Shown: piece after piece, positions 1 through 42,275 of the stretch
Layout of the letters: each line of letters begins with the position of its first letter
Position numbering within the stretch: the stretch's first letter is position 1
DNA from: a virus
IMG/VR virus record: IMGVR_UViG_3300024346_000156
Location: 1 to 42,275 of that record
Length of the DNA stretch: 42,275 nt
Reading direction: 5' to 3' (one strand)
Translations under genes and position numbers: made by a program
Notes under the pieces: model-generated
Told to the model about the DNA's origin: nothing
The model's input: only the letters and a program-made list of their open reading frames with translations
Database searches by the model: none

Positions 1-19
1 CTTCAAGTTTCTTTGTCAT
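1..19 (-). CDS. possible start of a gene running off the left edge
   Basis: An ATG on the minus strand at 17-19 opens a frame reading M-T-K-K-L-E before the window ends. It lies downstream of gp4 on the same strand. A TATAAT hexamer sits at 32-37, but I see no convincing -35 box, and only a weak purine stretch (GGAAA) precedes the ATG. Six codons are too few to identify the product. This could equally be a chance frame. Confidence 0.35.
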
Positions 20-90
20 TGTTATGTTTCCATTATATGCTAGTATTATTTAGCATTAGATCCTGTACTTGAACAAATTTATAACTAATA

Positions 91-528
91 TTAGCGCCTG
101 CGGCCATTATGAAAAAGATCCCCTTCAGTAACTATACGAAAGAAAATACCTTTTTGTTTACACCAAGCCCTAGCAGCTTCCCACTTAGCTTGATTTATAA
201 CCCAGTGAACTTGATTGTGTTTATTTTTTCCTACTTTTTCTTGGACTGTTTGATTAAGCGGTTTTACTTCAATTAACTCTACTCGTTGTTTTCCATTTTT
301 ATCACCGTAAGCAATAAAAAAATCAGGTACGTATATTGTATGTTTCCCTGTTATTGGATTTCTGTATGGAATCTGTACAGCTTCACTCGCCCACTGACTA
401 ACACTTGTATGCTCGTCACAAAACTTCATGAAGGTAAATTCCCAACTACTTCTATAAGTTGGCACTTTATTGCCAATATATTTTGCAGGATTTTTTACTG
501 TGAATTTACCTTGCGCAAACCTGCCCAT
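91..528 (-). CDS. gp4: T4 gp4-like head completion protein
   Basis: 145 residues, close to T4 gp4 in length, with the same opening (MGRF.QGKF). In T4 this protein is needed to finish DNA-filled heads before tails attach. The sequence has the layout of a PD-(D/E)XK nuclease fold: Glu30 in a YRSSWE segment, Asp69 in VPDF, and Glu87-Val-Lys89 in IEVKP. The fold assignment and any nuclease activity are inferences from these motifs. The gene follows a small conserved virion-region gene after a 4-base gap and probably shares its transcript. The start is supported by the conserved N-terminus and an AGG about ten bases upstream. Confidence 0.85.
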   Translation of the reverse strand: MGRFAQGKFTVKNPAKYIGNKVPTYRSSWEFTFMKFCDEHTSVSQWASEAVQIPYRNPITGKHTIYVPDFFIAYGDKNGKQRVELIEVKPLNQTVQEKVGKNKHNQVHWVINQAKWEAARAWCKQKGIFFRIVTEGDLFHNGRRR

Positions 529-532
529 ATAT

Positions 533-898
533 TTAACCTATTATATTTCTTGATTCAAACTTTGAAAAAGAATTTTCTTTTTTAAATCCTATTACACTAG
601 TGCGTTTTCTATTATAGTTTAATATCTCTGCAACAATTGTACTTAATTGTACTGTTTCGTATCCGTTAAGTGTATCTAATAACGTAAATACTTTAACATT
701 ATCATTTTTTGCTTGATTTATTAAAGTTACACTAATTGCAACAGCCGCAGTTGCATCAAATCCTTTTGACTCGAAAAATGCAGTTATAGCATTTAAATCA
801 CTATCTGCAAAATTAATCGGCTGCGTATAATATCTATCAAAGTATAAACTAGTTCCTTTATCTCTTTTTGATAAATTAGGTATTGGTAAACTACTCAT
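533..898 (-). CDS. conserved T4-like structural-region protein, function unknown
   Basis: 121 residues. I recognise the type from marine T4-like phages, where a protein with a similar opening (LPIPNLSKRDKGT..YFDRYY) lies among tail genes, but I know no assigned function. The N-terminal third is aromatic-rich (YFDRYYTQP). The middle is predicted helical, rich in Ala, Val and Leu. The C-terminus is basic and Ser/Asn-rich. No transmembrane segment or signal peptide is apparent. Its start overlaps the end of the upstream tube-fold gene by four bases (ATGA), so translation is probably coupled. A small baseplate or neck component is the likeliest role by position only. Confidence 0.7.
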   Translation of the reverse strand: MSSLPIPNLSKRDKGTSLYFDRYYTQPINFADSDLNAITAFFESKGFDATAAVAISVTLINQAKNDNVKVFTLLDTLNGYETVQLSTIVAEILNYNRKRTSVIGFKKENSFSKFESRNIIG

Positions 899-2109
899 AA
901 TGCACCTTCTAATATTTGCCTTCTATATGTTTCTTTTTGAGTTTCCGGAAGTGCGTCCCAAGTTAATGTTAAACTATCAACTCCGCTTCCGCCACCTGTT
1001 AAGAAATCTTTCTTAAATTCTTCTTTTGCAAGTGCATCTAATTTTGCTCTGTTATTTAATAACTCATTTCTATTAAGCGTTGTTGACGAATTATTTACAC
1101 TTGATATTGTAGATTGTGATGCAGTATCAGTTTGCGATGTTCCTCCTAATCCTTGAGATTTAGGAATATTTATATTTTGTAAGCCGCCAACGTTATTTGT
1201 ATTATTAAAATTACTTATTGTGTAATTAGCGTTTTTTGATACTGACTGCAATGTTGATGTACTATTATTTTCAATTATTGTTTGGATTGTCTGAGTCTGC
1301 GGCAAAAGATCTGACGCATTACTTGTTACGGTAGTTAAACTTGCTGGTTGCAACGGACTTGGTTGTGTATCATAATGCACTAATCCAAATCCAGTAGGTT
1401 CTCCATCTGCTCCTACTTGAACGTTGCCTCTAGTATAATGCACTGCTTCGTATTGTATAGTAATAGTATTCTGCATGAATGAATTACCTTCACTTTCTAC
1501 AGAGTCATGTTCCCAATTAGTAATAATCGGATTCACTAACGAATAAGTTGTATATTGAGATCTTGCTAACTGTGTTAGTTGCAGACTTCTAAAAAATGGA
1601 ACAGTATTATTATTATCTAATCCGTATCTATATTGATGCCTTGCTCTATTTTTATACGTATTGTCGCCGTTATTAGTTTTGCTATATGCACCTGGATTAT
1701 CCCCGTGCCAAGCGTCTGCATAATAAAATCTATAATATGCTTCTAACAATGCACTAGTAACACCGTGATTATCATCATGGAATGTAATAGTAATTGGCTG
1801 GTAAACTATACCAGTTTGCATATTCTTTTTTCTATTATATTGATTTTTAGTTTCTACAGTTGCTTGATATTTAGGCAGGTCTGCACTTTTTACTAATAAT
1901 CCAATTTCAACTCCGTACTTTTGTGTTAAAGCACTAATAACATTACCAACACTTGGGTCTAAGCCAAAATAGCAATGATAAAGGAATTTTGATTTAGGGG
2001 CAAATTTTAAATTATTATTAACAAATAATTTAGATGCATGTGTGTAGTCCCCTAAGTTTCCTTTAGGGCCTTGTGACGATGCTAAGTTATCAGAGTATGA
2101 GTTATTCAT
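895..2109 (-). CDS. virion structural protein with tail-tube-like fold
   Basis: 404 residues. Two stretches parallel the gp19 tube protein encoded just upstream: a region containing DLPKYQ, YNRKK and the strand PITITFHDD, and a later one containing IITNWEHDSV followed by ITIQYEAV. In gp19 the matching strands are PITLNLRED and VTLEIQYDN. The protein is thus probably a second tube-fold component, such as a tube-initiation or cap protein in the manner of T4 gp48/gp54; which one is not resolved. After about residue 240 the chain becomes low-complexity, rich in Asn, Ser, Thr and Gln. A GATAAATA late-promoter motif ends five bases before the ATG and there is no Shine-Dalgarno sequence, so the mRNA may be leaderless. 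The tube-fold call is my reading, not a computed match. Confidence 0.7.
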   Translation of the reverse strand: MNNSYSDNLASSQGPKGNLGDYTHASKLFVNNNLKFAPKSKFLYHCYFGLDPSVGNVISALTQKYGVEIGLLVKSADLPKYQATVETKNQYNRKKNMQTGIVYQPITITFHDDNHGVTSALLEAYYRFYYADAWHGDNPGAYSKTNNGDNTYKNRARHQYRYGLDNNNTVPFFRSLQLTQLARSQYTTYSLVNPIITNWEHDSVESEGNSFMQNTITIQYEAVHYTRGNVQVGADGEPTGFGLVHYDTQPSPLQPASLTTVTSNASDLLPQTQTIQTIIENNSTSTLQSVSKNANYTISNFNNTNNVGGLQNINIPKSQGLGGTSQTDTASQSTISSVNNSSTTLNRNELLNNRAKLDALAKEEFKKDFLTGGGSGVDSLTLTWDALPETQKETYRRQILEGAL

Positions 2110-2114
2110 ACTAA

Positions 2115-2122
2115 TATTTATC
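2115..2122 (-). promoter_or_regulatory. T4-type late promoter, tube-fold gene
   Basis: GATAAATA on the minus strand, five bases before the ATG at 2109 and just after the gp19 terminator. The closeness implies a leaderless or near-leaderless mRNA. Confidence 0.55.
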
Positions 2123-2150
2123 TTTATCTATTATGTACGCAGATAATAGA

Positions 2151-2176
2151 AAAAGGAGCCGATCAAGGCTCCTTTT
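2151..2176 (-). terminator. intrinsic terminator after gp19
   Basis: A perfect 10-base stem (AAAAGGAGCC / GGCTCCTTTT) with a 6-base loop. On the minus strand it is followed by TTTTTCTATT. It could work in both directions, but only the minus-strand tail transcript runs into it. Confidence 0.85.
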
Positions 2177-2199
2177 ACACTCTTAACGAGTTTTTATTA

Positions 2200-2826
2200 T
2201 TATGCGCCGCCGCCTGTAATTAACGACCCGTTTGTACGCGGTACATTAACACCAATTCCGCCTTCAGCGTCAGTTTGCACTGCGTTGTCGTATTGGATTT
2301 CAAGTGTTACTGTTACAGGTTCATTATTGGAATAAGCTAATGAGTTATAGTTTGCGTTAGTAATAAAGCAACCATATAATTCAAAAGTTTCAAGTACGTT
2401 TGGACTATATACTCCGTTACCACCGTCTAAGACTTCAATACGTGTAACAAACTTATAATCTTGTCCTGAAACTGCACTTGACTGTTCCATAAAATCAAAT
2501 TGTTTCTGCAACTGCTCGCCTACTAGCTTTTGAACAGCATTGTTCACATCTTCACGCAAGTTAAGCGTAATCGGTGACCAAGTATGTTTGCCTGCTAAGT
2601 ATGCTTTTGAGTTGTACGCATGGATTTCCATCGGTTCAAAAGCAACTGTTGGACGGGTTACATCTACAACTTGTTTTGTTAATTCTGTAGTCGGTGTACT
2701 AACACCAAAATTTTCCAGTGACACTCTAAAGCGATACTGAAGTTTTGGCATTAACAGGCCTTGGTTACTAGCGGAATCTCCGCTAGCTAGTGGCACTGTA
2801 ATTTTACTTAATGATGAAATTGCCAT
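2200..2826 (-). CDS. gp19: tail tube protein, T4 gp19-like
   Basis: 208 residues; T4 gp19 is 163. Hexamers of this protein stack to form the inner tube through which DNA passes. Recognisable features are MPKLQYRFRVSLENF near residue 26, the TRP...FEPMEIHAYNSK segment, the strand SPITLNLRED, and a C-terminal strand with VTVTLEIQYDN. It ends in a Gly-rich tail (GGGA). The gene lies directly downstream of the sheath gene, the standard T4 pairing. It has a GATAAATA late promoter overlapping the gp18 stop codon and an AGGAG ribosome site nine bases before the ATG. A strong hairpin terminator follows the stop. Confidence 0.92.
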   Translation of the reverse strand: MAISSLSKITVPLASGDSASNQGLLMPKLQYRFRVSLENFGVSTPTTELTKQVVDVTRPTVAFEPMEIHAYNSKAYLAGKHTWSPITLNLREDVNNAVQKLVGEQLQKQFDFMEQSSAVSGQDYKFVTRIEVLDGGNGVYSPNVLETFELYGCFITNANYNSLAYSNNEPVTVTLEIQYDNAVQTDAEGGIGVNVPRTNGSLITGGGA

Positions 2827-2849
2827 TTATTTTGCTCCTAATGTAATTG

Positions 2850-2857
2850 TATTTATC
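2850..2857 (-). promoter_or_regulatory. T4-type late promoter, gp19
   Basis: GATAAATA on the minus strand overlapping the gp18 stop codon, 23 bases before the gp19 ATG, with AGGAG between. Confidence 0.65.
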
Positions 2858-5800
2858 ATCCTGTTACTCCAGCTATCTCGCCAGTGTTTTTCAAACGCAA
2901 CGGAATATAAATAAACTCGATTGATTTAACAGGTTCAATTGCAATATCTATGTAAAGTTCATTACGGTCGATTCTGCTTGGAGTATTGTTTGACTCGTCA
3001 CATACAACTAAGAAGTCATAAAGTGCTCTTTGTCCTACAAGCTCTAATAGTAAACTTTCAACTTGTTGTTTTATCTCATCTCTAGTAATTTTATCATTAG
3101 GTTCAAAGATATAAGGTTTAGAAAGTGAACTAAGTTGACTGCGTAAATATACTACAAGTCTTGCAACGTTAATTCTGTCTAATGAACTTGCGCCTCTAGC
3201 ACGAGTCTTTTGTCCAAAGTTAACAAGTCCTGAACCTGTAATAAATGTAATTGGATTAACATTATTTGAATACAATGTATCACGTTGACCTTCGTTAAGT
3301 GATGTACTTACAAATTCACCTTCGTTATTAATATAACCTGTTGAACTTGCATTACTTACTCCGCCACGTCTTGTACCTGCTGGTGCAAACCATGGATAGC
3401 TAACTTGATCACTTAATGCAATTGTACGTAACATCATATGACTTGGAGGAACAACAACATTGTTGCCTGCATTATCACTTGTAAAACCCCATGGATAAAA
3501 TACACCTAAGTATTCATCACTTGTAACTAATCCATCGTCGTTATCTTCAACTACTGTGCGAGCATTTGTTGCCCATTCATTTAGTGAAGTAGCATCTGGT
3601 GTTAGCCTTGCTGGTGAATCACCAACAACAAATGCTGTTAAGCCTCTGTCATTGTTTAGTGTTACTAGTTCTCCAATTAGTTCTGGATAACCCGGGCAAG
3701 CAATTAAGTTAAATCTACGTGAATCTTCGTTACGAATTTCATCGTTGCTATTAACAATAGCTTGTAATTTCTGTACAACAACCTTACGCTGTGCATGACG
3801 TCCAAATGTTCCTGAACCGTCTTCTTGGTTTCCTGATTCAGTAACCCAACGATCTTTTGCATAACCTGACATAGATTGATCGCTAAAGCGAGCATTTACT
3901 GTTGATGTATCAATGTGGTTTACTTCATAACGTTTAACATTAAATCCGCTTCTGCGAGTGTTAAACAATAATGTTCCTTTTGGATAAAGTGATGGGTCTG
4001 GTGCATCCGGATCTAAATAATTACTTGTTAGTAGAGTTTTAATAGTTGCCGCTGTATTACCAGTTGCTCCAGTTGCTCCATAACGTGCATCACCAAATAC
4101 AATACCGTTTTCAGACGTTTGATCACTATTATCAACTAGTACCCAAGTATCAACTAATGTACCTGTGTAACGATAAATGCTAGGATAATTTTCAATATCT
4201 GATGTATCAATCCATATATCGCCTAATGCTAAACTTTCACCATCTGATTGCACAAGTGGTTGACTTGCACTAACAATTGGACCATTTGCATCTGTGCCAC
4301 TCATTGCTGAATATACTGGGCTAGTGGAATCTTGATATCCTACCCATGTATTGCCATTGTTAACCATAATATCAACTTCGTCAACAACTGAGTTATACCA
4401 AAGTGTTCCAGCTGCTGCTGTATTTGTCGGGGAGTTATTACTTGCTGTATATTTTAATGTTTCCCAATTACTTACTCTATATTGTAAAGGATTGCCAAGA
4501 CTGTTATTAACGCCTGGCTCATCACTTACAAAACGTGTGCCTAATTTTGTTGTCATATTGTACGGACTAATACCTAATCCGGTCAATACTGAACTTGTAC
4601 TGCCTGCAGAATCAGTAAGTCTAATTTCGCCGCCATTACTGTGGGTAAGAATAATACGAGAGTCTGCATCAACATCTGCACTTACATACGGAATGTCTGC
4701 ATTTGTAATTGCTGCTGCTAAATCAATTGCTGTTTCCCTAGCTGTAGCTGAGGCAGTTACTGTAATTAATGCCATTGTACTAAAACTAGCCGAACCTGGT
4801 GATGTTGATTCAATGTTAAATTCATAACTTGAAGCATTAACAAAACTTGCAAGGGTCACTGCACTAGAAGTAATAACTGTACTACCTACTGCTGCTCTTT
4901 TATATATTTTAAAAGTTCCTTTTGGACTTGCATCACCTGCAACATTACTTTGTGTAAACAAATTACCAATTACTAAGTTACTTCCGCCACCTGTTTTATC
5001 TAAGTTCAATATTGCAGTTTGACTATTTTCATAAATTGGAGATTCAACTGAATCCCATAATTTTGTATTACTATTCCAAGTTTTAACTCTCCAACGTGCG
5101 CCTAAATTAGGTGTAGTTGTTTTAAGCCATACACTGCCTGTAGGACGGCCATTATAATTACCTGATGTAGTTTTAAATGTGTCTGGAATCTCTGTGTGCT
5201 TACTAACTTGTAAAGCTGGTATTAAATACACACCAGATGTTAAACCTAAGAATGTTAGTGATGTTCCGTCACCGGATCCTGTTGCAATAGTAATGTTTTG
5301 TGTAGTGCTACCGTCGTTATAGAGTTCCATTTCTCCATTTACTACTTTAGCTACAACTCCTGGCAAATTAAACGCATTAATAGTTGCAACAACTTGTGTA
5401 ATAGATTCACCGGGTGTAACTGTAACCACAGTACTATTTAATGTAAAGGTGTCTGCTCCTGCTGCTGCAGAATCTTCACCAAATAAAGTACCTGACTTTG
5501 AAGTTGCCAAAGTTGGAATAGCACCTTTCCAAGACGCAGAACCTAATTCTTTCCAACCAGTTGTTGATCTATACCAAATTTTATTTAAAGTAGATACTGT
5601 TACAACTGCATAATCGCCTACTATACCAATTGAAGCAAGTGGAGTATAGTCACCGTTTTCGTAGTCTGTAACTTGCGATGCTGCTGCTAGTACTAATGGA
5701 ATTTTATTAGTAAAAGTCTGACCGCTATTCGCAACTGATGAATTATTCCAAATTTGAATACCATATACACTTGAAGCTGTGTCTAGCCAATATGTGCCTG

Positions 5801-6194
5801 CATCTGGATTTGCTGTTGGAACTTTTGTACGTGCTGTTAATTGACCTAAGTCAACATCTGCTCTTACAACCCATGCTCGGTTACTTACACCTAAATATGA
5901 GTAAGCTGCTTGCAAACCATATTCATTAAGTTCTGAACCATGTATTGCGTTATTACTTGCATCTGTTTGGAATGCTGGGTCTCCAAATGTTTCAGCTAGA
6001 TCACGTTGCGATGTTAGTAGGTACGGTTTACCAGCGTTAGCTGCTAATGTTCCTATTGCTGTGCCTGAGCCTGAAGCATTTAGTTTATTCTCTGCTGATG
6101 TAACAAAGATTACTGGGGTTGTGCCTGGTTCAGCGGGAGTATAAAAACTTTCGTCTACTACGCTAACTTGTACACCTGGTGATACTAATGCCAT
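2856..6194 (-). CDS. gp18: contractile tail sheath protein, T4 gp18-like, enlarged
   Basis: 1112 residues from the chosen start; T4 gp18 has 659. The N-terminus (ALVSPGVQVSVVDESFYTP) and the last 330 or so residues (GELVTLNNDRGL, YPWGFTSDN, VSYPWFAPAG, RINVARLVVYLR, SIEFIYIPLRL) are typical sheath blocks. The middle is expanded with Ser/Thr-rich segments and at least four W-rich units of the form G-x-x-W-x-x-(T/S)...W, probably surface-exposed decoration. An upstream in-frame ATG at 6239 would add 15 residues, but the ATG at 6194 has an AGGAGA ribosome site and gives the family N-terminus. A GGTAAATA late-promoter-like motif lies 36 bases upstream. The stop overlaps the gp19 promoter. Confidence 0.93.
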   Translation of the reverse strand: MALVSPGVQVSVVDESFYTPAEPGTTPVIFVTSAENKLNASGSGTAIGTLAANAGKPYLLTSQRDLAETFGDPAFQTDASNNAIHGSELNEYGLQAAYSYLGVSNRAWVVRADVDLGQLTARTKVPTANPDAGTYWLDTASSVYGIQIWNNSSVANSGQTFTNKIPLVLAAASQVTDYENGDYTPLASIGIVGDYAVVTVSTLNKIWYRSTTGWKELGSASWKGAIPTLATSKSGTLFGEDSAAAGADTFTLNSTVVTVTPGESITQVVATINAFNLPGVVAKVVNGEMELYNDGSTTQNITIATGSGDGTSLTFLGLTSGVYLIPALQVSKHTEIPDTFKTTSGNYNGRPTGSVWLKTTTPNLGARWRVKTWNSNTKLWDSVESPIYENSQTAILNLDKTGGGSNLVIGNLFTQSNVAGDASPKGTFKIYKRAAVGSTVITSSAVTLASFVNASSYEFNIESTSPGSASFSTMALITVTASATARETAIDLAAAITNADIPYVSADVDADSRIILTHSNGGEIRLTDSAGSTSSVLTGLGISPYNMTTKLGTRFVSDEPGVNNSLGNPLQYRVSNWETLKYTASNNSPTNTAAAGTLWYNSVVDEVDIMVNNGNTWVGYQDSTSPVYSAMSGTDANGPIVSASQPLVQSDGESLALGDIWIDTSDIENYPSIYRYTGTLVDTWVLVDNSDQTSENGIVFGDARYGATGATGNTAATIKTLLTSNYLDPDAPDPSLYPKGTLLFNTRRSGFNVKRYEVNHIDTSTVNARFSDQSMSGYAKDRWVTESGNQEDGSGTFGRHAQRKVVVQKLQAIVNSNDEIRNEDSRRFNLIACPGYPELIGELVTLNNDRGLTAFVVGDSPARLTPDATSLNEWATNARTVVEDNDDGLVTSDEYLGVFYPWGFTSDNAGNNVVVPPSHMMLRTIALSDQVSYPWFAPAGTRRGGVSNASSTGYINNEGEFVSTSLNEGQRDTLYSNNVNPITFITGSGLVNFGQKTRARGASSLDRINVARLVVYLRSQLSSLSKPYIFEPNDKITRDEIKQQVESLLLELVGQRALYDFLVVCDESNNTPSRIDRNELYIDIAIEPVKSIEFIYIPLRLKNTGEIAGVTG

Positions 6195-6229
6195 TTTCGT
6201 CTCCTGTGGATTGGGTATTCTGTTACATG

Positions 6230-6237
6230 TATTTACC
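6230..6237 (-). promoter_or_regulatory. late-promoter-like motif, gp18
   Basis: GGTAAATA on the minus strand, 35 bases before the gp18 ATG at 6194, followed by AGGAGA. It has two mismatches to TATAAATA. Confidence 0.45.
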
Positions 6238-6292
6238 ATTATCTAGTAAAAGGATACCGTAAACACCCTATAAAAAGGGACCGAAAAGGTAA

Positions 6293-6300
6293 GCTAAATA
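6293..6300 (+). promoter_or_regulatory. late-promoter-like motif, zinc-finger gene
   Basis: GCTAAATA four bases before the ATG at 6305, with no ribosome site in between. Weak on its own, but it repeats the arrangement at 2109. Confidence 0.35.
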
Positions 6301-6304
6301 CAAT

Positions 6305-6640
6305 ATGAGGCCATTATGCAAGTGCGGGCACCGTCCGGCAGCAATAAATTACAAAAAAGGACAAAGAACTTATTATCGCAAGCTTTGTGAAACTTGTTTG
6401 CGTAACGGAGTAGGTCATGGTATTCCAAAATGGAAACAAGCTGGGTATATTAAAAAACAAAATTGTGAGAAATGCGGATTTGAATCAAAGTACCCAGAAC
6501 AATTTAATGTATTTCACATAGACGGTTGCTTAGAAAATTGTCGCCCTAATAATTTAAAAACTATATGTGCTAACTGTCAGCGCACTCTTCAGAAAGAAGG
6601 AGTTAAGTGGAAACAAGGTGATTTAGTTCCTGACTTCTAA
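6305..6640 (+). CDS. small zinc-finger, HNH-endonuclease-like protein
   Basis: 111 residues with cysteine pairs at C5/C7, C28/C31, C54/C57 and C88/C91. The second half (C54-x2-C57, then H71-x-D73, N83, then C88-x2-C91) resembles the zinc-ribbon form of HNH nucleases. Whether it cleaves DNA is uncertain because the HNH core is short. Similar small proteins occur in marine T4-like phages. It is a lone plus-strand gene between the sheath gene and the kinase-like gene, and its last 18 bases overlap the end of the latter head-on. A GCTAAATA motif ends four bases before the ATG and no ribosome site is visible, so the transcript may be leaderless. It could be a homing-type insert or a DNA-binding factor. 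Confidence 0.6.
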   Translation: MRPLCKCGHRPAAINYKKGQRTYYRKLCETCLRNGVGHGIPKWKQAGYIKKQNCEKCGFESKYPEQFNVFHIDGCLENCRPNNLKTICANCQRTLQKEGVKWKQGDLVPDF

Positions 6641-7132
6641 GTAGGTCATTAACTGATCTAGATTAAACTTCAAGTCTTGTAATGTGCCGTTGTTATCAAT
6701 TGTAAAGTCAGACATCCATTGTTCTAAACTCATTGAGTCAGTAGATTCGGCTTCTAAGTGCATACTGCGATCAACCCAGATACAATAATCAAACACACCA
6801 GTGTTTTGCATTGCAAAAAATTCACGCTTGTTGCGTAGCCCACAATAGATATCATAAGCTTCAAACATCTCTCTGCCTAGAGTCGCTGCATCAGGTACAT
6901 TATAATCGCAGATAGCATTATACCATTCTGCTCTGTGATTATGCCTGTCAGCATAACACTCTTCCTCATTAGCATATCCATACTTGTCCTTTAGATCGTT
7001 GTATATAAATTGTAGACTACAAAACTTTGAACTGCTTTCAAAAGTGTATCCGTAATGGTCACGTAGCATTTCACACACAGTATCTTTACCATGCCGTCCA
7101 TGACCTATTACTAATAACTTGGGTTTTGTCAT
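6623..7132 (-). CDS. P-loop nucleotide kinase-like protein (dNMP kinase-type)
   Basis: 169 residues. A Walker A motif, GHGRHGKDT, lies at residues 10-18; the G-K-D-T ending is shared with T4 gp1 deoxynucleotide kinase and related small kinases. Near the C-terminus FTIDNNGTLQDL resembles the terminal segment of such kinases. Between them IWVDRS may carry the Walker B region. A role in phosphorylating nucleotides for phage DNA synthesis is plausible but the substrate cannot be read. The gene has a consensus sigma70-type promoter (TTGACA, 17 bases, TATAAT) and a good AGGAGA site five bases before the ATG, suggesting early transcription among late genes. Its 3' end overlaps the convergent zinc-finger gene. 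Confidence 0.7.
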   Translation of the reverse strand: MTKPKLLVIGHGRHGKDTVCEMLRDHYGYTFESSSKFCSLQFIYNDLKDKYGYANEEECYADRHNHRAEWYNAICDYNVPDAATLGREMFEAYDIYCGLRNKREFFAMQNTGVFDYCIWVDRSMHLEAESTDSMSLEQWMSDFTIDNNGTLQDLKFNLDQLMTYLEVRN

Positions 7133-7156
7133 CTGAATCTCCTAATGTTTAAATAC

Positions 7157-7185
7157 ATTATACATTAAAAATTAAGTGATGTCAA
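7157..7185 (-). promoter_or_regulatory. consensus sigma70 promoter of the P-loop kinase-like gene
   Basis: On the minus strand, TTGACA at 7180-7185 and TATAAT at 7157-7162 with a 17-base spacer. The predicted start near 7150 leaves a leader of about 18 bases with AGGAGA at 7138-7143, five bases before the ATG. Confidence 0.87.
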
Positions 7186-7188
7186 CCG

Positions 7189-7443
7189 TTAATCGTAGTG
7201 TCCGCCAAGAACAGCAACAGTTGCTACTTCTTCATCTAAGATTTCTGCTTCTCTTGTTTTATATGCTGCTTCAAATCCACGTTCATATACGTCTAAGCAC
7301 TGAGACTCATCATTCCACAGTCGTTTAAAATAACTATTGTAATATCCTTCTACAATTTCATCGGATTCTTGTTTTGGAATTAAGTGACCTTTAACTAACC
7401 AAAAGTATCGATTGGCTTCTTTTCTTACAAACGGTGAACACAT
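7189..7443 (-). CDS. small hypothetical protein
   Basis: 84 residues, not recognised. The N-terminal half is aromatic and basic (NRYFWLVKGHLIPK). The middle has YYNSYFKRLW. A helical stretch (VYERGFEAAYKTREAEI) follows, and the end is Val/Ala/Gly-rich. There is no signal peptide or membrane segment. A GGGAGAG ribosome site precedes the ATG and a TGTAAATA late-promoter-like motif lies 22 bases upstream, which together support a real gene. It sits alone between gp13 and the kinase-like gene; the kinase promoter starts just after its stop. Confidence 0.6.
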   Translation of the reverse strand: MCSPFVRKEANRYFWLVKGHLIPKQESDEIVEGYYNSYFKRLWNDESQCLDVYERGFEAAYKTREAEILDEEVATVAVLGGHYD

Positions 7444-7465
7444 TGGACTCTCCCTACTGTAATTG

Positions 7466-7473
7466 TATTTACA
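7466..7473 (-). promoter_or_regulatory. late-promoter-like motif, 84-residue gene
   Basis: TGTAAATA on the minus strand, 22 bases before the ATG at 7443, followed by GGGAGAG. Confidence 0.45.
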
Positions 7474-7516
7474 TTGGTAGTAGAATGTTAGCGTAAACTT
7501 TGGGTGTTTTTAAGTC

Positions 7517-7554
7517 ATTGAAATCATTAGATTATTTTCTTCAATGATTTCAAT
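7517..7554. terminator. 12-base inverted repeat after gp13, terminator-like
   Basis: A perfect inverted repeat, ATTGAAATCATT / AATGATTTCAAT, with a 14-base loop, three bases after the gp13 stop. There is no T run on either side, so it may be a processing or protein-binding site rather than an intrinsic terminator. Confidence 0.45.
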
Positions 7555-7557
7555 AAG

Positions 7558-8313
7558 TTAGCCTATAGTAAATCCGTAGCCTGTACCGCCTGATATTGCC
7601 ATTGCTACTTCAACTTCAAGTTTGTCCATTTCGGACTGTGCTTCTGCTTTTAGAGTGTCACCGTTAAGTGTTGAGCCGCCTTGTGGGCCTGCAATAGTAG
7701 CAAACTTTGAACGTGCTTCGCCGAGCATATACTTACAACTAGCAAGTGTATAATCTTTAATCCACTGCTTTGCTAGATAGTCATTTAATAATTCGCCGTC
7801 AGGGCGATAGTTATAGCAGTAAAGTAGTATTTCTTCTTCTGCTCTAGGGCGCTGTAGTAGTGTAAGTTTTTTACTTGTGTTATTCCATTTAAATTCTATA
7901 AATGATCCAAACATTCTACCTACTAGTTCTTGGTGTTGTGCAAACATATCGTATGTTGCCAGTCCACCTAGTTTTGAGCCTGACAACAAATATGTGTTTG
8001 TGTATGCTGCGTTAAACGGTTCAAATACACTACCACTCGATCCACTGCCTGCACGTGAGCCAATACTACTGCGATATAATTTACGAACTTCCATTATTTC
8101 ATTTGGTAATACATAATCGTTTTGATCTACAACAGTTGTTAAAAACATATAACTTTCTTCAACAGCATGATCACTACGCATTCTATAACGTGTTAACGCT
8201 TTATTCAAGCCAGTTTGGTAGTGTATAGGATCAAGTTCGACATCAACCATGCCTCCACCGAGGAATGTGTGTACATAATCGTATACTTCTTGTTTTTGTG
8301 TCGCAATTGTCAT
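7558..8313 (-). CDS. gp13: neck protein, T4 gp13-like
   Basis: 251 residues, shorter than T4 gp13 (309) but like the form in marine T4-like phages as I remember it. Gp13 and gp14 form the head-to-tail connector ring that closes the packaged head. Recognisable blocks are VYDYVHTFLGGGMVDVELD near the start, a basic RYRMRSD segment, YVLPNEIMEVRKLYR, and WIKDYTLASCKYMLGEARSKF in the last third. The chain ends in a Gly-rich tail. It is encoded back to back with gp14. An AATAAATA late promoter lies 17 bases upstream with a GGAGAA ribosome site. A 12-base inverted repeat follows the stop. Confidence 0.78.
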   Translation of the reverse strand: MTIATQKQEVYDYVHTFLGGGMVDVELDPIHYQTGLNKALTRYRMRSDHAVEESYMFLTTVVDQNDYVLPNEIMEVRKLYRSSIGSRAGSGSSGSVFEPFNAAYTNTYLLSGSKLGGLATYDMFAQHQELVGRMFGSFIEFKWNNTSKKLTLLQRPRAEEEILLYCYNYRPDGELLNDYLAKQWIKDYTLASCKYMLGEARSKFATIAGPQGGSTLNGDTLKAEAQSEMDKLEVEVAMAISGGTGYGFTIG

Positions 8314-8330
8314 TTGAAGTTCTCCAATAG

Positions 8331-8352
8331 TATTTATTCGTTGCGATAAATA
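8331..8352. promoter_or_regulatory. back-to-back late promoters for gp13 and gp14
   Basis: AATAAATA on the minus strand (8331-8338) serves gp13, and GATAAATA on the plus strand (8345-8352) serves gp14. Only six bases separate them, so the two neck genes are fired divergently from one 22-base site. Confidence 0.65.
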
Positions 8353-8369
8353 TGTATAACAATAGGAGA

Positions 8370-9539
8370 ATGGTTATCCCTCGCTTATCACTATACAGAC
8401 CGGAACGCGGTAATGATTACTATTTTATAGACAAGCAAGTTTATGAAATGTTTACCATTGGCGGCACGGATATTAATATTCACAAGTTTCTTGGTGCAGA
8501 AAATCCTGCTGAAGGTGAAGGAACTGCTGATCAACCTACTTACGATGCTGTAAAAGAAACTAACATACAAGACTTGTTATTTTTAGAAAATAGAGATAGA
8601 AAGTACGATCCGGACGTATACAGTATGCGCGGCATTTACAATGTTCAAGATATTGACTTTGATTTATCACAGTTTGGGTTGTTTCTTAGTAATGATACCT
8701 TAATGTTAACTATACACATTAATAGTAGTGTTAAAACATTAGGTAGAAAAATTATGAGTGGCGATGTAATTGAATTGCCACACCTAAAAGACGAATATGC
8801 TCTTAACGATTATAGTGTTGCATTAAAACGCTTTTATGTTGTAGAAGATGTTAATCGTGCAGCAGAAGGATTTTCGCCTACTTGGTATCCACACTTATAC
8901 CGCTTAAAACTAAAGCAAATATACGATGGTCAAGAATACAACGAAATATTAGATTTGCCTGCAGAAGAAGGTAGCAACGATACGCTACGCGATATGCTTT
9001 CAACATACGAAAAAGAAATGCAAATTTCAAACGCTGTTGTTGCACAAGCAGAATCAGATGCTCCTAAGAGCGGATATGATATTAGTCATTATTATACAGT
9101 TAGTACAAATGACGACGGTAGTGTTTCATTACAAACCGCAGATAACGACGAAATTGATGCAAGTAATATTAACAGAAATGCAGATGAAGTTACAAGTAGA
9201 CCGGAACGTGAAGGTTATACAGGTTACCTAGTAGGTACAGGCGATGCTGCACCTAATGGAGCACCGTTTGGATTTGGTATACAGTTTCCTAGAAACAATG
9301 AAGGCGGCGATTACTTTTTACGTACAGACTTTTTACCAAACAGAATGTTCCGTTATGATGGCACACGTTGGGTTAAAGTTACTGACGATATTAGAATGTC
9401 ACTAAGTAATACACTAGAAAGACAAACACAAAAATCGTCGTTTATTAATAATACTAAAACTAGTCAAATTAGTGGCGAAACAGTTCAAGAAAGACAAAGT
9501 CTTTCTAAGGCACTTAGACCTAAGGCGGATAACACATAA
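8370..9539 (+). CDS. gp14: neck protein, T4 gp14-like, C-terminally extended
   Basis: 389 residues from the ATG at 8370; T4 gp14 is 256. Typical blocks are YYFIDKQVYEMFTIGGTDI, LLFLENRDRKYDPDVY, MRGIYNVQDIDFDLSQFGLF and HLKDEYALNDYSVALKRFYV. After about residue 200 there is extra material, including a GDYFLRTDFLPNRMFRYDG segment followed by a Trp that resembles W-rich units in this phage's gp18 and gp15. An in-frame ATG at 8352 would add six residues, but it lies inside the GATAAATA late promoter and has no ribosome site. The 8370 ATG has AGGAG, although with unusually tight spacing (one base). Its stop overlaps the gp15 start (TAATG). Confidence 0.78.
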   Translation: MVIPRLSLYRPERGNDYYFIDKQVYEMFTIGGTDINIHKFLGAENPAEGEGTADQPTYDAVKETNIQDLLFLENRDRKYDPDVYSMRGIYNVQDIDFDLSQFGLFLSNDTLMLTIHINSSVKTLGRKIMSGDVIELPHLKDEYALNDYSVALKRFYVVEDVNRAAEGFSPTWYPHLYRLKLKQIYDGQEYNEILDLPAEEGSNDTLRDMLSTYEKEMQISNAVVAQAESDAPKSGYDISHYYTVSTNDDGSVSLQTADNDEIDASNINRNADEVTSRPEREGYTGYLVGTGDAAPNGAPFGFGIQFPRNNEGGDYFLRTDFLPNRMFRYDGTRWVKVTDDIRMSLSNTLERQTQKSSFINNTKTSQISGETVQERQSLSKALRPKADNT

Positions 9540-10951
9540 TGCAGCATTTCTACGATGGACAAGTAAGACGATACCTTACGCAAATGATGCGCATTTTAGC
9601 AAACTTTCCTGTACAAGACGGAAAGGGCGGGCAAAAAGATGTGCCTGTATTGTATGGAGATTTAACTCGTCAAGTTGCTAATATCATTAGAGAGAATAGC
9701 GAAAATAAGTTGCCTAGTGCGCCTCGTATTTCGGTTTACTTGACTGGTCTTGAATTAGACAAGGATAGACTAACTGATTCAACGTACACACGTAAAACTA
9801 ATATTAGAGAACGTGCATACGATGAAGAAGCAGGCGAGTATTTAAATACTCAAGGTAAAAACTATACAGTCGAGCGTTTAATTCCTACACCTTATATGAT
9901 GCGAGTAAATGCAGACATTTGGTCGTCAAATACTGATCAGAAATTACAAATATTAGAGCAAATACTTGTGCTGTTTAATCCTAGTTTAGAAATGCAGACT
10001 ACAGATAACTTTATTGACTGGACTAGTATTAGTGTTGTTAATTTAGAAAATATAACTTGGTCAAATAGAAGTGTGCCGGTTGGTGTTGATTCAGAAATTG
10101 ATATTGCTACGCTTACATTTAGTATTCCGATCTATATTAGTCCGCCTACTAAAGTACGCAAAATGGGTGTTATTACAAATATTATTACTAGCATGTTTGA
10201 TGAAAGTCTAGGCGACATTGCATCAGGTGTTAGTGCTCCTGTACTAAATGCATATGATGATGTTCCTCAAGCAGGTATTACTGAAAATAAATTTGGTAGA
10301 AAGGCACAATCTGAAACAGCAGCAGAAATGGCAAATGTAAATTACAGAACATATGGCGCATTTATTGATGGTGATACAGTACAACTATATTCAAATGGTA
10401 TAGTTGGTAATAAAAATTGGAGAGAGATTTTTGAAGCATTACCTGGACAATATGCAGCAGATGTAAGTCGTATATTCTTTACAAGTCAAGAAAATGCAAG
10501 CACTGTCACTGGTACATTTGCACTAAGTCCATTAGACGAAGGTAAGATATTAATTAACTGGGACGAAGACAGTTTCCCAAGTGATACAGTTATTGACGGG
10601 CGCACTAGTATTGATTATATTATTGATCCTACAAACTTTAATCCGTCAGGCATTAAGACATCAGGTGTACGTCTGTTGTTGTTAAATGATGTAGGTGACG
10701 CAGATGCTACTCAATCTCCAGTTGCGTGGCAGAATACTGATCTTAGTGCAACAGTTGCAAAGGCAAACGATATTATCGAATGGAATGGATCTAGATGGAA
10801 TACTGTATTTGATGCAAGTGCTGTAACAGAAACTACATACACTACTAATTTAAATACAAGTGTGCAATACAGGTTTAATAATAACGAATGGTTATTAAGT
10901 ATTGATGGCGATTATCCAGTTGGCACATGGAGAGTTGAACTAGCAGGCTAA
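9539..10951 (+). CDS. gp15: proximal tail sheath stabilisation protein, T4 gp15-like, extended
   Basis: 470 residues; T4 gp15 is 272. The first 220 or so residues match the T4 pattern closely: FYDGQVRRYLTQMMRI at the start, then SSNTDQKLQILEQILVLFNP, MQTTDNFIDWTSISVV, RSVPVGVDSEID and IPIYISPPTKV. In T4 gp15 caps the sheath at the neck end and joins tail to head. The remaining residues form an added region with IINWDEDSFPSDT-like, YIIDPTNFNPSG and NDIIEWNGSRW segments, likely surface-exposed. Translation is coupled to gp14 through a one-base stop/start overlap. Confidence 0.88.
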   Translation: MQHFYDGQVRRYLTQMMRILANFPVQDGKGGQKDVPVLYGDLTRQVANIIRENSENKLPSAPRISVYLTGLELDKDRLTDSTYTRKTNIRERAYDEEAGEYLNTQGKNYTVERLIPTPYMMRVNADIWSSNTDQKLQILEQILVLFNPSLEMQTTDNFIDWTSISVVNLENITWSNRSVPVGVDSEIDIATLTFSIPIYISPPTKVRKMGVITNIITSMFDESLGDIASGVSAPVLNAYDDVPQAGITENKFGRKAQSETAAEMANVNYRTYGAFIDGDTVQLYSNGIVGNKNWREIFEALPGQYAADVSRIFFTSQENASTVTGTFALSPLDEGKILINWDEDSFPSDTVIDGRTSIDYIIDPTNFNPSGIKTSGVRLLLLNDVGDADATQSPVAWQNTDLSATVAKANDIIEWNGSRWNTVFDASAVTETTYTTNLNTSVQYRFNNNEWLLSIDGDYPVGTWRVELAG

Positions 10952-10959
10952 TTATATGT

Positions 10960-11400
10960 ATGAACAATCGTATTACATGTAGCGGTGCGCTATTTTACAC
11001 CTTAGATACAAATAGATTCTTATTCTTACACAGGGCGCAAGGCAAGCGTAATAATTTGTGGGGACTTGTTGGAGGCACAAACGAAGGTGCTGAAACTCCG
11101 TGGGAAGGTCTTACTCGAGAAATTGAAGAAGAAATTGGATTCTTACCAAATATTAAAAAGACACTTCCTCTAGAAAGCTTTATTTCTCCTGATAGCAAAT
11201 TCCACTTCCATACATACCTTTGTGTAATCGAAGAAGAATTTATTCCTAAACTTAATATAGAACACAACGGATATGCGTGGTGTAGTTTTACTAAATGGCC
11301 AAAACCTCTACATCACGGATTACGCAACACTCTTCAAAGTAAAATTAACTTAACCAAGTTAGACACTGTTTTTCAAACAATTAATTTACTTGACAAATAA
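10960..11400 (+). CDS. Nudix hydrolase
   Basis: 146 residues with a complete Nudix box from Gly39 to Phe61: G-x5-E-x7-R-E-I-E-E-E-I-G-F, the Mg2+-binding helix that cleaves nucleoside diphosphates linked to another group. The substrate cannot be deduced; nucleotide sugars, dinucleotides, RNA caps or oxidised nucleotides are all possible. Its place directly before the ADP-heptose genes makes an ADP-sugar or GDP-sugar substrate worth considering, but this is inference. It starts nine bases after gp15 with no clear ribosome site, so it may be read through from the neck transcript. The last bases of the gene contain the -35 box of the heptose-operon promoter. Confidence 0.9.
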   Translation: MNNRITCSGALFYTLDTNRFLFLHRAQGKRNNLWGLVGGTNEGAETPWEGLTREIEEEIGFLPNIKKTLPLESFISPDSKFHFHTYLCVIEEEFIPKLNIEHNGYAWCSFTKWPKPLHHGLRNTLQSKINLTKLDTVFQTINLLDK

Positions 11401-11418
11401 CCTAAAATATAGTATAAT
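11390..11418 (+). promoter_or_regulatory. consensus sigma70 promoter of the heptose operon
   Basis: TTGACA at 11390-11395 and TATAAT at 11413-11418 with exactly 17 bases between them. The -35 overlaps the end of the Nudix gene. TATAAT ends six bases before the hldE ATG, so transcription should start at about the ATG. Confidence 0.88.
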
Positions 11419-11424
11419 AACACT

Positions 11425-12564
11425 ATGAAAGTATTAGTTCTCGGCGATGTAATAATCGACAAATATATCTATGGCACTTCAGAACGACTAAGTCCTGAAG
11501 CGCCTGTTCCTGTGGTTAAATATCAACGTGAAGTTGAAACTAGAGGCGGCGCAGGGCTTGTTTACGAAAACTTAAAAAGCCTAGGGGTTGATGTAACACT
11601 ATTTGAAACCGAGCAACCTAGCAGTATTAAAACTAGAGTAATTTGCGACGGTCATTACGTCACACGCATTGACGATGATAAACACGCAGACGGCACAGCA
11701 GTTTTAGATATTGTGCGAGAAAATAATTTCTCGCAATATGATTATGTAATATTAAGCGACTACAACAAAGGTGTGTTAGACTGCTCGCTAGAAATTATTA
11801 AACACATTAACAAATTTAATTGTAAAATAATTGTAGATCCAAAAGAACATGCAAATCAGTATAAGGACGCATGGTTAGTAAAACCTAACAACAGCGAATT
11901 TACTAAATTTGGATTCAATGATTGGCAAGGTAATATTATTACTACTAATGCAGGCGATAATGTAGTTGCAAGTATAGATAATACAGAATATAATATTCCA
12001 GTTGAGCCTGTAGAAGTATCAGATGTCACAGGTGCAGGAGATTGTTTCCTAGCCGCATTTGTATATGGACTAACCAAGCAATACAATTACAAGCGTTGTT
12101 TAGAACTTGCTGTTAAAGGTTCTAGAGAAGCAGTTAAGCACGTAGGCACACACACGCTTGCTGTAAGCAATCTCGAAGAACGTATAGTGTTTACTAATGG
12201 ATGCTTTGACATACTACACACGGGTCATTTTGAACTACTAGCAGAGGCAAAATCGCTGGGTGGAAAACTAATAGTAGGTATAAATTCAGATGACAGTGTT
12301 AGACGGTTTAAAGGTCCTAAGCGTCCTATTAATAATGTAAACAAACGTAAAAAGCAATTAGAATTATTACCGTGGGTAGACGAAGTGATTGTGTTTGACG
12401 AAGACACTCCGTACAGATTAATTAAAGAAGTAGTTCCGCACGTTATTGTAAAAGGCGGCGACTACACAGTCGAACAAGTTGTGGGACATGATTTAGCCGA
12501 TGTGCATCTTGTGCCTACAGTTGAAGGTTATTCAACAACAAAGATTATAGAGGCAAGCAAATGA
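11425..12564 (+). CDS. hldE: bifunctional heptose 7-phosphate kinase / heptose 1-phosphate adenylyltransferase
   Basis: 379 residues. The kinase half (about 1-245) is PfkB-type: GDVIIDKYIYG near the start, GGAGLVYENL at 41-50, and DVTGAGD at 200-206 with Asp206 as the expected catalytic base. The adenylyltransferase half begins at about 252 and carries TNGCFDILHTGH (H265-T-G-H268), the SDDSVRRFKGPKRPI stretch, KGGDYT and GYSTTKII. In bacteria HldE phosphorylates heptose 7-phosphate at C1 and later couples heptose 1-phosphate to ADP. E. coli HldE has 477 residues; most of the shortfall is in the kinase half. The gene starts right at the predicted transcription start of a consensus sigma70 promoter, without a ribosome site. 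Its stop overlaps hldD by four bases. Confidence 0.93.
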   Translation: MKVLVLGDVIIDKYIYGTSERLSPEAPVPVVKYQREVETRGGAGLVYENLKSLGVDVTLFETEQPSSIKTRVICDGHYVTRIDDDKHADGTAVLDIVRENNFSQYDYVILSDYNKGVLDCSLEIIKHINKFNCKIIVDPKEHANQYKDAWLVKPNNSEFTKFGFNDWQGNIITTNAGDNVVASIDNTEYNIPVEPVEVSDVTGAGDCFLAAFVYGLTKQYNYKRCLELAVKGSREAVKHVGTHTLAVSNLEERIVFTNGCFDILHTGHFELLAEAKSLGGKLIVGINSDDSVRRFKGPKRPINNVNKRKKQLELLPWVDEVIVFDEDTPYRLIKEVVPHVIVKGGDYTVEQVVGHDLADVHLVPTVEGYSTTKIIEASK

Positions 12565-13379
12565 AAATATTAGTTACAGGAAACGAAGGATTTATTGGTA
12601 AAAATGTTGCAAGTTATTTGCAACAACAAGGCCACGAAGTTGAAGGGTGGGAATGGGAACCAGGAGTACTTCCGCACACCGAAGGTTATGATTGGTGTAT
12701 ACACTTAGGTGCTATTAGTTCAACTACATACACAGATGTTGATCAGATACTAGAACAGAATTTTGAGTTTAGTGTTAGACTTGCACAAATATGTGAAAAT
12801 TTTGGCACTAACTTACAATATGCATCTAGTGCAAGTGTGTACGGTCCTACTGAACACTTTACTGAGAACGGACCATTACTTCCGCAATCGCCGTATGCAT
12901 GGTCAAAGTATTTGTTTGACAGATTCATTAATCAATACATAGATGAATTTGCAATTAAAATACAAGGCTTCCGTTACTTTAATGTTTACGGAGAAGGTGA
13001 AGAACACAAAGGCAATCAAGCAAGTCCGTATACCAAGTTTTCAAAACAAGCAAAAGAAGACGGTCTAATTACATTGTTTGAAGATAGTGACAAATACTGC
13101 AGAGACTTTGTTTGTGTAGATGACATTTGCAAGTTACATGAAAAAATGTTTGACGTAGATCAATCAGGAATTTTTAATGTAGGTACAAACAATCCTGTAA
13201 GTTTTCAAACTGTGGCAGAAACTATTGCTAACAAGCATAACGCCGGTATACATTATATACCAATGCCGGACAACATAAAGTCACAATACCAAAAATACAC
13301 ATGTGCAGACTTAACTAATTTAAATAGTGTAGTAGACATGCAGTGGACTAACATAGAGGATTATATTAATGGAAAATAA
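12561..13379 (+). CDS. hldD: ADP-L-glycero-D-manno-heptose 6-epimerase
   Basis: 272 residues; bacterial HldD has about 310. It is an extended short-chain dehydrogenase: TGNEGFIG at 6-13 binds NAD(P), SSASVYG lies at 89-95, and Tyr112-x3-Lys116 is the catalytic pair. HldD-specific blocks are FNVYGEGEEHKG near 140-151, RDFVCVDDIC near 181-190, and IPMPDNIKSQYQ then ADLTNL near the C-terminus. The reaction converts ADP-D-glycero-D-manno-heptose to the L-glycero form used in the lipopolysaccharide inner core. It overlaps hldE by four bases and the next gene by eleven, marking a tight operon. The shorter length comes mainly from the Rossmann half. Confidence 0.92.
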   Translation: MKILVTGNEGFIGKNVASYLQQQGHEVEGWEWEPGVLPHTEGYDWCIHLGAISSTTYTDVDQILEQNFEFSVRLAQICENFGTNLQYASSASVYGPTEHFTENGPLLPQSPYAWSKYLFDRFINQYIDEFAIKIQGFRYFNVYGEGEEHKGNQASPYTKFSKQAKEDGLITLFEDSDKYCRDFVCVDDICKLHEKMFDVDQSGIFNVGTNNPVSFQTVAETIANKHNAGIHYIPMPDNIKSQYQKYTCADLTNLNSVVDMQWTNIEDYINGK

Positions 13380-13791
13380 TGAACCAACTAGACTTAGCGG
13401 AGTTGTTCCTAAAGGATGGGGCTACGAATTAATTTGGGCATCTACTGACAAGTACTGCGGTAAAATCATGTTCTTTGAAAAAGCAAATGCTAAATTTAGT
13501 ATGCACTTTCATAAAGAAAAGGATGAAACTTGGTTTGTTAATACTGGACAATTTAAAGTACGCTGGATTGATACTTCTAATGCAGCATTATACGAAAAGA
13601 ATCTAAAAGAAGGAGATGTGTGGCACAATCCTCCGTTACAACCTCATCAATTAATTTGTTTACAAGAAGGTTCTAGTATTACTGAAGTTAGTACTGCTGA
13701 TAGTGTAGAAGATAATTATAGAGTTGCACCAGGCGATAGCCAAAAGCAACAATACGAACCTAATCTAAATCCGGAAGATCAAGATGGTTGA
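13369..13791 (+). CDS. cupin-fold protein, sugar isomerase-like
   Basis: 140 residues forming one cupin domain. Cupin motif 1 reads H46-x-H48-x4-E53-x6-G60, and motif 2 contains GDVWHNPPLQPHQ with His93; these four residues would hold one metal ion. Such cupins resemble the C-terminal domain of type II phosphomannose isomerases. The gene lies between hldD and gmhB and overlaps both, so it is very likely part of the heptose pathway. The sedoheptulose 7-phosphate isomerase (GmhA) is missing here; the cupin could supply or assist that step, or act on another sugar. No specific reaction can be read from the sequence. Confidence 0.8.
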   Translation: MENNEPTRLSGVVPKGWGYELIWASTDKYCGKIMFFEKANAKFSMHFHKEKDETWFVNTGQFKVRWIDTSNAALYEKNLKEGDVWHNPPLQPHQLICLQEGSSITEVSTADSVEDNYRVAPGDSQKQQYEPNLNPEDQDG

Positions 13792-14404
13792 TATTTATTG
13801 GGGTGAAGATCCATTGTCAGATCCAGATTATGTTGCGCCTAAATGTGTAATCGGGCTTGATCGCGACGGAGTTATTAATGTCGATCGTGGCACGTATACT
13901 TATAAGGGTACTGATTTTGAGCCTATTGAAGGTAGTTTAGAAGCAATTACAAAACTTCGTAAACTTGGTCATAAAATTGCAATCATTACAAATCAAGGCG
14001 GCATTGAACACGGTTTATTTACTGAAGAAGATGTTGATGCATTACATCAGTATATGTTAGAACTTTTAGGCAAAGCAGGATGCCCTAGCATCGATGCTAT
14101 CTATTATAGTGCAAGTAGTCATAAAAGTGACATGTATGCAAAACCAAATACTGGTATGTTTAAGCGTTGCGAAAAAGAACACAAGCATAAAAATATAAAA
14201 TTTAATAAAGGCTACTATGTAGGTGATAAACTAAGTGACCTAAAGGCTGCTCATAAAATAGGAGCAAAGCCTATACTAGTTCGTACTGGATACGGATTAG
14301 AAACTGAACAACAATTAAACAAATTTGCCTACCGTGACATAAAGAAAAAGACCATCGTATTTGATGATCTTAGTTCTTTTGCAAATTGGATAGAAGCGCA
14401 TTAA
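13784..14404 (+). CDS. gmhB: heptose 1,7-bisphosphate 7-phosphatase, HAD family
   Basis: 206 residues, HAD superfamily. Asp26-x-Asp28 in GLDRDGVIN is the nucleophile and acid pair, Thr69-Asn70 in IITNQGG is motif II, Lys120-Pro in AKPNTGMF is the conserved lysine, and Asp148...Asp152 in GDKLSDL hold Mg2+. This is the GmhB / histidinol-phosphatase layout. GmhB removes the 7-phosphate between the two HldE reactions. The zinc-binding Cys/His loop that usually precedes the conserved lysine is absent (here SSHKSDMYAKP). About 20 extra residues precede the domain. It overlaps the cupin gene by eight bases. Its stop overlaps the convergent giant virion gene by four bases. Confidence 0.88.
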   Translation: MVDIYWGEDPLSDPDYVAPKCVIGLDRDGVINVDRGTYTYKGTDFEPIEGSLEAITKLRKLGHKIAIITNQGGIEHGLFTEEDVDALHQYMLELLGKAGCPSIDAIYYSASSHKSDMYAKPNTGMFKRCEKEHKHKNIKFNKGYYVGDKLSDLKAAHKIGAKPILVRTGYGLETEQQLNKFAYRDIKKKTIVFDDLSSFANWIEAH

Positions 14405-14415
14405 GCCTGCGCTTC
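14393..14415. terminator. hairpin across the convergent stop codons of gmhB and the giant gene
   Basis: An 8-base stem (GAAGCGCA / TGCGCTTC) with a 7-base loop containing both stop codons. There is no T run. It may impede converging transcription, but this is weak evidence for termination. Confidence 0.35.
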
Positions 14416-17400
14416 ACCCCATCTTAGAATAATATTTGCATTACTATCTGCGCCTGATACCTTATAAACATTAATAGCCAAAACGTCTGGGCCATTTGGA
14501 TATGTTCCTCTGCCTCCTAGCGGCGTGTTAGTAAGTTCTTTTAGTTCTGCAAGACTTAGTGTAGAACGCTCCCCTGGAGTAGCAATGAACGAGAATACTG
14601 TTTCGCCCGGTTGTGCGTAAGGCGGTTGCACGAATGTAAACTCAATTGTACTAGTTCCAGGATTTAACGTAGTTCCGTCTGAGGTATTATTGAATCGAAC
14701 AACATAATATGTTGTAGTAAAATACTGCTCTAAACTAATATAACTAACCTGTGTACTTGCTGGAAAATTTGAAGCACTAACATCTGTTCCTACAGTTGTA
14801 CCAGAAGCAGCAAAGCTTGCTTGTTGAAACCAAATTTCCGAAGTAATAGATGTTTTCCATGTTTTAGAAACTGTTGCAGTACTATTAGTACTAGTAGAAC
14901 TATTAGGTTGTCTATTTAAATACATCCAGCGATAACGTGTTCCATTAACAGTAAATCTGCCGCTAAAGGTTCTAATAGTTGTAGTAGTAAAATTTGGATG
15001 TGCAAATGTATCGCCTACTGACATACCGCTGCTTACATATGTGTTATAATCACTGTCTCGTAGTAAAACATAATCTCTGCCTGTTTCTGCATAGCGTCCG
15101 TTCCACCAGTACGGTTGTAGTGAAATAGATCCACTTGGAAATGCTTGTGTAGTAACATTTGTTGTAGTCGCTGCTTCGCCAGTAGACCATGCAATCGCAC
15201 CGCCACCTGCAACTTGTGCAAAACTAGGTTGACCACCTTGAGCAACTCCACTTAGTCCTGACCAACCAACATCACTAGGATTTAATGGATAGTTTTGTGG
15301 ATTAAGTACTCCTTCAACAACAATACCGCCAGCCCCGGTGTCTGATGTAATTTCAAGACCTTGTAATAGCAACTGTGCTCTGTTTAATAATTCACGTTCC
15401 CCTAGATCACCAATAAGTGCATTCGATACACTTGGTGATAGTCTAATCATAAACGCAGTTTGTTTAGTTGTGCTAACAGGAATGCCAGTTTCTGCGTATG
15501 AGAAAATATAACCTCTATCTTCATCAAATCCACCATCTGTAATAAACGCACTACCCCAGTGGCTAATTAACGGAGTAATTGTCTGAGATATTAATATAAC
15601 ACCGGTTCTATCTGCGTGTGTTGCTGCTACGCCAGCAAGATAACTTCTAGTTGCACCTGCTTGGAAGTTTTCAAACGGTGCGGCTCTAGTTAGTCCAGTT
15701 ATTGTATTTCCGCTCCTGCCATTAAACGTCATAATTTCGTTGTCTATATATAATGTGCCGTAGTCTGGAAAGAAACTACCATCTTGTAGTGTAAGTGTAG
15801 TTTGAGTCGAGTCCATTGCTGCTGCCAGTTTTCCACTTGGTCCTTCATTACTAACTTCATAACGTACAGGTAAGTTACCTGATCTCATAAATGCTTCTGT
15901 GTTTACGTTTGAATTACGCATTCTGTGTGCAAATACAAAGTTACCATTTGAGCCACGTAGCATAAAGTCAATAAAGCCAGCACCATACCAACTGTACTGA
16001 ATACCAATCATTTGCATCTTAGCAATATCAATATCGTATCCGCTTGGGCCAGTGCCGTCTAATCTATCTAAATTAAACTCACTTTGTTTTACTTTTTTAT
16101 CTACAATTAAGTTAGCCTTTGCACCTGCAATATCTACTACGCCGCGCCAATCTGGAGTAACTGTAATCTCAGTTTGACTGTTAACGTGACTTACAACATG
16201 TGTCATACCTTTAAGAATAATTCTGTCGCCTGCTTTTAACTGATCTGTAAATCTAGTGTTTGTGCCTGTTATTAGATTGTCATCTACTTGTAGTGCAATT
16301 GTTCCTGCAAGTTGTCTTGTACCAGTACGCTGGTTAACACTGACGTTAGTACCGTCAAACTCCCAGAAAATACCATTTTGATCATCAAAGATGCCTGAGC
16401 GTACTGTAGCACCGTGCCAAGCAACAACACTCATTTGTGAACCAAAACCTAGTACAGCCGTTGTTGCGCCTAGTCTACGTTTTGCTCGTACTGTGTATGT
16501 GCGTTCGTCAATTACACTTTCTACAGTATAATCAAACGTAGGGGGAACAGCAGTTTCTGAACCACTATTATAACCTGGTGTTTCTACTCCAAGGATTCTA
16601 ACTGTGCCGCCAACTTGTACGCCGTGGTCATTGTCATCTGTTACAATTGTAATTAAACTTCCAACTTCAATGCCGTCTGCTGTCAAACTACGCAAATCAT
16701 AACTTGGTGCAAATAGAGCACCAGTTGTGTACATAATGCCTTTACCTGATTGATAACGAATATACTTTTTACTTTGACGAATTGCTTGCGCACCGTGTTG
16801 CGGACCGCCTGTACCTAACTGTACGCCACCGTCAAATGGCCTGTGTACAAAGAAACTATCTGGTCTTGGAAATACTTGTCCAACAATAGTAGATTCATCT
16901 ACATTAATCGATCCAGGAGCTCTTACTTGGAAACGTAACTTATTTAATTCTGGTATATCAGTTGCAATATACGATCCCGATGCTAAGTTGTGATTATTAA
17001 TGGCATCGCTCGAAGATACAGTAGTAATAAACGTACTTCCTGGAACAAGTCCGTGTGCATTAGTAAATGTTGCTTCTATTGTAGCAAGCGCACTAAATGT
17101 AATTTCTTCATCAAGTGGTATAGTACCACTAGTCGGCTCTGTCATAGTTACTACTGATATTAAATTAGCCTCTGTACCTGCAGATGCTTCGATAAAATCT
17201 GGGACAAATGTTTGTACGCCGCCGCTGCCGTCAACAGCAGTAATTGATATATCAACATCATTTAACGGTGATTGACCATCTAGTGATCCGCCTGGTATTT
17301 GAACTCTGTCGCCTACTGCATAGTCTGCGCCAGGTGTTGTTATAGTAAAACCCGAATAACTTGAATTATCTCTAATTAAACTAAATTCTAATCCAGTACC

Positions 17401-20400
17401 AATAGCAACAGTGTTTAATCCTATACTATTGTTATATATTTGCAGAGGGATGTATCCTGTTCCGCCTGCTGAAGCTTCAACTATTCCACCCGATGATAGA
17501 TTATCAATTTGTAGTATTGAAATAACCATATCATTAGTAGGAGAGGTGCCGCCGAATGTTGTTCCTGGAATAGTATGTGTCTGTCCAACATTATATCCCG
17601 TTCCTGGTATATCAATTGTTACTTCGCCAAAATTGCCGTCAGTGTTTTGACTAACATTAAATGTTCCGCCTGTTGGCACTATATTAGACCCTGGTATTGT
17701 TGTTAATGTATCACCATTAAATGCTGTACCGGTTGTAGTAATAACTGTTATCTCTCCTGCGCCGCCTACATTATCAATTGTAATAGTTACATCGTTTCCT
17801 GGTGATAATCCACCAACGGCAGTACCTGCAACTGTAATAGTTTCTGTTGGGAGATAGTTTAAGCCACCTGCTGTAACAGTAGCAACATAACTTGCTCCTG
17901 TTACTTGAATATCTATTGTTGCTCCACTGCCGCTAACTGATGTTGTTGTATATGCAGTGTTAGTAAAAGTTTTATCAACTGAAGGAGCATCTCCTGCAAA
18001 TGACAAAGAATTAATTGCTCCTACTGCTTTAACATTTTCAATTCTAGCAGTAGCATCACTATTTCCTGTTGTAATTGTAACTACATCAAATTGTGAATAT
18101 CCTGTGCCTGGTTGATTTATAACTATGCTAGTAATTATATTGCCGGCATCTGCTGTTATATCAAAAGTTAACCCATTTCCGTCGCCGCCGGTTGTAGCAA
18201 CGTTTGTGGTTACGCCTGTTGCATATCCCGTGCCGCCTGCTTGTAGAGCAGTAGTAGTTGCTTGTCCGCCTGTTGCTTCTACTGTATCTACTGATATATA
18301 CAAATCGTTTAAATCGCCTACGTGTCCAGGAACTAATACTGATCCAATTACTGTCACTACATCGCCAGCAGTGTACCCAGAGCCTGTGTTGGTACCATTA
18401 ACAGTAACGGTATTAAATACACTATTTTCAAAATCAATATCAAATGACGCATTAGTTCCAACTCCTCCTGTATATGTTGCAGTTTGCCCAGTTAAGTAAA
18501 TGTCATTAATAAAATGTATTCCTGATATAGATGCAGTAGCAATTGAATTATCACTGCCTACAGAATTAACTGTAATAGTAGCATCGTTAGTAGGAGTTGT
18601 TCCGCCTAAGTCTGTTCCAGAAATTATTATTCTATCACCTACTGTGTAACTAATACCGTCATTAGCAATACGATCAATTACATACAAACCCGATGAGTCG
18701 TCAGCATAAGAAATATCAAATTTAGCAAATTGTCCTGATGGTTGTTGATTGCCTGCAAAAACTCCAGTGTATTGATTACGATTGCCTACAATAGTACTTG
18801 TAAAGTTATCATTAAATGTAACAGTGTTTCCTGTAATATCATTAATATAGATAGCAGTACCATCACCGCGGTCGATTGCTAAATTATCTACAACTCCAGA
18901 TATACTTTGGAATTCCATTTGATTTTGTCCAGCAGGAGTATTAGAATTAGTTAATGGTGTTACATATGTTCCACCGCCTTCACTTTGATCGATTATGCCA
19001 GTAACTTGAGATCCCAGCGGTATATTTGCATTTGCTAGAGGAGAACCAACTTCCGGTGCTTGCCCATCAAACGGAATAATAGTTGATCCTGCTGCAACTT
19101 CTAACTGGGCCGTCATTGTACCTGCACTGCCGTTACTTTGAATTACAAAATTCGGCGAGCCAACTGATGCTCCTGTATAGAATCCAGCCTGTCTTAGTTG
19201 TGTATATGTTGTCGAAAGTGTAGTTGGATTAACTGTACCAACCTTAGATTTTGCAAAAAATGTAAATGTATTATTTGTCGGAACATCAACAATTACAAAA
19301 CTACCTTCTGCTCTTGCGGCGCCCGTGACAGTGTCTTCGAGGCCTTTAATTGTTATAGGTGTTCCTACAATATAACCGTGTGCGCTAACTGTTGTAACTG
19401 TAATTAATGATTGTCCAACGCCTTCTGTGCCAGCACTAGCATCAGATACAACACTTACCACAGACGCATCTGTCCCTGGTACTTCGTAAACCGATGGATA
19501 ACCTCTCATTGTTGCAATAGCAGCCCATTTAGTAGGCTGTAATCCGTACTCAAAGTCAGCATCAAGCATTGACTTAGGTTCAGCAGTTCTACCTCTTTCA
19601 ATAGCGTCTGTACCAAAATCAAACGGCCTTGTAACTACAATACTTTTTCCATTTTCAATTTGTTCTACAAAGATTTGAATATCGTCTGTGCTACTGTGAG
19701 TACTACTATTGTAATTTAATCTAAGAACAGTTATGCCGTCAGTTGTTTGTAAGAATTTAGGAAAATCAGCATCAACTGCAATAGATGATGTAATGATTTC
19801 AACCGAACCACCTGTTCCTAAATTAGTAAAGTTATACATAACTTCACTTTTTGTACTGTTAGTAACTAATAATAGTTCGTCAATACTATAGTTGCCTTGC
19901 ATCTTAACCGTACTTACACCAAGTTCTATTTTTTTAGGAAGCCCAGCAAGTCCATTAGTTATTGTATCAACTGTATTAAATACTAATGTATTAATTTTTG
20001 CACTCGGTCCAGAAGTTACACCATTTGTTAAAGCACTGCTAAATGTATGTAGAGAAGTATCAGAACTTATTCCGACATTAACAGTAATTGTAGTTGATGT
20101 TACGGCTGTAATTTTAACAGGTGCATAATAAAATCCGTCTTTCCCAGTACTGTTAGGAACGCCTGATGCTCTTGGATAAGAATGCAATGTTGCGTTACCA
20201 TCTAGCGCACATGTAAATGTTATTGCGTCTGGTGCAATTTGAATTTCTTCGCCGACTGACATAGTATGTGCGCCGACAGTTAAGGTCATTACACCAGTTT
20301 CTGGTTTATAAGTTGCGTCAGTTGGAGTGAGTTGGATTAATGGTTCCGAAGCAGTACCACTTATAATTTGATCAACTTCTGTGTTAGTTGCTGCGTATGT

Positions 20401-20787
20401 TACTTGTGCAAAAATATTATCTTTAATTAAATTACCAATCCAAGTATGTGTTTGGATTTCAGGTTGTCTATCGCCATCAACTTGTGCAACATCTTGATCC
20501 CAATAGTATTTAATATTGTTTATTACAGTTTCGTTTCCGCCGTATCTTAGATCTTTTAAGTATGCATCAACAACATATCCAACGTCTCTTTCGCATTTTG
20601 CTTGGTTATAAGTATACCCTACAAAGCCTGCTGCTCCTGCATCTACTTGTGTTTGTATCCAAGAAGTTGCTTCTTTTTGTATGAATTCTTTGTTAGCACT
20701 TAGTAATCCGTATGCGTTTGGAAAACGGTTATCGCTTGCTCCAATGCCTGGTTTAAATACATAATTCTTTATTTGCGTCTTTGCCAT
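14401..20787 (-). CDS. giant virion structural protein with internal repeats
   Basis: 2128 residues. Segments such as IRQSKKYIRYQSGKGIMY, then MQMIGIQYSWYGAGFIDF and RMRNSNVNTEAF are familiar from large structural proteins of marine T4-like phages, probably tail-fibre or baseplate-associated. Residues 31-96 form a helical module with a CERD...DAYLKDLRYGGN signature that recurs twice in the 1833-residue fibre. Residues about 670-1190 hold six related units of the type G-x-x-Y-x-V-G-D-x-x-x-I-x-G...P-x-N-D. The C-terminal third contains W-rich and Ser/Thr-rich segments. I cannot assign it to a named T4 gene. It is transcribed after a 293-residue fibre-like gene with a three-base gap. Confidence 0.82.
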   Translation of the reverse strand: MAKTQIKNYVFKPGIGASDNRFPNAYGLLSANKEFIQKEATSWIQTQVDAGAAGFVGYTYNQAKCERDVGYVVDAYLKDLRYGGNETVINNIKYYWDQDVAQVDGDRQPEIQTHTWIGNLIKDNIFAQVTYAATNTEVDQIISGTASEPLIQLTPTDATYKPETGVMTLTVGAHTMSVGEEIQIAPDAITFTCALDGNATLHSYPRASGVPNSTGKDGFYYAPVKITAVTSTTITVNVGISSDTSLHTFSSALTNGVTSGPSAKINTLVFNTVDTITNGLAGLPKKIELGVSTVKMQGNYSIDELLLVTNSTKSEVMYNFTNLGTGGSVEIITSSIAVDADFPKFLQTTDGITVLRLNYNSSTHSSTDDIQIFVEQIENGKSIVVTRPFDFGTDAIERGRTAEPKSMLDADFEYGLQPTKWAAIATMRGYPSVYEVPGTDASVVSVVSDASAGTEGVGQSLITVTTVSAHGYIVGTPITIKGLEDTVTGAARAEGSFVIVDVPTNNTFTFFAKSKVGTVNPTTLSTTYTQLRQAGFYTGASVGSPNFVIQSNGSAGTMTAQLEVAAGSTIIPFDGQAPEVGSPLANANIPLGSQVTGIIDQSEGGGTYVTPLTNSNTPAGQNQMEFQSISGVVDNLAIDRGDGTAIYINDITGNTVTFNDNFTSTIVGNRNQYTGVFAGNQQPSGQFAKFDISYADDSSGLYVIDRIANDGISYTVGDRIIISGTDLGGTTPTNDATITVNSVGSDNSIATASISGIHFINDIYLTGQTATYTGGVGTNASFDIDFENSVFNTVTVNGTNTGSGYTAGDVVTVIGSVLVPGHVGDLNDLYISVDTVEATGGQATTTALQAGGTGYATGVTTNVATTGGDGNGLTFDITADAGNIITSIVINQPGTGYSQFDVVTITTGNSDATARIENVKAVGAINSLSFAGDAPSVDKTFTNTAYTTTSVSGSGATIDIQVTGASYVATVTAGGLNYLPTETITVAGTAVGGLSPGNDVTITIDNVGGAGEITVITTTGTAFNGDTLTTIPGSNIVPTGGTFNVSQNTDGNFGEVTIDIPGTGYNVGQTHTIPGTTFGGTSPTNDMVISILQIDNLSSGGIVEASAGGTGYIPLQIYNNSIGLNTVAIGTGLEFSLIRDNSSYSGFTITTPGADYAVGDRVQIPGGSLDGQSPLNDVDISITAVDGSGGVQTFVPDFIEASAGTEANLISVVTMTEPTSGTIPLDEEITFSALATIEATFTNAHGLVPGSTFITTVSSSDAINNHNLASGSYIATDIPELNKLRFQVRAPGSINVDESTIVGQVFPRPDSFFVHRPFDGGVQLGTGGPQHGAQAIRQSKKYIRYQSGKGIMYTTGALFAPSYDLRSLTADGIEVGSLITIVTDDNDHGVQVGGTVRILGVETPGYNSGSETAVPPTFDYTVESVIDERTYTVRAKRRLGATTAVLGFGSQMSVVAWHGATVRSGIFDDQNGIFWEFDGTNVSVNQRTGTRQLAGTIALQVDDNLITGTNTRFTDQLKAGDRIILKGMTHVVSHVNSQTEITVTPDWRGVVDIAGAKANLIVDKKVKQSEFNLDRLDGTGPSGYDIDIAKMQMIGIQYSWYGAGFIDFMLRGSNGNFVFAHRMRNSNVNTEAFMRSGNLPVRYEVSNEGPSGKLAAAMDSTQTTLTLQDGSFFPDYGTLYIDNEIMTFNGRSGNTITGLTRAAPFENFQAGATRSYLAGVAATHADRTGVILISQTITPLISHWGSAFITDGGFDEDRGYIFSYAETGIPVSTTKQTAFMIRLSPSVSNALIGDLGERELLNRAQLLLQGLEITSDTGAGGIVVEGVLNPQNYPLNPSDVGWSGLSGVAQGGQPSFAQVAGGGAIAWSTGEAATTTNVTTQAFPSGSISLQPYWWNGRYAETGRDYVLLRDSDYNTYVSSGMSVGDTFAHPNFTTTTIRTFSGRFTVNGTRYRWMYLNRQPNSSTSTNSTATVSKTWKTSITSEIWFQQASFAASGTTVGTDVSASNFPASTQVSYISLEQYFTTTYYVVRFNNTSDGTTLNPGTSTIEFTFVQPPYAQPGETVFSFIATPGERSTLSLAELKELTNTPLGGRGTYPNGPDVLAINVYKVSGADSNANIILRWGEAQA
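17215..18780 (-). repeat. six-unit repeat array in the giant virion protein
   Basis: The array encodes residues about 670-1190 of the 2128-residue protein. Each unit of roughly 80-90 residues carries G-x-x-Y-x-x-G-D-x-x-x-I-x-G, often L-G-G-x-x-P-x-N-D, then a strand I-T-V. Boundaries are approximate. A single unit recurs at 26550-27458 and two related units in giant fibre 1. Confidence 0.7.
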
Positions 20788-20790
20788 ATT

Positions 20791-21672
20791 TTATAATCCA
20801 AATGCTATTGCTAATGCTAATGATGTACTATCTACGTATTGCCGATTTGCTATACTAGAGTCTGTAGTAGGTAAATTTGCAACAGTTGCTGATGTAAATG
20901 ATGCTGTACTCGGAGCAGTTGCTCCAATCACTGTGTTATCTATAGTACTGTTATTTATAGTAACAGCAAGTCCGGTAGAATTTAATTCACCTAATTTTAT
21001 GCTATCAATTTTAAGGATAACTTTATTTGTTGCGTTTAGTTCTAAATTAGTAGAAGAGCTAAGAGAAGATATTCCTAGGCCTGCTATATTTAATGCGCCG
21101 CCGATGTAAAAGTCTTTTTCAACGCTTGCGCCACCTGCTATAGTAACTGCTCCCGTAGTCGAACTAGTTGCGTTAGTAGTCGAATTAACATCTATAGAAC
21201 TAAATTGTCCAATAGGATCAACTACGTTAATAGTCCCGTATACATTGCCCAAGGCGTTGCCGTAGTACAAAACACTAGGAGCATTTAGAGATACATTAAA
21301 TGTTAATGTTCCTGTTAGTTTTCCTTGAGCATCTTCTCCAGTTGTAGCGTCTTGGTATGTTAATCCTGTGTTATATTTTGTGCTAGGTAATGCACTATAA
21401 ATAGTAAATCCAAGCAAAGGCACTGTTAATGAAAATTTATACGAAGATGCTCTAGCAATAGTAATTGCAGGGTTAGATCCTGAGGCTCCTGTAATTTGAT
21501 ATGCATTATCAAGTTCTGTAACAGTAAAATCCGCAAGACCAACAACACCGTCGTCATCATCAGCAATGCTAGTTATAATTGACGTTGCTATAATATTTCC
21601 AAGACTATCGACTGAAAATCCGGGTCCTTTAAAGCCATACTGCGATTCAAACGGTGAATTAGTAACTGCCAT
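20791..21672 (-). CDS. tail-fibre-like structural protein
   Basis: 293 residues, rich in Ser, Thr, Asn and Ala with no long charged stretches, as expected of a beta-structured fibre. Two motifs common in phage fibres are present: TTGAVTIAGGASVEKDFYIGG around residue 165, and STIDNTVIGATAPSTASFTSA around 240, followed by NRQYVDS near the end. The N-terminus (PFESQYGFKGPGFSVDSLGN) may attach to the particle. It heads the transcript leading into the giant 2128-residue gene. A GATAAATA late promoter lies 21 bases upstream and an AGGAG site precedes the ATG by ten bases. Confidence 0.75.
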   Translation of the reverse strand: MAVTNSPFESQYGFKGPGFSVDSLGNIIATSIITSIADDDDGVVGLADFTVTELDNAYQITGASGSNPAITIARASSYKFSLTVPLLGFTIYSALPSTKYNTGLTYQDATTGEDAQGKLTGTLTFNVSLNAPSVLYYGNALGNVYGTINVVDPIGQFSSIDVNSTTNATSSTTGAVTIAGGASVEKDFYIGGALNIAGLGISSLSSSTNLELNATNKVILKIDSIKLGELNSTGLAVTINNSTIDNTVIGATAPSTASFTSATVANLPTTDSSIANRQYVDSTSLALAIAFGL

Positions 21673-21693
21673 TTATATTCATCTCCTATATGT

Positions 21694-21701
21694 TATTTAT
21701 C
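21694..21701 (-). promoter_or_regulatory. T4-type late promoter, 293-residue fibre-like gene
   Basis: GATAAATA on the minus strand, 21 bases before the ATG, with AGGAG in the leader. Confidence 0.65.
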
Positions 21702-21712
21702 TGATAACATAC

Positions 21713-22168
21713 TTAGACTACAAGCGGTGTTTGCGTATGAAAATAATGTGCAGTAGATATAATCTTAGTTCCTGTATAGTCCTGACCAATAACTTCAGAA
21801 ATGCCCTGCTCTTGATCTTCTTCAACAGCAAGAACAATTATAGGATTTAATATTACATCTACATAACTGTCATTAACAGTAGCAGTTACAGTTAATATAT
21901 CATTTAGTGTATTATTTCTAGCATATACTACTATACTTGCACGATCTCGACTTGCTGTAATTGCTACTTTAATAAGTTCTTTATTGTCAACATCAAAGTC
22001 TGCACTTATTGTGTAATCTACACTTGAGAAATCGCCCACATGCCATCTATCTAACAATGTATTAGCATATACTTGTTTGTTAGGACCGTTATGGCTGGTG
22101 CCTGCATTGTTTCTAAACAATAATGTATTTTTTAATCCGTCTGTTAAATATTTTTTTAAGTTTTGCAT
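21713..22168 (-). CDS. small conserved virion-region protein
   Basis: 151 residues, not recognised with a function. The pattern (an N-terminal LKNTLLFRNNAGTSHNGPNKQ segment, then alternating beta strands rich in Val, Ile and Asp) suggests a small all-beta structural protein. It has a GATAAATA late promoter, an AGGGGC ribosome site and its own short leader, so it belongs to the late class even though it sits directly downstream of the sugar-modification operon. It precedes the fibre-like 293-residue gene. Confidence 0.65.
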   Translation of the reverse strand: MQNLKKYLTDGLKNTLLFRNNAGTSHNGPNKQVYANTLLDRWHVGDFSSVDYTISADFDVDNKELIKVAITASRDRASIVVYARNNTLNDILTVTATVNDSYVDVILNPIIVLAVEEDQEQGISEVIGQDYTGTKIISTAHYFHTQTPLVV

Positions 22169-22187
22169 TGTATGCCCCTGTTTTTAA

Positions 22188-22195
22188 TATTTATC
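22188..22195 (-). promoter_or_regulatory. T4-type late promoter, 151-residue gene
   Basis: GATAAATA on the minus strand just after the stop of the oxygenase gene, 19 bases before the ATG, with AGGGGC in the leader. Confidence 0.65.
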
Positions 22196-22200
22196 AGTTT

Positions 22201-22803
22201 TTACATCCTAACTTCAAAGTTAGCACTAATAGTTGAACGCAATTCTGTTGTTTTGTGTGCATTAACATAATGTGTTGCGCTTGAAGGAAAAAACAAAATA
22301 TCTCCTTCAGACAAATCAGGTTTTATTGTATCACCTAGAAACATTTGATTTTCACCAAACACTTCTTTAAGATGTGCCGGAAACACATCACAATTAGATT
22401 GAAAAAAAGAAAAATCTGCACTATCTTTTGGAAGTTTTAACATATATGCACAACTAATTAAGTTATTTCCTTGCTTATGATGATGCGCTTCTTGCGACTG
22501 ATTTTTCTCATATCTGTTTATCCAGGCACGAGAAACAATCTTTTGTATATTATCTTCAGTTACACCTATACTAGATGCATAGTGTCCCAATACTTCATAA
22601 ACTTCTTTAAAAAATAAATCCCAAGGAAATTCTTTATTTTTTTCATCATTGCCTATAGTTGTCCTACAGTCACAGTTCCACATGTCTGCATAATCAAAAT
22701 TATCTTTATTTTCTATAAAAGGCAAAAATGCTTTTAAAATATTTTCATGATTTGGCATTCTTGTTTTAAGTATTGGAACTCCGTATAGTATTTCAAAGTG
22801 CAT
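22201..22803 (-). CDS. 2-oxoglutarate/Fe(II)-dependent oxygenase
   Basis: 200 residues of the short phage 2OG-Fe(II) oxygenase type. The WINRYEKNQSQEAHHHKQG segment around 94-112 supplies the first metal histidine, FFPSSATHYV carries His178, and ELRSTISANF has Arg189, the expected 2-oxoglutarate ligand. Such enzymes hydroxylate or oxidise proteins, sugars, lipids or bases; the substrate is unknown here. It is the last gene of the operon with the carbamoyltransferase, whose end it overlaps by eleven bases. A hydroxyl group made by this enzyme could be the acceptor for carbamoylation, which is a hypothesis from context. Confidence 0.8.
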   Translation of the reverse strand: MHFEILYGVPILKTRMPNHENILKAFLPFIENKDNFDYADMWNCDCRTTIGNDEKNKEFPWDLFFKEVYEVLGHYASSIGVTEDNIQKIVSRAWINRYEKNQSQEAHHHKQGNNLISCAYMLKLPKDSADFSFFQSNCDVFPAHLKEVFGENQMFLGDTIKPDLSEGDILFFPSSATHYVNAHKTTELRSTISANFEVRM

Positions 22804-24595
22804 TTTTTACCTTTACTAATTTTCCGTATTCAGGCAAGTAAAGATATTCAATATCACAGTTATCTAATGTACGTATAGCATCATCTAACGTTTCAACTAA
22901 AGGTTCGCCACCTAAATTAAAACTTGTGTTAAAAATAATAGGACATCCTGTTTTTTCTTTGAATGCTTTAATAATATCATAGTAATGTGGATTCTGTTCG
23001 CGTGTAACTGTTTGAATACGACATGTTCCATCTATGTGTATAATTCCTGGAATCTTTTCTTCAATGCCAGGCTGGCAATTTACAGCATACATCATTGTAG
23101 GAGAACTTTCCATGCCACGTAAGTCAAACCATTCATGTACATCTTCTTCTAGTATACTACCTGCAAACGGACGGAAGTATTCTCTATTCTTTACACTGTT
23201 AACAAAATCTTTACCATTTGGATCTGTTGGATCATACATTATGCTTCTGTTGCCCAATGCACGTGGCCCGTTCTCTGAACGTCCTTGGAATAGTGTAACA
23301 ATATTTCTATCAGTCATTAACTTAACAATATCGTCTTGTGATACATCTGTAACTTCTGCATTGTATGTTTTTGCAGTTTCTAAGATTTGCTCATCAGTAT
23401 AAGTATGTACTGGACCTAGATATACATCATCTGCTCTACTTCTTACTGTAGTATCCTTTGTAACATTGTGATGCCAAAGCATTGCTGCACCCATTGCTGT
23501 ACCTGCATCATTACTAATAGGTTCGACATATATGTTAATACCTTCGTCTTTAAGAGCATCAAGGTAATGATAGTTAGCAACACAATTTAATCCATAGCCT
23601 CCACTAATAACAACATTCTTACATCCGCTTAATTCTACAGAATGTCTAATTAATTCTACAACAGCCTTTTGAGTTTCTGTCTGTACAGCATATGCCATAT
23701 TTCTTCTATTTTGTAGTAATGTAACATCTTCTCCGTCGTGATTATTTAATGTTGTATACGCATTAGCGTTTACTACTGCTCCGTTTGGATATCTTGGCAC
23801 AATTAAATTTCTATTAGTAGTTGGAATCGGTAGGTCGTTTTCGTCTAGTATATTTGGAAAAGAATTGTCAGACTCACCATAAGGAAATAATCCCATAGTT
23901 TTTCCAGCTTCGATTGCACTCCATCCGCAATACTCTGTTACTGCTTCGTATGCTTTAACAATTCCTGCTTTTTCACCTAAACTTACATTGAAGGTTGCAT
24001 TAGGTTCCCATTCGCCGCCGGCAAAATCTTTTATATATCCAGCAACTAACATATCTTTAGTATTCATTGTTTTATGTAAAGTTTTAATTTCATCCGGATA
24101 CTTACAACTATAAATGCTTTCAGTTTCCCATATTACCATTTCTTGGCCAGATACAGTTAATGGAAAAAATGTTCCTGCGCCGTCGACTATTAATGCAACT
24201 GCTTCTTCAAACCCACTGCGATAAAATGCTAAACCGGCGTGCATTTTATGATGAAACATTGCCATGTCAATAACTTGTGGATGAGGATCTGGAGAATAAT
24301 GTTCTTGAATTAGTCCAATTTTTCTTGCTAATCCTGTATATATATCCTCACCTGAATAATCTAGTTTGCCGGCTGTTTGCACAAGTCCAGTAGTATGTGA
24401 TACTGCTAGATAGTCTATTTTATCAGTATACTCTTTTATCTTTAGCATACTTGCTAGCGGACCGCCATCATATTTTCTTCGAGTTAGTCTCTCTTCTTCT
24501 ATTGAAAAAACAATCTCACCGTCTTTCATTAAGCAAACACCTGCATTGTGTCCTCTTGCTATACCTGCAATCCATAATGGTTTTTTATCGCTCAT
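22793..24595 (-). CDS. O-carbamoyltransferase, NodU/TobZ family
   Basis: 600 residues, full length for the family. The N-terminal ASKHA-type domain shows GHNAG at 15-19, EEERLTRRK at 33-41, HHKMHA at 115-120 and VDGAG at 137-141; later come SGGYGLNCVANY and the NDAGTAMGAA loop. The C-terminal YrdC-like part has RSENGPRALGNRS near 435 and NREYFRPFAGSI. These enzymes make carbamoyl-adenylate from carbamoyl phosphate and ATP and pass the carbamoyl group to a hydroxyl. Substrates in bacteria include Nod factors and antibiotics; related viral enzymes have been linked to carbamoylated hydroxymethylcytosine. Sugar-operon context favours a glycan, but DNA modification cannot be excluded. An AAGGAT site precedes the ATG. 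Confidence 0.92.
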   Translation of the reverse strand: MSDKKPLWIAGIARGHNAGVCLMKDGEIVFSIEEERLTRRKYDGGPLASMLKIKEYTDKIDYLAVSHTTGLVQTAGKLDYSGEDIYTGLARKIGLIQEHYSPDPHPQVIDMAMFHHKMHAGLAFYRSGFEEAVALIVDGAGTFFPLTVSGQEMVIWETESIYSCKYPDEIKTLHKTMNTKDMLVAGYIKDFAGGEWEPNATFNVSLGEKAGIVKAYEAVTEYCGWSAIEAGKTMGLFPYGESDNSFPNILDENDLPIPTTNRNLIVPRYPNGAVVNANAYTTLNNHDGEDVTLLQNRRNMAYAVQTETQKAVVELIRHSVELSGCKNVVISGGYGLNCVANYHYLDALKDEGINIYVEPISNDAGTAMGAAMLWHHNVTKDTTVRSRADDVYLGPVHTYTDEQILETAKTYNAEVTDVSQDDIVKLMTDRNIVTLFQGRSENGPRALGNRSIMYDPTDPNGKDFVNSVKNREYFRPFAGSILEEDVHEWFDLRGMESSPTMMYAVNCQPGIEEKIPGIIHIDGTCRIQTVTREQNPHYYDIIKAFKEKTGCPIIFNTSFNLGGEPLVETLDDAIRTLDNCDIEYLYLPEYGKLVKVKNAL

Positions 24596-24596
24596 T

Positions 24597-25469
24597 CTAA
24601 TATCCTTTGTAAGATTTAATATAGTTTGGTAATGTTCGGCTAACTATTTCGCCAAAGTCATCTAATCCAGTAAATTTTTCTTTTAATTTTTTGCACTCTA
24701 CAACCCATTGTTTTTGTTCAATAGTAAGATTATTGTTATCTAAATCTAGTGCAGGTTTTAATTTATTATATAGCCAATCAATACTTAGATTAAGTGACGG
24801 ATGTGGATCGCACCATTTTTCAGTATCGCCGGCATCTAACCACCAGTACATGTCTTCTAAATTTTTCCAACAATGTGGGCCAATTGGGTCTACCCATTTA
24901 AATTTATCATTCCAAATTTTATCTTTATAAGGCAAAAATGTTGGATATAAATCCCATAAGCCTTGTTTAGTTGATGATTCATTATACCCAGGGTCGACAC
25001 TAATGTCAGAGCCAAGGCTAGCAATATCAGCAAGTGATGTCATTACCCAATTACAGCCCGTACTTTCTAATGCAAGTTGTGTTGAATGTATTGCGTTTAA
25101 TGTATGCATTACATAAGATTGTTCGTCAAAGAAGTTTTTTAACCAAGTCTTATCATGTTTTTTTACATTTAAATAGTTAAATATGCTGCCTTTAGTTTTC
25201 CAACCGGCTTCTTTATCAGGACCGTCTTTTAAATATTCAAAAGTATGATAGTCATGGCGTAGATGAGTTGACCACTGTACTACAACAATATCGTCAGCGT
25301 TTACATTATTTTTTATAATACATTCTATTACCCTGTTAGCAGTACATACATTACCACCTCCAGAAACACCCCAGTTTTCAAATTCATCAAATTCTAAACC
25401 TAATAAGTCTGCCCAAGTAGGCCATGTATATTTGGTAAAACTACATCCAAATGTAAATAATCTAGGCAT
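24597..25469 (-). CDS. SGNH/GDSL-type hydrolase-like protein
   Basis: 290 residues. The N-terminus FTFGCSFT places the candidate nucleophile at Ser10. NWGVSGGGN at 32-40 resembles the oxyanion-hole blocks, and DPHPS at 221-225 supplies the Asp221-x-His223 pair of block V. Members act as esterases or acetyltransferase-linked domains on glycans and lipids. A role in adding or removing ester groups on a surface glycan fits the operon (heptosyltransferase-like enzyme upstream, carbamoyltransferase downstream, gaps of 5 bases and 1 base). The middle region is Trp-rich and unlike standard GDSL enzymes, so the exact activity is open. Confidence 0.72.
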   Translation of the reverse strand: MPRLFTFGCSFTKYTWPTWADLLGLEFDEFENWGVSGGGNVCTANRVIECIIKNNVNADDIVVVQWSTHLRHDYHTFEYLKDGPDKEAGWKTKGSIFNYLNVKKHDKTWLKNFFDEQSYVMHTLNAIHSTQLALESTGCNWVMTSLADIASLGSDISVDPGYNESSTKQGLWDLYPTFLPYKDKIWNDKFKWVDPIGPHCWKNLEDMYWWLDAGDTEKWCDPHPSLNLSIDWLYNKLKPALDLDNNNLTIEQKQWVVECKKLKEKFTGLDDFGEIVSRTLPNYIKSYKGY

Positions 25470-25474
25470 AGTTA

Positions 25475-26416
25475 TTATTCTGTGCCTTTTAATGAAGTTT
25501 TAATTTCTTTAATAATTACTTCTTCAACTTTATCATTCATTGCCATCATTCCTTCATTAACTCTGTCGGAAAATTCGTCCATTGTAATTCTAATAGGAGA
25601 GTATACTCTTGCGCCTTCGCCCATATCTAAAATTTTAAATGTAGGTTCGTTTGGATATGATACATTCTCTTTAAAAGTACTTCCAATTACTACAGTTGTA
25701 TCAGTGCCTAAAGAATAGGCTAAATGCTGTCCAACACTATCACATCCTAAGAAATGATCAGCGTTTGCAATAATAGCAGCCCATTGTCTTAAATTAATAT
25801 TTTGAGGTATTGCAACCGATTCAGTAACGCCATGTTTTGAAAATTCAATTGCAACTTCGCCCATAAAAATAATAGCATAATCTTTAGATAATTCTTTTAT
25901 AAGGTTAACAACTGTAGTTGGTTCAAAACTTCTACCACTAAAATCAGTTATTACACCCTTGTCTTCCGAAACTCCTCTACCAAAAGGTTGAAAAACAATA
26001 GTTTTTTCTTTTTTAGTTTTTTCTTTAACTTCGTTACAAACTTGAAGTCCGGTTATTGTTTCTTGTTTACTTAATTTAATAGTAGGCTTAGGCAGATCTC
26101 TTAAACCTTTATTATTAATTGCAATATCGTATGCTTGTGATAGACTTGCTTGTTGATTATAATATTCCCAAACTCTATAAGGCTCAGGACTTACACACAC
26201 CATATCTTTAAGTTTGTCTTCAAAAAGATTTTTATGCCACACATCATATGCTTTTGCATGTAGTATTGGGTGTCCTTTATAAAACTCTGTATCTCCTTCG
26301 CAAACAATAATGAAATTGTTATCAGGATTTTCTTCTGCAAATTTCTCTAATGCAGGTATTGAACATACTACACGGCCTGCGCCACCGTTAATAAAAAATG
26401 CTGTACTTCTTGTCAT
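25475..26416 (-). CDS. GT9 (ADP-heptose glycosyltransferase)-like protein
   Basis: 313 residues from the chosen start. The layout is that of family GT9 lipopolysaccharide heptosyltransferases: an N-terminal INGGAGRVVCSIPALEKF block for the acceptor domain, and a C-terminal block ANADHFLGCDSVGQHLAYSLG (Asp226-Ser-x-x-x-His231) for the nucleotide-sugar site. The protein is slightly shorter than typical WaaC/WaaF. With hldE-hldD-gmhB in the same genome, ADP-heptose is the natural donor. The acceptor could be host lipid A-core or a phage protein. An in-frame ATG at 26428 would add four residues but has no usable ribosome site. First gene of its operon, with an AATAAATA late-type motif 31 bases upstream. 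Confidence 0.75.
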   Translation of the reverse strand: MTRSTAFFINGGAGRVVCSIPALEKFAEENPDNNFIIVCEGDTEFYKGHPILHAKAYDVWHKNLFEDKLKDMVCVSPEPYRVWEYYNQQASLSQAYDIAINNKGLRDLPKPTIKLSKQETITGLQVCNEVKEKTKKEKTIVFQPFGRGVSEDKGVITDFSGRSFEPTTVVNLIKELSKDYAIIFMGEVAIEFSKHGVTESVAIPQNINLRQWAAIIANADHFLGCDSVGQHLAYSLGTDTTVVIGSTFKENVSYPNEPTFKILDMGEGARVYSPIRITMDEFSDRVNEGMMAMNDKVEEVIIKEIKTSLKGTE

Positions 26417-26447
26417 ATTTAAATCCATCCTAAGTTAACTATGCATA

Positions 26448-26455
26448 TATTTATT
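26448..26455 (-). promoter_or_regulatory. late-type promoter of the GT9 operon
   Basis: AATAAATA on the minus strand, 31 bases before the ATG at 26416, downstream of the terminator at 26503-26532. A TAAAAT with a poor -35 lies a little further upstream; no consensus sigma70 promoter is seen. Confidence 0.5.
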
Positions 26456-26502
26456 GAGCATTATTTTACAACTGTTCTAATCTGAACTTAAAATAAGTCA
26501 AA

Positions 26503-26532
26503 AAAAAAGCAACTCGAAAGTTGCTTTTTTTA
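26503..26532 (-). terminator. intrinsic terminator after the fibre/adhesin transcript
   Basis: An AGCAACT / AGTTGCT stem with a CGAA loop, flanked by matching A and T runs that extend it by several pairs. It lies 17 bases after the stop of the 302-residue gene and before the GT9 promoter, separating the fibre and sugar-modification transcripts. Confidence 0.85.
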
Positions 26533-26549
26533 TATGTTATTTTTTTAAC

Positions 26550-27458
26550 TTATATAAAAGGATGTTCTGCAGGTATAACTTTAACTGCGGGTACTAATGC
26601 TATTTTTGACATATTAAATGTTGCTCCGGTCCCTGATGCGGAAGGTACATTAAATACATTATTATATGTACCAGCAGCAGGATGATAATTATAAGCTGTT
26701 GCATTACCTTTTGTTATTCCAGTGATTGCTCCAGTGTCAGCATGAACTGCACTAACTGTAACCATTATATCATCTGCTGGTGTATTATTTTTATACACAG
26801 TATCACTTATTAGCATACGATCGCCTACTACATAACCTGTTCCGGCAGTTGCAACAGTAATTTCCCAAGATGCACCCATTGTTACTGGAAAATCTCTAAG
26901 ATATTGTTTATACGCTACAACTTCATCGTATAAAGCACTAGGCATATCATCTGTTAATGTTCTGTCAGAGTTATTAAGTTTAGTATTTCTCCAGTGTATA
27001 TGATTATCCCAATTAACAGGCGCTTCTGCCCATGGTAATGGGTGTACAAGTATTCCATTAGCACGATCCCATTGTATTTCTTTAAGTTCATATGTATCTA
27101 TTGGTAATACAGGATCTGTTCTAACAAATGGTGTAGTTTGTCCTGGTATGTCTTCTGATATTGTTGGTAATCCAATTGGGTTAATACCGCCGTCTAACAT
27201 TGCGCATACAAGTACTAGAGAAGTAGTTGCATCTAACTCAATTGAATAAAAATCTTCATTTTCAATAATATCGTTAAACGTAAGGTGCTGTTCTTCACTA
27301 ATAGTTGCACCCGTAAATTTGTTAGTTAATGCACTAATTATGGCATATTTCTTTTGGGGTCCGCTATATGTTATAGTAACATTTGCATTATTCGCATTAG
27401 TTTGTGAATATATGTCGTCTGCTACGTAATATGTAAATTCTCTTGTAATTGTTGTCAT
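26550..27458 (-). CDS. tail-assembly-chaperone-like protein fused to a fibre repeat
   Basis: 302 residues. The N-terminus (TREFTYYVADDIY) resembles that of the 218-residue protein at 29026. Residues 157-191 carry the pattern R-N-x3-L...S-D...D-M-P...Y-x-x-x-L-R-D-F-P, typical of phage tail-fibre assembly chaperone domains (the type often called Phage_tail_APC). After this, residues 199-250 form one G-T-G-Y-x-V-G-D repeat unit of the sort found in the giant 2128-residue protein. The chain ends in a hydrophobic segment. Last gene of the fibre transcript; a strong terminator hairpin follows. A chaperone or adaptor for fibre tips is likely, but the added repeat suggests a structural role too. Confidence 0.65.
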   Translation of the reverse strand: MTTITREFTYYVADDIYSQTNANNANVTITYSGPQKKYAIISALTNKFTGATISEEQHLTFNDIIENEDFYSIELDATTSLVLVCAMLDGGINPIGLPTISEDIPGQTTPFVRTDPVLPIDTYELKEIQWDRANGILVHPLPWAEAPVNWDNHIHWRNTKLNNSDRTLTDDMPSALYDEVVAYKQYLRDFPVTMGASWEITVATAGTGYVVGDRMLISDTVYKNNTPADDIMVTVSAVHADTGAITGITKGNATAYNYHPAAGTYNNVFNVPSASGTGATFNMSKIALVPAVKVIPAEHPFI

Positions 27459-27471
27459 TATCTATTTCCTA

Positions 27472-28245
27472 TTAGTAGTATACGACATAAATCATGCCAC
27501 CTGCTCCTGGACTACCGCAGCACCATGCGCCGCCATAGACCTGTGCCGAAAGTCCGCCACCGCCTGGGAACATTCCCCAGCCTGCCGAGCCGCCTGCTTG
27601 GCAACATCCGCCATAACCCATTCTCATTCCGCCTCCAGTAAATGGAGCACTTGCTGAAGTTTGGTAGCCGTCATTGTAACAATGCTGTGTTGGATGAGCG
27701 CCACCAGTGACACCACCAAATACAATATCTGGAGAAACTCCACTTGTACCGTCTGATCTACCTCGGCAGCAATAGCAACTTGGGCAACAATCATAGCAAC
27801 CATTAAAATAGTTACAACGTAGTTCTACATGCACACATGGTCCGCCAGTTTGATTAAGTAACCACGTACCTGCACCGCCGCCTCCTTGTGAACAAACAAA
27901 TGAACAGCAACCGCATAATCCGCCGGCTTGTGTACTGTCTGTACAACAACCTGAACCTGCCGCGCAAATTCTAAACTGCTGTCCTGGAGTTACAGAGCAA
28001 CCTTTGACCATATAGCCGCCTGCGCCGCTGCCGCCACCTTGACGACAACATCTTGCGCCGCCGCCGCTGCCTCCGCCGCTCCACATTTCAAATACTGCAT
28101 AACTTGCACCTTGTGGCACTGTCCATTCGCAGCACCGTCCGCCATTGCCTTGTGATTGTGTACTAGTATTGTATACTACAAATTCTGCAGGGGTTAGTTC
28201 AGTGCCTTCGCCGTATCCAAATAATAAATCTCTTAAATTTGACAT
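27472..28245 (-). CDS. glycine/cysteine-rich putative fibre-tip adhesin (copy A)
   Basis: 257 residues with 25 cysteines and many poly-Gly runs. The frame W-T-V-P-x-G...F-E-M-W-x-G-G-G near residues 41-60 and the ending P-G-A-G-G-M-I-Y-V-V-Y-Y fit a glycine-rich beta-sandwich found at phage fibre tips and in other surface proteins. Cysteines often occur as CC pairs (RCC, GCC, DCC, YCC, WCC). It is a paralogue of the two proteins at 28258 and 29702, sharing the L-R-x-L-L start and the W-T-V-P block. T4-like gp38 adhesins are also Gly-rich but not Cys-rich, so receptor binding is an inference. It follows copy B with a 12-base gap. Confidence 0.68.
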   Translation of the reverse strand: MSNLRDLLFGYGEGTELTPAEFVVYNTSTQSQGNGGRCCEWTVPQGASYAVFEMWSGGGSGGGARCCRQGGGSGAGGYMVKGCSVTPGQQFRICAAGSGCCTDSTQAGGLCGCCSFVCSQGGGGAGTWLLNQTGGPCVHVELRCNYFNGCYDCCPSCYCCRGRSDGTSGVSPDIVFGGVTGGAHPTQHCYNDGYQTSASAPFTGGGMRMGYGGCCQAGGSAGWGMFPGGGGLSAQVYGGAWCCGSPGAGGMIYVVYY

Positions 28246-28257
28246 TAAATCTCTCTC

Positions 28258-29019
28258 TTATTCTGTAACAACTGGGTAGTATATTGTAATTAATCCGCCT
28301 GCGCCTGGTGCTCCGCAACCTGCGCGAGTACTATGCGATGTTGCACTTGCTCCACCGCCTCCTGGCCAGTGTGCAAAGCCGCCTGCATAACATCCTTGCT
28401 CATGGAAACAGTAGTGTCTAGTTATTCTATTTCCGCCGTTAGTAAATGGTGCTGAAGGCATTACTCCCCATGATGATACTGCACAGAATGAACTGCCTTT
28501 TGCTGCACCAGTTTGTCCGCAAATTCCCATAGTACCTGTCCAACTACCACACTGCATGTTTGGACATCCAGTGTATGCACAACCTTGTGAGAACTGGCAA
28601 CGAGTAAATCCTTGTCCGCCGCCTGATGCGCATACTTGTACTGCGCCTCCGCTTATTGAAACAAAACTTGGATTGCCTGAACAACCTGAACATTTTTGTT
28701 GACTACATACTGTTGAACCAGCTGCGCATAACGTATATTGTTCTCCGCCAGTGCCTGATAATCCTGTTACAAATTTTCTAGCATATGACCCGGAACCTCC
28801 CGGCCAACCTTGCATACAACAGCATGATCCTGCTCCGGAGCCACCGCCGCCCCATAGTTCTACAGCAAACCATTTTACGCCGTTTGGTACTGTCCATAAA
28901 CAGCAGCAACCGCCATTGTTATGAGCAGTTTTATTTGTGTTATATACATAAAACTGATCAAAGTTAACATTGCCGCCTCCGCCTTCTGAAATTTGTAATA
29001 GTGATCTTAAACCTGACAT
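28258..29019 (-). CDS. glycine/cysteine-rich putative fibre-tip adhesin (copy B)
   Basis: 253 residues with 20 cysteines. It shares the family frame: L-R-S-L-L at the start, N-N-G-G-C-C-C-L-W-T-V-P, then V-E-L-W-G-G-G-G, and an ending G-A-P-G-A-G-G-L-I-T-I-Y-Y. Two CCC triplets are present. The central third, between the C-A-A-G-S block and the S-A-P-F-T-N-G-G-N-R block, differs most from copies A and C and would be the expected variable receptor face. No signal peptide is present, as expected for a virion protein. It is flanked by a chaperone-like gene upstream and copy A downstream. Confidence 0.68.
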   Translation of the reverse strand: MSGLRSLLQISEGGGGNVNFDQFYVYNTNKTAHNNGGCCCLWTVPNGVKWFAVELWGGGGSGAGSCCCMQGWPGGSGSYARKFVTGLSGTGGEQYTLCAAGSTVCSQQKCSGCSGNPSFVSISGGAVQVCASGGGQGFTRCQFSQGCAYTGCPNMQCGSWTGTMGICGQTGAAKGSSFCAVSSWGVMPSAPFTNGGNRITRHYCFHEQGCYAGGFAHWPGGGGASATSHSTRAGCGAPGAGGLITIYYPVVTE

Positions 29020-29025
29020 TTTATA

Positions 29026-29682
29026 TTAATCCTCTGGTTGTTCTGGAAGTTGTACTTTCCAAGCAGCAATTTCAGAATCTGTTCCGTATCCGTACGCTGC
29101 CGGTAAATCTCTCAACAATGTTCTATAAGCAACCCACGGTGCTTTTACTGCGTCTGGCATGTCAGGACTAATTCTTCCATCACTTGCTCCTAGCATAACG
29201 TTTCTACTAGAAATTATCTGTTCCCATGTTATTCCGTCATCTATAAGTGGTAAAGCATTCCATGTGCTGTTATCTATATCGTAAACTAAATCATCTAAGT
29301 CATGTGTTTCGCTTAGTGTAGCTTTGTTATTATATAATACATTACCGTATCCTGATGGTAATGCTTCGGATATTTGTGTAACATCTGCATAAGTGACGCC
29401 ATCTTCTTTAAACATTGCTAATTGTTGTATGTCATCTTCAGCCGTTACTAGTACTCTAACAGTTCCTACCGGAACTGGAACTTCGCCGCCATCTTCTAGT
29501 GAAGTTAATGGCGGATACTGCCTAGATAGTGCTCCTGTTGTTTCATCTACAAAAACCCAAACTCTGTCTGGGCCTGTGTAACTTGCGTCTGCTGTTCTTG
29601 CGTCTGCTACAGTATTTCCAAATAATTCATCTGCAATATTGTAAGTAAACGCTTTTGTTATTGTTGTAATTGGTGTTGGCAT
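29026..29682 (-). CDS. tail-assembly-chaperone-like protein
   Basis: 218 residues. The N-terminal TKAFTYNIADELFGNT matches the start of the 302-residue protein at 26550. Residues 159-195 show the chaperone-like pattern R-N-x-x-L...S-D-G...P-D-M-P...W-x-x-Y-R-x-L-L-R-D-L-P, and the C-terminus W-K-V-Q-L-P-E-Q-P is also typical. Such proteins help fold or trimerise fibre tips in other tailed phages. It lies between Gly/Cys-rich copies B and C, six bases before B. The related 302-residue protein looks like a duplicated, extended version. Confidence 0.7.
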   Translation of the reverse strand: MPTPITTITKAFTYNIADELFGNTVADARTADASYTGPDRVWVFVDETTGALSRQYPPLTSLEDGGEVPVPVGTVRVLVTAEDDIQQLAMFKEDGVTYADVTQISEALPSGYGNVLYNNKATLSETHDLDDLVYDIDNSTWNALPLIDDGITWEQIISSRNVMLGASDGRISPDMPDAVKAPWVAYRTLLRDLPAAYGYGTDSEIAAWKVQLPEQPED

Positions 29683-29701
29683 TTTTTATTCCTCAATTCC
29701 T

Positions 29702-30448
29702 TTATGTATACGATACTTTTACAATTCCGTAGCCGCCATGTTGGCCTCGGCAAAAGCCGCCGCCGCATGCTCTACCTGGATTACCAGCGCCAGATGGTGA
29801 TGGACAACTTGTCATTAAGTCACAACCTGATCGTGTCATGTCTGTAGCACAAACTGCGCTAGATTTTCTGTCAGCGCCCCAGCCACCTGCATTCCACATA
29901 TAATGATGTTGATAACAATAGTGTGTTCTAATATTTTGACCGCCAGTGCCTTCTTGTACCATATCGCCTAAACCAGTGTCTGACATCAATGCCCAGCAGC
30001 AGTTATAACCGTCCATAAATCCGCCACGAGTCATTTGGCTACATCCGCCACGTCCTCCGATTGCGCATCCAATTGTAGATCCTGCACTAACGTCATAAGT
30101 ATAACTTGGAAAAGCCCGATTACCTATGCCACAGCAACAAGCAGTACAGCCTGTTCCAGCAGCACATATTCTGTATTGACATCCAGCAACAGTATCAACA
30201 TGCTTAACTGCATATGATCCGTTTGTTGGCATAGTACCAGGTGCTTCGCAACATCTAGATCCTTGACCATCGCCGCCTGCGCCCCACATTTCAAATGTAA
30301 CTCGAGTTGCGCCAGTTGGTACTGTCCATAAACAGCATCGTCCGCCGTTTAAGTCTTGCAAACCAGTATTTACAATGTAAAATATTCGATCTGGATTGCC
30401 AATCGATGCTGGTTCTAAATCTGATAGTAATGTGCGTAAACTTGGCAT
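29702..30448 (-). CDS. glycine/cysteine-rich putative fibre-tip adhesin (copy C)
   Basis: 248 residues with 20 cysteines. Family frame: L-R-T-L-L at the start, N-G-G-R-C-C-L-W-T-V-P, F-E-M-W-G-A-G-G, then Y-R-I-C-A-A-G-T-G-C, which closely matches copy A. The end (G-G-Y-G-I-V-K-V-S-Y) lacks the P-G-A-G-G motif seen in A and B, although G-A-G-N-P-G occurs nearby. It starts three bases after the 108-residue gene and is probably translated from the same late transcript. Confidence 0.68.
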   Translation of the reverse strand: MPSLRTLLSDLEPASIGNPDRIFYIVNTGLQDLNGGRCCLWTVPTGATRVTFEMWGAGGDGQGSRCCEAPGTMPTNGSYAVKHVDTVAGCQYRICAAGTGCTACCCGIGNRAFPSYTYDVSAGSTIGCAIGGRGGCSQMTRGGFMDGYNCCWALMSDTGLGDMVQEGTGGQNIRTHYCYQHHYMWNAGGWGADRKSSAVCATDMTRSGCDLMTSCPSPSGAGNPGRACGGGFCRGQHGGYGIVKVSYT

Positions 30449-30451
30449 GTG

Positions 30452-30778
30452 TTAACTTCCCGTTAGTACCCAACCGTGCGTTGCACCAGTGTAAACTAGT
30501 ACAGGCGCCGTGTTGTTAATATCTATTGTTAAATCTGACGATGCACCTTGTATAAGGGCTCCGTTTCTTCCTACTGTAATAGCATTTGCGCCTGCGTTTC
30601 CGCCTACGTCAACAATTTGTACAGTGTCGCCTGCTACTGCATCGGCTACTGGAGGTAGTGTAATTGTTATACTTCCTGCTGTGCAAATTACTCTGTCATT
30701 AGTTTTAGCTTGGTAACTAACCGCAGTTGTAACAGTAACAGTTGCATAACTTAAAGTGCTTGTGATGTATCTTCCCAT
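30452..30778 (-). CDS. small fibre-associated structural protein
   Basis: 108 residues with a pattern common in phage fibre and decoration modules: SITITLPPVADAVAGD, QIVDVGGNAGANAITV, DLTIDINN and a final Gly-Trp (H-G-W-V-L). This is probably a single small beta-rich domain that packs on a fibre. It has a CATAAATA late-type promoter 24 bases upstream and a purine-rich ribosome site (AAGGAAGAG). It heads the part of the transcript that carries the adhesin-like genes. Confidence 0.68.
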   Translation of the reverse strand: MGRYITSTLSYATVTVTTAVSYQAKTNDRVICTAGSITITLPPVADAVAGDTVQIVDVGGNAGANAITVGRNGALIQGASSDLTIDINNTAPVLVYTGATHGWVLTGS

Positions 30779-30802
30779 AAGAGTCTCTTCCTTCGTTACT
30801 AG

Positions 30803-30810
30803 TATTTATG
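30803..30810 (-). promoter_or_regulatory. late-type promoter of the adhesin-like genes
   Basis: CATAAATA on the minus strand, 24 bases before the ATG at 30778, followed by AAGGAAGAG. It overlaps the stop region of the 105-residue gene. Confidence 0.5.
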
Positions 30811-31123
30811 CCGTTGTCTCAATTCCAAACGCTACACAACTTACGCTGGGTTGCGAGGAACGGACTACGATCTTCTGTGTTGCAGCTAGTACAATACCAG
30901 TGCGTTCTAATATGTTTTTTGGTAATAATTCAGTTTCAAACTCAATATATTCCCCTAATGTCGGTGTATCTAAGTCAGCAATTGCAACGTTGATAACAGT
31001 AGGTGCATTACCTCTGTTTACAATGTTTAAACTTGCCACGGTATAAATATCCGCCGGCGTAGTATAAACCGTTGTGTTACTGCCTGCTGCGATATCAGCT
31101 CCTGCTAATTTACCTGTGGCCAT
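30806..31123 (-). CDS. small beta-rich structural protein
   Basis: 105 residues, resembling the 109-residue protein at 41894 in length, position next to a giant fibre gene, and strand pattern (a hydrophobic N-terminal strand near residue 30, a central E-Y-I-E-F or similar strand, then L-L-P-K-N before a final strand). A GGAGAA ribosome site lies ten bases before the ATG. It follows the 1833-residue fibre after 15 bases. A GATAAATA sequence at 31213-31220, inside the end of the fibre gene, could give it an extra late promoter. Function unknown; probably a fibre accessory protein. Confidence 0.62.
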   Translation of the reverse strand: MATGKLAGADIAAGSNTTVYTTPADIYTVASLNIVNRGNAPTVINVAIADLDTPTLGEYIEFETELLPKNILERTGIVLAATQKIVVRSSQPSVSCVAFGIETTA

Positions 31124-31138
31124 TTTTTGTATTCTCCA

Positions 31139-34100
31139 TTATTGTTGTAAAAAGTAATTCATTGCTACTGGCGAACCACTAATGCCGCCAGTGTAATTAA
31201 CCTTCTGTAATATATTTATCTGATCGCCTGTCGTTGTTGTTATTTCCTGTCCGCTTATCAATACCGAGCCTGCTGTAATGCTGTTAACATTAAGTTCGCC
31301 TGCACCGCCACCAATTTGTGAAGCAATATAGGTTTTAATTGCTTTTTGTGTTGGAACAATATTATCACTATTAGCAGTAAACGTACCGTCTACACTAAAT
31401 TCAGTAATTGTTGCTCCTGTTCCACCAAGTTCAACTGCACCTAGCGACAATTCTTGTAGTCCACTAATATTAAACGCATCAGCATTTAGTGTAGCAGTAC
31501 CTGTCGATTGTTCAACGTTAAACAATCCGCCAACTCTAAAGTTACCGTCTTGGTCAGTAGTAGTGTAGAACACTCTTCCTCCACCGCCAACAAAAGTTTC
31601 TTTTGTTGGATCAACTGGATTGACCGGAATTCCTGGATAATTAGTATCTGCAAAATTACCAGTACCAATATCTAAGAAGTCATGTCCTGTTAGACGCACT
31701 TGCGAATATCTAATGCGTAGTGTTACTGCGTTATTATGTTCAACTGCTTCAGTAACAGTAATTTCTGGACTTAATTGTAACTGTGCATCAAATGGTCCAG
31801 TTCCAGTTAAATCTCTTACATTTACTAGTTTGTAATAGTTTCCCGGTATACCTGCAAATTCAATATTTGATCCAGGTAATGGTGCAGCACTTAAATTTGT
31901 AACTCTAACCAATGTTCCAGGCTGATAAAGATCAGCAAAACCGTCGCCGGAAATATCTGCACTAGCTGTGACAAATCCTGTACCTCTACTAGTCCATGTA
32001 GGCTGTTTTAGTACACCGTTACCAATTCTAACAGCATGCGGAACATCTACAGTATTGTTTGGATCTGTAAGTGTTAGTGTTGGAATTCCAGAATAACCAG
32101 TGCCCGGATCCCATATACTAATCATACTAATTGCACCATCGCTTACATATGCTCTGCCTTTGGCAGTACTTGCATATAAGCCGTCTCCTGGTGCAGTAAA
32201 CGTTACTCTTGGTTCAATGCTATAATTTGTAGTATCATTTAAAGTTGCTTCAATAGCAACTCCTGTAATATGATCCCACCCTGCACTGTCGTCACTCATT
32301 TTCTTAACTGTAGCAATTTTTGTACCGTTATTATATGTATCAATGTAAGCATATTGGCCTGCGCCAACACCTGCTGTTAAGTAAATTGCCATTCCTACAT
32401 ACTGACTACTTAATCTGCCATCTGTGTTAGATAATGTAATTTGTGTAGTATTGCCTTGTTGTGCAACGTTTTGCGTATCAAGATAGCCTTCGCCACCTTT
32501 GTTATCTGCAGGATCAGTAAGCCTAACTTCATATACACCGCCGTTTGAAACAACTGCATTATCAACTGCTGCTCCAAAGCCTTCGCCTGTTACTACAAAA
32601 TTTGTAGCATCGCCGATTGTACCAACTTCAAACGTATAATCCGCTGCGCCGCCTGCACCTAACAAACTGTCAGCAATTGTAATAACATCTCCTATTACAT
32701 GTCCGCTACCGCCTTTATTAATAACAACAGTCGGCAATCCAAACTCGTCAACAATAATAGTAAATGATTGACCTACTCCCGCGCCTGCTGATGCTCCGGT
32801 TACATTGTAGTATGTTCCTTTTGTTCTATCTCCATCTGCTGCACTATTATTTGTAACAGTAAGCAATGCATCAGTTGCTGTTGTATAGTCTTTTCCTGCA
32901 TTAGTATATTCGAGCGCTAATATATTATTACCGTCTGTAAATACACTATGTACAGTTGCATCAAAGTTTTGGTTAGTTACTGTACCAGTAATTGGAACTT
33001 CAGTAATATCAATACCTTCAGCAACTGTGCCAAATGTACCGTATGATGAGTTGCCGTTAGTAGCACGAATCTTACCACCGTTCTCTGCTAAGTAACCAAT
33101 GTGTCCATAGTATGAGAACACAGATACAAGTTCTGTTCTTCCTAAGTTAGTACACCAGCAACCAATTCCGTCACTGATAATTTGTGTAAAGTCGTTTGCA
33201 ACAATACTATCGTTGCCGCCTGCGTGTAAGTCACCGTCTACTTTTAGACCAATACACCCTGTACCAAATGTAGTTACGTTTTGTATGTATGGTGATTTGT
33301 TAATAATCCATGCAGCCGTGTGTGCTGGTCCCCAACCTGGATCTAAACTTACAAATGCGCCCGCTGTTGGACGCTTAGTTCCATATACGTTTGCAGTGCC
33401 AAGTGTACCTGCTAATCCGTTTACAGTACAATTACGTAAACCTGTTCCGTTACGCATATAGAACATGTCTTCTGTTGTTGATCCCATTACAGAGTTTGAA
33501 TAGTAACGTGCATATAACAATGATTTATAGTTACCTGTGTAAATTAAATCATATTTAATAGCATCGATATATCTGCTAATATCTCTTTCACATGCTGCAA
33601 CGTCATATGTATATGACGGATGTTGATCTGCAATATATGCAGTAACTTCTGCTTTTAAGAATTCTCTATTTGCTTCGAGCGCTTCTACAGCATACGTAAA
33701 GTCAGTTGTAGTATTTGGAGTATTTGATCCGTATGATACAGGAACAGTAGAATCTCCTGATGCACCATTCACGCCATAGTCTGCATAGTCACGTATTTGT
33801 GTCCAAAGTTCCGCTGCAAATGCGCCTGCGGCTGCTGAGCCTGCTGGCGATGTTGTAATTTGACTTAGTGCATTACCTGTTGTTTTAGTTACTGCACTAT
33901 TTGTAATAATGTCGCTTGCAATAACAGCCATTCTAGCAAGTGCATCTAATGTTTTTGGAGTATCTCCTGCTGCTACTAAAACACCTGCTGGACTAATACG
34001 TGTTGAACGCAATTCGTCACCTATAACTGCTGTGTTTTCTGGAACAATAATTGGAAGTATTTCGCTAAAGTTTCCTGTTTTAACAAATATACTACTTTGC

Positions 34101-36640
34101 GGTTTTACTTCTGCCGGAATACTATTAGCATTACCTGCTGTAATTGCACCAGTAACAATGCCTGTTAGTGTTGTTACAGTTGCAAGTGCATCTGCTTCTT
34201 CTTGGAATACAGCATTAGTATACTGATTTAAACTGCCTCGCACTGTTACTGGAGCAAGATTAGACATAATTGCATCTGCAAGAGTAACAATATATCCTAA
34301 ACCTGCTGCTGTTTGTGTAGCATTATCTGCAACATAAGTGTCGCCAGCCGCATTATAATATGATTTTGCTGCTTTTACCGAACGTTCATTGCCACCGTGT
34401 GTTAAGTCCCATATAACTGCATCAAGTACTTGTCCTGCATCTCTGCGGCAAGTTGCTTGTACATAAGAAAGACTTACTGCTGATGTTCCTGTGCCATCTG
34501 CTAGGGAAAATACTGCTCCGCCTTTAGTTGCTGATATAGTAAATGTAGTTGCGTTTAAAATAGCACTTACAAAGTATTCTGTATCTGCAACAAGGTTTCC
34601 AAAAGTAGTAGCAGCAAATTTAACTGCTGTTTCGCCTGCTACAAGCCAACTTGTATCTGTTATAGTAATTGCATTTGTTGACCCTGTAGTTGCTGTAGCA
34701 GTGTCTGCATATGTAGCATTAATATATTCAATTACTTCATCTTGTATAAAACTTCTATTGCGCTGCAAAAGATTTTTAGCGTTATAACGTATTGCGCCGT
34801 CTTGTACTTGCTCAGTAGCATAACGAATTGACTTCCAAGGACGGTCTAGCGTAACACCACGACTAGGTGCTGGTTCGTCAACACCGTTATTTGTTTCTAC
34901 ATAAAATACATTATTAATAGCACCAAAACTAGTCCATTCAGGTGCGTTTGCCGCATCATTAACTTTAAGAACCTGTCCTGCAGTTCCAACTCCTAATCTA
35001 ACTGCACCAGCGCCGCCATAATAAACAATGTCGCCTTGTGTAGTTAAGTTGCCTGATTCTGCACCAGCAACTAATAAATTCCAATTAACTCCGCCAGTAT
35101 CTTGATCAGGACGGTTAGTTAATGTAACCTCATCTGAAGTGTGAGCCGAAACACATATGTATGAGTTTACACCGTGTTGTATAGAGTCACCTGCATCATA
35201 GAAAGTTGCGTCTGTCCAAGTGCCTTTCCATTCAACACCTTCGTTTAAACGTTCCCAGTATAGTGGATTAGGCGGACGTTCACCTTCGTGCTTTAGAGTA
35301 CACAGATACGTATAACCGCCCAATCGTACAACGTCACCTTCAATAAATTCTCTCGTAGCACTATCATCTTCATAGTCGCCAATAAAACGGAAGCCAGTTG
35401 TAAATAAGTCCCATGCAGCAATATTATCACTAGGTTTTAGGCCAGCGTTGTTAGTTACTGCAACATAACTATAACCACCATAAGTTACAAAGTCACCAGG
35501 CTGATATGCTCTAACTGAATCCCAACTGTCTTCAAATTCTAAACCTTCAGTAAACTGTGCCCAATTAGATTCATCTGCTGCTAAGTTTACTGCACCACTT
35601 GTGTGTTGTGTTGTACAAATCCATGTGCCACCGCCGTATTTTACAACATCGTTAATTCTATAACGTGTGTTAATAGTGTGATCTGATCTATATTCAATGC
35701 CGTTATGTAAGTAATCCCACTTAGATTGATCTGCTTCTAGACCATCTGTTAAAGAAGCATTACTAGTATGACCTTCATTTGCAATATATAATGTGCCGCC
35801 GTAACGAACAATGTCATTTACTCTATAGCGTGTACCAACATTCCAGACGTCAGTCCAATAAAATCCTTCTGAGAAAATATTCCATTTACTTTGGTCGTTT
35901 TCTAATCCTAAACTAGCAGTGCCTGCTGATGTATGCGGAGTAATACAAATATATACAGTGCCATTATACTTTGCAATATCGTTTACTTTATATCTTGTAT
36001 CTATCAACCAGTCAGCTTTATAATCAAAACCTTCTGCATATAAATCCCATTTACTTTGTACTGTTGCAATATTAAATGTTAGGTTTTCTGCGCCGCCTGC
36101 GCCGAGGTTTGCATCAGTAATTGTTATAGTTTCATTGACAGCATAACTATCACCTGGTGTTACTATTGTAATTGTTGCTGCGCCAGTGCCGCTAACAACT
36201 ACGTCAACTACTAGCCCTTTGCCTACTCCACTAGTTGTAGTTGCTACACTTTCATATGTACCAGCAGTTCTTGATACATCTGCTGCCGAAATAGTACCTA
36301 CTGTTAATACATTTCCTTGTTCAAATTCTAAACCTAATGCAACAGATTGATCTGACCGATGAGCAGCATTAGCAATATACAGATATCCGCCATATTTTAC
36401 AATATCGTTTACCTTGTAGTATCTATCGTTTAACCATGCGCCTTTCCATACAACACCGTCTGAAATTTTATTCCAGTATGTTGCTTGTGCATCAGTAAAC
36501 AATGTGGGAGCAGTGTGTCCTGCGATACAAACATATGTGTTACCGCCGTTGCGTACAATATCATCTTTGTAGTAGACTGTGGCAGACGACCAATCGCCTT
36601 TCCATATAAATCTAATTCTACCTAATTTAAACTCTGCCAT
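31139..36640 (-). CDS. giant tail-fibre protein 1
   Basis: 1833 residues. Eight N-terminal repeats (residues 1 to about 530) of the form W-x-x-x-W...Y-x-x-x-D-I-V-x-Y-G-G-x-x-Y-(V/I)-C resemble carbohydrate-binding modules of chitinase type. Repeat 2 is interrupted at residues 109-194 by a foreign module. Two helical C-x-R-D...D-L-x-x-G-G-N modules follow. Then comes a beta-helix-like part with GAFVSLDPGWGP, FGTGCIGLKVDG and SYYGHIGYLAENGG. The C-terminus has SQVRLTGHDFLDIG and TDQDGNFRVGGLFNVEQ. The beta-helix and C-terminal parts match fibre protein 2 closely. Such proteins are standard in marine T4-like phages, probably long or side fibres. A GATAAATA promoter and GGAG site precede it. Confidence 0.85.
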   Translation of the reverse strand: MAEFKLGRIRFIWKGDWSSATVYYKDDIVRNGGNTYVCIAGHTAPTLFTDAQATYWNKISDGVVWKGAWLNDRYYKVNDIVKYGGYLYIANAAHRSDQSVALGLEFEQGNVLTVGTISAADVSRTAGTYESVATTTSGVGKGLVVDVVVSGTGAATITIVTPGDSYAVNETITITDANLGAGGAENLTFNIATVQSKWDLYAEGFDYKADWLIDTRYKVNDIAKYNGTVYICITPHTSAGTASLGLENDQSKWNIFSEGFYWTDVWNVGTRYRVNDIVRYGGTLYIANEGHTSNASLTDGLEADQSKWDYLHNGIEYRSDHTINTRYRINDVVKYGGGTWICTTQHTSGAVNLAADESNWAQFTEGLEFEDSWDSVRAYQPGDFVTYGGYSYVAVTNNAGLKPSDNIAAWDLFTTGFRFIGDYEDDSATREFIEGDVVRLGGYTYLCTLKHEGERPPNPLYWERLNEGVEWKGTWTDATFYDAGDSIQHGVNSYICVSAHTSDEVTLTNRPDQDTGGVNWNLLVAGAESGNLTTQGDIVYYGGAGAVRLGVGTAGQVLKVNDAANAPEWTSFGAINNVFYVETNNGVDEPAPSRGVTLDRPWKSIRYATEQVQDGAIRYNAKNLLQRNRSFIQDEVIEYINATYADTATATTGSTNAITITDTSWLVAGETAVKFAATTFGNLVADTEYFVSAILNATTFTISATKGGAVFSLADGTGTSAVSLSYVQATCRRDAGQVLDAVIWDLTHGGNERSVKAAKSYYNAAGDTYVADNATQTAAGLGYIVTLADAIMSNLAPVTVRGSLNQYTNAVFQEEADALATVTTLTGIVTGAITAGNANSIPAEVKPQSSIFVKTGNFSEILPIIVPENTAVIGDELRSTRISPAGVLVAAGDTPKTLDALARMAVIASDIITNSAVTKTTGNALSQITTSPAGSAAAGAFAAELWTQIRDYADYGVNGASGDSTVPVSYGSNTPNTTTDFTYAVEALEANREFLKAEVTAYIADQHPSYTYDVAACERDISRYIDAIKYDLIYTGNYKSLLYARYYSNSVMGSTTEDMFYMRNGTGLRNCTVNGLAGTLGTANVYGTKRPTAGAFVSLDPGWGPAHTAAWIINKSPYIQNVTTFGTGCIGLKVDGDLHAGGNDSIVANDFTQIISDGIGCWCTNLGRTELVSVFSYYGHIGYLAENGGKIRATNGNSSYGTFGTVAEGIDITEVPITGTVTNQNFDATVHSVFTDGNNILALEYTNAGKDYTTATDALLTVTNNSAADGDRTKGTYYNVTGASAGAGVGQSFTIIVDEFGLPTVVINKGGSGHVIGDVITIADSLLGAGGAADYTFEVGTIGDATNFVVTGEGFGAAVDNAVVSNGGVYEVRLTDPADNKGGEGYLDTQNVAQQGNTTQITLSNTDGRLSSQYVGMAIYLTAGVGAGQYAYIDTYNNGTKIATVKKMSDDSAGWDHITGVAIEATLNDTTNYSIEPRVTFTAPGDGLYASTAKGRAYVSDGAISMISIWDPGTGYSGIPTLTLTDPNNTVDVPHAVRIGNGVLKQPTWTSRGTGFVTASADISGDGFADLYQPGTLVRVTNLSAAPLPGSNIEFAGIPGNYYKLVNVRDLTGTGPFDAQLQLSPEITVTEAVEHNNAVTLRIRYSQVRLTGHDFLDIGTGNFADTNYPGIPVNPVDPTKETFVGGGGRVFYTTTDQDGNFRVGGLFNVEQSTGTATLNADAFNISGLQELSLGAVELGGTGATITEFSVDGTFTANSDNIVPTQKAIKTYIASQIGGGAGELNVNSITAGSVLISGQEITTTTGDQINILQKVNYTGGISGSPVAMNYFLQQ
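32610..32833 (-). repeat. second copy of the inserted module in giant fibre 1
   Basis: It encodes R-T-K-G-T-Y...G-x-G-x-G...G-H-V-I-G-D-V-I-T-I-A-D-S-L-L-G-A-G-G-A, matching the insert in repeat 2 unit for unit. Boundaries are approximate. Confidence 0.65.
35060..36640 (-). repeat. eight W/Y-rich repeats in giant fibre 1
   Basis: Units of about 55-60 residues with W...W...Y-x-x-x-D-I-V-x-Y-G-G-x-x-Y. Repeat 2 contains an 86-residue insertion. The pattern resembles small chitin- or cellulose-binding modules; the sugar bound is unknown. Confidence 0.75.
36059..36316 (-). repeat. 86-residue module inserted in repeat 2 of giant fibre 1
   Basis: Residues 109-194. The flanks read LGLEFEQ and QSKWD, which are contiguous in neighbouring repeats (LGLENDQSKW). 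The insert's R-T-x-G-T-Y ... L-G-A-G-G-A core recurs in the same protein near 32610-32830. Confidence 0.7.
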
Positions 36641-36663
36641 TTAAAACTCCGCTCTATTTAATA

Positions 36664-36671
36664 TATTTATC
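36664..36671 (-). promoter_or_regulatory. T4-type late promoter, giant fibre 1
   Basis: GATAAATA on the minus strand, 23 bases before the ATG, with GGAG in the leader, in the 44-base gap between the two giant fibre genes. Confidence 0.65.
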
Positions 36672-36684
36672 ATAATGATCTTTA

Positions 36685-39600
36685 TTATATTCCGAATAAC
36701 TGGTGCGCTAACATGTCGCCATCTATGCCGCCAATTTGATGTACACTTACAGGTATGTTTATCTGTAAGCCTGATGTTGTTGTAAAGTTTGTACTCGACA
36801 CTTTGACTTGTCCTGCAATTAATGTGTTAGTCAGCGCATCTGCGCCACCACTACTAATTCTACTTTCTAAGTATGTCATAATTGCTGCCTGTGTCGGAAC
36901 AATGTTGTTTGAGTTTGCTACAAAAGTGCCGTCTTTACTAAATTCTTTAATAACAACAGCACTGCCGCCAACTTGTATTCCGCCTAATGATAATTCTGAT
37001 AGACCATCAAGTTCAAACAAATCAGCATTAATTGTTACTGTGCCGCTGGCTTGTTCAACTTGGAATAATTCACCAACTCTAAAGTTACCATCTTGGTCAG
37101 TACTTGTATAAAATACTCGACCGCCGCCATTGTCAACTGTTTCATTAAACGGCTGTCTTGGTGTGTTTGGATCTTCACCCTCAGTGTATAATTCAGGATA
37201 TCTTGTTGAGGTAACATTTCCTACACCAATATCTAAGAAGTCATGTCCTGTTAGACGGACTTGACTATATTGTTCACGTATAATTAATGTTTCTTCGTGA
37301 TTAGGCGAATTTTGATTTTTAATTGTTGGACTAATATTAGCAACCATTGTATGATTAGGTGCTGCTCCGGTTTGTGAAACAATTTTTGTTAATCTGTAAG
37401 TAACATCATCAATGCCATTAATAACAATATTTGCGCCAGGTCCTGGAATAAAACTAATATCTTTAAAACTTATTGTTTTACCTGTTTGGAATATGTCTGC
37501 AAATCCATCACCTGCCACAGTCATTGTTGCTGTAACATATCCTGCACCTCTGTTAGTAAATATAGGTTGTGCTAATACACCGCTTGCTATTCTTGGTTGA
37601 TCTAACCCGTCTACTGTTTTTTCAGGATCAACTACTAATACTCCCGGAACAGTTGTATAATTAGAACCCGGGTCGTACATGGTAAATGACTGTAGTCTAC
37701 TTGAACTTACATTAACTCTAGCAATTGCTCCTGCGCCAGATTGTATAGTTATTATTGAATTTCCAGCACTGCCAGTGCCGCCATCGCCGCGAATGAACCA
37801 TAAGCCTTCAGGTGTACTTGTTGATCCTGCAAGCCTATGCCCAGCATCATTTAATGTGTATACTGTACTATCTTCAGCAAACCATTGCCATGCCCAACCG
37901 TCTTTTGATTTTGCCATATAATTTGTTAAGGACGGGTTTGCGGATGTTGTAGCAATAAACTCTCCATGAGCATATATAATATCAGTTAAGCCAGATGCTG
38001 CTGGGAATGTTTCTAAATGTGTATCATCGGAATACCAAGTTACACCATCAAAACTATATGCAGCACTTTTATCACCAACTGCTACAAATCTGCCGTTGCC
38101 GTATGTAATATCAGTCCACGTAACTGCTGTGTCTAATACTCCAGTTTGTGTTGTCCAGTTCACACCTTCATTTACACTTGTTAGTGCAGTGCCATTGGTT
38201 TGTAACAATACCCACATACCGTTTCCGTATGCAACACCTATTATACTACCACCACCAGAAGCAATGCCGTTAATCGGTTGATTAGTAGAACCGTCTGGTG
38301 TAAATCTAGTAAGTCCACCGGTGCTTGATAATATACTAAGACCTGTTGATTGATTTGTTGCTAACCCTGTGTAAGCGAAGTTTTGAATCGCAAAGTTGGT
38401 CCATGTTGATGTTGATGTATCATAGTTGTAAACTACTGGACCGTTTTGGAAGAACATATTAGTCCCTGAAGATCCAGTTTCTCCAAAGCCCCATGCTGCA
38501 CCGCTTCCTAATGCTTCGCCTGCTGTAAACGTTGTGCCGTCAGTACTTATCGCTGTTTCTCCTATGCGATTTATTACTATATACGTTCCGTTTGAGTATT
38601 GAATTGCTGATGCCCATTTGCCGCTTTCTCCGTCTGTTAAAAAACCTGTAGGAAAAGTTTTTGTTGTGTCATTGGTTATAGTTACACCCGGATCGTCGAT
38701 TATTACTCTAGGCTCTAAACTATATCTAGTTGTGCCGTCTAATGTTGTTTCAATTGGTCTTCCGGGATATAAATTTTCCCAACCACTAGTATCATTATAT
38801 TCTTTAGATATAATAGCAATTTTAGTTAGAGCATCGTACCCAGTAATGTGTCCGTATTGACCTACACCTTTGCCTGAAACAATTACAATCCTCATACCTA
38901 TATATTTTTCAGGTGTTCCTGTGTCATCCGAAGCGGCTAATGTTATTGACGTAGTAGTTCCGCCTTGAGAATTGTTTAATAGATATTGATAATTTAATCC
39001 GCCCGGTGTACTAGAATCTGATGGGTCAATTAATCTAATTTGACTTATTGCATTGTTTCTAAGTTCATCGTATGCAACTGTAGCATTGATACCTGATCCG
39101 CTTACGACTCCGGTAGCACTAGTGTATGATTGTCCAGCATGACTATATCCTACTGCTATTAACTCATTACCGTCTGTATGTACAATTTCTACTTGCGCTT
39201 CTAGTGTACGGTTATCTATTTTTCCTGTTATTGGAGTTTCGTTTTCGTTGTACCCTTCAGCAACTGATCCGTATGTACCATAGGAATTGTTACCATTTGT
39301 TGCACGTAATATTCCGCCGTTTTCAGATAAGTAGCCAATGTGACAAAAGTACGTAAACACAGATACAAGTTCTGAACGGCCGCCGTTAAGTGCCCAGTAT
39401 CCAATACCGTCGCTTATTACTTGTGTAAAGTCGTTTGCAACAACTGACCTATTTCCGCCATTGTGTAGTGCTCCGTCAATTTTCATACCGATGCAACCTG
39501 TGCCGAATGTAGTTACGTTTTGTACGTAGCAAGATTTGTTAGTAATCCAAACACTACTATCGTCCGGCCCTGTTCCTGGATCAAGACTTACATATGCGCC

Positions 39601-41499
39601 TGCTGTTGGTCTGCGTGTTAAGTACTGGTTCGGTACACCAAGTGCGCCTGATAATCCTTGAAGTGTCATATTTCTAATGCCGCTGCCGTTGTTAACATAA
39701 AACATGTTTGAAGATATAGACCCAGGCTCTGGTGTTATAACAGTACTACGTAATTCGTCGCCTACTAATGCACAGTTACGCGGCACAGTAATAGGAAGTT
39801 CTTCTTCAAATATTCCTGTCTTAATAAAGATAGTTGTGTTAGTAGTATTATTATCAACATTATCAGCAACATATTGACATGCATATTTTACTGTTCTAAA
39901 CGGTGCGTTTAGTGTTAGTCCCGAACCAGGAACATCATTCCCTGATGTTGCTACATAAAATACATTTGCAACCTCTTCAAAGTTTTCCCACGCAATGTTT
40001 CCGTCAATGCTTTTAATAATATTACCCGGAAGACCAATACCAAATCTTAAAGTATCAGAAGCATCTCGAGTTCTCAAGTCTCCTCTAGTAGTCATTACAT
40101 TACTAGCAGTACCTTGTAACAAAGTAGTCCAATAATGGATATCACTAGGATTTTCTGTGTTTAATAAATCTAAATCTGGACGGTTTTCACTTTCAGTTCC
40201 TAAATGACGATTAATACAAATATAAGCAACTCCGGCATAAGTTACTACATCGCCTAAGTGATATTCAATGTTGTCAATCCAGTAATTTTTCCACTTGCGA
40301 CCATCTACTAATATTTGCCATTTAGTTATATCAGTGTCCGGCTTAATATTTGTACTGTCACCAACAGCAATATAAAGATATCCTTGGTCTCTTAAAACAT
40401 CTCCTGTCTTATATGCTGTTATAGCCGACCAATCACCTAGATGACGGTAGCCTGCAACAAGCACTTCCCAGTCTCCGGTATCTTGTAGTATTCCATTTAC
40501 ACTAGGTACACTATTAGTATTGTTAGTTAATGCAGTATATGAATATCCACCATATACAACAATGTCACCTGCATTATATTCAGTTCCACTGTCCCATACA
40601 GCCTCAAATTCTAAGCCTGGTACCCAAATAGACCAATTAGCCAAGTCTTCTCTTAGTGTTGTAGTTGATGTATGTCCTGTTAGTGATCTCCACAAAGATC
40701 CGCCTGATTTAACAATATCAAATCGTTTGTATCGAGTATTAACAGACCAAACACCTTTGTAATCAATGCCTTCTAAAAATATTTCCCATTTTGCTTGGTC
40801 GTCTTCTAAACCTAATGCTAAATCAGTATTACTTGTATGTCCAGTAAGACATCTATAACTGATAGCGCCGTATTTTACAATATCGTCTACTGCGTATCGA
40901 GTATTAACTGTCCAATCAGTTCTCCAGTTATCGCTTCTAGTAACAATCTTCCATTTGTCTTGATCAAATTCTAATCCCAAATAATACGTACTAGCAGCAA
41001 GATGTTTTGCAGTACATATATAAGTTATACCATTATAAGTTACAACATCACCTAGATTATAATATTGAGGTACAGCAAGAAGTGGATCAATATTAGCAAC
41101 ACTTGGTGTCCAAGTATTAAGCCAATTATAAGTAGTTGCAACAATAGTCCATTTTTCAATATCATCAATTGGCCCTTGTGATACAATATTAGTAGACTGA
41201 TGACCAGTAGTACACTGGTAAAGATAGCCATTGTACTTTATAATATCACCTAAATTATATAGTGTATCAGGTGTCCAGTCGCTGCGCCATTGATTACCAT
41301 CAAACATTAATTCCCAACGTGTATTAGGTGCAGGTAGATTTAAATCTCCATATATCGATGTTGAGTCAGATTCGTGACCAATTAGACAAACATATGATTT
41401 ACCTTCAAATCTAACAACGTCATCCTTAACGTAATCAGTCGATACTGTCCAATCAGATTTCCATCTAAACCTAATTCGTTCTAAATTAAACTCTGCCAT
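36685..41499 (-). CDS. giant tail-fibre protein 2 with beta-propeller-like insert
   Basis: 1604 residues, a paralogue of the 1833-residue protein. It has eight N-terminal W/Y repeats (to about residue 470), the beta-helix-like middle (GAYVSLDPGTGP, FGTGCIGMKIDG, FTYFCHIGYLSENGG) and the same C-terminal part (SQVRLTGHDFLDIG, TDQDGNFRVGELFQVEQ). It lacks the helical C-x-R-D modules of fibre 1. Instead, residues about 947-1243 hold BNR/propeller-like blades such as YGNGRFVAVGDKSAAYSFDG then TW, and YSNGTYIVINRIG. The blades could bind glycans. It ends 45 bases before fibre 1, and the late promoter of fibre 1 lies in that gap. Confidence 0.85.
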   Translation of the reverse strand: MAEFNLERIRFRWKSDWTVSTDYVKDDVVRFEGKSYVCLIGHESDSTSIYGDLNLPAPNTRWELMFDGNQWRSDWTPDTLYNLGDIIKYNGYLYQCTTGHQSTNIVSQGPIDDIEKWTIVATTYNWLNTWTPSVANIDPLLAVPQYYNLGDVVTYNGITYICTAKHLAASTYYLGLEFDQDKWKIVTRSDNWRTDWTVNTRYAVDDIVKYGAISYRCLTGHTSNTDLALGLEDDQAKWEIFLEGIDYKGVWSVNTRYKRFDIVKSGGSLWRSLTGHTSTTTLREDLANWSIWVPGLEFEAVWDSGTEYNAGDIVVYGGYSYTALTNNTNSVPSVNGILQDTGDWEVLVAGYRHLGDWSAITAYKTGDVLRDQGYLYIAVGDSTNIKPDTDITKWQILVDGRKWKNYWIDNIEYHLGDVVTYAGVAYICINRHLGTESENRPDLDLLNTENPSDIHYWTTLLQGTASNVMTTRGDLRTRDASDTLRFGIGLPGNIIKSIDGNIAWENFEEVANVFYVATSGNDVPGSGLTLNAPFRTVKYACQYVADNVDNNTTNTTIFIKTGIFEEELPITVPRNCALVGDELRSTVITPEPGSISSNMFYVNNGSGIRNMTLQGLSGALGVPNQYLTRRPTAGAYVSLDPGTGPDDSSVWITNKSCYVQNVTTFGTGCIGMKIDGALHNGGNRSVVANDFTQVISDGIGYWALNGGRSELVSVFTYFCHIGYLSENGGILRATNGNNSYGTYGSVAEGYNENETPITGKIDNRTLEAQVEIVHTDGNELIAVGYSHAGQSYTSATGVVSGSGINATVAYDELRNNAISQIRLIDPSDSSTPGGLNYQYLLNNSQGGTTTSITLAASDDTGTPEKYIGMRIVIVSGKGVGQYGHITGYDALTKIAIISKEYNDTSGWENLYPGRPIETTLDGTTRYSLEPRVIIDDPGVTITNDTTKTFPTGFLTDGESGKWASAIQYSNGTYIVINRIGETAISTDGTTFTAGEALGSGAAWGFGETGSSGTNMFFQNGPVVYNYDTSTSTWTNFAIQNFAYTGLATNQSTGLSILSSTGGLTRFTPDGSTNQPINGIASGGGSIIGVAYGNGMWVLLQTNGTALTSVNEGVNWTTQTGVLDTAVTWTDITYGNGRFVAVGDKSAAYSFDGVTWYSDDTHLETFPAASGLTDIIYAHGEFIATTSANPSLTNYMAKSKDGWAWQWFAEDSTVYTLNDAGHRLAGSTSTPEGLWFIRGDGGTGSAGNSIITIQSGAGAIARVNVSSSRLQSFTMYDPGSNYTTVPGVLVVDPEKTVDGLDQPRIASGVLAQPIFTNRGAGYVTATMTVAGDGFADIFQTGKTISFKDISFIPGPGANIVINGIDDVTYRLTKIVSQTGAAPNHTMVANISPTIKNQNSPNHEETLIIREQYSQVRLTGHDFLDIGVGNVTSTRYPELYTEGEDPNTPRQPFNETVDNGGGRVFYTSTDQDGNFRVGELFQVEQASGTVTINADLFELDGLSELSLGGIQVGGSAVVIKEFSKDGTFVANSNNIVPTQAAIMTYLESRISSGGADALTNTLIAGQVKVSSTNFTTTSGLQINIPVSVHQIGGIDGDMLAHQLFGI
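37770..38660 (-). other. beta-propeller-like domain insertion in giant fibre 2
   Basis: About 297 residues of BNR-like blades lie between two segments (YSLEPRV... and a Y-D-P-G-S-N-Y segment) that are close together in giant fibre 1. It is therefore a domain gained by fibre 2 or lost by fibre 1. Confidence 0.65.
40100..41499 (-). repeat. eight W/Y-rich repeats in giant fibre 2
   Basis: Same unit type and number as in giant fibre 1, without the inserted module; repeat 3 has a longer loop. The matching count suggests duplication of the whole fibre gene rather than independent repeat growth. Confidence 0.75.
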
Positions 41500-41511
41500 T
41501 TTACTTCTCTC

Positions 41512-41883
41512 TTATAATCCGTTTGATGATGAATTATCATCATATGTGAAACTGTGGTTTACTCTTGCTATTAATTCACCTTCTGAATTTACGTAGTAAG
41601 ATATATTTCTACCATCCCAACGCATTTGTTCATAATTTAAATTTTTATAAACTAAATTATGATTTACATCTCTGCCTTCATAAAAATCTTGTCCTTCTTC
41701 AAAACTAGGATAATTATTTGTAGGATCGCCGGGCTTGTTTATAGTAACTCCGTCAGTTGTTGACATTTGATCCATCTTAGCCACAAACAATTCTCCGTCA
41801 TCTGTTCTACGTAATCCGTAAAAATATCTGTCCGGAATTGCGCCGTTTATATGATCTGGTGTTGTACCTGTGTAATTTGACAT
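41512..41883 (-). CDS. conserved small virion-region protein
   Basis: 123 residues, hydrophilic, Asp/Asn-rich, with the opening PDRYFYGLRRTDDGELFVAK, which I recognise as a type found beside giant fibres in marine T4-like phages. The middle contains GQDFYEGRDVNHNLVYKNLNYEQMRWDG. The C-terminus is Ser/Asn-rich. No function is known to me; an attachment or spacer role for the fibre is a guess from position. It lies between the 109-residue gene (10-base gap) and fibre 2 (12-base gap), on the same transcript. Confidence 0.68.
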   Translation of the reverse strand: MSNYTGTTPDHINGAIPDRYFYGLRRTDDGELFVAKMDQMSTTDGVTINKPGDPTNNYPSFEEGQDFYEGRDVNHNLVYKNLNYEQMRWDGRNISYYVNSEGELIARVNHSFTYDDNSSSNGL

Positions 41884-41893
41884 AATTTATTCC

Positions 41894-42223
41894 TTATACA
41901 ATATCTACATAACTAATAACTACATCAAGTGCTTCATTGCTACTAGCAACTAGATATAATTCATTTGACGGTGCAAGTATTAATTTTTCGCCTGCTGCTA
42001 GTGCATGTAAACTACTGTTTGGAGGCACCATAACATCTTTCATAAAATAACCTTCAACACTAGTATCGTCATGTATTATTATACTAGCGTAGGCTATAAA
42101 ATCTGTTAAATTAGCTAAGTTGAGCCCTATTATTGTTGAACGAGTAGCCGCATCAGTTTCTAATGCAAGAATTGGTACTGGACCTACTTCTTTTATTACT
42201 TTGTTTTTAAATTGCGTTGCCAT
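41894..42223 (-). CDS. small beta-rich structural protein
   Basis: 109 residues. Features are a hydrophobic strand IIGLNLANLTD, ASIIIHDDTSVEGYFMKDVMVPPNSS in the middle, and ALDVVISYVDIV at the end. It resembles the 105-residue protein at 30806 in layout. The C-terminus also resembles the 15 visible residues of the next gene at the window edge, suggesting tandem duplicates. A function in fibre assembly or as an adaptor is inferred only from its place in the fibre transcript. Confidence 0.65.
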   Translation of the reverse strand: MATQFKNKVIKEVGPVPILALETDAATRSTIIGLNLANLTDFIAYASIIIHDDTSVEGYFMKDVMVPPNSSLHALAAGEKLILAPSNELYLVASSNEALDVVISYVDIV

Positions 42224-42227
42224 TTTT

Positions 42228-42275
42228 TTATCCTAATGTTAGTACGTATTCAATTGCTAGATCTTCTGCTGCGTT
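42228..42275 (-). CDS. C-terminal end of a gene cut by the right edge
   Basis: The last 15 codons and a TAA stop of an open frame on the minus strand, ending ...DLAIEYVLTLG. The pattern parallels the end of the 109-residue protein that follows four bases later (...ALDVVISYVDIV), so this is probably a tandem paralogue. The frame is open to the window edge. Confidence 0.6.
   Translation of the reverse strand, partial: NAAEDLAIEYVLTLG

Follow-up and report, generated by a model that had tools for sequence, protein, structure and literature searches.

What do three related, glycine-rich proteins with 20 to 25 cysteines each do beside the tail-fibre genes of a virus? The window analysed here is the whole 42,275-nucleotide stretch of IMG/VR record IMGVR_UViG_3300024346_000156. 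The first-pass annotation had placed three cysteine-rich paralogues in its interval 27472-30448. Three such open reading frames are present on the minus strand, read in the order C, B, A; A is 43% identical to B and 36% identical to C, and identities overall are about 36-46%. The interval is not uniformly cysteine-rich, however, as a fourth gene within it encodes a protein with no cysteine. In the reading proposed here, which has a probability of about 0.5 as a whole, the triad would form receptor-binding fibre tips, as a mixed oligomer or in fixed roles, with a cysteine network set up after release. The genes of the interval are as follows.

29702-30448, minus strand: copy C (triad position 1), 248 aa, 20 Cys (8.1%), Gly 18.1%; predicted Gly_rich_2-type fibre-tip protein; phrog_4205 E=2e-18; orthologous group p1
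29026-29682, minus strand: tail-fibre-assembly-chaperone-like protein, 218 aa, 0 Cys; phrog_9740 2e-21, phrog_4912 (tail fiber assembly) 2e-7
28258-29019, minus strand: copy B (triad position 2), 253 aa, 20 Cys (7.9%), Gly 21.3%; predicted Gly_rich_2-type fibre-tip protein; phrog_4205 6e-29; the copy modelled
27472-28245, minus strand: copy A (triad position 3), 257 aa, 25 Cys (9.7%), Gly 24.1%; predicted Gly_rich_2-type fibre-tip protein; phrog_4205 3e-14; orthologous group p3

Cysteine makes up about 1% of the other proteins in the window. The remaining likely genes have 0-3.6%, except for a small cysteine-rich ORF at 6305-6640; the tail sheath has 0.3% and the long fibres 0.6%. At a background rate of 1.2%, the chance of such cysteine counts is 2e-15 for A, 6e-11 for B and 4e-11 for C. 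The runs of adjacent cysteines noticed at first reading are also real: CC pairs exceed the expectation from shuffles of the same protein in A (8 vs 2.3, p 0.0004), B (4 vs 1.5, p 0.047) and C (5 vs 1.5, p 0.008). All three copies match PHROG 4205, whose function is not annotated, over most of their length. Used alone as a query, copy A gave no match in Pfam, PDB or phage searches. Viral VEGF was rejected as a relative; the PDB sequence matches to it (E=0.2) are at chance level.

An AlphaFold2 model of copy B, built from an alignment of 105 sequences, has a pLDDT of 89.8 and a pTM of 0.86. The best Foldseek match in the PDB is the Pam3 fibre (7ypx_A, E=1.3e-7), followed by the tail tip of mycobacteriophage Bxb1 (9d93_Qa, 1.2e-6) and the LTK TG domain (7nx1, 5e-4). 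Among viral models (BFVD), the top matches are relatives in S-CAM3 and P-SSM2; many phage glycine-rich-domain proteins, including Syn9 gp38, also match. Copy B itself scores 19.1 bits to the Gly_rich_2 profile PF21722, below the curated cut-off of 24.3, but two close relatives reach 29.3 and 26.4 bits over positions 7-226 of 226, and 15 of 25 family members match the profile. The modelled fold of copy B is a TNF-like beta sandwich extended by a glycine-rich lattice of the Gly_rich_2 type. The early description of these proteins as adhesin-like, glycine-rich and possibly at fibre tips is well supported by the model's likeness to the two phage tips and by the family members that pass the Gly_rich_2 profile. 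By Foldseek, the same fold occurs in the Bxb1 tail tip (9D93) and in the TG domain of LTK/ALK (7NX1, 7NX3, 7LRZ), which are animal receptor kinases; to our knowledge, neither is known as a cysteine-rich tripled set.

The closest structural precedent is the tail fibre gp24 of cyanophage Pam3 (7YPX/7YFW), a homotrimer with a TNF-like and glycine-rich host-recognition tip (PMC9608196). The window has the same domain pair and, in an arrangement like that of gp24/gp25, predicted fibre-tip genes next to a chaperone-like gene. There are also differences. Pam3 gp24 is a single gene with 39% glycine in its tip domain, and the Pam3 paper mentions no cysteine or disulphide in gp24 (PMC9608196); the window has three paralogues with 8-10% cysteine. 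As for the trimer, which in gp24-type tips is held by bundled N-terminal helices and attaches to the tail, the copy B model shows only a short helix at its N-terminus (residues 4-8), inside a conserved MSxLRxLL start.

The position of the triad, directly after the long tail-fibre genes and beside the chaperone-like gene, also supports a fibre-tip role. The genes around it are as follows.

36685-41499, minus strand: second long tail fibre, 1604 aa, six CBM_5_12 modules
31139-36640, minus strand: long tail fibre, 1833 aa, four CBM_5_12 modules; phrog_9851 (tail fiber) 2e-201
30806-31123, minus strand: small tail-fibre-related protein, 105 aa; phrog_11338 (tail fiber) 4e-10
30452-30778, minus strand: small protein of 108 aa related to tail fibres, encoded upstream of the triad; matches phrog_31104 (5e-12) and several tail-fibre PHROGs
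26550-27458, minus strand: second chaperone-like protein, 302 aa; phrog_9740 4e-20, shared with the 29026-29682 protein; PF16778 25.4 bits, under the cut-off
22793-24595, minus strand: Nol-like carbamoyltransferase, 600 aa, in the downstream part of the shared module; 61% identical to S-SSM7

The 1833-aa fibre is a possible carrier of the tips. The chaperone-like protein within the triad scores 26.0 bits to PF16778, just below the cut-off of 26.6. Its AlphaFold2 model (pLDDT 94.9) has a C-terminal third made up mainly of two long helices and found no match in a PDB fold search, the gp25/TfaMu fold included; it is therefore chaperone-like by sequence, and the gp25 fold is not confirmed. The gene next after copy A (26550-27458) encodes a paralogue of this chaperone-like protein.

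Homologues of the PHROG 4205 type were found by tblastn in 21 of 50,697 phage records, each of which is a cyanomyovirus or a marine virus record assigned to Kyanoviridae. Carriers include P-SSM2, P-SSM5, S-SSM7, S-SSM6a, S-CAM1, S-CAM3, Sf-FS3 and two single-cell records. Direct homologues are PSSM2_304 and _306 (T4-GC 299 and 301), S-SSM7 114-116, Sf-FS3 97-99 and the triads of S-CAM1 and S-CAM3; they are annotated as hypothetical. They are as cysteine-rich as the window proteins (8-12%) and lie in the same module: in the carriers read with their annotation, a long tail-fibre gene is followed by the cysteine-rich genes and then by a conserved gene and the Nol-like carbamoyltransferase. The first-pass annotation had also suggested a search of marine viromes. 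A scan of viral contigs with a nine-sequence alignment returned 268 relatives, of which the best 80 were kept. A search of bacterial genomes gave only two: a triad in a MAG that also holds a jumbo tail sheath, and one ordinary glycine-rich protein.

Cysteine content is 7.6-12.5% in all 235 homologous ORFs (84 loci). Selection for CC is partly built into the contig scan, but it did not apply to the flanking paralogues, which are equally cysteine-rich. In every one of the three paralogue groups, seven columns (39, 40, 67, 68, 98, 179 and 204, numbered by copy B) hold cysteine in 80% or more of the sequences. Together with the uniform content of the 235 homologues, these shared positions indicate that the cysteine richness is conserved rather than a product of drift. 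Other cysteines are specific to one copy: column 229 in copy 1 (97%), 167 in copy 2 (81%) and 147 in copy 3 (97%). The initial remark that phage proteins are rarely this cysteine-rich holds within the fold as well. The ordinary phage examples of Gly_rich_2 that were read, with the same domain by profile (in the relatives) and by fold, have 0.2-0.4% cysteine; those of the carriers themselves have 2 Cys in 485 aa (P-SSM2, at 110 kb) and 1 Cys in at least 519 aa (S-CAM1).

The number of copies is also conserved. Exactly three are found in 73 of the 84 loci, and nine of the remainder are truncated where the contig or locus stops. Two longer copies occur only in P-SSM2, where they have 36 Cys each, and in one single-cell record (L012). 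Searches of whole records found three copies in S-SSM7, Sf-FS3, S-CAM1, S-CAM3 and four large contigs, and two in P-SSM2. The gene order of the window (copy 1, chaperone-like gene, copy 2, copy 3) is kept in 67 of 72 three-copy loci; the copies are contiguous in the other five. In the tree of the main group (101 rows), each position forms one side of a branch, with 2 changes, the minimum. The copies of S-SSM7/Sf-FS3 and of locus L084 branch by phage group, not by position, and a single clade of all first copies (p1) is rejected (AU p=4e-10). On this phylogeny, the S-SSM7/Sf-FS3 and L084 copies tripled apart from the main group.

The backbone of the window has different affinities from its fibre module. 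The nearest counterparts of the tail tube and sheath are in the jumbo phages Phosso (a Sinorhizobium phage), Atu_ph07 and PA5oct (about 42-47%), while the long fibre has matches in Pelagibacter phage Mosig and in cyanophages. The same sheath type (46-64%) is present in 25 of 34 triad-bearing records, and one contig is 267,783 bases long. A cyanophage origin, suggested by the fibre module, is rejected for the backbone on the evidence of this tube and sheath. The window is accordingly a fragment of an uncultured jumbo lineage that has a host-recognition module in common with cyanomyoviruses; the annotated homologues, in contrast, sit in T4-like cyanomyoviruses. Sharing of host-recognition modules between unrelated phages is known (PMC10579305). 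Sea water is a plausible setting for the window phage.

Several other explanations compete with parts of this reading. The proteins might act outside the virion, secreted or inside the cell, and merely lie beside fibre genes. The literature yielded no virion proteomics for carrier phages (the published proteomes of S-SM1, S-PM2 and Syn9 are of phages outside the set of carriers found here) and no experiments on any member of the PHROG 4205 family, which leaves some room for this view; it is nevertheless very improbable given the fold, the chaperone-like neighbour and the constant location behind long tail-fibre genes in the loci that were read. The three proteins are very probably fibre tips. 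A less easily dismissed alternative is that each copy forms its own homotrimer for a different receptor or fibre, which would make the triplet a host-range set. In its favour, Pam3 gp24 forms homotrimers (PMC9608196), the moderate identity of the copies fits separate specificities, and P-SSM2-type phages manage with two copies, which counts against a three-part tip. A host-range set should vary in number and be shuffled, however. The loci instead show almost no variation in copy number or gene order, and in the main group the proteins at any one position all belong to one orthologous group; homotrimers are accordingly doubtful. Retention of three distinct copies at 1:1:1, in orthologous groups that follow position, favours a hetero-oligomer or fixed, non-interchangeable roles. 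A hetero-oligomer in particular is put forward tentatively, at slightly below even chances.

The remaining alternatives concern the cysteines. They may have no bonding role and be free thiols that a polyglycine lattice accepts as small substitutes for glycine. Cysteine and glycine do alternate at columns 104, 147, 151 and 167, and mean glycine (19.3%) plus cysteine (9.6%) in the family amounts to 28.9%, within the range of the glycine share of ordinary domains (24-42%). The most conserved cysteines (columns 39, 40, 66, 67, 130 and 141), on the other hand, almost never become glycine; in the few sequences that lack them, Arg, Ser, Tyr, Leu, Pro or Val stands instead. A neutral swap would also hardly stay within so narrow a range of cysteine content in every relative, and this explanation is quite improbable. 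A bonding role, by disulphides or metal, is probable. In the metal version, the cysteines and neighbouring histidines of the same tips would bind metal ions such as Zn, Fe or Cu, which would give order to the glycine-rich loops and might contact the receptor. Fibre tips that carry metal are known from T4-like phages, histidine is enriched 1.5-fold beside cysteine (acidic residues and Lys are depleted), and cysteine numbers are often odd. Spacing argues the other way: among 114 non-redundant members, CC is 2.53-fold enriched over shuffles, CxC 1.27-fold and CxxC, the zinc-site spacing, only 1.10-fold, and this disfavours a classical zinc-finger or metallothionein-like site. The significant PDB matches of the copy B model likewise include no metal-protein fold. 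Metal as the main role is unlikely. Disulphides are the leading candidate, at a little under even odds, and the rest of the probability falls to mixed or free cysteines. Pairing of all cysteines within chains has no support, since even counts are in excess neither per chain (48 even, 66 odd) nor per triad (23 even, 20 odd); the options are then bonds between chains, a number of free thiols, or metal. Cysteine co-occurrence is strongest between columns 121-128, 39-40, 151-229, 67-141 and 40-105. The tree contains too few independent pairs for this to be tested, and these columns are not taken as proof of pairing.

In the proposed explanation, the triad would form the tips of tail fibres, built on the TNF-like and glycine-rich (Gly_rich_2, Pam3 gp24-type) fold, in which conserved cysteines would replace part of the glycine lattice and the loop bases. 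The small chaperone-like protein encoded between C and B probably aids folding of the tips, which would then be placed at the ends of the long fibres encoded just upstream. The working unit would be either a mixed trimer of A, B and C, assembled in the manner of TNF-like trimers, or a set of three tips with fixed roles that cannot replace one another. A disulphide network within and between chains could form once the virion leaves the reducing cell, giving a rigid tip. A more specific version is rather unlikely as it stands: a head of three paralogous TNF-like subunits, which would be the viral equivalent of the A:B:C heterotrimer of C1q, with its glycine-rich tips held by a dense, redox-sensitive lock of cysteines within and between chains that would be set on exit and perhaps undone at the host surface.

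There is a precedent for disulphide cross-linked virion proteins, fibres included: in Agrobacterium phage Milano, the tube, sheath, baseplate and fibre attachments are linked by inter-subunit disulphides (PMC10811340). The distribution differs. In Milano, cysteines are spread over sheath, tube, baseplate and fibre attachment, with an average of 2.1% in structural proteins (PMC10811340); in the window they cluster in the tip-like proteins, at a share some four times the Milano average, while sheath and long fibres have 0.3-0.6%.

The PHROG 4205 family, common in aquatic viral contigs and hypothetical in annotation, gains a fold and a likely role. The literature on cysteine-rich tail-fibre proteins of cyanophages or other phages yielded nothing on this family and no mention of a cysteine-rich branch of the glycine-rich fibre-tip fold. 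The host-recognition module is common to jumbo phages and T4-like cyanophages. The three-copy rule has been kept for a long time and, as the tree suggests, was reached independently in a second phage group; it opens the idea of hetero-oligomeric phage tips to direct testing, and P-SSM2, S-SSM7, S-CAM1 and S-CAM3 are carriers available as isolates.

The window carries a tail tube and an 1127-aa sheath of the jumbo-phage type (Phosso, Atu_ph07, PA5oct), not of the cyanophages with which it has the fibre module in common. The window-type sheath is present in 25 of the 34 related records that carry the triad of Cys-rich fibre-tip paralogues. Features of the window are as follows:

2200-6239, tail tube and sheath
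6305-6640, plus strand, small ORF (9% Cys) that weakly matches an HNH endonuclease
22201-22803, 2OG-Fe(II) oxygenase or prolyl-4-hydroxylase-like gene
31139-41499, two long tail fibres with CBM_5_12 (chitin-binding-type) modules, four in one and six in the other

Genes of the oxygenase or hydroxylase type adjoin the glycine-rich module in both the window and Sf-FS3 (L006, 11192-11836 and 16012-16531). P-SSM2, S-CAM1 and S-CAM3 each have, on the downstream side of the module, a gene annotated as cysteine dioxygenase (L008, 15092-15448; L009, 14785-15138; L011, 14789-15145); none was noticed within the window.

The sheath gene contains one or two in-frame stops (TAG, TAA) in the records of four relatives (L013, L014, L060 and L069); recoding, insertion or sequencing error are possible explanations.

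A 'Neomarinimicrobiota' MAG also holds the triad (L087; contigs C57 and C77 of G005), and the jumbo tail sheath is found on its triad-bearing contigs as well; these are probably phage contigs which were binned together with the MAG.
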